Source: Coptis chinensis
Taxonomy: Eukaryota; Streptophyta; Magnoliopsida; Ranunculales; Ranunculaceae
DNA length: 64,000 nucleotides
Direction: 5' to 3'
NCBI GenBank assembly: GCA_015680905.1
Contig: CM027378.1
Span: 72,011,501-72,075,500 of the forward strand
Shown here: piece after piece, positions 1-64,000 of the stretch
How the letters are laid out: each line of letters opens with the position of its first letter
Numbering within the stretch: position 1 is the stretch's first letter
The notes under the pieces: generated by a model
Database searches by the model: none
Seen by the model: only the letters and a program-made list of their open reading frames with translations
What the model was told of the DNA's origin: nothing
Translations under genes and position numbers: made by a program

Positions 1-1134
1 AAACCAAAATAGCCCAAAAACCAAAAACCGGCCCAAGCCCAACTAAGATGGACAGTTACTGTTCATCTTCTCTAGCTTATCTCCTCCACCAAAAATCCGG
101 CCACCACCAAAACCGATCGTCCTCCCCTTTCAACACATTGGTTTAACTCAAAATGAAAAACCCAATCACATTAAAGAAAACGAAAACCCCAAATCCTACA
201 ATCCAACCCTCGCCCAAAACTAGATCTACACAATTTTTACTGCCGCCATTAATGAGTTTTGGGAGCTTCCAACAGCCCCCATTCGAACATCAATACCCAC
301 ACTACACTAACCACTTCAACCCCTTGCCACTCAACCAACCAAAATCGACCAAAAACAGCCCCACCACCGATTTGGCCACCGCCATTACCGCCTCCAACCA
401 AGCTTTGGCAGCCCCGACATCACGCACTACACAACCCAACAACACCCCGCCCAAACCTCAACAACCAACATCCAAACCAAAACAAACAATCAAACACATA
501 AAAAACGATTTACTGGAGGACGTCTGGGCGTCCGCCATTGATGGACCTTCAAGCTTCGAACTCCCCCCAACCCGCATACAACAACAGCAATAATCTAACT
601 AACAAGACAGATAATCAATACGATTTCTCTGTTTGGGCTTTTAGCCGCCATGAACAGCCCAGCAAGAGTTCCGACAGTTTAAACTCAGAGTTCAACGGTT
701 TAACACTCCAGCCGATTTACCAAATGCAACAAAACTCCAAATAAAACAGGAAATTGAATAATAATAACGGATGAGAAACCTTAGGCGGATAAAATGTCCG
801 TATACCGTAAAACCATAAATTGATTGAAATAGCAAAATAGCTACTCACTAGATGAACGGCTCGACCGATCCTCCTAGCCCGATTAAATTGGCTCAACAAC
901 TCCACAAACCCGACTTCTCTCTCGCCTCCATTTTTAATTATTCTATTCTCCAGGAACCCTATTTTCTAGAAAAAAGTGTTTATATACTTGGGTCCGAAAC
1001 CCAAGCCCAACACCGACTCGGGCCCAAAAACCAGGCCCACGTATCCCGAGTCCAATCCGACGAATTTTGAAAATAAATAATTTAATTAATTAATTAAAAT
1101 AGAAAAATACGTATTTAAAAATACGGGCGTTACA
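1..1134 (-). mobile_element. LTR (left part outside window) of a Ty3 element inserted in H integrase
   Basis: On the minus strand this stretch begins TGTAACGCCCGTATTTTTAA at 1134 and carries a TATA box (TATATAAAC, around 978-986) about 150 bases in, as a U3 region should. The TGTAACGCCC start is common in chromovirus (Tekay-like) LTRs; that assignment is from memory. It ends abruptly against H integrase coding sequence at 1135. The far end, the second LTR and the target duplication lie outside the window, so a solo LTR and a full element cannot be told apart. The proline-rich ORF around 153-593 is low-complexity and not convincing as a gene. Confidence 0.6.
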
Positions 1135-2222
1135 TCATTCGTCGCTGCATTCCCGACTGGGAGCACACCGACGTATTATCCTTTTGCCATGAACAATCTT
1201 GCAAAGGTTATTTCAGTGGAAAGAAAACTGCGGCCAAAGTGTTACAATGTGCTTTTTACTAGCCTACCCTTTTTCGCGATGCACACGAACATTGCATAGC
1301 CTGCATTCATTGTCAGCACTTAAGTCGAATTACAAAACGCAATATGATGCCCCTAAATCCTATCTTGATTGTGGAAATTTTTGATGTTTGGGGCATTGAT
1401 TTTATGAGACCCTTCCCTAATTCGCAAGGTTTTCTCTACATTCTAGTCGTTGTGGACTATGTGTCCAAATGGATTGAGGCACTCGCATGTCGCTCAAATG
1501 ACCATAAGACTGTCGTGAAAGTTGTAAAAGAAAACATTTTCTCTCGTTTTGGTGTCGCCAAAGCTATCATCAGTGATGGGGGTACACATTTTTGTAATAA
1601 AATTTTTGGGTTTTTAATAAAGAAATATGGAGTTACTCACATAGTTGCTACTCCATATCACCCACAAACGAGTGGCCAAGTGGAACTCTCCAACAGAAAG
1701 ATAAAGTCCATTATGGAGAAAACTGTCAATCTATCAAGAAAAGACTGGTCTCTCTGCTTATCGAATGCCTTGTGGGCATACCGAACAACATTTAAGACAC
1801 CTATAGGGATGTCTCCTTACCGCATTGTTTTTGGAAAACCTTGTCATCTGCCAGTTGAACTTGAGCATCGTGCCCTTTGGGCCTTCGAAAGCCTCAATTA
1901 CAATATCAACGAGGCAGGCGAGAAGCGAAAACTGCAATTAAATGAGCTTGAGGAGATTCGGAGTGATGCTTATGATCTCTCAAAATGCTATAAAGCTAAT
2001 ATGAAAAGAGTGCACGACAAGCACAATTTGCGTGAGGATTTTAAAATTGGCCAAAAGGTTTTACTGTACAACTCCAGATTACACATTTTTCCTGGTAAAT
2101 TGAAAACACGATGGTCTGGTCCTTTCATTGTGTCAGCTGTGACACATTATGGGGCAATCTCTTTGCTTAATCCACAAGATAACAGTGAATTTCAAGTCAA
2201 TGGACAATGCCTAAAACATTAA
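1135..2222 (+). pseudogene. H integrase (3' end of pol), fossil
   Basis: This is the end of the polyprotein that would insert element cDNA into chromosomes. In order it shows part of the N-terminal HHCC zinc region, the DDE core ([18 protein letters not shown], then [12 protein letters not shown] with the glutamate), and a C-terminal module reading [17 protein letters not shown] then TRWSGPF. No chromodomain follows, which fits the Athila/Tat branch. It is closely similar to the E1 integrase at 7885-9102 but clearly a different, older copy. The left end is cut by the LTR at 1-1134. It is broken, with one or two breaks besides that insertion. Confidence 0.85.
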
Positions 2223-3716
2223 AACGAATTACACTCCCCAGATGTTGAACAAACTCTTCTTCAGGATCTGGTTTACATAGACTAGATGTTTCGTTTGGCG
2301 TACTCAATCTTATTTCTATAGAGAGTACGCCATTTTAGTAGCGGGGCCATCTTCTATTTTATGATCTCAAAAGTTCTTTAAAGTGTGCGGTTGCAAGTGC
2401 CGGAACCTTAGTCTACGTAAACTCTATTTCAAAACTGAGTATAAATATCTTCTGCAAAACTAGCAAACGTGTATGTCGGTAAACGATGGGTACCTAAAAT
2501 TTCACTTCCTTCCTTCTCTTCCCTTTTCTACTCTCTGCCTCGCAAACTTCAGCTAATCATTTGGTGTAAGTCTCACTCATCACGAATAGGGAATGGTCGT
2601 AGTACTTTTTCTTGTAAACGACGTGCGCGAAAGATGGGATGGTGTATGCATTGTCAAACACCCTTCTGTCCAGGTCTTGACTTCCTATCCGATATTAGCC
2701 AGTTTAAGGTATACTTTTGTCGACACCAGGTGCGGGGATAATCTTAAATCGCCGCCGTTTCTCCCACGGGTTGGGAATCGTCTTGAGAATCGGCGTTAAA
2801 GACTCACAAACATCTTGAGAATCGGCGGTAAAAAGACTTCGATTAAGTCTTAAGGATCTGACGTGAAAAGACTCACCTTGTAGATATGTATATATTGTTG
2901 CCTTTTATAAACAAATTCCCCGTGCTTTAAGTTGTATACATAGAGATTCGTGTTCAACCTCGGATGTTGCATACTTGAAACACAAATAGGCAATGAATTT
3001 CACCAGACCAACCCCTAAAATTGGTTACTTTGAGTTCCCTTTGGGGCGGTTTGAGGATAGCCGTATGTAATAAGGGTAATATTATTAGACCGTAGCGCGC
3101 ACGGTCCAGGATGATACCGTCCTGCCCCTAACCCCATAATACATAGAGGAAGCCATAGTCTGGCTGGATTGGGTTCACTTCAGAGCCGACATGACAGTTG
3201 CCTATGAATTTAGATGTTGACTCCTCTGGACATCCAGTGTGTTTCACGTAATCTCCCTTGTATATAAATAAAACATTTGTTTATAAATAAAACACCCCTC
3301 CTTTCTTTTCAAAAATCTTGTGACCTTTGAGAATGACTCATATAATTAGATAGCATTTATTGTGCCGATCATTTCGATATCTCATTCATCTAATTCGGAG
3401 TCCAAACGAGTCGTGGGTAAGCGTTTAGATTTTTTAGGCTTAAATCGGGCTTTAGGCTTGATTTGGGCTTGGGAAATTTTTTTGGCCCAACCAAATCTCG
3501 AGTTCTCGGACCATTTAAACCCGACAAACCCACCCACACGCGTCACCATCACACACTTCGTCTTCCCCAATATCCGGATCTTGTCCCCTCTCGATTCAGT
3601 CTCGCACGAGACAGGCCCACGTTATATCCAGGTCTCGCGCGCAATTCCTACAGCTCCGATTCCAATTCCCTTCCGTCAGCAAGTCCCATTTCTCCCCCTT
3701 CATCATAAATTACTAG
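2223..3716 (+). other. H post-integrase spacer
   Basis: About 1.5 kb between integrase and the E1 insertion. I recognise no gene. It contains a PPT-like stretch (TTTGGGGCGGTTTGAGG, about 3040) similar in style to the G tracts after cistrons in the other elements. Short ORFs at 2469-2799 and 3362-3724 have no recognisable domain and look like chance. Confidence 0.5.
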
Positions 3717-3721
3717 CCAGC
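3717..3721. repeat. E1 target-site duplication, left copy (CCAGC)
   Basis: CCAGC directly precedes the LTR starting TGATAGG at 3722, and the same five bases directly follow the other LTR at 53986-53990. Five bases is the usual Ty3 duplication. This fixes both ends of E1 and shows that everything between belongs to one insertion or to later insertions into it. Confidence 0.93.
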
Positions 3722-5449
3722 TGATAGGAAATTAGTCGGTCTAATTAAATAGACTAATCTAACCCTAGTTAAACTGCAAGCGCACAGCTATCGTTGAAAA
3801 TAGTTGTGGCAAACGGGTCGATCCCACAGGGATTGCTATTTAGGGACAATTTAATACTAAAATATTACCTAACCTAATTCAACAATGTTGTTTTATAGAA
3901 ATTTGGAATTGCTATTAACTAAAGCTAATTATTTTAACTACGTTTACGAAAATAATAAATTAAACAATTGAAATTAAACGAATGATTGGAGAGAAATACT
4001 AGGACTTTAGATTCCGCCACTAAACCTTTTAGTAAATATTTTAAGATTAGGTTTCAATGTTTCATTTTAATACGAGAAACATCCGAATGAGAATTCAGTA
4101 TTTCTCGGGATTTTATCGTGACAATACTATTTTTACATAAAAGCATCTTTCAAAATTCAGCACTAAAGATTAAATGTAAAAGATTACTTGTCTTTTTATG
4201 GCACGAATAATATCTAAATTTAATATTTGCAATTAAATCAAGCTTTGATTAATAACAGTATATATTCAAACGACTAAGGATGCATGACATACAAAGTGAA
4301 AGAATAAACTACTATCAATCGTGAATATATTGAACGAAGATTAATCAGTTAATATCTAAGTGAAATCATCAAAACCCAAACTCAAAATAATAACATCAAG
4401 GCTAGGGCTTCATCTTTGCCCTAGCTAATAGTTTAGCTGCACATAATAATCGAATTGAAAATAAAGTAAGGTGAGGAAAAACTCATGTCGACAGCAAGTT
4501 CCGCTTCGCCTTACTTCTTCTCCCTCCAATTCTCGCTCTTCGTCTCTCGGTTCTTCGGTGTTCTATTCTGTCTTCTGGATATTTTGGAGCGCCCCCTTCT
4601 CTTTGTTTCCCCTTATATATATAGAGGTTTGGTTAGGGCAGTGTTTGATTAGAATTGGAATTGTCTAATTCGGTGGCGAGAGATTCGGGATTGGATCAGT
4701 TTGAGTGGAAGTCGGTCTTTTGTTTCCTGTTGGGTTTTAGTGCAATCGAGAATATAGAGTGTTGATCAAGTGAAAGTGGACGTATGGAAGAATGGTAGGA
4801 TGTGTAGTGCTCGATTGGTTCGGGGTTCGATCGAATAAGTCGGGATTTAAGGGATGGGTTTTTCTATTTGTGTGAATTGGAGATGGAGAATCGAAGGTGG
4901 TGATCAAGTGGTGCGGGGATAGAAATGGATGGTAGCATGCGTAGCTTGGTTAGCTTGGATGTTTGGTTATTATCGCCGGAAAAGAAGGATGGTTTTTCTG
5001 TTCGTGAGAAATGGAGAAGGAAACTAATGTTTGGATATGGTGCTTCTCGGGTGGACAGGAAATGGTGTGGCCATTAGTTAGTTGTGTGGGCTTTGATGTT
5101 TGGTTATGGGCTGGTCTAATTAGTTGAACATGGGTGGTCCGGTCTTCAGCACATGGGCCTAAACTCAACTCCCGCTGGTTACGTGCCCACTTAAGTTCAT
5201 GGTTCTTTTGCTTTTCATTCTTTTATTTCGGCCCATCCAAATAATTACCCAATTCTCCGATGCTCTTTCGGGTACCAACTAAAATCACGCACTGATATCT
5301 TAATTCTTTCCAATATCGACATAATTAATCAAGTTACTCTAATTCCTGCAATATCACCGAAAATATGCTAACTTAATCAACTGAATAAAATAAACGGACT
5401 AACTGATATAAAATTGGGCATAAATAATGTAACATTTACGTTCTTATCA
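3722..5449 (-). repeat. E1 3' LTR
   Basis: The plus strand reads TGATAGGAAATTAGTCGG at the left end and CTTATCA at the right end. It aligns without length change to 52258-53985. A TATA run at 4613-4623 (minus) marks the promoter; U3 lies to its right and R-U5 to its left. The 65-residue ORF in the LTR (4471-4668, also at 53007-53204) is not convincing as a gene. Confidence 0.93.
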
Positions 5450-5466
5450 AATACCCCCAAACTTAC
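5450..5466 (-). other. E1 polypurine tract
   Basis: On the minus strand, AAGTTTGGGGGTATT directly precedes the 3' LTR start TGATAAG. A purine-rich tract abutting the LTR is where plus-strand DNA synthesis starts in this family. Confidence 0.8.
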
Positions 5467-6357
5467 ATTTTGCTAGTCCATGAGAAAAACTAACACTAAA
5501 CTAATTAACAAAAATCCTAACTCACTTTCGTAGGAATCACGATTACACTTAGCATGTGTAACAAGCCTTTTAAACCCCTAGGTTACCCCTAGTGGACGAG
5601 TTTAGTCTCGTGAGGGTTTTCAGAAACGATACCCACAAACATTAACATAACATGATATATAGTGATATATATAAATTTCTCAGAGATAAAAACTTTTTCC
5701 AACTGACAAACAAGTTCAATAAACATCAATTACCACAGTTTACATCATTATCACTAAGACACATCACTACTTCCAAAGATAGAAATCATTGATTACTACT
5801 CCAAACCAAAGCGTGTGTGTGTTTAGTCAAACTGATACAATCTCTTATCCAAGTAACGTAATTCCTAACTTACTATCCAAAGAATATATCAACCTCAATC
5901 CTCACCATTCATACACTCACAAGAAAGTCTCTCTTTCAGATAAGTTTCAATTTTACCTCTGTACGCAGGGAAATGAGTAAAATAGTAGAACATCCCACAT
6001 ACTTAGCCAGAAAGACGGACATATGAAATTTCAAAAACAAATTAGTCTCATGAAAAGAATATCAATCACATGTGAAGTGTCGAGTCCTTCACTTTAGCAT
6101 CCTCTCACCTATTCTACACTTCATATCATACTTTTGTGATAAGTCTGGGTATTAAGACGGGGCTTAGGATAGGTTGACAAGAAAATGGTAAAAAGGAATC
6201 AAAAATTTATGAGAATAAACTAAAGACCATCTTGTACTTGACCTTTATGGAAAATTTCTTCACTTTGTAGATCACATTACTTGACTTTCTCACTACTTCT
6301 GCTGAATGATTTCTTTTTCTTATTTTTTTCTTTTTCTTTTTCTTTTTTCTTTTTTTT

Positions 6358-6362
<5 letters not shown>

Positions 6363-6417
<55 letters not shown>
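6363..6417. repeat. (TA)n microsatellite
   Basis: About 27 uninterrupted TA units inside the E1 3' region, flanked by T-rich sequence. The ORF crossing it (poly-Lys, poly-Tyr/Ile) is a by-product. Confidence 0.95.
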
Positions 6418-6425
<8 letters not shown>

Positions 6426-7223
6426 TTTCATTCATTTTTTTCTATTGAATCACTTTGAGCAAAAGGAATGATTTTCTTCATTTGACTTTAGTAAATTTTC
6501 CTTGAGAATCTTCTTCTTCTTCTAGCTTTCTCTTTAGTCCTTTAGAAATCCTCGGAAATATGGGTAAGGCTAATAATATGGGTTTACACTCCTTATTTGG
6601 AGTTAGGTTAAGGATAGTTGGTTTAAGAAGAAAAGGTTTAATATATAAGGCTCAAAAGGGGTTAACATGAAAATCCTACTAGGTGGTATAGATAAAGGCT
6701 AATTGGCTTACTACTTGACTTATCAGTATGATATTCTGCTTCGAATAGACTACAAGACCTAATGTCTATCTCCCCAGTTGATGTCACTTCATGATCGACC
6801 AAAACAAGAAAAAAAAAATGAGACTATACAACGAATTTAAGCACAGAAGAATGAATGAGTCAACTTGGACTCTGAATTTACGTAAAGACTCTCCAAGAAA
6901 TTCAAAGGCTCAAGTCTCACGGGTTAAGTCTCTATATTCCTTTTCTAGTTCACTAGGAGATTAAATTACTCTTCAATTTGACATGTATTAGGTGGCTAAT
7001 TGTGCATATTCCACTTTGGCTTAAACTTTCATCAACAAAATCTATTTCTAGAGGTAGAAAATAGTCTAAAAGCAACAATAACTTCAAAAGTGACTCTTAA
7101 CTTCATAGATTCCTTGAAAATCAGTGGCTTTAGAATTTTATTTTTAAATTTCTCATCATAGAAAATCACCATTAATCATACCATGTTGGACATATTTATT
7201 TTTCACTAAACAAACATTTTGTT

Positions 7224-7261
7224 CCCACCCCCAAACTTCTTATAGACATTGTCCTCAATGT
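7224..7261 (-). other. E1 hairpin plus G-tract module after pol
   Basis: On the sense (minus) strand, ACATTG-AGGA-CAATGT (7261-7246) forms a 6-bp stem with an AGGA loop. It is followed 13 bases later by GGGGGTGGG (7232-7224). The same arrangement with different stem bases occurs in N and H elements. Its role is unknown. Confidence 0.75.
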
Positions 7262-7884
7262 TAACATAGATGCGTAATTTAAAAGATAACAACATGGACA
7301 AGTAAAAGTATATAAGGAAAGAGGTTACCAAGAGCTTCCAAAAACGAAAAATAATATCTTTGAGTCACCTGTAGAAATTAGTACCTCACAAAAGATATAA
7401 CAATGATAATATAAAAGAGGACCAAGTTACTACAATGACTAAAATGTGTCACGTGTCTCATCTCATAGAGTTACACGTCTCCAAAAAGGCGGAGAAAAGG
7501 TGCTAGAGTGAAATGCATGATACACGTGCACAAAAGACTCAACAAAAATAAAAACATGGGTTGCCTCCCATAAAGCTTCTGATTAACGCCTCTAGCGAAT
7601 TTAATGCTTCGCACACACCCAATTCTTAGATTAGCACTATGTCTACCAAATAAAAACATAAAATGAATGCCCCAAAATTCAAAAAAATTCGACGTCTCCT
7701 CTCATTTTTTGACATTTCATAAATATAAAACCTGTCATAACCTAAAAATCACAATAATATGTTTCTCATTGGTTAACCCAAATGGAGACTAGGGGCTAGA
7801 ATGAAGTATTTGGGAACAATGCGAAGCGACTCTTACAAAAGAAAAACAAAACCTAAACTACTAAAATACAACAAGCATACTCAT

Positions 7885-9102
7885 TCAGTCATGATAAATA
7901 GGATCAATAAGATCCACCTTTTCCACATCCTTATTAGCAAAACCATCAAGATATGGTTTCAAGCGTTCACCATTAACCTTAAACACATTACCACCCGTAG
8001 GATCCTCTATCTCAACAGCACCATAAGGAAAAACAGTTTTAACAATGAAAGGACCAGTCCACCTAAAACGTAACTTACCAGGAAAAAGACGCAAACGAGA
8101 ATTATATAGCAAAACTTTTTGATTAGGTTCAAAAGACTTGCGAAGAATAGATTTATCATGAAAAATCTTAGTCCGCTCTTTGTAAATTTTGGCATTCTCA
8201 TATGCCTCATTCCTTAACTCAGCTAACTCATTCAATTGGAGCTTACGTTGTGAACCTGCTCTACGCATGTCAAAGTTAAAAGTTTTAATGGCCCAAAAAG
8301 CACGATATTCTAATTCCACAGGCAAATGGCATGCCTTCCCAAACACAAGCCTATAAGGAGACATACCAATAGGAGTCTTATAAGCAGTCCTATAAGCCCA
8401 AAGGGAATCATTAAGACATTGAGACCAATCCTTACGGTCAGGTCGTACTGTCTTTTCTAAAATCCGTTTAATTTCCCTATTAGATACTTCAACTTGGCCA
8501 CTAGTTTGGGGATGGTATGGGGTAGCAAGTTTATGAGTAATAGAGTACTTTTTCATTAAAGATTCAAACGCACGATTTGTAAAATCAGTACCATTATCAC
8601 TTATAATTGCACGAGGAGTACCAAAACGAGAAAATATATTATATTTCAAAAAGTTAACTACAACCTTGTGATCATTCGTTTTACATGGCACCGCCTCAAC
8701 CCATTTAGAAACATAATCTACCACGACGAGGATATAAAGATAGCCAAAGGAAGGAGGAAAAGGACCCATGAAGTCTATACCCCACACATCAAAAAGCTTA
8801 ACAACCAAAATAGGGGAAAGAGGCATCATGTTCCTATGGGAAATATTACCCTTACGCTGGCATCGATCACATCCTAAACAAAACTCATGTGCATCTCTAA
8901 AGAGAGTAGGCCAATAAAAACCACACTGCAAAACCTTAACAGCCATCTTCTTAGGACCAAAGTGACCACCACATGCATGGTCATGACAAAAGGAGAGAAT
9001 ACTACGAAACTCACTCTCAGGAATACATCTTTTAACAATCTGATCAGGGCATGACTTAAACAAGTATGGGTCATCCCAGAAAAAAATACTTAACCTCAGC
9101 AA
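7885..9102 (-). pseudogene. E1 integrase domain, fossil
   Basis: A 405-residue frame. The N-terminal zinc region shows [10 protein letters not shown] and CDRCQRKG. The DDE core shows [18 protein letters not shown] and [16 protein letters not shown]. The C-terminal module shows [15 protein letters not shown] and RWTGPF. No chromodomain follows. Its product would be the cDNA integration enzyme. It follows RNase H in the order PR-RT-RH-IN, which places E1 in Ty3 rather than Ty1 elements. This segment is open over its length, but the polyprotein as a whole is broken. Confidence 0.93.
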
Positions 9103-9697
9103 GAAACTTAGATTTATCTTGTTTTCTCCAATGAGAAGGAAACTGACCTATAACAAGATAATTAACAATATCTGCATACCAAGGCAACTGGGAGACAACA
9201 AAAAGTTGCTCATCAGGGAAGGACTCATTCAAAGGCAAAAGACTAGTAGAAGACTCTACTATAAGCCTAGACAAGTGGTCAGCGACCACGTTCTCTGTAC
9301 CCTTTTTATCCCTAATCTCAATGTCAAACTCTTGTAATAAGAGGACCCAACGAATAAGACGCGCTTTAGCATCCTTTTTAGAAAGAAGATACTTAAAAGC
9401 CGAATGATCAATAAACACGACAACCTTAGACCTTATGAGATAAGACCTAAACTTGTCTAAAGCAAACACAACAGCTAACAATTCTTTCTCGGTTGTAATG
9501 TAATTCATTTGGGAATCATTAAGAGTTCGACTCGCATAATAAATTACATGGGGCAACTTATCAAACCGTTGACCTAAAACAACCCCAATAGCATAGTTTG
9601 ACGCATCACACATTAACTCAAAAGGTACATTCCAATCAGGTGGTTGTATGATAGGAGCGGTAGTCAATAAATGCTTAAGCTTCTCAAAAGCTTTCAA
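9071..9697 (-). pseudogene. E1 RNase H domain, fossil
   Basis: This is the RNase H part of pol, which removes template RNA from the RNA:DNA hybrid. Visible motifs are [19 protein letters not shown], the [20 protein letters not shown] stretch, [11 protein letters not shown] and [11 protein letters not shown], in the usual order for plant Ty3 elements. It lies between RT and integrase. The following residues form the linker to the integrase zinc region. Confidence 0.9.
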
Positions 9698-9781
9698 ACA
9701 ATCATCATCAAAGACAAAATCGACGTTCTTACCAAGTAAATTGCATAAGGGACGAGAAATCTTGCTAAAGTCCTTAATGAA

Positions 9782-10600
9782 TCACCTATAAAATCTAGCA
9801 TGACCTAAAAAAGACCTAATATCTTTCACAGTCTTAGGTGGTGGAAGACTAGAAATGACATCAATCTTAGCCTTATCGACCTCAATTCCTTTAGTAGAAA
9901 CAATATGACCAAGAACAATACCCTGTTGAACCATAAAATGACACTTCTCCCAATTCAACACAAGATTCTTCTCCTTGCACCTAATTAACAATAATTCCAA
10001 ATGGTGCAAACCCTCATCAAAAGAATCACCAAATACGGAGAAATCATCCATAAACACCTCAAGAAACCTTTCTACCATGTCAGAAAAAATGCTAAGCATG
10101 CATCTCTGGAAGGTACCGGGTACATTACATAACCCAAATGGCATACGACGGTAGGTAAAAGTTCTAAAAGGACAAGTAAATGTAGTCTTTTCTTGATCCT
10201 CAGTTGTAATACATATTTGGTAATAACCGGAATAACCATCGAGAAAACAATAATACTTATGACCGGCTAACCGTTCAAACATCTGGTCAATAAAAGGAAG
10301 AGGAAAGTGGTCTTTCCTAGTGGCTAGATTCAACTTACGATAGTCAATGCAAAAATGCCACCCAGTAGTCATACGGGTAGGAACTAACTTGCCATTCGCA
10401 TTATTAACTACCGTAATACCAGACTTCTTAGGGACAACCTGAACCGGACTCACCCATTGACTATCAGAGATGGGATAAATGATACCCGCATCTAACAACT
10501 TGAGAACCTCGGCTCTCACTACCTCTCTCATGTTAGGATTAAGCCGTCTCTGGAATTCACGGGTTAGTTTAGCATTCTCCTCTAGATGAATATGATGCAT
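9782..10600 (-). pseudogene. E1 reverse transcriptase domain, fossil
   Basis: A reverse transcriptase core with the family motifs in order: a variant of the usual VVPKK region, WHFCIDYRKLN, FLDGYSGYYQI, RRMPFGLCN and the catalytic FMDDF. It would copy element RNA into cDNA from the tRNA primer. The sequence is typical Athila. It adjoins RNase H on the left and the PR-RT linker on the right. Confidence 0.94.
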
Positions 10601-11566
10601 ACAATCGATGGGGGCTTATCCTGATTAATATCGACAATAGTCCACCATAAAGCTGTCTTATGGTCTCTAAGAACCCTAAGCAATTTACTCTCTTGTTCAC
10701 TATCAAGATTAGAAGCAATAATAACAGGCAAGGTCTCATCAGGCCCCAAAAAGACATACTTAAGAGTGTCAGGTAATGGTTTCAACTCAAGCTTAGGAGG
10801 ACTCTCTATGGAAGAAACTGGTTTAGACTCAGAAGGAGAAAGAGGTTCTACCTTGGTTTTCCACTTATTAGTATCTAAGATTGGGGTGGCATCAAGCAAA
10901 GCATTTACTTCACAAATAGAATTATCCATATCAAAATCACCACCAAAGTGAGTTAAACAAGACTTAAGAGGGTCATCAGAATAACTTTCCAAGAAAGTCT
11001 TGTGAACCACACTGTCAATAAGATTAATATCCCAAAGATCATCAGGTCCAGGAGGTTGTTGACTCACATTAAACACATTAAGTTCTGTAGTCATATTACC
11101 AAAAGAAAGCTTCAACACTCCATTACGATAGTTAATGATAGCATTGGATGTGGCCAAAAATGGACGACCTAAGATGATAGGAATATGGTGTTTAAGATCT
11201 TGAACAGGTTGAGTTTCTAGAACAATAAAATCAACTGGGAAATAAAATTTATCAACCTGAATCAAAACATCTTCAACAATACCACATGGAACCCTGACAG
11301 ACCTATCCGCCAGTTGAAGTGTAATCAATGGTAGGTTTCAATTTACCAAGACCAAGCTGTAAATAAACTGAATAAGGTAACAAATTAACACTGGCCCCCA
11401 AATCAAGTAATTCCTTCTCAATCATATGATCACCTATAACATAGGATATAGTAGGGCATCCTAGATCTCTAAACTTAGGTGGAATGCGGTTTTGAATAAT
11501 CAAACTCACTTGCTCGATGCTAAAAGCTTTCTTATGCACATTCAACTTACGTTTTTGCGTACACAT
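10582..11566 (-). pseudogene. E1 protease and PR-RT linker, fossil
   Basis: This is an aspartic protease that would process Gag-Pol. The active-site region reads LLDLGASVNLLPYSVY, followed by the flap region and IILGRPFLATSNAIINY, as in Athila proteases. A low-complexity, acidic and proline/serine-rich linker then leads to RT. The first part of the region has a diverged inverted copy at 19540-19725. Confidence 0.87.
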
Positions 11567-11882
11567 ATCCTTAAGAACTTGGCATAAGAAGGAACTTGTT
11601 TTATAGCATCAAGTAACAGAATATTAATATGAACTTGCTTAAACATCTCCATTATCTCATTAAAAGTATTTCCTTTCTTAGCCTGAACTAACCTCTCAGG
11701 AAAAGGGGCTTTTGGTATATAAGATGGTACATGACTATACTCGAAAGACATAGGAGGCTCTAAGCACTTCTTAGAAGCATCACGACTATTAGAACCACTT
11801 ACATCACTCTTCTCGCCCTCACACTCTATAGGATTAGATCTGACCTCAACATCCCTAGGCATCTCAACCATATTATCAATAT
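11542..11882 (-). pseudogene. E1 Gag C-terminal part, left of the N insertion
   Basis: It contains the PFPERL...FNEIMEMFKQVHINI...AIKQVPSYAKFLR stretch found between the zinc knuckle and protease of Athila Gag-Pol. The N block splits Gag here, so the rest of Gag is at 50137-51494. A diverged inverted copy lies at 19235-19564. Confidence 0.85.
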
Positions 11883-11887
11883 GTTTA
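11883..11887. repeat. N block target-site duplication, left copy (GTTTA)
   Basis: GTTTA directly precedes TGATAATGG at 11888, and GTTTA directly follows the LTR end CTCTTATCA at 50131 (50132-50136). Both flanks are E1 gag. The duplication shows that the outer ends of the 38-kb block came from one integration event. Confidence 0.9.
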
Positions 11888-12098
11888 TGATAATGGTAAA
11901 ATGAATAGTTTTACCTACGAAATAAAGCGATGAACTCTAAACGCAAGTAAAACTAAACTTAATTTTATCATGCTATATTTATCAAAGATTCTACTCTCAA
12001 GTCTATGAGATATAGTGGAGTAGAGTGATTCGTTCCACTCTTAGTCCTTCCGCATGCTATGTTCTCAAGTGTAAGTACTCTCTACTTAAAGTCTATAT
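11888..12098 (-). repeat. N LTR, outer-left end piece
   Basis: By eye it is identical to the first ~210 bases of the LTR at 48622-50131 (both start TGATAATGGTAAAATGAATA). It stops at 12098, where unrelated leader sequence begins. With the GTTTA duplication this marks the left end of the N block insertion. Confidence 0.87.
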
Positions 12099-12171
12099 TA
12101 ACCCGTGTTATTACCTAATTTCTTATCAATAGTATAGTATAGTGATCAACTAAGATGGCAGCGGCGCCATT
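12099..12171 (-). other. N leader piece with tRNA-Asp-type primer site
   Basis: On the minus strand, just inside the LTR at 12172, the sequence reads TGGCGCCGCTGCC, complementary to the 3' end of a tRNA-Asp variant. A short leader unlike that of the copy at 48600 follows and joins the LTR piece at 12098. The whole segment is repeated in inverted orientation at 18935-19010. Confidence 0.75.
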
Positions 12172-13648
12172 TGATAAAAGATAAAATGAAATAGTCTACC
12201 TATGAAATGAACGATGAACTCAAAACGTAAGTAAACTAAACTAATCTTATGATGCTCATATTTATCAAAGTTTCTCTACTCTCAATCCTATGAGATATAG
12301 TGGAGTAGAAAGTTCGTTCCACTCCTAGTGCTCTAGCATGGAATATTTTCTAATCTAATTAGTCGGTCTTCAGTCAATGAGAGCTTTACGAAGGTGATAT
12401 GCTACGATACTTACTGAATTTGATTACTTGATTTTAACTACGAATGCTATGGAAATATGATTTTGCTTGAATCTAGATAAAGGATTAGAGGGAATTGAAT
12501 CCACCTCGAATCCAACTTAATAGCCTAACATAGATTCTTGTATCTCGATTCTTACGTTCTTACGGCAAGAAATTCGAGTTCTAATCCCTAGTGTTCATGG
12601 CATTTCTACCGAAAGTACTAACTAGCATGTGAGGTCGTCCACCCATTCTCATGGCTTAATCCTTACCTTCTAGATTGGAATAGATTCTACAATGTTTCTA
12701 CACTATACCACTAAGTTTTCATCAAGGCTTCATTAACCCCTCTAATGGAGGTTTTAGCCTTGAGTCATCAAACCATCATTTCCCATTTCATTATAACTAC
12801 ACATCATATTAAAATTCTAACTTAACTAAATTAACTAACAATGGTTCAATCTATTTAAAACTACTGGAATGATAATCAACAAAATTAAAATCAGATCTAT
12901 AAATTGAAATAACACAATTCGAAATTGAGAAAATAACTATTTTATTTATCTAATCAATCAAGAACAATGATTCAAAGACTTAATCTAAAACAAGAATTGA
13001 AAATGGAACTAAAGCTTAATTTAAATAATGAAAACAGATCTAGAATTATCTATATTAATTTAGGTCTAACTAGCTACCATTAACAAAGAGCTAAACTTTT
13101 GTTTTTATACTTTCAGATCCAAAAATCGTGCATGGGCTTGGAGCCATATTTTGGGCCAGAGAATCAGGCCCAAAACCCAATTCTTTCAGTCCAAAAAGGC
13201 CTCTTCAGCTGCAGTTGGCTTCCACAGACTTTTCGTCTAATTTTGCTCCTCTGATTGGGTCAAGGCTTAAACCATTGGAAAGCTCTTTCCAAGCCGGTCG
13301 TTTTGACATAAGGTAGGCCCAATTCCGAGGTCTGAGTCCAAAGATACGGCTTTTCGGAAGTTATCTTTGACTTGTATCTTGTTTCACCCGGTGTCGACTT
13401 TTCAGCTTTTGACCGGGCTTTAGGAAGGCTTTATCTTCTTGAATCTTGGCCTTTAATCACGGAACTCCTTAGTAACTGACCCTTTCTCCTTTATCTTACT
13501 AAAGTGGCACATTTCTGCACATAATGGACTTTGAAGCCTGAAATGCATAAAAACACGTAATCAGTGTTAACTCTTAATTATTACTCACATAATTGGTCCA
13601 AAAGTATGACTGTTAAAGGGTTAAAACTACAGTTTGGGCTCTTTATCA
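12172..13648 (-). repeat. N LTR (copy N2)
   Basis: A 1477-bp LTR with left end TGATAAAAGATAAAATG and right end CTTTATCA. It has a primer site on its left and a PPT-type 3' internal region on its right, so internal sequence flanks it on both sides, as in a tandem array. The 62-residue ORF at 13128-13316 is antisense to U3. Confidence 0.9.
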
Positions 13649-15486
13649 AACCACCCTAAACAGCATTTTGCTTGTCCTCAAGCAAAGATGATGAAAATTA
13701 AAATAAGTGACCAAAAATGGAGTTCTATCTACTCTCGTTTTTTTGAGTGCAATTGCATTGACCACATCTATAAAGGCCTTAAACCACTAGGAATTCCTTA
13801 GTGGACGAGTTATAGCCTCGTGAGAGTTTTTCGATGAAGGTACTCACAAACTTCAACTATACTACAACGACTAAGAAATAAAACTATTGTTTCCTCATTC
13901 ATGTCCCAACTATCTATACATCTCACTAGCAAATGAATAAGAATAACTAAGTCAAAACCTAAGCTAATATATGCATAATAATCAATCATCTATGATACAA
14001 ATATATATACTATGAGTAATACTATGAAATGCCTAGCGGGTTTGTTTCTGAAAACTTCGAATAAGCGTCCTTAAGTAGGTCCTCACATAAATGTCAAGAC
14101 AAAACCACTCTGATTTTTCCACTCGAGTTTATTTACTCCAAAGATGTGCGGTGGGCACACTTGACCTTACAATCTCAATGACAACAAGGAAGCCGGGGTC
14201 GATCAAACACATCTGCCACTTACTATCACACTAACCTATTCCTAATTGAGCTAGAGGTCTTTATTAGGTGTTGCGGGGATTAGGAGATGGTTTAAGAAGG
14301 AGGGAAATGGATATTCAAAAGGATAAGTCTGAGATAATAGAGTCTTCATATTATGTAACTTAGAGAAAACCTTGTTATTTTCTTTTTCTTCTATACTTTG
14401 TTTCCATCCTTAGCCATATTTTTCTTTTTCTTTTCTTTGGCTTTTGACTCCCTTTTATTGGAGTTTTAATTTATTTCTATATTATTTTTTTTTTCTTTTC
14501 CTTGGATGGAAACTTCTTTTCTTTTTCTGAAGTAACTAACTAATTTTTGTTTACACAGGTTTTTCTCTTCTTCTTTCTTCACTCATTCTATTCTCAGACT
14601 TATTCTAAATTGGGTAGGTTGATTTATTTTTTTCTATTTTGTTTTTTGTTTTTTGTAACAGGGTAAAGGAATTGTGGTTTATGGAAGGCTAAAGAAAAGC
14701 TCAGAGGGGCGACTAGCGGAAAATAATTCATAGGTTTGAATTTCTGGCTATATCGATCCAAAAAGGGCCTAAATTCTCGCTTAGGATATGGCATAGTGAT
14801 CAAGCAAGTGGATGTGTGATATCTCTATCCGGATTTTACTTCTCCCTTGTGTCATTTCTCAAATGTTTCGCTCATATAAGGCTTTTAGGCTATATTCTCA
14901 CAGGATTTGTAGAATAAGTACTCTAGCCTAGATTTGAAAACTTATCGCTAACAATCATAGATACTCATGTAATATATTTATAGATAGATGCAAAGATTAT
15001 TACCTATATATTAACCTAAGTTTCTAATAATTATTCTGATGCAAAAGCTACGTGAGACTTCTAGATTGTTAAGAGCATGGAGAAAGAAAACAATACCAAT
15101 ATTCCTAAGTGTATAGCATAACTTATTTATTTATATTTTTAAATTTTTTTTTAACAATTTTAACTAGAAAACAAATGCCTATTATACATATCTATATCCT
15201 AGCAGATGCCTCAATTAAACGCGTGTTTCTATGCCCCCAAACAAGAATCATGCTTTGTCCTCAAAGTATTGTAAATAAAGAGGGTAGGAAAAATACCATT
15301 GAAACGTGTGAAATTCGGGAACATCCGCAAAACAAAGTTAGAGCGTACTACTAAATAAATAAACCGACGACTCTATCGAGTTCCACCCATTATGGGGTTA
15401 ACAAAATGAAATTGCTTGGGACATAAGCGGACACTAAAAACTAAAAACTTACCTTATCTCCCCGCTTTTAAGCATCTTCCTCCTCA

Positions 15487-16300
15487 TTAAAGATATATGA
15501 GGTTCCTTCGCATCCCGCCATCCATTATAACTTGCCAAGCTTGCCGCCATTTATCATCTACTAATGCTAACCTGTTAAGTATTATTATGTCGATGGGATG
15601 TAATGGGCGACCAAATGAGGTTTGCCATCCCATCCAAGTCATTATTCGCGAATGAAATTTAACCACCCTATTGGTGGGTCTCATGACTTCAACCCTTTTC
15701 CAATCGTGAATTGTGCACGTAATCTGAGGTAAACAACTACGCATGATGCGGCTTACCAACACAGGCATAAGAAGATACTTACGCCTCATGGTTTGGGCTC
15801 TCTTAAGACTAGTGACCAAAACTTCGGGGAATGTCATAGTGGCGGCGTCCCTCATTAAAGCGAGGAAAATGTCACCAGCGATCTTGTTTTACGTAAGGAA
15901 CGCCATTCCCCAAAATATTCATCGGGATAAATAACATGGTGGTGCCTATGTTTTTAAGGAAAGGCTACCAAGGGCAATGCTATATAAGCCCGGTCCATTA
16001 CTCAAAAAATACCCTCCCCATAATAATCATGGAAATATGTATAATCATAAAGATATACATTATCGATCATATATGCCCATGTGTGAACGGGATCGGTATT
16101 GGTATTCCTAAAACTAAAGGCGACCAAATTTTTATTGAATTCATGTGTCGTGCCATCGACTACTGACGGAGAATTATTGATCTCCATCCCGATTACAATA
16201 GAATTTAACGTGGTCATAGAAATAAGCGATAAGTTGTGGTGAATATGACTCGTCATCACTTACCGATAGATGGCGCCATCCTAATCGGGGATCCCGTAGC
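15487..16300 (-). pseudogene. N2 ORF2b, fossil
   Basis: It is similar to the better preserved copies at 40860-41744 and 21681-22640, sharing the MRRKYLLMPVLVSRIM stretch, a MTWMGWQ stretch and VDDKWRQAWQ near the end. The family is a plant-specific ORF of the Athila ORF-1 / putative plant transposon protein type, encoded after pol or, here, after gag-PR. Its biochemical role is not known to me. This copy is decayed. Confidence 0.7.
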
Positions 16301-17260
16301 CGAACCCGGTTTCCATAGGTCTCGGTGCCCAACACATCTTCGAAGACTGTTCGGTATGACTATAGGAGATGTCATCACAATAACTCTTTGAACAGTTCCA
16401 CAAAAATCCTGGAATGATCGTCTGAAAATTGGAAATTTCCGCGTTCCGCGAAAACCGGTAGCGCATGCTGCGTGTAAGGTAGGGCGGTCGCTCTTTGTGT
16501 AAATGCGACGATTAGGTGTTATGGCGGCGGTCAGCGCTTTTGGTATGAGGGCGGTCGCTCTAGGTCCAAAGAGCTGAGGGCGGGTCGCGCTGATGAAGGC
16601 GGTCGCCTCGACAAAATTCTTCAAAAAAAAAAGCGCAGCGCTGGCCTTCGACAAAGCGCCAGAAGCTAATCGTAAACCGGAGTTTAGATGAAAAAGAAAG
16701 TAAAACTTGGAGTGGATGGTGCGGGATGATGGTGGAATGTATTGTGGTTTGTTAGTGTAGAAAGAAGGGAGTTTAAATACGTTATGAGCTTCCAAAACGA
16801 ATCAGGAAATTCCCTATTTGTTTGAAGGCAATTTCCGGAAATATGAAAATTCCCAAAACCGAAAACGGAAACAAGCCATTTTCATGATTTCCTAAAAATC
16901 CTGGTATCTTTCATACTGGATTTAGAATAGTAATTTCTAAACTCTCCTAGATTTCATGCTACCACCACACAAGTAATAGATATGCCGATATCGGCCAAAT
17001 TATCAACCTTTCCTCCAAGACAACGTAACATATATATGATCATATAATGACTTACGCTCGGTCTAAATATTTCCACCCCAAACAAAGTCGGAAGGTGGGA
17101 TAAATGATAAAACAAGCGATTACTTTCGAAAATAACCAATTATATTAAAGACAAAATAAAATATAAATCCAAACAACATTAAATAAACACATTACTATTT
17201 AAATTTAACTACTGAATTAAAATCCTTCTAATAAAACGAAATATGAAATAACAAATGAAC

Positions 17261-18440
17261 TCAACCGGGTGAACACCTAGTTTTGTGATGATGATGGACC
17301 TTGAGATGGAGATTGGCTCTGGGATGGAGAATGGCTTGAACCATCTGTCGCCGGTGACGACGCTCATGCCCGTCGGACTCGGCTGAAACAGAGTCCTCCA
17401 CGGGTGGCATGCGTCGTAGCATCTCTGCTCGGAACAAGCGTTGGGCTTCCATCTCAGTACCTAGTACTGCATACTGGGTTTGTTGTTGCTGGTGGATAGT
17501 CTCCATGTTATACAAGATATCGTCCGAACCCGCTTCGAAAGTATTTCAAATCTCCTCTAAAGGTTCCCTTGCTTCTTTTGAACTACTATCCGTCTATTTC
17601 GGATATCTCCACAAATACCATAAACGCGCGCGCAAGGCGGTTTTGCAACACTTGCATCGTTCTACATTAGAATTACACTTCTCTAATGCATCTTCATCCA
17701 TCCATGTCATATCTTCCCTTTCATCCTCCGACTCATCCATTTTTCTTCGATAACGGCCAAGTCTCTTGGATGCAATCCAGTATAGATACTTGCATTAGAA
17801 TGCAATTTGATCTTAATAGGAGCAGATCTTGCGGCGGCTCTAAAGGAGAGCATGATCTTAGTGATCAATACGGGAAGAGGCACTAAACTCTTCCCCACTC
17901 CTCGAATCACATTAAACATTAAATCAAGGATGCAGAAATTATACTTCTTTGTTTGCAAAATCCGAGAGAACATCTCGCACATTGTAGGCGATATCATCGA
18001 CTTTGTCTTTCCCGAGGGCGTTCCTACCAATCCACCGAGCTACTGACCCGGTTGATTGGTTTCGTGGATGGGCGGACGAATGGGATGTCGAATTGTATTC
18101 ACCCTCCACGACGGTATCCTTCATCAAAGCGGGAACTCCGGTATCTTTGGGGTTCTGAATTGTCGTTACTAGGTTGCTTTCAAAGCGTAATTCCTAACAG
18201 TTCGACTAACAACGTGCGTTACTTCTTCTCTCAGCGTTCCTCCTAACTTTATGAAAATCATATCCCTTCCAATTCTCGCTTTTTAAAAACTGTTCTACCA
18301 AATCATAGTGATAGAACTCCTCGGTTGAGTACCCAAATCCGTTACAATGTCTCTTGAACATCTCCGCGTCATAAAATGGCTAAACCGGCGAGAAACAAAC
18401 GTGTTTTCCGGCAAAATTCTACGTCGTAGCGCCATTGAAA
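17261..18440 (-). pseudogene. N2 ORF2a, fossil
   Basis: It carries the conserved core seen in the other ORF2a copies: an RWIGR stretch, then LQTKKYNFCILDLMF, then LPVLITKIML. The distal part is Gln/His-rich and the N-terminal side has a (GGT)n-derived repeat (18509-18533). It belongs to the same putative plant transposon protein group. It is strongly broken. Confidence 0.65.
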
Positions 18441-18508
18441 TTTCTTAGACTACTAATGGTTTGTAGACTGTGGGGGAGGCGAGTTTGAAGGAAACTACTA
18501 AAACGGCA

Positions 18509-18533
18509 TTGGTGGTGGTGGTGGTGGTGGTGG
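18509..18533. repeat. (GGT)n microsatellite
   Basis: Eight uninterrupted GGT units near the 5' end of ORF2a of N2 on the opposite strand. A shorter related GGT-rich stretch lies at about 43799-43815 in the N1 copy. Confidence 0.85.
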
Positions 18534-18618
18534 AAACTGTAATTGGTGGGTGTTTTTCAAAGTTGGGTTGGTGGTGATGATTGTTTAGAGAAGATTTAAG
18601 GTGGATTTGATTTCCTTG

Positions 18619-19725
18619 TAATCCTTTATCTAGATTCAAGCACAATCATATTTCCATAGCATTCGTAGTTAAAATCAAGTAATCAAATTTAGTAAGTATC
18701 GTAGCATATCACCTTCGTAAAGCTCTCATTGACTTAAGACCGACTAATTAGATTAGAAAACATTCCATGCTAGAGCACTAGGAGTGAAACGAACTTTCTA
18801 CTCCACTATATCGCATAGGATTGAGAGTAGAGAAACTTTGATAAATATGAGCATCATAAGATTAGTTTAGTTTACTTACGTTTTGAGTTCATCGTTCATT
18901 TTGTAGGTAGACTATTTCATTTTATCTTTTATCAAATGGCGCCGCTGCCATCTTAGTTGATCACTATACTATACTATTGATAAGAAATTAGGTAATAACA
19001 AGGGGTAATATAGACTTTAAGTAGAGAGTACTTACACTTGAGAACATAGCATGCGAAAGGACTAAGAGTGGAACGAATCACTCTACTCCACTATATCTCA
19101 TAGACTTGAGAGTAGAATCTTTGATAAATATTGCATGATAAAATTAAGTTTAGTTTTACTTGCGTTTAGAGTTCATCGCTTTATTTCGTAGGTAAAACTA
19201 TTCATTTTACCATTATCATAAACATATTGATAATATGGTTGAGATGCCTAGGGATGTTGAGGTCAGATCTGATCCTATAGAGTGTGAGAGCGAGAAGAGT
19301 GATGTAAGTGGTTCTAATAGTCGTAATGCTTCTAAGAAGTGCTTAGAGCCTCCTATGTCTTTCGAGTCTAGTCATGTACCATCTTATATACCAAAAGCCC
19401 CTTTTCCTGAGAGGTTAGTTCAGGCTAAGAAAGGAAATACTTTTAATGAGATAATGGAGATGTTTAAGCAAGTTCATATTAATATTCCGTTAATTGATGC
19501 TATAAAACAAGTTCCTTCTTATGCCAAGTTCTTAAGGATATGTGTACGCAAAAATGTAAGTTGAATGTGCATAAGAAAGCTTTCCTTACTGAGCAAGTGA
19601 GTTTGATTATTCAAAACCGCATTCCACCTAAGTTTAGAGATCCAGGATGCCCTACTATATCCTATGTTATAGGTGATCATATGATTGAGAAGGCATTACT
19701 TGATTTGGGGGCCAGTGTTAATTTG
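18619..19725. repeat. Right arm of 1.1-kb inverted duplication
   Basis: Reverse complement of 11381-12486. In + orientation it reads partial N LTR (18619-18934, ending TTTTATCA), primer site (TGGCGCCGCTGCC from 18937), leader, N LTR end piece, TAAAC (the GTTTA site reversed), then E1 gag and protease sequence to 19725. The spacer between the arms is 6.1 kb. Confidence 0.88.
19235..19725 (+). pseudogene. Inverted extra copy of E1 Gag-end and protease start
   Basis: It is nearly the same protein sequence as E1 11542-11882 and the start of 11303-11566 (KAPFPERLVQAKKGNTFNEI, then LLDLGASVNL), with a handful of substitutions. It exists only because of the inverted duplication. It ends abruptly inside the protease at 19725. 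Confidence 0.83.
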
Positions 19726-19733
19726 TGTAAATA

Positions 19734-20864
19734 ATGGAATTGTTACCACGAGGACTGAATGCGCCTATTACCACGAGGACTGACTGCGCCTCGTATCTTG
19801 TACTTGATCATAGCTTGTGGTACTCGACTGAAGCCTATTACCACGAGGGCTTAGTCCAACGGTTCTATGATACGAGGGAGTTGGAAGGGACGAGGATTTT
19901 TGTTGTTGTGGCGAAGAGGCGGAAGGAAGTGACGACTGGGTTGTTGGCTGAGATTCTAGGCATTCCGCCTAGAATCCATCTGGATGTCACCCTGCAGGAG
20001 TCCTAGCATAATGGGGTAGAACCAATGATGCACGAGACAGTTATTGGAGGGGACTACAATGCAAGATCGCATTGTGTTCGACAGGCTTCCCTTAGGACCA
20101 ACCCGGTGGCTACATGACCCGGTGGATTGGTCGGGCGTCGAAGGAAGGGAAGGTCAGTGATATCGGCCTGAACTACCTCCATATCTTATGGATACTCCAG
20201 GAGCGGAAGTATGACTTCTGCATCTTAAAGTTTTTACTGAGCATGATTAGGGGAGTAGGGAGGTCTGTTGCCCCTCTCCCTGTGTTGATAACAAAGATCA
20301 TGCTCAAGTTGAGAGCAGCTCAGAGCGACTGATCGGACATACATCACTCTCCACCGTAACCCTCGCATCTATAAGGAGTGTGTCCAACGGGTTTGGAGAT
20401 TGGCTGAGGATAGAAGAAGAAGAAGAGGATGGAGGAGCTGAGAATGCCGAGGAGGTCGGGGACATCGGGATGCCTCCGGGATGAGGAGGACTTGACTGTT
20501 TTGATCACGGATGCCTTGGAGAGGTCTTTGGATGGATCACGAACGCATGGCTGTGATCCATCGAGGCATCGTTAAGCTAACACTATCTGTGAAGACTTCC
20601 GGACTCGACGAGGCAACGATGCATCACAACTTCGAGCTCCATACCCGAGAGAGGGGCGAGAGGTGGGAACGGATGAGCCGAGCTAGAAGCTCGGCACCGT
20701 TCCGGGACGAGTTCGACGACGATTCCCACCTCACGGGGGACTCTCCTTCCGAGGACACACCATCCGCACGAGCGTCATCGCCCGAAGGGCGAATGGTCTG
20801 GCTCTTCGAGCTTCGGGGAGCGATCTCGAAGCATGTTCCCGCCCACCCGGTTCGGAGTAGCTAG
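19734..20864 (+). pseudogene. ORF2a of the plus-oriented N piece, fossil
   Basis: A plus-strand copy of ORF2a. It shows a GLLAEILGIPPRIH stretch near the middle of the domain, TRWIGRASKEGKVSDIGLN, LHILWILQERKYDFCILKF, then LPVLITKIMLKL. These resemble the plant transposon domain family (the GIP motif, then helix-rich segments). The C-terminal part is charged and Arg/Ser-rich. A 25-bp direct duplication (19743-19792) lies at its start. Broken, with about three breaks. Confidence 0.72.
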
Positions 20865-21030
20865 GGATAGTATAGTTTGATGTTTTATGTTTTATTTGTA
20901 ATTTCATTATTGTTATTTATTTTAATGCAAGTTTATTTCCGTAATTTGAATTTTGTAGTGTAATGTACTCCGAATGAAAATTTTAATATAAGGGGTTATT
21001 TTCAGTATGCGTGGTTGTTTCATATTGATC

Positions 21031-21058
21031 CCACCTTCCCAACTTGTTTAGGGGTGGT
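21031..21058 (+). other. Hairpin containing a G tract after ORF2a (plus copy)
   Basis: CCACC-TT-CCC, a short loop, then GGG(G)TGG can pair so that the G tract lies in the stem. The same CCCACCTTCC...GGGGGTGG pattern follows ORF2a at 42367-42393 (minus), is present at 30396-30425 (minus), and is weaker at 17071-17103 (minus). Confidence 0.6.
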
Positions 21059-21344
21059 TTTATCAATTCAAGCATTATTTTTATAACCCTCGTGTTAGAA
21101 TTTATTGCGGAGTCAAGGTGAAAATATGGCCGTTTAGGCATATCTATGTTTGAGTATCATTGTAGGATGAAATCTAGATTAAATAGGTACATTCTATCAT
21201 AAAATCAACCTAAAAGATACTGGGTTTCAATTAGAATCAAGGAAATGAGTTGTTTCCGTTTTCGGGTTTGGAAATTTTAGGATTTCTGGAAACTACCGTA
21301 ATTAGTTTTGGCAACTTCCCGATCCAGTTTAGCAACTTTAAACC

Positions 21345-21352
21345 TATATAAA
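21345..21352 (+). promoter_or_regulatory. TATA box, likely internal promoter for ORF2b
   Basis: TATATAAA lies about 330 bases before the ORF2b ATG at 21681, followed by a pyrimidine/CA-rich start-like stretch. The minus copies have the same segment upstream of ORF2b (for example about 42078-42085). It suggests ORF2b is transcribed on its own; this is inference. Confidence 0.5.
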
Positions 21353-21680
21353 CTTGATACAATCTATCCTCACAACTCACACTACACCTAAACTCCATCA
21401 CTCACCTTTCACTCCTGCGATTCCCTCGTTTTAGGCTCATTTTCGAGTTTTACGCAACTCCGGCGCACTCGCTCTGTGTATTTTTCTGAGTTTTTGTCGA
21501 AGGCCATTCGCTGAGCCGAGCCGACCACCAGCCAAACACTGGAAATTTCAATTTCTTCAAGCGCCGATCCTATTAAGCTATTATTAGAGCGACTCGCGAC
21601 TTCCGTGGACCGGAAATTTCCAGTTTTTCGTATGCGTAGTATTCGGATCATTCGCAGCTATTCCAAAGCGTAATTTTGAG

Positions 21681-22640
21681 ATGACATCTCCAACATTGAT
21701 ACCGGAACAGTCTTTGAAGATTTGTTCCAAAGCACTACTTATGGTGTTGCTTGGTTTATGGCGATCACATTCGTTAGTCGGAGCCGCTTATGGTAAGACG
21801 GATGCACTTTATTCTCCGACTCTAGCATCTTATTTTTCACGATAACTGCATTTTCTTTGAAAGACCAGATGGAGAACAAGTGTTCTCCATCAACATTGAT
21901 AATGAACCAATGGAAATTACCAGGTTCTTGCTAGCATTTGTTCTTGGACTGGCTATGCCCGCTGAAATACAAGACCCATGGTGCTATTGGGTCGATAATA
22001 TGTATGTCTACACTTACGAGTTTTTGCATGAGTCGTATGGCGCGGGCATTTTCCGTATTGAGGACCAAAGGGAATATAACGTCGCCTTTGGTAGCCTGTC
22101 CATGAACATAGGAACTGTTATGTTTTGGATCATGCTAAACATTTTAGGGGAATGGCATTTTTCTTCTGTGAATGATGCCACTTGCGCCGCCTTCCTTGCT
22201 TTTAGCCACGGGGCGTATATGTCATGACCTTCCCGAACCTTAATGTCTAGTTTAGCTCGATCCCATAGCATGAGGCATAAGTACCTTCTTATGCCCGTTC
22301 TAGTTCTCGTATTATGCTATGTTTCTTTCCTGTTTTTGTACACGCTTCCGGATTGGATTACGGTCGACAATCGCACGACCCCACCAATAGTATTATTCGA
22401 TCTTTCCGTGCAATGACTTGGCAAGGGTGGAGGATACAACCTCATCTGGTTGCACCTTACACCCCGTCAGGCCAAGTGGCTCTTAATAGGTTAGCAATAA
22501 TAGATGATAAATGGCGGGAAGCCGGCAAATTATCATGGCATGGCAGGACGCAAAGGAACCTCACTTCTTTATGGAAGAAGAGAATGAGGAAGATGACGAA
22601 AGTAATCGCGGGGGATAAGGTAAGTTTCCATTCTAGTTAG
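21681..22640 (+). pseudogene. ORF2b of the plus-oriented N piece, fossil
   Basis: It starts MTSPTLIPEQS, as in the copy at 41744. Conserved stretches include FSINIDNEPMEITRFLLAF, CYWVDNMYVYTYEFLHESYG, FGSLSMNIGTVMFWIMLNIL and QPHLVAPYTPSGQVALNRL, then an acidic tail. It is an Athila ORF-1-like / plant transposon protein family member. The ...WIMLNILGEW segment is hydrophobic but too mixed to call a membrane span with confidence. Broken, with three to four breaks. Confidence 0.75.
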
Positions 22641-22810
22641 TGTCCGCTTATGTCCCAAGCAATTTCATTCTTGTTAACCCCATAATGGGTAGAACTTCGT
22701 ATAGAGTTGTGTCGGTTTTATTTCCTATATTAGTACGTTCTAACCTTGTTTTACAGATGTTCCTGAATTTCACGCGCTTCAATGGTATTTATCCTACCCT
22801 CTTTATTTAA

Positions 22811-22856
22811 ATGCTTTGAGGACAAAGCATGCTTCTTGTTTGGGGGGGGGGGGGGG
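22811..22856 (+). other. AGGA hairpin plus G15 tract after ORF2b
   Basis: ATGCTTTG-AGGA-CAAAGCAT (22811-22830) is a perfect 8-bp stem with an AGGA loop. Eleven bases later comes a run of 15 G (22842-22856). The equivalent sites in the minus copies are 28770-28727 and 40604-40561, with the same stem and C13 runs on the plus strand. Confidence 0.85.
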
Positions 22857-24407
22857 CATAGAAACACGTGTAATTAACATCTGTTAGGATATAGATAGAG
22901 TTAATATGCATTTGTTCTCTAGTTAAAATTTTAAAAAAAAAATTCAAAAATATAAATAAATAAGTTCATGTTATACACTTAGGAATATTGGTATTGTTTC
23001 TTTCTCCATGCTTTTAACAATCTAGAAGTCTCACGTAGCTGTTGCATCAGAATAATTGTTAGAAACTTAGGTTAATATGTAGGTAATAATATTTGCATCT
23101 ATCTATAAATATATTACATAAGTATCTATGATTGTTTAGCAGTAAGTTTATGAAATCTAGGCTAGAGTACTTATTCTACAAATCCTGTGAGAATATAGCC
23201 TAAAGCCTTATATGAGCGAAACATTTGAGAAATGATACAAGGGAGAAGTAAAATCCGGATAGAGAAATCACACGCCCACTTGCTTGATCACTATGCCATA
23301 TCCTAAAAAATGAGAATTTAGGCCCTTTTTGGATCGATATAGCCAAAAATTCAAACCTATGAATTATTTCCCGCTAGTCGCCCCTCTGAGCCTTTCTTTA
23401 GCCTTTCATAAACCACAATCCCTTTACCCTGTTACAAAACCAAAAACAAAATAAAAAAATAATAATAAATCAACCTATCCAATTTAGAATAAGTCTGAGA
23501 ATAGAATGAGGAAGAAAGAAGAAGAGAAAAACCTGTGTAAACAAAAGTTAGTTAATTCCTTCAGAAAATAAAGAAAAGAAGTTTCCATCCAAGGAAAAGA
23601 AAAATAAAAATAGAAATAAAATAAAAACTCCAAAAATAGAATAAAAGGGAGTCAAAAGCCAAAGAAAAGAAAAAGAAAAATATGGCTAAAGATGGAAACA
23701 AAGTGTAGAAGCAAAAGTAAATAACAAGGTTTTCTCTAGTTACATAATATGAAGACTCTATTATCTCAGACTTGTCCTTTTTGAATATCCATTTCCTTCC
23801 TTCTTAAACCATCTCCTAATCCCCGCAACACCTAATAAAGACGTCTAGCTCAATTAGGAATAGGCTAGTGTGATAGTAAGTGGCAGATGTGTTTGATCGA
23901 CTCCGGCTTCCTTGTTGTCATTGAGATTGTAAGGTAAAGTGTGCCCATCTGCAAGACTAGAGTAGCTAAACTTGAGTGGAAAAATTAGAGTGTTGTATCT
24001 TGACTATTATTGTGAGAACCTACTTAAGGGCGTTATTCGAAGTTTCAAAAGCGGACACGCTAGACATTTCATAGTATTACTCATTGTATATATGTTTATT
24101 ATAGATGATTGATTATTATGCATATATTAGCTTAGGTTTTGACTTGGTTATTCTTGTTCATAGCTAGTGAGATGTATAGATAGTTTGGAGCATGAATAAG
24201 GAAACAATAGTTTTATTTCTTAGTCGTTGTAGTATAGATGAAGTTTGTGAGTACCTTCACTGAAAAACTCTCACGAGGGCTATAACTTCGTCCACTAGGG
24301 AATTCCTAATGGTTTAAGGCCTTGTTGCATATGGTCATATGTAATCGCACTCGTAAACGAGAAGTAGATAGAACTCCATTTTTGGTCACTTATGTTAATT
24401 TCTCATC

Positions 24408-24445
24408 TTTGCTTGAGGACAAGCAAAATGCTGTTTGGGGTGGTT
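24408..24445 (+). other. AGGA hairpin and polypurine tract before LTR (plus copy)
   Basis: TTTGCTTG-AGGA-CAAGCAAA (24408-24427) is a perfect 8-bp stem. It is followed by GTTTGGGGTGGTT directly against the LTR start TGATAAGAGCCC at 24446. Confidence 0.87.
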
Positions 24446-25963
24446 TGATAAGAGCCCAAAACTGTAGTTTTAACCCTTTAACAGATCATACTTTTTAGAC
24501 CAATTATGTGAGTAATAATTAAGAGTTAACACGATTCGTGTTTTTTATGCATTTCGGGGCTTCAAAGTCCATTATGTGCAGAAATGTGCCACTTTAGCGA
24601 GATAAAGGAGCAAAGGTCGGTTACTAAGGAGTTCCGTGATTAAAGGTCAAGTTTCGAGAAGACAAAGCCTTTCTAAAAGCCTGGTCAAAAGCTGAAAAGT
24701 CGACGCGAGTCTTGACAAAGACACAAAGTCGTGAGAACTTCGAAGGACATATCTTTGGACTCAGACCTCGGAATGGGGCCTACCTTATGTCAAAATGACC
24801 GGCTCGGAAAGATCTTTCCAATGGTCTAAGTCTTGGCCAAATCAGAGGAAGAAAAGTGGACGAAAAGTCTGTGGAAGCCAACTGCAGCTGAAGAGACCTT
24901 TTTGGACTGAAAGAATTGGGTTTTGGGCCTGATTCTCTGGCCCAAAACATGGCTCCAAGCCCTTGCACGATTTTTGGATCTGAATGTATAAAAACTAAAG
25001 CTTAGCTCTTTGTTAATGGTAGATAGTTAGACCTAGAAATAGATTAGATTAGTAGCCTCCATTAATGAATTCTAGATCTAGTTTTTTCATGTAGATTAAT
25101 TAAGTTTAGTTCCATTTCAATTATTGTATTAGATTAAACCTTTGAATCTTGTTCTTCATTTTGATTAGATCAATAAAGTAGTATTTTTATCAATTTCGAT
25201 TTTGTCATTTCCATTCCTAGATCTAATTTCAATTCCTGTCTTTATTTCATTGAGTCGTTAAATTAGATTTCATTATTGTTTAATTAAGTAAATTTCAATT
25301 CTTTATATCATGTTTAGTTTAAATGTAATCGGAAATGATTGCGTAATGATTCTCGGCTAAACCTCCATTAGAGGGGGTTGAGAAGCCTTGATGAAAGCTT
25401 GATTCCGAATATCGTAGAATCGTCGTAATTTCCTTTCCACTCTAGAAACGATTAGTTCACCATGAGAATAGGTTTAATCGTTCACATGCTAGTTATGAAT
25501 TGGTAGGAATGCCATGTGTAATTAGGGATTAGGAAGAACCAATTGTTCTGCGAAGCAATTCAATTCGGATTACGACGATTCGTCGTTAATAGGATTAAGT
25601 CGAGTTAAGGTGGAATCAATCCCCCTCTAACTCCTTATCATAGAATCAACATAGTATTCCCTTAGTTATTCCCATCGTCGACTAGTTGCATTTCGTGGGT
25701 AGTTGCATCGTAGTCTAGTTACCTTTTTCGTAAATCTCTTATTAGACTTTAAGTAGAGAGTACTTACACTTGAGAACATAGCATGCGGAAGGACTAAGAG
25801 TGGAACGAATCACTCTACTCCACTATATCTCATAGACTTGAGAGTAGAATCTTTGATAAATATGAGCATCATAAGATTAGTTTAGTTTACTTACGTTATG
25901 AGTTCATCGTTCATTTCGTAGGTAAAACTATTCATTTTACCACTATTTCATTTTATCTTTTCA
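24446..25963 (+). repeat. N LTR, plus orientation
   Basis: It starts TGATAAGAGCCCAAAACTG. A TATA box (TATAAAAA) is at 24987-24994 and AATAAA at 25172-25177, which bracket U3 and R. The right end is a mosaic of two N LTR variants and runs straight into a minus-oriented LTR at about 25964 with no primer site between. Confidence 0.85.
24987..24994 (+). promoter_or_regulatory. N LTR TATA box
   Basis: TATAAAAA sits about 540 bases into the LTR, with AATAAA about 180 bases later. The equivalent on the minus strand of the N1 5' LTR is at 49583-49590, where transcription of the fullest copy would start. Confidence 0.6.
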
Positions 25964-27150
25964 TGTAGAATCCTAATATCATGTTAACAGCACTAATACG
26001 TAATCCTACCGTTCTTACGTTTAAATCAATTCTTTTTACTCTCAAGTCATAATCATGCAATATAATGAGTAAGGATTCGTTCCACTCTTAAACCCTCAAG
26101 ACTTAAATTGAATTCAACTAATCAAACCCAAAAGGAACAATGGTGAGAGTAATGATTTGATGTGAATTTTCTATTCTACCATTCCCAACAATTGAATCTA
26201 AACAAGACATAATATAAAGATTTGAACTTTATTTGTTTAAACTCAATTTGAAACTACTCATGCAATAATTGAATTAAACTAATAATGAAAAATAAGTAAA
26301 TCTAAGGATTTAAGCTAATAAATAAATGAAAATGAAACTAGATTATGGAGAACTAATTAACTTTATTTATCTAATAGAACAATAAGAACAAGATATGATT
26401 GAATGAATAACAACTATTTTATTTATCTAATGAATGATATTCAATGATTTAAATAACTAAGCTAAAACAAAGAATGAAACTAATTAATGGAATGAAAACT
26501 AAGTAATTAACTAATCTAGATCTAACTTTTTCTAACCCTAAACTCCATTAACATTAGCTTCCTAACCTCACTGCCATTAACAAAGAGTCAAGCTTTTGTT
26601 TTTATATTTTCAGATCCAAAAATCGTGCATGGGCTTGGAGTCATGTTTTGGGCCGGAAAATCGGGCCAAAAACCCAATTCTTTCAGTCCAAAAAGGTCTC
26701 TTCAGCTGCAGTTGGCTTTGACAGAATTTTCGTCCACTTCTGCTCCTCTGATTGGGTCAAGGCTTGGACCATTGGAAAGCTCTTTCCGAATCGGTCGTTT
26801 TGACGTAAGGTAGGCCCAATTCCGAGGTCTAAGTCCAAAGATATGGTCTTCGGAAGTTCTGCTGACTTTGTGTACTATTTCTGCCCGCGTGGACTTTGAC
26901 TTTTCATCTTTTGACTGGGCTTTACAAAAGCTTTGTCTCCTTGAATCTTGACCTTTATTCACAGAACTCCTTAGTAACCGACCTTTGCTCCTTTATCTCG
27001 CTAAAGTGGCACATTTCTGCACATAATAGACTTTGAAGCCTGAAATACATAAAAACACGTAATCAGTATTAACTCTTAATTATTACTCACATAATTGGTC
27101 TAAAAGTATGATTGTTAAGGGGTTAAAACTACGGTTTTGGGCTCTTATCA
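25964..27150 (-). repeat. N LTR, diverged short variant (3' LTR of N3)
   Basis: It ends GCTCTTATCA at 27150, followed by the PPT region. The U3 half matches other N LTRs well, but the U5-side half is clearly different and the LTR is shorter (about 1.19 kb). A matching piece of the same variant, sharing ATCCTACCGTTCTTACG, occurs at 35059-35124 on the far side of N3, so the two are its 3' and partial 5' LTRs. Confidence 0.8.
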
Positions 27151-28975
27151 AACCACCCCCAAACAGCATTTTGCTTGTCCTCAAGCAAATATGAGAAATT
27201 AGAATAAGTGACCAAAAATGGAGTTCTATCTACTCTCGTTTCGCTGAGTGCGATTGCATTGACCATATGCAACAAGGCCTTAAACCACTAGGAATTCCCT
27301 AGTGGACGAGTTATAACCTCGTGAGAGTTTTCCAAAGGAAGGTACTCACAAACTTCATCTATACTACAACGACTAAGAAATAAAACTATTGTTTCCTCAA
27401 TCATGTCTCAACTATCTATACATCTCACTAGCAATTGAATAAGAATAACCAAGTCAAAACCTAAACTAATATATGCATAATAATCAATCATCTATGATAC
27501 AAATATATATACTATGAGTAATACTATGAAATGCCTAGCGGGTTCGTTTCTGAAAACTTCGGAATAAGCGTCCCTTAAGTAGGTTCTCACATAAATGTCA
27601 AGACAAAACCACTCGATTTTTACTTTGCTCAAGTTTAAGCTACTCCATTGTGCGGTGGGCACACTTTTACCTTACAATCTCAATGACAACAAGGAAGCGG
27701 AGTCGATCAAACACATCTGCCACTTACTATCACACTAACCTATTCCTAATTGAGCTAGAGGTCTTTATTAGGTGTTGCATGGGATTAGGAGATGGTTTAA
27801 GAAGGAAGGAAATGGATATTCAAAAGGACAAGTCCGAGATAATAGAGTCTTCATATTATGTAACTTAGAAAAACCTTGTTATTTTCTTTTTTGCTTCTAT
27901 ACTTTGTTTCCATCCTTAGCCATATTTTTTCTTTTTCTTTTCTTTGGCTTTTGACTCCCTTTTATTCTATTTTTGGAGTTTTTATTTATTTATATTTTTT
28001 TTTTTCTTTTCCTTGGATGGAAACTTCTTTTCTTTTTCTGAAGCAACTAACTAATTTTTGTTTACACATATTTTTCTCTTCTTCTTTCTTCACTCATTCT
28101 ATTCTCAGACTTATTCTAGATTGGGTAAGTTGATTTTTTTTTTTTGTTTTGTTTTTGTAATGGGGTAAAGAAATTGTGGTTTATGGAAGGCTAAAGAAAG
28201 GCTCGAGGGGCTTACTAGCGGAAAATAATTCATAGGTTTGAATTTTTGGCTATATCGATCCAAAGAGGGCCTAAATTCTCGCTTAGGATATGGCATAGTG
28301 ATCAAGCAAGTGGACGTGTGATTTCTCTATCCGTTTTACTTCTCCATTGTGTCATTTCTCAAATGTTTAGCTTCATATAAGGCTTTAGGCTATATATTCT
28401 CACAGGATTTTGTAGAATAAGTACTCTAGCCTAGATTTCAGAAACTTACTACTAACAATCATAGATACTCATGTAATATATTTATAGATAGATGTAAAGA
28501 TTATTACCTACATATTAACCTAAGTTTCTAACAATTATTCTGATGCAAAAGCTACGCGTGAGACTTCTAGATTGTTAAGAGCATAGAGAAAGAAAACAAT
28601 ACCAATATTCCTAAGTGTATAACATAAACTTATTTATTTATATTTTTAAAATTTTTAACTTGAAAACAAATGCATATTATACATATCTAGATCCTAACAG
28701 ATGCCTTAATTACACGTATTTCTATGCCCCCCCCCCCCCAAACAAGAAGCATGCTTTGTCCTCAAAGCATTTAAATAAAGAGGGTAGAAAAATACCATAG
28801 AAATGCGTGAAATTCTGGAACATCTGCAAAACAAGGTTAGAACATACTAATATAGGAAATAAAAAAGCGGACGCGAACTCTATAAGAGTTCCACCCATTA
28901 TGGGGTTAATGTAATTAAATTGCTTGGGACATAAGCGGGCACTAACCGAAACTAAAACTTACCTCCACTCCAGTT
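27151..28975 (-). other. N3 3' region with PPT and two hairpin modules
   Basis: PPT-type tract at 27163-27151; AGGA hairpin TTTGCTTG/CAAGCAAA at 27189-27170; long AT-rich region without a gene; second AGGA hairpin ATGCTTTG/CAAAGCAT at 28770-28751, followed on the sense strand by a G13 run (28739-28727). Confidence 0.82.
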
Positions 28976-29770
28976 TTACATTTCATCGTCATCCTCCTCT
29001 TCTATAAAGAAGTGAGGTTCCTTCGCATCCTGCCATGTCATTATAATTTGCCAAGCTTGCCGCCATTTATCATCTACAGATCCTAACCTGTTAAGCACCA
29101 CTTGGTCAGATGGGGTGTAAGGTGCAACCAGATGAGGTTGTATCCTCCACCCTTGCCAAGTCATTGCACGGAAAGATCGAATAATAGAATTGGTGGGTCT
29201 CACAATGTCGACCCCAACCCAGTCCGTGAAATGGGCACAAAAAATAAGGAAGAAACATAGTATAATACGGCAAACTAATATAGGCATAAGAAGATACTTA
29301 TGCCTCATGCTATGGGCTCGTGCTAAACTAGACATTAAGGTCTTAGGAAGGTCATATAGCAGGCGTTCCTCAGCTAAAGCAAGGAAAACATCGCAAGTGG
29401 CATCATTCGCAGAAGAAAAATGCCACTCCCCTAATATGTTTAGCATGATAAAGAACATTACCGTATCACATTAAGGGACAAGCTACCAAGGGCTACGTTA
29501 TATGTCCCTTGGTCCTCTACACGGAAAATGCCGGACCCATAAGCCTCATGCAAAAAGTCATAAGTGTAGACATGCATATTATCTACCCAATAGCATCATG
29601 GGTCTTGTATTTTAGCGGCATGGCAAGTCCAAGAACAAATGCTAGCAAGAACCATAAGCGGTTCCCAGCCTACGTGTGTGATTACCTCGCGAAACCAAGC
29701 ACCATAAGTAGTGCTTTGAAACAAATCTTTGAAAGACTGTTCCGGTATTATTGTAGGAGATGTCATCTCA
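28976..29770 (-). pseudogene. N3 ORF2b, fossil
   Basis: It matches the family at FIMLNILGEWHFSS, MRHKYLLMPILVCRI, AMTWQGWRIQPHLVAPYTPS and the acidic C-terminus. The frame begins near 29770 with the MTSP-type start region. Broken, with about three to four breaks. ORF2b is the last cistron before the 3' region, as in all N copies. Confidence 0.73.
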
Positions 29771-29844
29771 AAACTACGCTCTGGAACAGCTGGAAATCAC
29801 CCGGGAACAACCCGCAGAAAACTGGAAATTTCCTGGTCTATGGA

Positions 29845-30000
29845 AGTCAGGGCGCGAGTGCGCTCTGAAGATTTTGGAATTCCAGTGTTTGAGCGCGAGT
29901 CGCGCTCACCTTGGGCGCGAGTGCGCTCTGTACAAAAATTCTGAAAAATGTGTAGGGCGCGAGTGCGCTCCTCTGGGGCGCAGGCGCGCTCCGAGGTGCT
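29845..30000 (-). other. GC-rich palindrome cluster in N3 ORF2b leader
   Basis: Five near-palindromic units of the form GGGCGCGAGTGCGCTC lie within about 150 bases. One is GAGCGCGAGTCGCGCTC, an 8-bp self-complementary unit around one base. The cluster lies between the internal TATA region and the ORF2b start and contrasts sharply with the AT-rich surroundings. Related clusters occur at 16480-16660, 34118-34230, 41830-41960, 44030-44070 and 48340-48472. Confidence 0.75.
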
Positions 30001-31300
30001 GATTTGTGAAAATGGTGAAGAACAACGGGAAACGTGGGAGTGAAAGGTGAGAGATGGAAGTTAGGTGTAGTGTGGGTTGTGAGTGTAGAATGAATGAAGT
30101 TTTTATAGGTTTTGAATTGTTAAAACGAATCGGTAGGTTACCAAAAAGCTTTAAGGCAATTTCCTCGAAACAATAAAATTTCCAACCCGAAACGGAAACA
30201 ACTCATATATTCTTGATTCTATAATAACCCTAATATCTTTTATAATTGGATTTAGACTAGTAACTTCTAAACTCTCTTTAGATTTCATCATACCACCACA
30301 TCTAATCATAGGTATGCCAATTCACGACAATATTCTCAACCTTCACTCCAAAACAAACTCTAAAATGGAGGATCTTCTACAAATCATGATAGAATAAATA
30401 ATACCACCCCCAAACAATTCGGGAAGGTGGGATTAACAATAAAATCCATGCACAATTTGAAAAGAACAACATTATATTAAAATTGTAATTCAAACAACAT
30501 TTAACTACCAAATTCAAAGTTAACTACGGAATTTAACAACGTAACATCCTATCTACTAAAAATAATAAAAGACAACATCAAAACAACAAATAAAGAGAAA
30601 TCTAGCTACTCTTAAAGGGAGCGAGGTGGGGATAAGAATAGGAAGTTTAGTGATCAAGCATGGAAAAACCAAACACCCCACCCCCAAACAAATTTTTGAA
30701 AACAGGTTTGTAAAAATTTGTTTTAAAACGTGGGTCTTTTAAAGTCAGATTCCCTAGACTTAAAGTGATATATATGTATTTACATGCAGTTTCCCATATA
30801 TCAATAATCTAAAAGGTTGTGGGTCTTTCTACAAATAATTAACATGGAATGCACCATCAAACAAAATTAAGCACCAAGATTTCCTATGACGTAGCTTAGT
30901 GGAATAAGAGTAAAGCCTTATAGATCTAAAACCTAATCGAGCATACAGCTTTTTTTGTCCTCCCACGGGCGGGATGCCAAGTAAATGAACGCGGAGAAAA
31001 TTGATGGTTGTGGAAGATAATGTTAGGATGTGGATAATTTTGAGAAGGAAAAAAAATGGAAAAAATGAAAAAGTGTCGGTGGCTTGTCCTTGGGTGTTAC
31101 TTCTTCACTAGTTGGTTTTAGATAGTTATGAAGCATAGGAGAAACGCCAAGGTCAAGTACAAACTCAATGGTTCTTTGAAAAGGTAGAGGGCGGGGACAT
31201 GCGTGATGGAAGGTGAATGAGTGACATGAGGATGTGAGGTGTGGGTGAATGGTGTTCAACTAGTGTTCTTAGGTCTATATCATCGAGGCCTTGAGATATG
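30001..31300 (-). other. N3 inter-cistron region with two G-tract hairpins
   Basis: A TATA-like ORF2b upstream segment (about 30095-30105), a CCCACCTTCC...GGGGGTGG module (30425-30396), and a module in which the sense strand reads AAACAAATTTTT, a 14-base loop, AAAAATTTGTTT (12-bp stem, 30723-30686), immediately followed by GGGGGTGGGG (30685-30676). I recognise no ORF2a in N3. Confidence 0.7.
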
Positions 31301-33847
31301 CAAGACATTCCTCAATAGGTGGGTAAGAAGAATCACCGGGATAGAGGGCGAAAAATTCTTCTTCCGTCCATGGCGTCAAGAGATGAATGGATGTCAATAG
31401 GAGAGAACTTCGCGAGGCGGCAAGAAGGGTTGCAAAAGAGTCAAAGGAAATCCTCCTTGATGTTATCTACGTCTAGGGAGTAGAAATTGTGATCCTTATC
31501 TTCTTCCATAAGAGGGGTATCTACTAGTGTGGGGACTAAAGTGTCAGCCGCACTAATGTGAGGTACAAAACTCTCAATGGACTTCACTTCCCTTCTACAG
31601 GCAAACCTAGTTGTCCCCGTGTTTGTCTAAACATGTTAACTTCTACGAAAAGATTTCCAAAAGTAAGAGTCATTGAGCCATCCCGACAATTAATATGGGC
31701 ATTGGCGGTTGCCAAGAAAGGACGCCCTAAGATGATGGGAATGGAATCATGAGCAACTTCTGTGTCAAGAATAACAAAGTCGGCCGGATAGTAAAAATCC
31801 TGAACTTTAACGAGAATATTTTCAACTACACCCTTGGGATACTTAATAGAACGATCGGGCTAACTGCAAAAGTCATTTTGGTTGGTTGAAGTTTTGTTAG
31901 ACCTAGTTGTTTATATAAATAAAAAGGGAGTAAGTTAACACTTTCCCCCGTGTCTAATAAAAAGCGGTTGTTATGAAGGTATCACCTAAGGTGCATTGTA
32001 CAAGATAGGATCTACCCGAGGGTCCTTGTACTTAACAATTCCGTTATGTTCAGATAAAGAGGGATATTGTTCAGTTAAGAATGCTTCGTGGGGCATGTTG
32101 GTTTTCCTCTTCTTGGTGCACAACTCTTTTAGAAACTTAGCGTGTCTAGGTAGACTTTTTATAGCTTCTAGAAAAGGTAGGTAAATAGTCAAATTTTTAA
32201 ACACTTCCCTAATCTCATCAAAATTCTCGTCCTTTTTAAACACAACTAGTCTTTGGGGATATGGTGTTTTATCGCTATTTTTAGCAGAAGGGATAAAAGT
32301 TTTATTAGTCTTTGCTTTATCTCTAGCCGTTTTCCAACTAGGTGTCCATCTTGGAACCTCTACAGGTGTAGGGTCTTCACTTTCTATTATTGGGTCTTGT
32401 AATGTTTTCCCTTTTGGTTGTGGTTTAACTGGTACTTCTACAGTTGTAGGGTTTTCAGTTTCTATTATAGTATTTGGTATGGCATCATTTTTAGTTTGCG
32501 GGTAATCTTTAGGCAACTTGGTTATCAACTACTCGCCCTGAACGAAGGGTAGTGACTGCCTGTAGGTCCCCTTGGTTTATATTACCATTACAAGAAATAC
32601 CGCTTTTTATTTCAAAGGCGGTGTTTGTTGACTTAGGATTAGGCATTTGCTTGACTTGGAAACACGGGTTTGGTTATTATTTTGGTTAGAAGACATGTCA
32701 ATAACCTTTTGGCATAAAGACTGCATCATTTGCATCGTTTGTTTCATCATATTAGAGTTTTGATCATCTTTGATCTTTCATCAAGTTGGAGTTTTGTTGC
32801 ATAATTTGATTTTGGTTCTCCAACAAGGTCACTACTACTTTGTCCGTAGATGGTTGTATTGGAATTAAAGCTTGTTGGCGCTCATGTCTTGATGTTGATA
32901 GTTCTGGTTATGGGTACTAAACCTCTATTCTGGTCACCTAAGTTCCCTTGTCCTTGATGTTGAGTTAACCTGGTTGAAGTGTGATGGTTGTGGTGGTGTT
33001 TGTGCATAGACAAGAGGACAATAGAAGTCGGAATGCTCAAGACTACAAATGACATTACAACGAAGTAGAGTTAATGTTCATGACCGGAGTGGGTTGTTGT
33101 TGAACATAGATGGCATCTAACTTTTTAGTGAGGGCATCGATAAGAGTTTTAAGCTCGGGATCATGTTTAACCTCAAGAGAAGAAGGAGAGGAGCCGGGAG
33201 GAATCGTTTCCTCCCAATTGTTGTTTCTTCTTAGATTGATCTTCTAAGAATTTATAAGCCTCTAAGGCTCCTTTACTAAGAAAGCTACCCCCAGTCATGA
33301 TATCTAGAACCTCCTTATGATAATGTGAAAGCCCCTTGAAGAAAGAACGAACAAGCGTGTCTTTCGCAAGATTATGATCTGGGCATTCAATGAAAGATCG
33401 ATGAAACGATTCCGTGCCTCCGAAAAGGATTCATGAGGATTCCGGGTGAAGAAATGAATCTTATGAAGCATTTCATCTGTCTTTAGTGGTGGGTAAAATT
33501 GTTCCATGAACAATTGAACAAGTTGAGCCCATGAGTCCACAGAGTTTGGCGTTTGGGCAGTTAACCAAGACGCCGCCTTTGTCGGCTAGGGTGAAAGGAA
33601 ACACCCTAAGTTTAACTTGATCCGGACTTACGCTTAGGATGATGGAATGTAGTGAGAACTTGGTCTATCCCACGCGATGTGTGTTGTAAGGCTTCTCGTG
33701 GTCTAAACCATGAAAAACTGGTAACAAGTTAAATATATTAGGGGATTCGAAAATCCCCACTAGGTCTACAAGAATGATGCACCACTTAGGGCCATCGTTT
33801 AGGGCTTTATAAAAATCGGAGAGAGGAGTCTCTTGTTCTTTAGCCAT
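31300..33847 (-). pseudogene. N3 gag-PR, fossil
   Basis: It starts MAKEQETPLSDFYKALND. A gag core is seen (LVQLFMEQFYPPLKTDEML and ARNRFIDL, about 33304-33540), then the Gag end (PYPQRLVVFKKDENFDEIRE, FLEAIKSLPRHAKFLKEL, about 31986-32300), then a protease-type region with a GRP(F)LATANA-like stretch near 31700. Reverse transcriptase, RNase H and integrase are not seen before ORF2b, so the family would need pol from elsewhere. Broken, with about six breaks. Confidence 0.77.
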
Positions 33848-35058
33848 TGATGCAAGTGTAGTGTGTGAAATTTTAGATAGGCGTGTTGTATTTTTATTTC
33901 TATGAAAAACAAGCCTGATTATACTAGAATTAAAACTCCTCCTCGTAAGAGGCGAGGAGGGAAGAAGGAGTACCGAATGCCTCCTTGCTACGCGTTTGAA
34001 TAGCGTCTTGTATACGCGATCTCAGTGTATTTAACAAGTTAGAAACACTGAGTAACTTGAAGACATAAAAATTTGCATTTACCTATGAAAATTGGGCTGT
34101 TCACACTGAATTTTCCCTTGAGGGTGCGAGTTCCCTCTGTTTGGGCGCGAGTGCCCTCTGTTTTGTCGAAAGTCCAGTGTTTTGGGCGCGGTCGAGCTCG
34201 GTTTGGGCGCGGGTCGCGCTCCAGAGTTTTCAAGGTTTAGGCCTTTTATCGTACTCCAAAAAATCTGAAATTTTTACAGTAATTTGCTAAGACGTCTATC
34301 AAGTAGCCTGTAAAATTTCAGATCAATCGGAGCTGTGAAAGTCCCTCTACAGTCCTTCAAAGTTTTCAAAACGGTTTTCGGACACAATACAAACAAACGA
34401 ATGGTTAACCCATCAAAACAAATCCAAAAATTGCCAAATTTTTACTGGAGACTCCTGACATATCCTAATTGTTCCTGTAAAAAATTTAGAGCAATTGGAG
34501 TTCTACAACTTCTCCTTATTGGCTGGTGTTCCAGATATTAAGTGTTTGCAACACTGCAGAAACACACTGGAAACACTCTACTATTTAGGAGGTCAAAACA
34601 AATAAAAAACTCATCAAATTTTTACTACAAACTACTGACTTAGGATACATACTCCTGTAAAAATTATAGAATTTTTAGAACTCCCTAAGTAACCTTACTC
34701 GTCTGTTTTTCAAGAACATACGGTGTGAAAACTGAAATGCAGCACTGTAACGATCGTATTTTTTTCACAAGGTAAACCAACTTTGAAAAATCTGAAAATA
34801 TTCCAGTAAATCAACAACACATTATATATTATGTATGAAAATTTTCAGAATTTTCGAAAATTTAGAAATACCTTCACTACAGTGTTTTTCTCTGTGAATC
34901 CGCAGCCCCTATGCCTGAAACAATGAACAGTTCCGAAAATTCAAGAAATAAGAATGAAAAATTAAAAGGGTGGGTGGGTAGAGAATGGGGGATTGCCCCT
35001 TGGATTCAAGCAATTGAATTCTTGTCTAGAACGAGATTAAGATGGCAGCGGTGCCATT
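33848..35058 (-). other. N3 leader with GC palindromes and primer site
   Basis: No gene seen in about 1.2 kb between gag and the primer site. A GC-rich palindrome cluster is at 34118-34230. The primer site at 35041-35056 reads (minus) TGGCACCGCTGCC, one base different from the other N primer sites. The rest is AT-rich. Confidence 0.68.
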
Positions 35059-35124
35059 TGATAAGACATAAAAATGAATAGTCTTACCTACGAAATCCTA
35101 CCGTTCTTACGTTTAAATCAATTC
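35059..35124 (-). repeat. N3 5' LTR, end piece only
   Basis: It starts TGATAAGACATAAAAATG next to the primer site and matches the N3 3' LTR variant from ATCCTACCG onward. It stops at about 35124, where a 20-base piece of ORF2b end (35125-35144, same as 29000-29019) and then tRNA-like sequence follow. Confidence 0.78.
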
Positions 35125-35148
35125 TTCTATAAAGAAGTGAGGTTAAGA

Positions 35149-35223
35149 TGTTACGTTCTGGAGTGGTGAGTATTCCCGCCTGTCACGCGGGTGACCCGGG
35201 TTCGATCCCCGGTAGCGGCGCCA
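35149..35223 (+). tRNA. tRNA-Asp(GTC)-derived copy joined to an N LTR
   Basis: From 35162 to 35223 the sequence has the parts of tRNA-Asp: D-arm end, anticodon stem CCCGC/GCGGG (35175-35179, 35187-35191) with loop CTGTCAC and anticodon GTC at 35182-35184, variable loop TGAC, T stem CCGGG/CCCGG with loop TTCGATC, discriminator G at 35220 and CCA at 35221-35223. The 5' acceptor and D-arm start (35149-35161) match poorly. Nuclear plant tRNA genes do not normally encode CCA; here it abuts the LTR two bases later, exactly where a primer tRNA would sit. It therefore looks like a copied primer rather than a gene. Whether it can be transcribed is unknown. Confidence 0.88.
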
Positions 35224-35225
35224 TT

Positions 35226-36734
35226 TGATAAAAGTTAAAATGAATAGTTTTACTAATGAATAAAGCGATGAAACTCTAAACGTAAGTAAAACTAAACGAT
35301 AGTTTACGTGCCTAATTTATCAAAGTTTCTACTCTCAAATCTATCGAAATAGAGTGGAGTAGGAAGTTCGTTCCACTCCTAGGGCTCTAGCATGGAATTG
35401 TTTTCTAATCTAATTAGTCGGTCTTAAGTCTAATGAGAGCTTTACGAAGGGGGAATTATACTACGATGCAATATGAAAAGCAATATGTTGAATGTCACTA
35501 CGAAATATATGGAAATACTAATGTTCTTGAATCTAGATAAAAGATTATAGGGGAATTGAATCCACCTCGAATCCAACTTGATAACCTAGCATAGATTCTT
35601 GTATCTCGATTCTTACGTTCTTACGGCAAGAATTTCGAGTTCTAATCCCTAGTGTTCATGGCATTTCTACCAAATACTAACTAGCATGTGAGGTCGTCCA
35701 CCCATTCTCATGGCGAATCACGACCTTCTAGAGTGGAATAGATTCTACAACGCTTCTACACTAAACCACTAAGTTTTCATCAAAGCTTCATCAACTCCTC
35801 TAATGGAGGTTTTAGCCTTGAGTCATCAACCCATCATTTCCCATTGAAATTGAATACAACATATTACAAAGATTCTAACTTTATGAAATTTAACTAAACA
35901 ATAATCGAAATCTAATTAATTAACTAAGAATGAAATAAGAACAAGAATTTAAACTAGATCTATAAATACAAATGACAAAAATCGAAATTGAATAATAATA
36001 ACTATTTTATTTATCTAATTAAATGATGAACAATCATTCAAGGAATTAAATAAAACAAGATATGAAACTAATTAAATTAAACTAATTAAATCTAAGGAAA
36101 ACTAGATCTAGAATTAATTAATGGAGGCTACTAATCTAATTCTAATCTAGGTCTAACTATCTGACATTAACAAAGAGTGAAGCTTTGGTTTTTATACATT
36201 CAGATCCAAAAATCGTGTATGGGCTTGGAGCCATGTTTTGGGCCAGAGAATCAGGCCCAAAACCCAATTCTTTCAGTCCAAAAAGGCCTCTTCAGCTGCA
36301 GTTGGCTTCAATAGACTTTTCGTCCACTTCTGCTCTTATGATCGGGTCAAGGCTTAGCCCATTGGAAAGCTCTTTCCGAGCCGGTCGTTTTCACATAAGG
36401 TAGGCCCAATTCTGAGGTCTAAGTCTAAATATATGGCCTTCGGAAGTTTTGCTGACTTTGTGTGTTGTTTCTGCCCGCGTCGACTTTTCAGCTTTTGACC
36501 AGGCTTTAGAAAGGCTTTGTCTTCTTGAATATTGGCCTTTAATCACAGAACTCCTTAGCAACCGACCTTTGCTTCTTTATCTCGTTAAAGTGGCACATTT
36601 CTGCACATAATGGACTTTGAAGCCTGAAATGCATAAAAACACGTAATCAGTATTAACTCTTAATTATTACTCTCATAATTGGTCTAAAAGTATGATGGTT
36701 AAGGGGTTAAAACTACATTTTTGGGCTCTTATCA
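35226..36734 (-). repeat. N LTR with tRNA copy on its primer side
   Basis: 1509 bp; left end TGATAAAAGTTAAAATG, right end GGCTCTTATCA, followed on the right by PPT-side internal sequence. With 36735-37453 on its right and the tRNA on its left it has the structure of a 3' LTR still attached to its primer. Confidence 0.9.
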
Positions 36735-37453
36735 AACCACCCCCAAACAGCATTTTGCTTGTCCTCAAGCAAAGATGAGAAATTAGAATAAGTGGCCAAA
36801 AATGGAGTTCTATCTACTTTCGTTTCGCTGAGTGCGATTGCATTGACCATATGCAACAAGGCCTTAAACCACTAGGAATTCCCTAGTGGACGAGTTATAG
36901 CCTCGTGAGAGTTTTCCAGTGAATGTACTCACAAACTTCATCTATACTACAACGACTAAAAAATAAAACTATTGTTTCCTTATTCATGCTCTAAATTAAC
37001 TATACCTCTCACTAGCAATGCATATAGAGTAGTCAAGTCGAAACTTAAGTTAATATATGCATAATAATCAATCATCTACGAATAAACATATATACAATGA
37101 GTAATGCTATGAAATGCAGTAACAGGTCCATTTCTGAAACTTTGGAATAGCGTCCTTAAGTAGGTTCTCACATAAAGGCAAGACAAAAAATCACTCTGAT
37201 TTTTCCACTCAAGTTTTGCTACTCCAGTGTGCAGTGGGCATACTTTACCTTACAATCTCAATGACACACAAGGAAGCCGAAGTTGATCAAACACATCTGC
37301 CACTTACTATCCCACTAACCTATTCCTAATTGAGCTAGAGGTCTTTATTAGGTGTTGCGGGGATTAGGAGATGGTTTAAGAAGGAAGGAAATGGATATTC
37401 AAAAGGGACAAGTCTGAGATAATAGAGTCTTCATATTATATAACTAGAGAAAA
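36735..37453 (-). other. N 3' internal piece between two LTRs
   Basis: 719 bases of the standard N 3' region: PPT, AGGA hairpin (36773-36754), then AT-rich sequence to an ...AACTAGAGAAAA stretch. There it joins CCA and the next LTR at 37459. No coding sequence is present. Confidence 0.85.
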
Positions 37454-37458
37454 CCATT

Positions 37459-38960
37459 TGATAAAAGATAAAATGAAATAATCTACCTACGAAATGAACG
37501 ATGAACTAAAAACGTAAGTAAACTAAACTAATCTTATGATGCTCATATTTATCAAAGATTCTACTCTCAAGTCTATGAGATATAGTGGAGTAGAGTGATT
37601 CGTTACACTCTTAGTCCTTCCGCATGCTATGTTCTCAAGTGTAAGTACTCTCTACTTAAAGTCTAATGAGAGATTTACGAAAAAGGCAACTAGACTACGA
37701 TGCAACTACCCACGAAATGCAACTAGTCGACGATGGGAATAACTAAGGGAATGCTACGTTGATTCTATGATAAGGAGTTAGAGGGGGATTGATTCCACCT
37801 TAACTCGACTTAATCCTATTAATGACAAATCGTCGTAATCCGAATTGAACTGCTTCGCAGAACAATTGGTTCTTCCTAATCCCTAATTACACATGGCATT
37901 CCTACCAATTTATAACTAGCATGTGAACGATTAAACCCATTCTCATGGTGAACTAATCGTTTCTAGAGTGGAAAGGAAATTACGACGATTCTACGATATT
38001 CGGAATCAAGCTTTCATCAAGGCTTCTCAACCCCCTCTAATGGAGGTTTAGCCGAGAATCATTACGCAATCATTTCCGATTACATTTAAACTAAACATGA
38101 TATAAAGAATTGAAATTTACTTAATTAAACAATAATGAAATCTAATTTAACGACTCAATGAAATAAAGACAGGAATTGAAATTAGATCTAGGAATGGAAA
38201 TGACAAAATCGAAATTGATAAAAATACTACTTTATTGATATAATCAAAATGAAGAACAAGATTCAAAGGTTTAATCTAATACAATAATTGAAATGGAACT
38301 AAACTTAATTAATCTACATGAAAAAACTAGATCTAGAATTCATTAATGGAGGCTACTAATCTAATCTATTTCTAGGTCTAACTATCTACCATTAACAAAG
38401 AGCTAAGCTTTAGTTTTTATACATTCAGATCCAAAAATCGTGCATGGGCTTGGAGCCATGTTTTGGGCCAGAGAATCAGGCCCAAAACCCAATTCTTTCA
38501 GTCCAAAAAGGCCTCTTCAGCTGCAGTTGGCTTCTATAGACTTTTCGTCCACTTCTGCTCCTCTGATTGGATCAAGGCTTAGACCATTAGAAAGATCTTT
38601 CCGAGTCGGTCGTTTTGACATAAGGTAGGCCCCATTCCGAGGTCTGCGTCCAAAGATATGTCCTTCGGAAGTTCTGCTGACTTTGTGTGCTGTTTCGGCC
38701 CACGTCGACTTTTTAGCTTTTGACCGGGCTTTTAGAAATGCTTTGTCTTCTCGAAACTTGGCCTTTAATCACGGAACTCCTTAGTAACCGACCTTTGCTC
38801 CTTTCTCTCGCTAAAGTGGCACATTTCTGCACATAATGGACTTTGAAGCCTGAAATGCATAAAAACACGTGTCGGTGTTAACTCTTAATTATTACTCACA
38901 TAATTGGTCTAAAAGTATGATCATAAAAAGGGTTAAAACTACAGTTTTGGGCTCTTATCA
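37459..38960 (-). repeat. N LTR, 3' LTR of the fullest copy (N1)
   Basis: 1502 bp, preceded on the left by only CCA plus two bases of the primer site. Its first ~110 bases follow one LTR variant (TGATAAAAGATAAAATG) while the rest matches the LTR at 48622-50131 closely, so it is a mosaic. Confidence 0.9.
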
Positions 38961-40859
38961 AACCACCCCAAACAGCATTTTGCTTGTTCTCAAGCAAAGA
39001 TGAGAAATTAACATAAGTGACCAAAATGGAGTTCTATCTACTTCTCGTTTGCCGAGTGCGATTGCATTGACCATATGCAACAAGGCCTTAAACCACTAGG
39101 AATTCCCTAGTGGGCCGAAGTTATAACCTCGTGAGAGTTTTTCATGAAGGTACTTTCGAAACTTCATCTATACTACAACAACTAAGAAATAAAACTATTG
39201 TTTCCTTATTCATGCTCCAAACTATCTATACATCTCACTAGCTATGAACAAGAATAACCAAGTCAAAACCTAAGCTAATATATGCATAATAATCAATCAT
39301 CTATAATAAACATATATACAATGAGTAATACTATGAAATGTCTAGCAGGTCCGTTTAAAACTTCGAATAAGCGTCCTTAAGTAGGTTCTCACAATAATAG
39401 TCAAGATACAACACTCGATTTTTCCACTCAAGTTTAGCTACTCTATTATTGCGTGGGCACACTTTACCTTACAATCTCAATGACAACAAGGGAAGCCGAG
39501 TCGATCAAACACATCTGCCACTTACTATCACACTAGCCTATTCCTAATTGAGCTAGAGGTCTTTATTAGGTGTTGCGGGGATTAGGAGATGGTTTAAGAA
39601 GGAAGGAAATGGATATTCAAAAAGGACAAGTCTGAGATAATAGAGTCTTCATATTATGTAACTAGAGAAAACGTTGTTATTTACTTTTGCTTCTACACTT
39701 TGTTTCCATCCTTAGCCATATTTTTCTTTTTCTTTTCCCCTTTTTTTTTTTTTCTTTGGCTTTTGACTCCCTTTTATTCTATTTTTGGAGTTTTTATTTT
39801 ATTTCTATTTTTCTTTTTCTTTTCCTTGGATGGAAACTTCTTTTCTTTATTTTCTGAAGCAATTAACTAACTTTTGTTTACACAGGTTTTTCTCTTCTTC
39901 TTTCTTCCTCATTCTATTCTCAGACTTATTCTAAATTGGGTAGGTTGATTTTTTTTTTTTTTTTTTTTTGTTTTTGTTTTTGTAATGGGGTAAAGGGATT
40001 GTGGTTTATGAAAGGCTAAAGAAAGGCTCGAGGGGGCTTACTAAGCGGGAAATAATTCATAGGTTTGAATTTTTGGCTATATCGATCCAAAAAAGGGCCT
40101 AAATTCTCGCTTAGGATATGGCATAGTGATCAAGCAAGTGGACGTGTGATTTCTCTATCCGGATTTTACTTCTCCCTTGTGTCATTTCTCAAATATTTCG
40201 CTCATATAAGGTTTTAGGCTATATTCTCACAGGATTTGTAGAATAAGTACTCTAGCCTAGATTTCAGAAACTTACTGCTAACAATCATAGATACTTATGT
40301 AATATATTTATAGATAGATGCAAATATTATTACCTACATATTAACCTAAGTTTCTAACAATTATTCTGATGCAACAGCTACGTGAGACTTCTAGATTGTT
40401 AAGTGCATGGAGAAAGAAACAATACCAATATTCCTAAGTGTATAGCATGAACTTATTTATTTATATTTTTGAATTTTTTTTTAAAATTTTAACTAGAGAA
40501 CAAATGCATATTAACTCTATCTATATCCTAACATATGCCTTAATTACACGTGTTTCTATGCCCCCCCCCCCCCAAACAAGAAGCATGCTTTGTCCTCAAA
40601 GCATTTAAATAAAGAGGGTTGGAAAAATACCATTGAAGCGTGAAATTCGGAACATCTCAGAAAACAAGGTTAGAGCGTACTAATATAGGAAATAAAACCC
40701 ATTACACAACTCTATACGAAGTTCTACCCATTATGGGGTTAACAAGAATGAAATTGCTTGGGACATAAGCGGACACTAACTAGAATGGAAACTTACCTTA
40801 TCCCCCGCATTACTCGTCATCTTCCTCATTCTCTTCTTCCATAAAGAAGTGAGGTTCCT
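38961..40859 (-). other. N1 3' region with PPT and two hairpin modules
   Basis: PPT at 38973-38961. Hairpin TTTGCTTG/CAAGCAAA at 38998-38979, whose loop reads AGAA instead of AGGA while the stem is intact. A long AT-rich stretch without a gene. Hairpin ATGCTTTG/CAAAGCAT at 40604-40585, followed on the sense strand by a G13 run (40573-40561). Confidence 0.82.
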
Positions 40860-41744
40860 TTAAGGTCTGCCATGCCATGCCATGATAATTTGCCCGGCTT
40901 CCCGCCATTTATCATCTATTATTGCTAACCTATTAAGAGCCACTTGGTCCGGACGGGTGTAAGGTGCAACCAGATGAGGTTGTATCCTCCACCCTTGCCA
41001 AGTCATTGCGGAAAGATCGAATAATACTATTGGTGGGTCGCATGCGATTAATCGACCGTAATCCAATCCGTGAAAGCGTGTACAAAAAACAGGAAAGAAA
41101 CATAGCATAATACGAGAAACTAGAACGGGCATAAGAAGGTACTTATGCCTCATGCTATGGGATCGAGCTAAACTAGACATCAAGGTTCGGGGAAGGTCAT
41201 GACACATACGTCCCGTGGCTAAAGCAAGGAAGACGCTGCAAGTGGCATCATTCACAGAAGAAAAGCGCCATTCCCCTAAAATGTTTAGCATGATCCAAAA
41301 CATAACAGTTCCTATGTTCATGGACAGGCTACCAAAGGCGACGTTATATTCCCCTTTGTCCTCAATACGGAATATGCCCGCGCCATACGACTCATGCAAA
41401 AACTCGTAAGTGTAGACATACATATTATCGACCCAATAGCACCATGGGTCTTGTATTTCAGCGGGCATAGCCAGTCCAAGAACAAATGCTAGCAAGAACC
41501 TGGTAATTTCCATTGGTTCATTATCAATGTTGATGGAGAACACTTGTTCTCCATCTGGTCTTTCAAAGAAAATGCAGTTATCGTAAAAATAAGATGCTAG
41601 AGTCGGAGAATAAAGTGCATCCGGTCTTACCATAAGCGGCTCCCAGCCAACGAATGTGATCGCTTCGCGAAACCAAGCACCATAAGTAGTGCTTTGGAAC
41701 AAATCTTCGAAAGACTGTTCCGGTATCAATGTTTGAGATGTCAT
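40860..41744 (-). pseudogene. N1 ORF2b, best preserved copy
   Basis: The longest open copy of the family. I place the start at 41744 (MTSQTLIPEQSFEDLF), because the same start occurs at 21681 and the longer frame reads back into the GC-rich leader. Conserved parts are YGAWFREAITFVGWEPLM, an aromatic YFYDNCIFFERPDG segment, NEPMEITRFLLAFVLGL, SMNIGTVMFWIMLNILGEW, MRHKYLLMPVLVSRIM and DDKWREAGQ. It is an Athila ORF-1-like / putative plant transposon protein. The role is unknown; env-like function has been suggested for ORFs in this position in Athila elements, but I see no signal peptide. Nearly open, with about one break. Confidence 0.78.
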
Positions 41745-42366
41745 CTCAAAATTACGCTTTGGAATAGCTACGAATGATCCGGATACTACGCACAAAAAAC
41801 TGGAAATTTCCTGGTCCACGGAAGTCGTATGCGAGTGCGCTCGATAGAAGCCTGATGTCGCTCTGAAGAAATTGAAATTTCCAGTGTTTGAGCGCGGGTC
41901 GCCCTTCGGCTTGAAGCTGAGGCCTCGACAAAAACTCAGAAAAATATATCTGAGCGAAAGCGCTTCGAGTTGCGTAAACTTCGGAAAATGAGCCGAAAGG
42001 AGGGAATCGCGGGAGTGAAAGGTGAGTGATGGAGTTTAGGTGTAGTGTGAGTTGTGAGGATAGATTGTATCAAGTTTATATAGGTTTAAAGTTGCTAAAA
42101 TGGATCGAAGTTGCCAAAACTAATTACGGCAGGTTCGAAATCCTAAAATTTCCAAACCCGAAAACGGAAACAACTCATTTCCTTGATTCTAATTCAAACC
42201 CAGTATCTTTTAGGTTGATTTTATGATAGAATATACCTATTTAATCTAGATTTCATCCTACAATGATACTCAATCATAGATATGCCTAAACGGCCATATT
42301 TTTTCACCTTGACTCAAAATAAATTCTAACACGAGGGTTATAAAAATAATGCTTGAATTGATAAAA

Positions 42367-42393
42367 CCACCCCCAAACAAGTTGGGAAGGTGG
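42367..42393 (-). other. N1 hairpin with G tract after ORF2a
   Basis: The sense strand reads CCCACCTTCCCAACTTG then TTTGGGGGTGG; CCACC/GGTGG plus CCC/GGG can pair around the loop. It is the same element as at 21031-21058. Confidence 0.6.
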
Positions 42394-42543
42394 GATCAAT
42401 ATGAAACAACCACGCATATTGAAAATAACCCCTTATATTAAAATTTTCATTCGGAGTACATTACACTACAAAATTCAAATTACGGAAATAAACTTGCATT
42501 AAAATAAATAACAATAATGAAATTACAAATAAAACATAAAACA

Positions 42544-43720
42544 TCAAACTATACTATCCCTAGCTACTCCGAAACTGGTGGCGGAGGGAACATGCTCCGG
42601 AGACTGCTCCTGAGTTCTTGAAGAGCCAGCACCATTTGTCCTTCGGCGACGACGCTCGTGCCTGGATGGTGTGTCCTCAGAAGGAGAGTCCTCGTGAGGT
42701 GGGAATCGTGTCAGCAACTCATCCCGGAACTGGCGCTGAGCTTCTAGCTCGGCGCTCATCTGTTCCCACCTCTCGCCCCTCTCTCGGGTGCGGAGCTCGG
42801 TTGTGATGCATCGCTGTTCGCCGAGTCCGGAGGTCTTCACAGATAGTGTTAAGCGACGCGATGCCTCGATGGATCACAGCCATGCGTTACGCATCGCCGG
42901 CAAGACCTCTCCAAGGCATCCGAAGTCAAAACAGGTCAAGTCCTCCTCATCCCTCGGAGGCATCCCCGATGTCCCCCAGCCTCCTCGGCATTCTCAGCTC
43001 CTCCATCATCTTCTTCTTCTTCTTCTCTATCCTCAGCCAATCTCCAAACCCGTTGGACACACTCCTTATAGATCACGAGGGTTACGGTGGAGAGTGATGT
43101 ATGTCCGATCGGTCGCTTTGCTGAAATGCTCAACTTGAGCATGATCTTTGTTATCAACACGGGGAGAGGGCAACAGACCTCCCTACTCCCCTAATCATGC
43201 TCAAGTAAAACTCTAAGATCAGAAAGTCATACTTCCGCTCTGGAGTATCCATAAGATATGGAGGCGCTTCAGGCCGATATCGCCGACCTTCCCTTCCCTA
43301 GACGTTCGACCAATCCATCGGGTCAGAGTAGCCGGTGGTTGGTCCTAAGGGAAGCCACGAACACAATGCGATCTTGCATTGTAGTCCCCTCAATAACTGT
43401 CTCGTGCATCAATGGTTCTACCCCATTATGCTGGGACTCCTGCAGGGTGACATCATCGAGGATGGATTCTAGGCGGAATGCCTAGAATCTCACCAACAAC
43501 CCGATCGTCACTTCCTTCGCCTCTTACGCCACAACAACAAAAATCCTCGTCCCCTTCCAACTCCCTCAGATCATAGAACCGTCCGGACTAAGTCCTCGTG
43601 GTAATAGGCTTCAGTCGAGTACCACAAGCTATTCCAGCCTCGATCATCTCTCGTCACCGTAAAAACGGTCGCGAAGTGGTCGGCGGTAAAAGCTTGCTCG
43701 CAAAAATTCGGCGTGTTGAG
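42544..43720 (-). pseudogene. N1 ORF2a, fossil
   Basis: It carries the same core as the copies at 19734-20864 (an EILGIPP-type stretch near 43480, LPVLITKIMLKL near 43150) and a C-terminal part reading TRERGERWEQMSAELEAQRQFRDELL, likely helical or coiled, then an Arg-rich HERRRRRTNG tail. It lies between gag-PR and ORF2b. Broken, with about four breaks. Confidence 0.7.
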
Positions 43721-44503
43721 CCATTGGAAGTTTGGAATGTAGTGGGGGTTTAAATGTGATGTAGTGGTGGGATTTTAATCGACCGGTTGAAGCAACAGTG
43801 GTGGTGGTGGAGTGGTGGCGTGACAGCACCAAAATTTTGAATTTTCGGTGGTTTTTAGTGATGTAAATCGGTAGTGGTGGTGGTTGGTGGTGTTTGGAAT
43901 CGATTTGGGTTGGGATTTGATTTGGGGCGTGGGTTAATTTTAGTTTTCTTTTTATTTTGATTTTGTTTTTTAGGTTTTTGGAGCTTGGGCGTTAATGGCG
44001 GATGGAGAAGAAGATCGCGAGTGCTGCTAAAGGTAAGGGCGCGGTCGCGCTGTCGGTGGGCGCGGGTTGGGCCCAAGCCCAAAATCGAAATTTGTGATTT
44101 TTTCCGATTTTTTGCGAAACTTCAAATCAAAATTGCCGCTTCGTTACCGGTCCGATTTTTGCAAATGAGATATGGAAATGATCAGGAGAGAATTTCCAAT
44201 CCAATGATCCATAAAACACTCCATTCCGACCATGGATGACGTATAAGATAGTGGAAAACGCCTCGTAGTGCGTGCATGACATACGTTATGCGAACAATTG
44301 AACTCTAAATTCATGGATTATGTCAACCCGAATCGTAATATAATAAAACGGCCTAAGCAACTCTAATGGGACATAAATATTTAGTAATGAAACACGAAAG
44401 CACCCCACCCCAAACAAATTTTACAACGAAGCTTAGAAAATTTGTTTTAGCAATAATGTCTTTTAAAGTCGATTCCCGACTTCCTAGGTTACTATGCTTA
44501 TTC

Positions 44504-44574
<71 letters not shown>

Positions 44575-45000
44575 TTAATTTTAAAAAGAAAACAATAAAC
44601 AAGAATGACATAATTCACCCCATAGAGAAACATGACTCAAAAATCCGAGAAAACATGCAAGAGTGGAAAACGTGAATTATGTTTCAACGTGGACTTAGGT
44701 TCCGGTACTTACAGCCACACACTCCATAGAGAGGGCTCGGTTACCTTAATGGTGCACTCTCCAATATATATGGAAATGAAAGGAAATGCACCAAACACAA
44801 AAGTTGAGTCGTTTATAGTCAGATACTCGAGACTTTATCTAGACGTATCTATGAACATGCAGTTTATCATATATCAACAACTGAAATAATTGTGGATCAT
44901 TCCATAAATAAATATCACAGAAAACATATCCAAACACAATCAAGCACCAAGATTTCCTATGACTCAACCTAGTGAAATGAAAGCGAAGTCGGATAACCCT
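43721..45000 (-). other. N1 region between gag-PR and ORF2a
   Basis: No gene recognised. It holds a GGT-rich stretch (about 43799-43815), a small GC-rich palindrome cluster (44030-44070), the post-gag module in which sense AAACAAATTTT/AAAATTTGTTT (11-bp stem, 44447-44412) directly precedes GGGGTGGGGTG (44411-44401), and a (TA)n microsatellite (44507-44571). Confidence 0.65.
44507..44571. repeat. (TA)n microsatellite
   Basis: About 32 TA units within the N1 region downstream of gag-PR. The corresponding place in N3 (about 30770) has only TATATAT, so the array expanded in this copy. Confidence 0.93.
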
Positions 45001-45239
45001 ATTATGTAACCTATCATGCACCTTATTTTTCATTTTTGAATGAGTGGGTGTTCTAGTAAATAAGGGTGGAAAAGTAAATGGTTGTGGAGAATATGGTGGA
45101 TATGGATAAGTTGTAGAAAGACAGCCTGTAAACAATGAGGATGAGGTTTTAGCACAAAACTCATTCATTGTGTGTGTAGGGATTGTCTCAATTCTGAAAA
45201 TGAAGGTGTCGAGTGGTTTGTCCTTCTGTAGTATTTGTT

Positions 45240-47982
45240 TACTAGGTGGATTTAAAAAAATTATGGAGCACGGAGAAACAAAAAAGGATCGAGTGCAAAC
45301 TCGAGATTCCTTTGAAAGGGTGGAAGGAGGGAATCGAGGTGGATGTTGTGCAAAGTAGTTCTTGATAGGGTGATTCATCACCATCTCGAAGAAACTCATC
45401 AAATTGCTCATCTAGATTGGTCATATCCTCGTTACTATGATAGTCCTCTACATCTTTGAGAAAGTCATCTATCTCATCCTCATCCGTAATATGTGTATCG
45501 ACTAGTGTAGGGATGGAAATGTTGAGTCCGAACTTCCAAAGGAAAGAAATTTGGGCATATGATTATCGTGGAACGTGTTGTTGTTGAAATAATCTCGAAA
45601 GCAACGCCTCTCGATCATGCTAACCTCTCCATCCATAAACGAATTGGGTAACTGTGTCTTTGTTTTAAAAACATTGACTTCAACAGAAAGATGGCCAAAA
45701 GACATGGACATTGAACCATCATGGCAATTAATGAGCGCATTGGCAGTTGCCAGAAAAGGACGCCCTAAGATGATCGGGACAGAGTCGTTAACGACTTCTG
45801 TGTCGAGGATGACAAAATCAGCCGGATAGTAAAAATCCTGAATTTTTACTAGAACATTTTCGATGACACCCTTAGGATACTTAATAGACCGATCAGCTAA
45901 TTAGAACGTCATTCTAGTGGGTTGCATCTTGTCTAGACCTATTTGTCTATACAAATAAAACGGGAGTAAGTTTACACTAGCCCCCAAGTCTAATAAGCCA
46001 GATGCGTCGATATAGGAATCTCCTAAGGTGCATTGTCTGATGGATCTACCGGGGTCCTTTGTACTTAACAATTCCATTATGTTCGATAGAGTTGGGAATT
46101 GTTACGTTAAAAGAGGCGCTTTTTGTATATTGGTCTTACGCCTAGTAGTACACAATTCCTTAAGAAACTTAGCATGGTGTGGTAGCTTTTTTATAGCTTC
46201 GAGGAAGGGAAGGTTTATAGTTAGGTTCTTAAAAATATCCCTAATCTCCTTGTAATTTGTATCCCTAGTTAACACGGCTAATTTTTGTGGAAACGGTGGT
46301 TTCTGTCTATATTTAGCAATGGTATTACCTGGGTGTTTAACCGTGGCTTCCTGTTTCTTAGGTTTTGTTGTAAATGGTACCTCTACAGTGGTAGGCTCTT
46401 CAGTTTCTATTTCGGTATCTAGTAATATAGCAGGTGTAGGGGGTTATCGGGTGTGGTAACTATAGGCATAGTTACTTTGTTATCAACCACTCTGCCGAAT
46501 CGAGAGTGGTGATGGCCTTTAGCTCACCTACATTTTCATATTCACTACTAGTATTATCGGTTACCTCAAAGGTCAGTATTTGTTGTTTTAGGATTAGGTA
46601 TTTCGTTACTTGGAAACACACCTTTGGGTTGGGCTTTATCTTGAGCCAACTGTTTGGTTAAATTATTAACGGATTGTAGAAGCTGTTGGTTAGATTGAGC
46701 CATGGTTTGGAAAAGTTTTTGGCTCACTTGTATGAAGGTGTCAGGACGATCCGGTTGTGTGGGTGTAGTAGTCACGGATGGTGTGACTGGAACTATTTCA
46801 AGTGAATTATTTATGGGTGGATTTGGGTAGTTATTATTTACCTGAACGATACCTCTACTAGCATTATAATTATTATAACTACTTTGACCTTGTGCTTGAC
46901 CTTGTCGAGGTTGCACTTGGTTGTTATAATTATTAAAATTCCCCTGACCCTGTCCTTGTCATAGTGGGGCTTGGTTAAAGTTGTGCGTAGGCCTAACATA
47001 TTGGTTATTGTACCCTTGAGGTGTGACGTTTTGGTTATTTCTCCAACCGAAGTTGGGATTTTGTCTCCAAGGGGCGTTAGGTTCACTATTAATGGAACAA
47101 GCCTGTTCATAGGCTATAGGACAGTGGGAGTCGGGATGCTCAGGGCTCCAACAGAAACTACATGGATTTGAATTTACATTCATGACGGGGATTGACTTTT
47201 GTTGTACAGAAATGGCCTCTACCTTTTTTGTGAAGGATTCAATTAGAGTTTTAAGCTCAGGATCTGATTTAACCTCAAACATACTTGGTAGCCTTTAATC
47301 AAGAAGAAGAACTAGCGGAGTGGGAGAAATCGCCACTACCCCCCCCAGTTGTTATTTAAAACTTAGTTTGGTCCTCTAAAAATTTATAAGCCTCCTCAAG
47401 CTCCTTTGCTTAAGAAACTACCCCCATTCATTATGTCAAGGACTTCTTTATGGTGGTGTAGAAGTCCTTTGAAAAAGGCACGAACTAACGTGTCTTTTAA
47501 GCTAAGTTATGATGTGGACACTCTATAAGGAGATCGGTGAACGATTCCAAGCCTCGAAAATGTTTCATGAGGATTTTGTCGAAAAGAAATGAATCTTGGA
47601 AAGCATCTCATCCGTCTTTAGGGGTGGGTAAAAATGTTCCATAAACAAATGAACAAGTTTAGCCCACGAGTCCACGTAATTAGGCGCTTTGGGCGCTAAC
47701 CAAGACGCCGCCTTATCGGGCTAAGGTGAAAGGGAATACCCTTAATTTAATTTGTTCCGTACCAACCGTAGGATGGTGGAATGTTGTTAGGACTTGTTCA
47801 ATCCTGCGCATGTGCTGATAAGGTTTTTCATGGTCTAATCCATGAAAAACGGGTAACAAATTAAAAATATTTGGGGGGATTCAGAAATCCCCCGGTGGGT
47901 CTGCTAGAACGATGCAAGATTTGGGGCTATCGCTCAAGGCTTTGTAGAAGTCAGAGAGAGGCCTCTCTTCTTCATCGGGCAT
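45240..47982 (-). pseudogene. N1 gag-PR, fossil
   Basis: I place the start at 47982 (MPDEEERPLSDFYKALSD) by comparison with N3. A gag core follows (about 47400-47880), then KSDPELKTLIESFTKKVEAI and a CCHC knuckle CSFCWSPEHPDSHC (spacing 2-4-4, about 47130-47175), an Asn/Gln-rich segment, the Gag end, a DLGAS-type protease region (near 45990) and a VPIILGRPFLATANALINC-like stretch near 45750, then an acidic tail. No RT or integrase follows. It would make the particle shell and protease. Broken, with about seven breaks. Confidence 0.8.
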
Positions 47983-48621
47983 TGTGTCAGGTGATGTGTG
48001 TAAAATAGTAGCTAGAGGTGTAGTGGGTGGTATACTAGATAGACTTGTTTGTTGACGTTGTTGTGTAATGACGCGTTGGTGTTTTGTTCGCCGGACCTTA
48101 ATCTCATACAAGGCTAAAACCAAATTTAGCTAAACACATCAACACTCCAAACAATTCGATATACTAGTATAAACCTCTAACAGAGAGCGAGGTGTGGAAG
48201 AAAGGAATACCTGATTGCGTCCTTGCTTCGCTTATGAATAGCGTCTTGTTTACGCTTGTTCAGTGTATATAACAGGTTAGAACACTGAAAAATATGAAAG
48301 ATCAAAGTTCGAATCAAAACTGTCAAAATCCGACAAAATTTGCTAAGGGCGCGGGTGCGCTCGGATAGGGCGCGGTCGTGCTCCGGGTAATTTCTAAATT
48401 ACAGTGTTTTTAGGGCGGGTTGCGCTCCACATGGGGGCGGGTCGCGCTCAAGGATGGCGCACGCGCGCTCAGTGTAATTTTTACCTGGAATTTTTCAACT
48501 CTGAAATAGACAACCACAGTATGAATCAAACAAGGGTGGGTGGGTGTAATGGGACTTTAAGAACAGTACTAACACTAAGAAAACAATACGAAAGTGAAAC
48601 TAAGATGGCAGCGGCGCCATT
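47983..48621 (-). other. N1 leader with GC palindromes and primer site
   Basis: The primer site reads (minus, from 48619) TGGCGCCGCTGCC, complementary to the tRNA-Asp variant 3' end seen at 35211-35223 with one difference. A cluster of about six GAGCGC(R)ACCCGCGCC-like units fills 48340-48472. No gene is seen between the primer site and gag apart from a short frame in phase with it. Confidence 0.75.
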
Positions 48622-50131
48622 TGATAATGGTAAAATGAATAGTTTTACCTACGAAATAAAGCGATGAACTCTAAACGCAAGTAAAACTAAACTTAATTTT
48701 ATCATGCTATATTTATCAAAGATTCTACTCTCAAGTCTATGAGATATAGTGGAGTAGAGTGATTCGTTCCACTCTTAGTCCTTCCGCATGCTATGTTCTC
48801 AAGTGTAAGTACTCTCTACTTAAAGTCTAATGAGAGATTTACTTAAAAAGGCAACTAGACTACGATGCAACTACCCACCTAAATGCAACTAGTCGACGAT
48901 GGGAATAACTAAGGGAATGCTACGTTGATTCTATGATAAGGAGTTAGAGGGAATTGATTCCACCTTAACTTCGACTTAATCCTATTAACGACATTTAATC
49001 GTCGTAATCCGAATTGAACTGCTTCGCAGAACAATTGGTTCTTCCTAATCCCTAATTACACATGGCATTCCTACTAATTCATAACTAGCATGTGAACGAT
49101 TAAACCCATTCTCATGGTGAACTAATCATTTCTAGAGTGGAAAGGAAATTACGACGATTCTACGATATTCGGAATCAAGCTTTCATCAAGGCTTCTCAAC
49201 CCTCTCTAATGGAGGTTTAGCCGAGAATCATTACGCAATCATTTCCGATTACATTTAAACTAAACATGATATAAAGAATTGAAATTTACTTAATTAAGCA
49301 ATAATGAAATCTAATTTAACGACTCAATGAAATAAAGACAGGAATTAAAATTAGATCTAGGAATGGAAATGACAAAATCGAAATTGATAAAAATACTACT
49401 TTATTAATCTAATCAAAATGAAGAACAAGATTCAAAGGTTTAATCTAATATAATAATTGAAATGGAACTAAACTTAATTAATCTACATGAAAAAACTAGA
49501 TCTATAATTCATTAATGGAGGCTACTAATCTAATCTATTTCTAGGTCTAACTATCTACCATTAACAAAGAGCTAAGCTTTTGTTTTTATACAGTCAGATC
49601 CAAAAATCGTGCATGGGCTTGGAGCCATGTTTTGGGCCAGAGAATCGGGCCCAAACCCAATTCTTTTCAAATCAAAAAAGCCTCTCCACAAATGCAGTTG
49701 GCTTCCACAAACTTTTCGTCCACTTCTGCTCCTCTGATTGGGTCAAGGCTTAGACCATTGGAAAGCTCTTTCCAAGCAGGTCGTTTTTCCATAAGGTAGG
49801 CCCCATTCCGAGGTCTAAGTCCAAAGATATGTCCTTCGGAAGTTCTGCTGACTTTGTGTGCTGTTTCGACCCGCGTCGACTTTTCAGCTTTTGACCGGGC
49901 TTTTAGAAAGGCTTTGTCTTCTCGAAACTTGGCCTTTAATCACGGAACTCCTTAGTAACCGACCTTTGCTCCTTTATCTCGCTAAAGTGGCACATTTCTG
50001 CACATAATGGACTTTGAAGCCTGAAATGCATAAAAACACGTGATCAGTGTTAACTTTTAATTATTACTCACATAATTGGTCTAAAAGTATGACTGTTAAA
50101 GGGTTAAAACTACAGTTTTGGGCTCTTATCA
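48622..50131 (-). repeat. N1 5' LTR, outer-right end of N block
   Basis: 1510 bp, left end TGATAATGGTAAAATG, right end CTCTTATCA, followed by the target duplication GTTTA at 50132-50136. A TATA box (TATAAAAA, minus) is at 49590-49583. It is the LTR that would drive the fullest N copy leftward. Confidence 0.92.
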
Positions 50132-50136
50132 GTTTA

Positions 50137-51494
50137 CCACTTCTAAGAATAGTAATAGACTGGGCTTGCTCCTGGTGGTGCTCTTGGCTCAAGTTAGAGC
50201 CTATTTCATACTGTCCCTTTGGATTAGCCACTGGTTGACTAGGAAACCTACCCTTGTCCCTTTCATTCAAAGTTTTAGCAATTTGACCTATGGTGACTTC
50301 AATCTTCCTAATGGCTTGAGCATTATCTTGAGTAGCAGTTTGACTAGCTTGCATAAACTGTTGGGTTGTTTCCTGGAATTTCATGGTGTTTTGTGATAAT
50401 TGAGTAATGACTTCTTCTATAGGTGAAAGTTTAGGTGGTTGAGGTGCATACTGTAGTACTGGGTTTGAGTTACCCACGGGGCCTCCCTGATGTATACCCT
50501 TAGACCAAGACAAATTGAGGTGGTTACACCACCCTGGGTTATACGTGTTAGAAAAAGGATTATTGCCTGGTTTTTTGTATGAATTAAAAGCATTGACTTG
50601 TACAGTTATGTCAGGGCAATTATCTATAACGTGATCAAGACTATCACACAAAACACAACCAGGGGCCTCGATATTGTTAACCGAGGCTGGAGACTTTGTC
50701 TCTTTTTCTAGCTCGAGGACTTCAACTCTTCTAATTAAAGCGGCCATCCTAGCGTTCGTGTCAAATTCCTTATCAACGTGGAACAAACCATTCTGTGTAG
50801 TACTACTAGCCACCTTCTTAGGCTCACGGCTAGTTTCCCATTGCTGGACCTTTTCAGAGACTTCTTCTAAAAAGGTCCATGCTTCATCTACAGTCTTATC
50901 ACAGAAATCTCCAGTACTCATGGTCTCAATCATAGCCTTATAATTAAAATCAAGACCCTCATAGAGAATCTGGACTATCCTACCTTTCTCTAGGCCATTG
51001 TTAGGACACTGCAAGCGCATGTCCTTAAATCTCTCCATACACTTCCATAATGACTCTCCATCATTTTGGCAAAACGATGATAGACTTTTTCTAAAAGCAG
51101 TCGCCTTATGATTAGGGAAAAAGTTTTTTAAAAACACAACGCATAACTTTTCCCAACCCGTTATGGAATTCGATGGAAGAGTGTGAAACCAACTCTTCGC
51201 TTTCTCCTTAAGAGAAAATAGGAATAGTTTCAACTTTATAGCCTCATCGCTAAACTATTGAAGTTTAACAGTCCCACAAATATCTTCAAATTCCCTTACA
51301 TGAAGATATGGATCTTCCTCATCAGTCCCCCTAAACTTAGGAAGTAGCCCAAGCAGATTGGGCTTTAACTCAAAGTCATTAGCATTGGTCGGCGGGGGAA
51401 CGATGCAAGACGGTCGAGTCATCCTAGTAGGATATATGAATTCCTTAATGGACCTAGGTACTTGGGCAACAACGTCATTATTATTGTCAGCCAT
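50137..51494 (-). pseudogene. E1 Gag, N-terminal and central parts, fossil
   Basis: It starts MADNNNDVVAQVP. The retrotransposon gag domain is clear (KLFLFSLKEKAKSWFHTLP, LCVVFLKNFFPNHKATAFRK, ESLWKCMERFKDM), then GLDFNYKAMIETMSTGDF, a coiled RRVEVLELEKE stretch, and one CCHC knuckle CVLCDSLDHVIDNC (spacing 2-4-4), followed by a Gln/Asn-rich tail. It would form the particle shell. The N block separates it from the rest at 11542-11882. About one break besides that insertion. Confidence 0.9.
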
Positions 51495-52257
51495 GTCAGC
51501 AAAAATTGGTGTATTGCCGACAAAGGTTATGGATATCTCTAACTCGGCAAGATTTCTAATCTTCCTATGGAGTGTCCGTTCAATTTTTGAATCAAATGGT
51601 GGAGTGTCCGTTCAATTTCTGAATCAAATGGTGCTAACTATGGATTATCGGATCGAGTCTCAATCATAAACCACTTCTAAAACTTAACACTCTAATAAAT
51701 GATACAAATGATGCTCACACAAACAATACCAAACAAATATTTCAACCCAGATTGAATTTTAAATATTGTTTAATATATTTGCTCCTAAACCCAAATAATA
51801 CGATTCCCAGTTCTTGTGCAAAAGCACCGTCACTCGATCCACGTGTAAAAAGGGCTTTCCTAGTGAGCGGGCTAAAACATGTCCTAATGCAAGATGTCTA
51901 AGGCTGGTCAATGTGATTTAACCTTCCTAAATGCAAGAAACAATAAAACAAACAAAACACATGAAACAAATAAAATTCAACCCCACAAAGGAAAGAGACG
52001 TACCTCCGGTGTGAGCCTTCGAGGGCTACTTGCGACGCCGGGTGACGACAAGCAAGCAACTTCACAAAGTCCACAACAAAATCATGACTATCAACCTTGT
52101 AAGAAGAAATCTTTGCTTACTGCCTGTGAAAATCAAAATTAGACACGAAAACTAAGAAATAATAAAACTACGACTAAATTTAAACTACGAATCACGAAAA
52201 ATAAAACTTTAAAACTCAATTGTACCACTGCAATCCCCTCAAGCGGCGACAAAAACT
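51495..52257 (-). other. E1 leader and primer site
   Basis: No gene seen. The primer-site candidate on the minus strand is TGTCGCCGCTTGAGGGGA (52251-52234), six bases inside the LTR. It matches the complement of a canonical tRNA-Asp 3' end at about 13 of 18 positions, so it is a tRNA-Asp-like but imperfect site. A 32-base direct duplication lies at 51569-51632. Confidence 0.65.
51569..51632. repeat. 32-base tandem duplication in E1 leader
   Basis: GGAGTGTCCGTTCAATTT... occurs twice head to tail (51569-51600 and 51601-51632) with one difference. It lies just before the Gag start. Confidence 0.9.
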
Positions 52258-53985
52258 TGATAGGAAATTAGTCGGTCTAATTAAATAGACTAATCTAACC
52301 CTAGTTAAATCGCAAGCGCACAGCTATCGTTGAAAATAGTTGTGGCAAACGGGTCGATCCCACAGGGATTGCTATTTAGGGACAATTTAATACTAAAATA
52401 TTACCTAACCTAATTCGACAATGTTGTTTTATAGAAATTTGGAATTGCTATTAACTAAAGCTAATTATTTTAACTACGTTTACAAAAATAATAAATTAAA
52501 CAATTGAAATTAAACGAACGATTGGAGAGAAATACTAGGACTTTAGATTCCGCCACTAAACCTTTTAGTAAATATTTTAAAATTAGGTTTCAATGTTTCA
52601 TTTTAATACGAGAAACATCCGAATGAGAATTCAGTGTTTCTCGGGATTTTATCGTGACAATACTATTTTTACATAAAAGCATCTTTCAAAATTCAGCACT
52701 AAAGATTAAACGTAAAAGATTACTCGTCTTTTTATAACACAAATAATATCTAAATTTAATATTTGCAATTAAATCAAGCTTTGATCAATAATAGTATATA
52801 TTCAAACGACTAAGGATGCATGACATACAAAGTGAAAGAATAAACTACTATCAATCGTGAATATATTGAACGAAGATTAATCAGTTAATATCTAAGTGAA
52901 ATCATCAAAACCCAAACTCAAAATAATAACATCAAGGCTAGGGCTTCATCTTAGCCCTAGCTAATAGTTTAGCTGCACATAATAATCGAATTGAAAATAA
53001 AGTAAGGTGAGGAAAAACTCATCTCGACAGCAAGTTCCGCTTCGCCTTACTTCTTCTCCCTCCAATTCTCGCTCTTCAGCTCTCGGTTCTTCGGTGTTCT
53101 ATTCTGTCTTCTGGATATTTTGGAGCGCCCCCTTCTCTTTGTTTCCCCTTGTATATATAGAGGTTTGGTTAGGGCAGTGTTTGATTAGAATTGGAATTGT
53201 CTAATTCGGTGGCGAGAGATTCGTGATTGGATCAGTTTGAGTGGAAGTCGGTCTTTTGTTTCCTGTTGGGTTTTAGTGCAATCGAGAATATAGAGTGTTG
53301 ATCAAGTGAAAGTGGACGTATGGAAGAATGGTAGGATGTGTAGTGCTCGATTGGTTCGGGGTTCGATCGAATAAGTCGGGATTTAAGGGATGGGTTTTTC
53401 TATTTGTGCGAATTGGAGATGGAGAATCGAAGGTGGTGATCAGGTGGTGCGGGGATAGAAATGGATGGTAGCATGCGTAGCTTGGTTAGCTTGGATGTTT
53501 GGTTATTATCGCCGGAAAAGAAGGATGGGTTTTCTGTTCGTGAGAAATGGAGAAGGAAACTAATGTTTGGATATGGTGCTTCTCGGGTGGACAGGAAATG
53601 GTGTGGCCATTAGTTAGTTGTGTGGGCTTTGATGTTTGGTTATGGGCTAGTCTAATTAGATGAACATAGGTGGTCTGGTCTTCAGCACATGGGCTTAAAC
53701 TCAACTCCCGCTGGTTACGTGCCCACTTAAGTTCATGGTCCTTTTGCTTTTCATTCTTTTATTTCGGCCCATCCAAATAATTACCCAATTCTCCGATGCT
53801 CTTTCGGGTACCAACTAAAATCACGCACTGATATCTCAATTCTTTCCAATATCGACATAATTAATCAAGTTACTCTAATTCCTGCAATATCACTGAAAAT
53901 ATGCTAACTTAATCAACTGAATAAAATAAACGGACTAACTAATATAAAATTGGGCGTAAATAATGTAACATTTATGTGCTTATCA
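52258..53985 (-). repeat. E1 5' LTR
   Basis: 1728 bp, the same length as 3722-5449, followed by the second CCAGC (53986-53990). TATA run at 53152-53159 (minus) as the promoter of E1. Confidence 0.93.
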
Positions 53986-54032
53986 CCAGCCTCTCCTTAA
54001 GAGCAATAATGGTCGGAAACAGGTGAATTTGT

Positions 54033-55154
54033 GTGGAGAAAAATTTTGGAAATTTATTCGAAAATGGGATGTTTGCTCCATTCTTCGATAATGAAATTCA
54101 CTTTAGAGGATGGGAGTACTTGGTATATGCTAATGGCGGGATTTATTCTAAGGATTTGGTGATGAAATTTTATGAGAATGGGAGCTTTAATGGTGACCAT
54201 TTTTGGGTTATCGTCGAGGGTGTGAGCCATGAAGTCACACCCGTTTTGATCTCTGGGATCACGGGCATTCCTCTGGTCGACCACGTGCTGACTCAGCAGC
54301 AGTCCGTGTACCCACGGACTTATGACCTAATGCTCGACACGCTAATCGAGGGCGAGTACAACACAGATGGGAAATGCACGTATCAGCGCTCGGTGTGACG
54401 GAACCAGCTAGCTGTGACTCAATGGTTGGGACTGAACGTCATTGACACCTCGAAGCCCTCGGACATTAACAAGACCTTCCTCTACCTTCTCTGGATCCTC
54501 CAGGAGCGCAAGGGTAACTTCTGCATAGTTACCTTTCTTTTTGATATTATTACCCATGCCACTCTTAGGTCAGCCCCTCTTGCCATTCTTGTAATGCAAG
54601 TTATGATTAATTTGGGTTTTCTGTCTGCCACCCCGCTACTCCCTATACCACTATATGAGAATGCGCTTGTCTTCAAGAAATGCATACTGACCCCTTGGGA
54701 ACCTACAACACCAATGGCTGCTGAGCACGCTAACGCAGGCCCATCTCACCCACCCTACTTTGATGAGACTGCTATGAGTAAGATGAGTCACCCTATGGAT
54801 GCCTTATGTGCTATGAACAGTGGCATGAGAGACATGTACACTCGCCAGGTATCGATGAAACATGCCTTGGGCGAGTTAAGGACAGATATGACCACTCGCC
54901 ATGGGGCGCTGACAGACAGCATGGGCTAATTTCAGCAGGAAATGCGACCTTCGATGAATACGTTTCAGGACCAAATGACTACTCACCAGAACAAGTTCCA
55001 GCGAATGTTCATGGCAAACCAGCATCAGTTTCAGGCTCATGTGTTGGATAATCTGGGTGATATCCAGGAGCAGTTAGCCTCCACAGGAGCTTGTCATGCA
55101 CGACGTCGCAGAACTCCTGGTTCTTCTTCTACAGCCCCCGAAGATTCTCATTAG
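54033..55154 (+). pseudogene. H ORF2a, fossil
   Basis: A member of the putative plant transposon protein type. It begins FGNLFENGMFAPFFDNEIHF; then GVSHEVTPVLISGITGIPLV (the GIP site of the domain), QLAVTQWLGLNVIDTSKPSD, LYLLWILQERKGNFCIVTF and APLAILVMQVMINL. A Gln/His-rich, probably helical tail follows, ending in RRRRTPGSSS. It lies just downstream of the E1 insertion and is similar to N ORF2a. Its function is unknown. Broken, with about two breaks. Confidence 0.75.
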
Positions 55155-55534
55155 ATAGTTTATTTTCACCGTTCTTGTATATTAATTATGTCGGATATTT
55201 TATTTACGTGTTTGCATTTTTATTTTCGAACTTAGGATGTCTGTCAATTCCTACATTCTCCAAAATTTCTGCCTTGTTAAATAGTATATTAGTTATCTCC
55301 AAATTATATTATATAGGTAGAAACATATATAATAATATTAGTAATAAAAATATATATAGATATATAAAAATACATACATATATTTTTAAGGTCACAATTA
55401 ACAGCAAAATTTTACTGTAAACCATTGTTTTGCAAAACGGTTAGAAAACGGTCATAAAAACGCACAAAAAACAGTCAGAAAACGGTCATGAAATCGCATC
55501 TAAAAAACGGTCAGAAAACGGCTCAATTTTCTTC

Positions 55535-55542
55535 TATAAATA
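55535..55542 (+). promoter_or_regulatory. TATA box, likely internal promoter in H
   Basis: TATAAATA about 105 bases before the small ATG ORF at 55640, preceded by ACGGTCA repeats and followed by a CT/CA-rich leader. The placement looks like a Pol II promoter; this is inference from sequence only. Confidence 0.5.
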
Positions 55543-55639
55543 AGTTCAACACATTCTTCACATTTCACTCCTTTCATCTTCTCCCCTCTCCATTTCCTAT
55601 TCTAAAAATCATTTTTTGATCGCTCCAAGTTTCAAGATT

Positions 55640-55759
55640 ATGGATGCACTAGAAAAGTTTGAGCAGCAGCAGATTGAATATGCTACTCAAGTCTTCATGC
55701 TCGGTTGTTTTATTATAGTAATGTTGTTAATGTGGCATATAATTCTATCTAATATTTAG
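55640..55759 (+). CDS. Small ORF, 39 residues with one hydrophobic segment (in fossil H)
   Basis: It starts MDALEKFEQQQIEYATQ, followed by a hydrophobic stretch (VFMLGCFIIVMLLMWHIIL) long enough to span a membrane, then SNI. An internal TATA box lies about 105 bases upstream. It lies between the two ORF2a copies of H. I do not recognise it; small size means it may be chance. If real it would be a tail-anchored membrane peptide. Confidence 0.35.
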   Translation: MDALEKFEQQQIEYATQVFMLGCFIIVMLLMWHIILSNI

Positions 55760-56113
55760 GTTTGTATTTTATTTCACGTATCATTATGATGTGTTTCCAC
55801 TCCTCTGTACGTTCATACATCTTATTGTAATATTATATTTACATCTTCCTTTGCCTTCTACTTACGCTATTTGTTTACGTAAAAAAAATAAATAAAAATA
55901 GGCACTCCTTGTAGTCACATGCCCCATTCTTCTCATCCACACTACATCTTTTGCGCCATATTTTAGAAAATACACGTGGTCTAACTACCCTGTGACACCT
56001 CGATCCGTATTTTCTACATCTTCGGATTGGTGCCTATTTATAACAAGGATAGACACCCCTAAATACCAACTTCCCTTTTTCCACTAAAAATTTTCTTTAC
56101 CACTCCATCTTTA

Positions 56114-57176
56114 ATGGCCCTCACTCGAATTTTCATGCCCGAGCAAAATTTTATAGAAAATTTCCAAAACGGTCATTTTCATCCATTTTTTGACACAAAA
56201 ATTTTACGTCAAGGATGGTACCCTCTTTTACATCATAAGCAGGCATTTTTTTTCCAGAAAATTGATCATGTTGTTCTATAAACATAGTTATTTCCAAAAC
56301 GGGCAATTCTTTGTCCGTGCAAACGGATGTGAGTGTGAATTGACTATGGAAATTATCTCCGAGGTACTTCAAATTCCCATTACAAACCAAGGGATACACC
56401 TTCAGGATTCACCATTCGATAATATCAGGCATTTGATGTTTGCAACTATCCTTCACGGTGAATACAACCGGAAAAACCGTGTTGTTTATCAGTGATCCTT
56501 GCAAAAGAACCAATTATCTGTGATCCAATGGCTGGCTCATAATGTGCTCGGCACGTCTAAGACTTCCGAAATAACAAAACCCCTCCTCCATCTACTATGG
56601 GTCTTGCAGACTAACTGCAATGATTTTTACATTATTAAATTTATCTGGAACGCTATCGCACGAGCCAGGAAAAAGGCAGCTCCTTTGCCTACCATTGTGA
56701 CACTTATCATGATGCATTGGGGGGCTTTCTAATACTTCTCCTAATACACCTCTCAGAACAGCTAACATTCTTACCATTCACTCAGTTTGTAGGAACGGTT
56801 TCTGGAATCTCGACGTTGCAAAGAACCATGTCAGTACAGAAACCGAAGAAGCTTATTCCGCTGACAACATCTTCACTGAAAATGCATTAAGCAATGTATT
56901 TAATCTATGGAAAGCCTTCGTTTAATTCAACAAGGACTGATGACATTATACAAACGTCAGAATATTATCATCACCAGTCTCCTTTAATTTCACAACCTGT
57001 GGACAATACAGGAAGAGGAGCAAGCACAATTCTTGCACAGTCACAACCTGTTCTCGGCAAATCACACTCTCATAATGGAGAACCACGCCAAGATTTACCA
57101 GACACAGAGTGAAATTATGCAACGAGTTGTTGCCAGGATTGACGGCATCGAAGATCTTATAAATGGATTCCTTTAA
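56114..57176 (+). pseudogene. H second ORF2a paralogue, fossil
   Basis: It starts MALTRIFMPEQNFIENFQNG. The domain path is the same as in the ORF at 54033: FFVRANGCECELTMEIISEV, LQIPIT (the GIP-like site), QLSVIQWLAHNVLGTSKTSE, LHLLWVLQTNCNDFYIIKF, APLPTIVTLIMMHWGAF. The two are clearly related but well diverged, so H carries an old duplication of this ORF. Broken, with about three breaks. Confidence 0.72.
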
Positions 57177-57379
57177 CAAAAGGATCCTCGCCGTTACTTG
57201 GGCCCATGACATAATTTAAATTTTGCAATTTTATGTTCTTTGTCATTTTCTTTTTAGTTTTTTTAAATATAGTGTAATTTCCCTATGGTAATTTGTTTTT
57301 ACTTAATTATTCTCATCATATTCTAATATTTTTTTATCTTTGTCTAACAGGTAGCATCTTTTTTCACACATCTTCTACA

Positions 57380-58345
57380 ATGGAAGCTCCAAAGATTATT
57401 CTAGAACAATCTTTCCATTCGTTGTTGAATTCTCCTGCATATGGACATCTTTTCAGGGACTACATCACTCGAGTCAGTTGGAACTCCATTATTCTATACC
57501 TGGAGCAGACATACTCCCCAGACTTGGCAACTTATTTTTACGATCATATGGAAGATCTACCTGCTGTACAGGGTTTCCCTTTGAACGGATTTACAATCCG
57601 TATTGGTAACACCCGACACTCTTTTTACGAGCCAACAGTTGTTAAGGCTCTAGACCTTCCTCCTTTTCAGCCAGACATACCCATCTAATACATGGTAGAA
57701 AACAACTTTAACGACTATTCTTGGGAAAAATTTGCTGCCCGTTATAGCGATGGCCTTGCCCAGGTCAGTGAACTTGTCGTAGCTGGCCGATGGCCAGACT
57801 TTACTATTCCACTTGCCAGTATGACCATGAATGTTGGAACTACCATGTTATTTATTCTTCTGAACATCATGGGGGATTGGCATTTTTTCACTACATCAAA
57901 GTCAACTTGTAAGACGTTCCATGCACTAGCCCAGCAACATACCGCCTTCGACATCACAGACCTAGTAATTAAGAACCTAAAGAGGGCTCGGTCTTTTCGG
58001 CAGCAATATATCACTTTGTCAGTCACAGCATGCAGGATAGTGAGGACGTACTTTCCACAGTTTGCGGCCACTTTTCAAGACTGGGTTAAGGTCGACTCTA
58101 TGTGTCCAACCAACAAGATCATTCGTTCTTTGAGATTTTGGACATGGCGACGCCCTGCAAGGTATCTAAAGAAAGTGCGTTCCTTCCCTAATGATGATAA
58201 AATGATAGCTCATCTGGACACTGCAAAGAAGAGGAAGTGGGGAGAAGTCTGGAAAGCTATGATAGATTGGTGTGACGCAAAGGAATGACATTTCTACACG
58301 GACGAAGCAAGGATGGACTATCCCCCAGTTCTTGGTTGGGGCAAT
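57380..58345 (+). pseudogene. H ORF2b, fossil
   Basis: It starts MEAPKIILEQSFHSLLNSP, parallel to MTSQTLIPEQSFEDLFQST in N ORF2b. Shared path: YGHLFRDYITRVSWNSIILY, SPDLATYFYDH, ALDLPPFQP, SMTMNVGTTMLFILLNIMGDW, RQQYITLSVTACRIV, WGEVWKAM. So H and N share this cistron and its position before the 3' region. Broken, with about two breaks. Confidence 0.77.
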
Positions 58346-60100
58346 GTGAGTTGATGCATGTACATATTTGTTTTACATTTTGATGTGAGATAAATAAATA
58401 ACCTAACAGTGTGCCAATCTAACAGTGTTCTTTCACTTTTATGATGTATAATATATAGTGTGTTACAATAAATTTCTGTAGAAGATGTCAACTATATTTT
58501 TGCTCAAGCCTCTCAGGTATACTCTTTCTTCCTCTTAACACTTTGAGGACACAGTGTCCGACTATTTGGGGGTGATGAGAACCTTTCACAAAAATTAAGC
58601 ATGCATAGTTGTATATAGTTTACTTTATGTCTAAATAAACGTACTTAGTGACAAATTCTCGTTTCCTTTTATATGATGAAAAATATTTAGAAATCTCACC
58701 CTAGCATCAGAACTAGGACTTGTTCTTAGAAACTTAATTTACTACGTATGTAACAGTTTTTACATTTTTTTCATGAGCATTCATGCACTGACTATCATTA
58801 AATGTACATAGCAGTAAGTTTCTAGAATCCACAGTTAGACAACTTAGTTTCCATATCCTGTAAGAATCTAACCAAAAAGCCTCAAAATGTGTGATATGTG
58901 AGTAATGACATAGAGGAGTAGTTTTTCCGAATAGAGAAGTTTACACGTCTACTTACTTTATCACTACCCAAATCCTAGGTGAGAATTTAGGCCTTCTTTG
59001 GATCGATATAGCCAAAAATTCACACCTGTAAAAAAAAATTACCGCTAGTCGCCCCACTGAACCATTCATTAACCCTTTCTATTTCACCAAAAATTCATTA
59101 CCAATCTATTAACCATAAATAAATAAGCCTACCTAGATGATGAGTATGAGAAATAGGATGAAGTGCTAAAAAATGAAGAGAAAAACCTTGTCACAAATCA
59201 AAATCAGTTACCTGTTTCAAAAGAAAAGAAAAAGAAAAATAGAAATATGTTTCCAAAAATCAAAAGAAATATCAAAGTTAGAATTCCCCCTAAAATCAAA
59301 TCAAAAGGGAATACAAAAGCTTGAAAAAGCCAAGTATGGAAACCAATGTTAGAAGCAGGAAAGAAAAAGGATTTCTCTAGTATAAATATCTCGAAGACCT
59401 TATTCTCTCATACTTATCAATTTTTTGAATTTTCTGTTCCATTTTCTTCTACACTACCTCCTAAACCCCGTAACACCTAATAAAGACCTTTAGCTCAATT
59501 AGGAGTAGGATAGTGTGATAATAAGTAGTAGTTGCAACTGCTCGACCTCAACTCCTCTGATTGTCATTGAGTATGTGAGGAAACGTGTGCCCACTGCACA
59601 CTGGAGATAGCAAAACTTGAGTGGAAAAATAAGAGAGAAATTGTGTTTCGACACCTGTGATAACCTACTTAAGGACGCTATCCAAAGGATCCATAAACGG
59701 CCCTGCTCGTACATTTCATTATAAGATCACTGCTTGCATGCTCATACGTAGATGTTTTGATTATTGTATATATATTAACTTGAATTTCGAAAGAATTAAA
59801 TCCTTGTTTTCCCCGCTAGTGAGATGTATAGATATCTGAGATTAATTAAGGAAACGGGCCTTTGTTACTGAGTCGTTGTATTATAAATGAAGTTTGTGAG
59901 TATCTTTTCAGGAAAACTCTCATGAGGCTATAAGTCGTCCACTAGGGAATTCTTAGTGGTTCAAGGCCTTGTTGCATACGGTCAATGCAACCACACTTGG
60001 CAAAATGAGATTTAGCTTAGGATAACACATTTTTGACCACTTATCATTTTAATGTCTCTTATTTGCTTGAGGACAAGCAAAGTGTTGCTTGGGGGTGGTG
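58346..60100 (+). other. H 3' region with two AGGA-loop hairpins and PPT
   Basis: No gene seen. ACACTTTG-AGGA-CACAGTGT (58538-58557, one mismatch in the stem) precedes TTTGGGGGTG (58565-58574). TTTGCTTG-AGGA-CAAGCAAA (60062-60081, perfect 8 bp) precedes GGGGGTGGTG directly against the LTR at 60101. The layout matches that in N elements. Confidence 0.82.
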
Positions 60101-61799
60101 TGATAAGTACCCAAAACTGTAATATTAAACCCCGAGAGACATAGCATTTTGGTTGATTATGTGTTTAATAATCATGTAATAATTATATTTTCGTACTTTT
60201 GCAGGTTTCCACAGTTAACATGAATATAATGATAAAACATGCATTGAAGTACGGGAATACTGGAATATTTGAAGTTCCCCACTCAACCCCAGTGAAGCCC
60301 AACAAAGCCTGACTAGAGCCAAAGTTTCCAAAAGAACAAAACCAGTACAGAACGGGTCCACATATAAAGAAGCAGAAAACTTCCGAAGCTCACATCTGAT
60401 AAATTTGGATGCCGATGTTGGCTAGTGAACTGCCAGAGCGACCAGGGTGACAAACTCTACGCAAAGACAGAATGTTGTGACAATGCCAAAATGAGCGCCG
60501 CCAATGGACACACTAAGTGGACCCACTCTGCGGGCCCAAAAGGCATGACGAGTCAGCATAGGCAGGTGGCAAGTGATGGTCACAACTTTGTGCCACCTTG
60601 CAATGGGAAAGACATGTACCAATTCAATGTTTGAATTGAATTGGGCTAAAAGACAAAACCAAAACATAAAAATACAAAACCTTAATAAGGAAAAGACAAA
60701 GCAAATTAAACAAGGTAAAAACAAAACTTTGTTATTCAAAGTTTTGAACATCTCAATTCAAGAAACGAACAAACCCTAATTAAATCCTTCACAAGGCTCT
60801 CCAGCCTATATATATGAGGGGGGAGGGGGGGTCTTCATTATTCGGCCTTCAGCATTTTTATGCTTTAGCTTATGCATTAGTTAGTTTATCGTCTGTAGTT
60901 TCATTCCAGCACTTTACATTCCTTCATTTTCTCTTCTAGCAACTTAAATTATGTAAGTTATTTCTTCTTAATAAAAGTCCTTTCTTTCCAAGTTTAATTC
61001 CTGTCCCGCATTTATTTATTTAATGTATACAGCAAGTTTAATTATTCTTTCAATGACCATGAGCTAATCCCCCCGGGGAGGGTTATTCTGCTTGTGTGAG
61101 AATCTGGATTGACACTTTAATGTTCTAGAATCACTACTTAGGAATTAGGTGTAGATTAGACATCCAGTCTCAAAATGACTGAGACTGTACAAATTTGGAG
61201 TGCTGATGCTCCAGAACAGTCTCGCGAGAGACCCAAAATGTCTAGCGTTCGACTCTCGTATCAGATAGCTCTCCAATTTGTCCAGTTGATGTAGAATCGA
61301 ACCAGGAGCTGAAATGATATTCTAGAGATGAAATATTAGTTCAACTCCTTATGCTAGTGCGATGCGATGTCGTCTCGGGTTTGTCTATGAACTCGAGACA
61401 AATTAGGGCTGTAGTGATGTGGTAATATAAACTGTTAAAAAAATGATTCTTGCATGACTATGATTAACCCTCTCCCTGTTTCTCTATCTTTATTTATTTA
61501 CATCAAAATCACCGTTAGTAATTTACATTATTTACACTACCGTTATATTAATTAAACCAACTAAAAAAACCTAAAATCCTACTCATTAAAAGTTGTAATT
61601 CCAGTTGTGAACCTTACCGAGCCCTAAGGTTTGGACGATCCCTTACTTAATCTATCCTACCAAACCCACGTAAGTAAGGTAACTTGACTAAACAGACGAC
61701 TATACGGACTTTGGACTTTGGACTTTAGTCTTCGGACTTCGGACTGTGGACCTCGGACTTAAGTATAAAACCAAAAACGTGAAATTTAACGTTTTATCA
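60101..61799 (+). repeat. H 3' LTR
   Basis: It starts TGATAAGTACCCAAAACTG after the PPT and ends GTTTTATCA at 61799 (about 1.7 kb). TATA box at about 60807-60815 (TATATATA), AATAAA at 60970-60975, so U3 is about 0.7 kb. Near its end is a GGACTTY repeat (about 61708-61760). Its partner LTR is outside the window, so the right end rests on the TG...CA ends only. Confidence 0.78.
61708..61760 (+). repeat. GGACTTY short tandem repeat
   Basis: Seven or so 7-base units of GGACTTT / GGACTTC / GGACTGT type close to the end of the H LTR. Confidence 0.75.
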
Positions 61800-62214
61800 T
61801 TGAGCTTAGTCTTGAAAACTCATTTATAGCTAACTTTCTTGTATCATTTAGGCAATTTGATAAGACTTTAGACGTCATTCTGTTCAATCGATTTCAAATT
61901 TACTTTATAGTGTTAACTCATTTAGTAGAATCAATAGGTACTATGCCTGGTCAAATGGAACCAAATGATATACCACAAACTTATCTGAAATTATAAATTT
62001 CTTTTCTATTTGAGATTGCTTAATGCTATTCCTAGTGGTTATTCTACTATAAGTTCAATGGTGAAATTTCATTACGGAGTGTACATGATCAGATAATTGT
62101 TGTCATTATTGTCAAACTAAGCGACAACATAAGGAACAACAACTTTCTTAGAAGTTAAAGGTATATGAACAAACACCCAAGCTTCTACATTTACCACATT
62201 TCTTGATCGCGTTA
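61800..62214. other. Flank of H, nothing recognised
   Basis: AT-rich sequence without a convincing ORF, repeat or RNA gene. Confidence 0.5.
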
Positions 62215-62223
62215 TAATGTCTT

Positions 62224-62588
62224 GGGTAAGGATGGGTTAATTTGTCTAAACCCTCCACATTTGTCACCAATTTATAATAAACCCCCACATTTGAAAACAT
62301 CATGATTTATCCCCCATGCCGTTTTGACTTCCATTCTCTTTCTATTGGTATTCCATCTAATACCAAAAATACCCCTGGACCAAGGATATAACGGGTATTT
62401 AACAACAATTCTTTTTCAAGTGTAAATAAGAAAAAGACAAAATGTAATAACGATTCTTTTTGAAGGGTAATTTTGGAATATTAATGAAACTGTGATGGAA
62501 GTCAGACGAAGTGGGGGGTGGGGGGGGGGGGGGTGTAAATCATGATGTTTACAAATATTGTAGGGGATTTATTAAGACAAATTAATCC
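62224..62588. mobile_element. MITE, probably Mutator-like, 365 bp
   Basis: Flanked by an exact 9-base duplication TAATGTCTT (62215-62223 and 62589-62597). The ends are inverted repeats of roughly 90 bases: GGATGGGTTAATTTGTCT... on the left against GGATTAATTTGTCTT... read inward from the right. Both arms carry AACATCATGATTTA followed by a C- or G-rich tract. The right arm has an expanded G run (about 62512-62534). No coding capacity. A 9-base duplication with long terminal inverted repeats fits Mutator-derived MITEs. Confidence 0.82.
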
Positions 62589-62597
62589 TAATGTCTT

Positions 62598-63378
62598 TAA
62601 TAGACATATTGCGTGGTATGTGACTCCCACTTATTTCACCAATCTTAGAGAACCTAACATTACTAATTGGTTTCAACTATTCTTGTACTATTGTTAGAAA
62701 AGTAAGTACCATTTTGATTTTCTAAGGTGAGTTATTAAGCAACCAATAACTTGATTGAAAATGTGGTTTTCTTTCATATCTCAATTAGTAGAGTACACCC
62801 TATATAATTAACATGGACATTTAAATTGGACCAGGCGTTTTTTCTACCACTAAATACCCTTGATAAAATATTCAAACAAATTATTCAATGCCTTTAAAAA
62901 GGATTACTTCGTCATTTCAAAATTTACTACCATTTATACCCTTAAGATGATATAGTTCTCCTAAGGACGTATGTATAAATAAATTCAAGTTAGAAATCAA
63001 CTAGACGCCACTATTCAATTGTTCGCGACTAACGTCTTCACATTAATACCAAATTTATTACCATTTATACCGAATTTAAAGGGGATTACTATATACAGAC
63101 CCCGAATCTCTCAAGGCAGACCCCATTTAAAAAAATTAAAATACCGGCCATGTCCCCAAATAATCTCTTAGGGCATACCCCACTTAAAAGTGAAAACACC
63201 CAAATTTCAACTTTTGTCTTTTTACTCTCAAGAAACCTTTCTTAAACCCACACATATATCTCTTCTTTCTCTACACATATTCATCTTGTTTTTTCAAATT
63301 CTTTTGTTCTATTTCTATTTACAACCCTAAAACCTCTCTTTTTATTTTTATCCCTTTTTGTTTCAGACATTGAGTGAA
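62598..63378. other. AT-rich flank, nothing firm
   Basis: No gene seen. Two related short stretches, AGGCAGACCCCATTTAAAA (about 63114) and GGGCATACCCCACTTAAAA (about 63171), look like a local duplication or an old transposon end. A pyrimidine-rich, leader-like stretch runs from 63230 to 63370. Confidence 0.4.
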
Positions 63379-63492
63379 ATGGAATGGGCATATGATGTTT
63401 TTAATGTGGAAAATGAACTATTTAATGAAGAGAAGTTTCAATCTTGTGACCAAGACGGCGACCAATCAATAAAGAGAAGTTTCAATCAATAA
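63379..63492 (+). CDS. Short acidic ORF of 37 residues, uncertain
   Basis: It starts MEWAYDVFNVENELFNEEKF after a leader-like pyrimidine-rich stretch and stops after 37 residues at the edge of the tandem repeat. It could be the first exon or remnant of a gene cut by the repeat. No family recognised; may be chance. Confidence 0.25.
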   Translation: MEWAYDVFNVENELFNEEKFQSCDQDGDQSIKRSFNQ

Positions 63493-63498
63493 ATAAAG

Positions 63499-63900
63499 GA
63501 GATTGTGTTGGTTTTGCATTAAGAATGGTTTATTGGAACTAATCTTAAAAGAAAAGATGTTAAGATGAGGCTAACTTTGTCTGCATTGGATGGTTACGTT
63601 GGCCTAGACTGTCTTATAAAAAGAGGAGATTGTGTTGGTTCTGTATTAAGAACGGTTTAGAAGAACTAACCTAAAACGAAAATGCATTCATATTAGACTA
63701 ACTTTGTCTGTATTGGATAGTTGTACTAGACCGTCTTCTAAAGAGAGTTGTGTTGGTCCTGCATTAAGAACAGTTTAGCGGAACTAACCTAAAACAAAAA
63801 GACATTCATATGAGACTAACTTTGTCTGTATTGGATAGTTGGACTGGATCATCTTATAAAGAGAGGAGATTGTGTTGGTCCTGTATTAAAACAATATTTT
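63499..63900 (+). repeat. Tandem repeat, ~120-bp unit, 3.3 copies
   Basis: Units begin GATTGTGTTGGTTTTGCATT at 63501 and close variants at 63628, about 63747 and 63868. Each contains AACTTTGTCTGTATTGGATAG. The spacing is 118-127 bases. No ORF is preserved across units. Confidence 0.85.
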
Positions 63901-64000
63901 TGGGCTAATATTTGACGTCCATGCCGGCCTACTAGAGCTAACATTATGACCTTTAGTAAGTTGGACCAAAATATTTTGGCAAAATTTCAAATTTTAAATT

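Follow-up and report, generated by a model that had tools for sequence, protein, structure and literature searches.

Copies of the tRNA-Asp primer joined to LTR ends of an Athila-like retrotransposon family in Coptis chinensis

Results

A tRNA-Asp copy between partial elements

The window, the whole 64,000-nucleotide stretch of Coptis chinensis DNA analyzed here, contains a copy of mature tRNA-Asp(GTC) that runs from nt 14 to the CCA (62 nt; 35162-35223, plus strand) and whose sense strand is opposite to the adjoining retrotransposon, copy A. Next to it lie two bases, TT (35224-35225; AA on the element strand), which separate the LTR end from the PBS or tRNA and were kept unprocessed, followed by LTR A (TGATAA...TTATCA; 35226-36734, minus strand) and, on its PPT side, by 719 bases of the 3' internal sequence of copy A (36735-37453, minus strand), up to a join with copy B. 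All of this bears out the first-pass annotation, which had described a CCA-bearing tRNA copy adjoining an LTR, in the orientation of a primer, with 719 bases of 3' internal sequence behind the LTR. The copy differs from tRNA-Asp by a single change, C to T, at the 11th base from its 3' end. ARAGORN called a 77-base tRNA-Asp(GTC) at 35147-35223 (plus strand), within which the tRNA-Asp match is confined to 35162-35223, 35147-35161 being unrelated sequence; Rfam at gathering cut-offs gave no match anywhere in the window. That a tRNA finder took a fused copy for a tRNA-Asp gene calls for caution in annotation.

Copy B (37459-50131, minus strand) has its 3' LTR from 37459 and its 5' LTR at about 48622-50131, the two being 94.7% alike, and a normal PBS (48607-48619, minus strand) with a 13-nt match to tRNA-Asp followed by the leader ATCTTAG. 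At its U5 end, CCATT (37454-37458), i.e., three tRNA/PBS bases plus TT, is joined to the internal sequence of copy A; the homologous sequence at locus L087 reads AGAGAAAACATTG and the join itself AGAGAAAACCATTTG. Judged from this comparison, the second join also lies at short microhomology and is similar in type to the tRNA join. Copies A and B are about 82% alike over a shared 2.2 kb and are not sisters.

Past the tRNA, the order on the minus strand is about 65 bases of filler (35097-35161), a 38-base U5-terminal LTR fragment (35059-35096, minus strand), a PBS with one change relative to the family PBS (35044-35056, minus strand), and then the leader, the last three belonging to copy C (26398-35096, minus strand), which has the same orientation as copy A and a 3' LTR truncated at 26398. 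The earlier statement that no leader follows the tRNA holds for the next ~100 bases and fails beyond them, where the PBS and leader of copy C are present. One filler scrap (35089-35126) matches 25997-26034 (97% over 38 bases) and another (35122-35144) matches 40834-40856 (96% over 23 bases); the remaining filler could not be placed. The interval 25947-26397, bordered by the U5 end of an inverted LTR and by the truncated LTR of copy C, holds the 38 bases nearly identical to 35089-35126 and is perhaps another scrambled junction.

The term Athila-like was taken over from the first-pass annotation, and tRNA-Asp priming, 5-bp target duplications, and an extra ORF on the sense strand (40860-42035, in copy B) fit it. 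The Athila ORF-1 domain PF03078 was absent, and no Pfam family matched the extra ORF at E 0.01. This domain is reported from 16% of Athila elements and is thus not required, and 5-bp target duplications, reported for 93.4% of plant LTR elements, are a weak Athila marker (PMC6317226). Copy B is probably non-autonomous: it carries a protease trace (45580-45912) besides the extra ORF, and tblastn with the pol proteins of the window itself found no RT, RNase H, or integrase in it. Copy C retains a gag trace (33331-33567).

Recurrence and independence of the joins in the genome

We searched the 935.6-Mb assembly for LTR starts joined to tRNA-Asp. A 34-base pattern consisting of 26 tRNA bases and the LTR start had 63 exact matches, spread over contigs C1-C9 and two small contigs, while a 25-base pattern with 17 tRNA bases had 223, including 160 with 17-25 nt of tRNA; reversed-pattern controls had no genome matches. 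Normal PBS-LTR joins numbered 4504 (exact matches), so that joins with at least 17 tRNA bases represent 223 of 4727 exactly matching joins (4.7%) and those with at least 26 bases represent 63 (1.3%). The window junction had been interpreted as a single frozen reverse transcription intermediate, to be checked by searching for LTR ends fused to more than 25 tRNA-Asp bases. The 63 exact long joins rule out a one-off event, and this interpretation was not supported: there are at least 63 joins genome-wide, and four tested elements are LTR-bounded with a 5-bp target duplication.

We read 110 loci, comprising all 63 exact long joins, eight further long joins (among the matches listed by a score-ranked search, which favors long copies), and 39 of the 160 short joins (among those listed, all from C1 and C2 and the first from C3). 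Junctions were distinct in 70 of the 71 long loci. Across the 110 places read, flank and tRNA length were repeated together only in L015/L025 and in L093/L106/L109/L123, and the only duplicates seen among long fusions were L015/L025 and L143/L144. Automatic grouping gave 95 groups for the 110 loci and also merged loci that share a PBS/U5 neighborhood and differ in tRNA length or breakpoint, which we counted as distinct.

L093, L106, L109, and L123 have one flank and an 18-nt tRNA-Asp match in common and probably represent a subfamily with an ordinary 18-nt PBS, providing a natural comparison for the family with a 13-nt PBS. Given these four loci in the short sample, part of the 160 short joins are therefore not errors; if the sample is fair, this ordinary-PBS kind makes up about a tenth of them.

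Origin of the fused tRNA

In the normal PBS of the family (window 12167, 18931, and 48617), the match to tRNA-Asp covers 13 nt and is followed by ATCTTAG. The fused tRNA runs past this 13-nt match, in the window copy and in the joins genome-wide, and mature tRNA with its CCA directly abuts the two unprocessed bases of the LTR.

The exact 35-base 5' half of tRNA-Asp, a search that covers genes identical in those 35 bases, occurred 23 times in the genome. Six occurrences were fusions already found (L009, L014, L017, L019, L065, and L091), and the remaining 17 comprised 12 genuine-looking tRNA-Asp genes, four extra fusions with a mutated LTR end (L129, L130, L143, and L144), and one truncated pseudogene. 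CAA-type sequence lies upstream of most of the 12 genes and T-rich sequence downstream of all except L133. None of the 12 encodes CCA, and their flanks differ from the fused flanks. Eleven are identical to the fused sequence, and L133 has A at nt 68. Among fusions, this A68 form was found in L028 and L076 (two of the eight loci from the score-ranked search) and in L129; both junction patterns fix G at nt 68, so that A68 is visible only in those eight loci and the four extra fusions.

Since CCA is present, tRNA-gene flanks are absent, and the PBS match covers only 13 nt, the sequences support the view that plus-strand synthesis copied the fused tRNA from the mature primer, as the first-pass annotation had proposed in suggesting that plus-strand copying ran through most of the tRNA. 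The sign that it had named as speaking against this, a longer tRNA-gene locus with its own flanks, was not seen. L143 and L144, separated by 12.4 kb on a single contig, carry an identical full-length tRNA fusion with LTR start TTTGACAAC and probably arose by local duplication.

For plant initiator tRNA-Met, 236 places had an 18-nt PBS match and none had 27 or 45 nt plus CCA; with about three expected at the tRNA-Asp rate, read-through may or may not extend to this primer.

Positions at which copying ended

Copy lengths, which chance matches blur by a base or so at each end, fell into classes. In the long set (n = 62, with one duplicate dropped and the eight score-ranked loci omitted), 21 copies were thinly spread over 26-61 nt, 28 had 62-66 nt, one had 67-70 nt, and 12 had 71-75 nt, with exactly the full-length tRNA in eight of these 12. 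Compared with a uniform distribution over 50 lengths, p was ~1e-12 for the 62-66 nt class and 0.019 for the 71-75 nt class. The short sample (n = 39) had four copies of 17 nt, 16 of 18 nt, ten of 19 nt, seven of 20 nt, and two of 22 nt, with none at 21 or 23-25 nt; one of the 20-nt copies (L091) resumes to full length past one mismatch.

The 18-20 nt class (33 of the 39 short copies, including L091 and the four copies of the 18-nt-PBS group) falls at the known m1A58 stop of retroviral plus-strand synthesis (PMC13191261), m1A58 being assigned by position. The 71-75 nt class is the tRNA 5' end, and the 62-66 nt class ends around tRNA nt 10-14, just before nt 10 or 9. An explanation of this last class as a microhomology effect was unsupported; microhomology was 0-3 nt in the nine junctions measured for it.

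All 63 exact long copies have A at nt 58, with no misincorporation there (a pattern that fixes other bases is blind to linked errors), which fits primers without the methyl group; L130, one of the extra fusions with a mutated LTR end, has T at this position. Copying of unmodified tRNA-Lys3 is reported to reach the end of the tRNA, and mutation of TRMT6 (the A58 methylase) to allow extension past A58 in cells (PMC13191261). In Arabidopsis, m1A58 is described as visible throughout nuclear tRNAs (PMC11658184). Near the second stop, m1A9 has been reported in human tRNA-Asp (PMC7293042) and m2G10 as a product of yeast Trm11-Trm112 (PMC8999500). In the literature searched, we found no plant modification behind a stop near nt 10: in Arabidopsis MSR-seq data, nuclear tRNA-Asp gave almost only full-length reads, in a library blind to stops near the 3' end (PMC11658184). 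In our reading, tRNA modifications would cause the copying stops.

Sequences joined to the tRNA

We placed the tRNA-side flanks of 72 long loci (L091 counted as long and the duplicate L025 included) by Blast against copy B. Sixty-five had a placed piece, the nearest at most 189 bases from the tRNA: 48 in the same orientation (33 in the LTR, seven in the leader/PBS, and eight internal) and 17 inverted (48:17, p = 1.5e-4); seven had none. Flanks of the short sample (n = 38) were in the same orientation in 21 cases, inverted in seven, and unplaced in ten. The same-orientation partner of 20 of the 72 long loci has its end in the interval from the PBS to about base 22 of the LTR, with 70-190 bases of filler separating it from the tRNA in four cases; this interval is where the minus-strand 3' end, the proper partner of second transfer, should be.

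Microhomology at the joins was modest but real, with a mean of 1.11 nt compared with 0.39 nt after shuffling (27 junctions, p = 5e-5), and further tRNA scraps, direct or inverted, were recognized by eye in the fillers of L026, L034, L039, L071, L073, L075, and L078. In likeness to the U5 scrap, the LTR of its own locus ranked within the top 10% in 12 of 31 cases (p = 0.004) and outside the top 10% in the other 19, which is a tendency only. At L105, L112, L113, L127, and L091, two U5 ends stand head-to-head, one or both of them carrying a tRNA copy, as a form of inverted two-LTR junction.

U3 ends and target duplications

In L009-L013, L017, L024, L026, and L028, and less surely in L021 and L023, the LTR next to the tRNA has a clean U3 end, TTATCA, that abuts unrelated flanking sequence. 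The PPT and internal sequence follow the U3 end in the window copy, L014-L016, L018-L020, and L025, whereas L022 and L027 yielded no U3 end. We sought a sister LTR for the 11 clean-U3 loci and found it for five, with none found for L009, L013, L017, L021, L023, and L026. In four of these five, a 5-bp duplication bounds the whole element with the tRNA inside. It is perfect in L010 (CTTAG; LTRs 96.3% alike), L011 (AGGGG; 97.0% over the 1129 bases covered), and L024 (AATAT; 95.3%), each perfect match having a chance of about 1 in 1000, and matches at 4 of 5 positions in L028 (94.4%). L012 has no target duplication despite its sister LTR (96.5% alike). Given the target duplications around these four tRNA-bearing elements, the tRNA join therefore preceded integration, and some fusion products at least completed the cycle.

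Discussion

As a class, the fusions are very probably best explained by failed second-strand transfer after read-through of the primer tRNA. An abundant Athila-like LTR retrotransposon family primes with tRNA-Asp, and plus-strand synthesis, starting from the PPT, would run through the LTR and on into the primer tRNA that remains attached to the minus strand. In the usual case, about 18 nt would be copied before the stop at m1A58, and the copied PBS would anneal to the minus strand. In a minority, copying would go past m1A58 and end either at a second stop, at about tRNA nt 10-14, or at the 5' end of the tRNA. Unable to pair with the PBS, the read-through 3' end would use 0-4 nt of microhomology to jump elsewhere, in some cases repeatedly; its target would mostly be minus-strand DNA, either of its own element or of one packaged with it, and would often lie near the PBS/U5 edge. 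Once completed, the product, LTR-AA-tRNA-[U5 scrap or other element piece]-(PBS-leader)-...-LTR, would be inserted by integrase and flanked by a 5-bp duplication. The window copy would be a 5'-truncated member of this read-through class, chained between two other partial copies.

This scheme builds on direct observations of the tRNA source, the length classes, the orientation bias, the microhomology, and the target duplications. The choice of strand that jumps and the location of the jump in the particle are suggested by the scheme, and misdirected second-strand transfer would be the main route. Recurrent failure of second-strand transfer would then account for about one (long joins) to five (all joins, less the 18-nt-PBS subfamily) per 100 exactly matching joins. 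Against this reading, the inverted (17 of 72) and unplaced (7 of 72) partners are not explained by a jump onto minus-strand DNA alone, L012 has no target duplication, and the sister LTR was not found in six of 11 loci. A jump into U5 also needs minus-strand DNA past the PBS, and the textbook scheme has no such DNA. The Arabidopsis tRNA-Asp reads and the U5 scraps that are not particularly close to their own LTR (19 of 31) count against the reading as well.

The short PBS may bear on how often transfer fails. In the yeast elements Ty1 and Ty3, the PBS is reported to be inherited strictly from the element (PMC7472051). By analogy, the 13-nt match held over 4504 copies would fit strict inheritance, and with it even a regular 18-nt strand would end in mismatched bases, which may explain the frequent errors of this family.

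Nuclear end joining, in which unprocessed linear cDNAs with copied tRNA at the U5 end are joined by DNA repair to other cDNAs or chromosomal breaks, with microhomology and templated filler, is in our judgment an unlikely account of the class. It is compatible with failed second-strand transfer and may apply to some of the loci, including the window copy. The chain in the window fits it, with the end of copy B plus CCA joined to copy A and the tRNA of copy A joined to a scrap of copy C, as do the LTRs that still carry PPT and internal sequence, the head-to-head U5 joins, and the inverted partners. However, end joining alone does not give elements whose two LTRs are bounded by 5-bp target duplications, such as L010, L011, L024, and L028, nor the excess of same-orientation partners. 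The first-pass proposal that a short tRNA-LTR-3' end product was joined into DNA is unsupported as a general account, and it could still describe the window copy, which, with 719 nt of internal sequence, an LTR, and the tRNA, is 5'-truncated and chained and could still be an end-joined linear product.

Two further explanations are very improbable. Had one ancestor gained 62 nt of tRNA as a heritable long PBS, the copies would be its descendants. The common 18-nt match and flank of the four 18-nt-PBS loci are of this kind, but the long loci vary in tRNA length, partner, and LTR start, and these different junctions refute inheritance for the long class. The joins are known from the assembly alone, and an assembly artefact hardly agrees with 63 exact joins on so many contigs, with their individual junctions and target duplications. 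Capture of genomic tRNA-Asp genes, or LTR insertions into them, is scarcely credible: the tRNA part is identical to such genes, but CCA, encoded by none of the 12 genes found and refuting this origin, and TT stand between tRNA and LTR, and the gene flanks differ.

Failed second-strand transfer after read-through has partial counterparts in known systems. Over-extension of plus-strand strong-stop DNA on tRNA-Lys3 in HIV-1 is likewise copying past A58, to the tRNA 5' end in vitro, if A58 is unmodified (PMC13191261). It was reported from in vitro work or cultured cells, with a full-length product described as not usable (PMC13191261), whereas the Coptis fusions are integrated genomic copies, involve tRNA-Asp and a plant-type element, and show a further length class near nt 10. 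The complex LTR elements made by template switching in Triticeae likewise arose by abnormal reverse transcription and were each integrated once, with a target duplication (Sabot and Schulman, 2007; PMC1950507), but they have a third LTR and two cores attributed to a jump between R regions, and the main text of that study contains neither 'tRNA' nor 'PBS'. A tRNA-Gly copy at the 3' LTR of an HIV provirus is also a mature, 5'-truncated tRNA with CCA beside an LTR (Gurgo and Franchini, 2025; PMC12220202); that tRNA is not the HIV primer, the case comes from one cell clone, and its authors propose self-primed tRNA copying. Helenus TRIMs also link tRNA-like sequence to an LTR element, but there the tRNA is described as lying inside the LTRs and as inherited (PMC10886601), whereas in the Coptis fusions it lies outside the LTR and was joined each time anew. 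The window copy is not a Helenus TRIM, which has the tRNA-like sequence inside its LTRs and is shorter than 1 kb. In the open-access literature, searched mostly at title and abstract level, we found no description of plant LTRs with copies of the primer tRNA integrated next to them.

Earlier studies of the stop on the tRNA primer used in vitro reactions and a small number of cell systems; here, about two hundred natural outcomes were found in an ordinary assembly, with the copying end and the next site of the strand both recorded at near single-base resolution. Primer modification state, errors of second-strand transfer, and the origin of chimeric elements thereby become testable by counting in any plant genome. 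More tentatively, with the balance of probability somewhat against it, the fusions could be regarded as a natural, genome-archived primer-extension assay, according to which reverse transcriptase would regularly meet tRNA-Asp lacking m1A58, a second roadblock would lie at nt 9-10 in the tissue of movement, and failed transfer after read-through would be a steady source of chimeric integrable elements, favored by the 13-nt PBS.

Two other repeats were noted in the window. A near-perfect inverted repeat of about 80 bases (44504-44585) is related to 6340-6440, and a direct repeat of 1.7 kb, 98% alike, occupies 3722-5449 and 52258-53985, with no connection to the tRNA finding seen.
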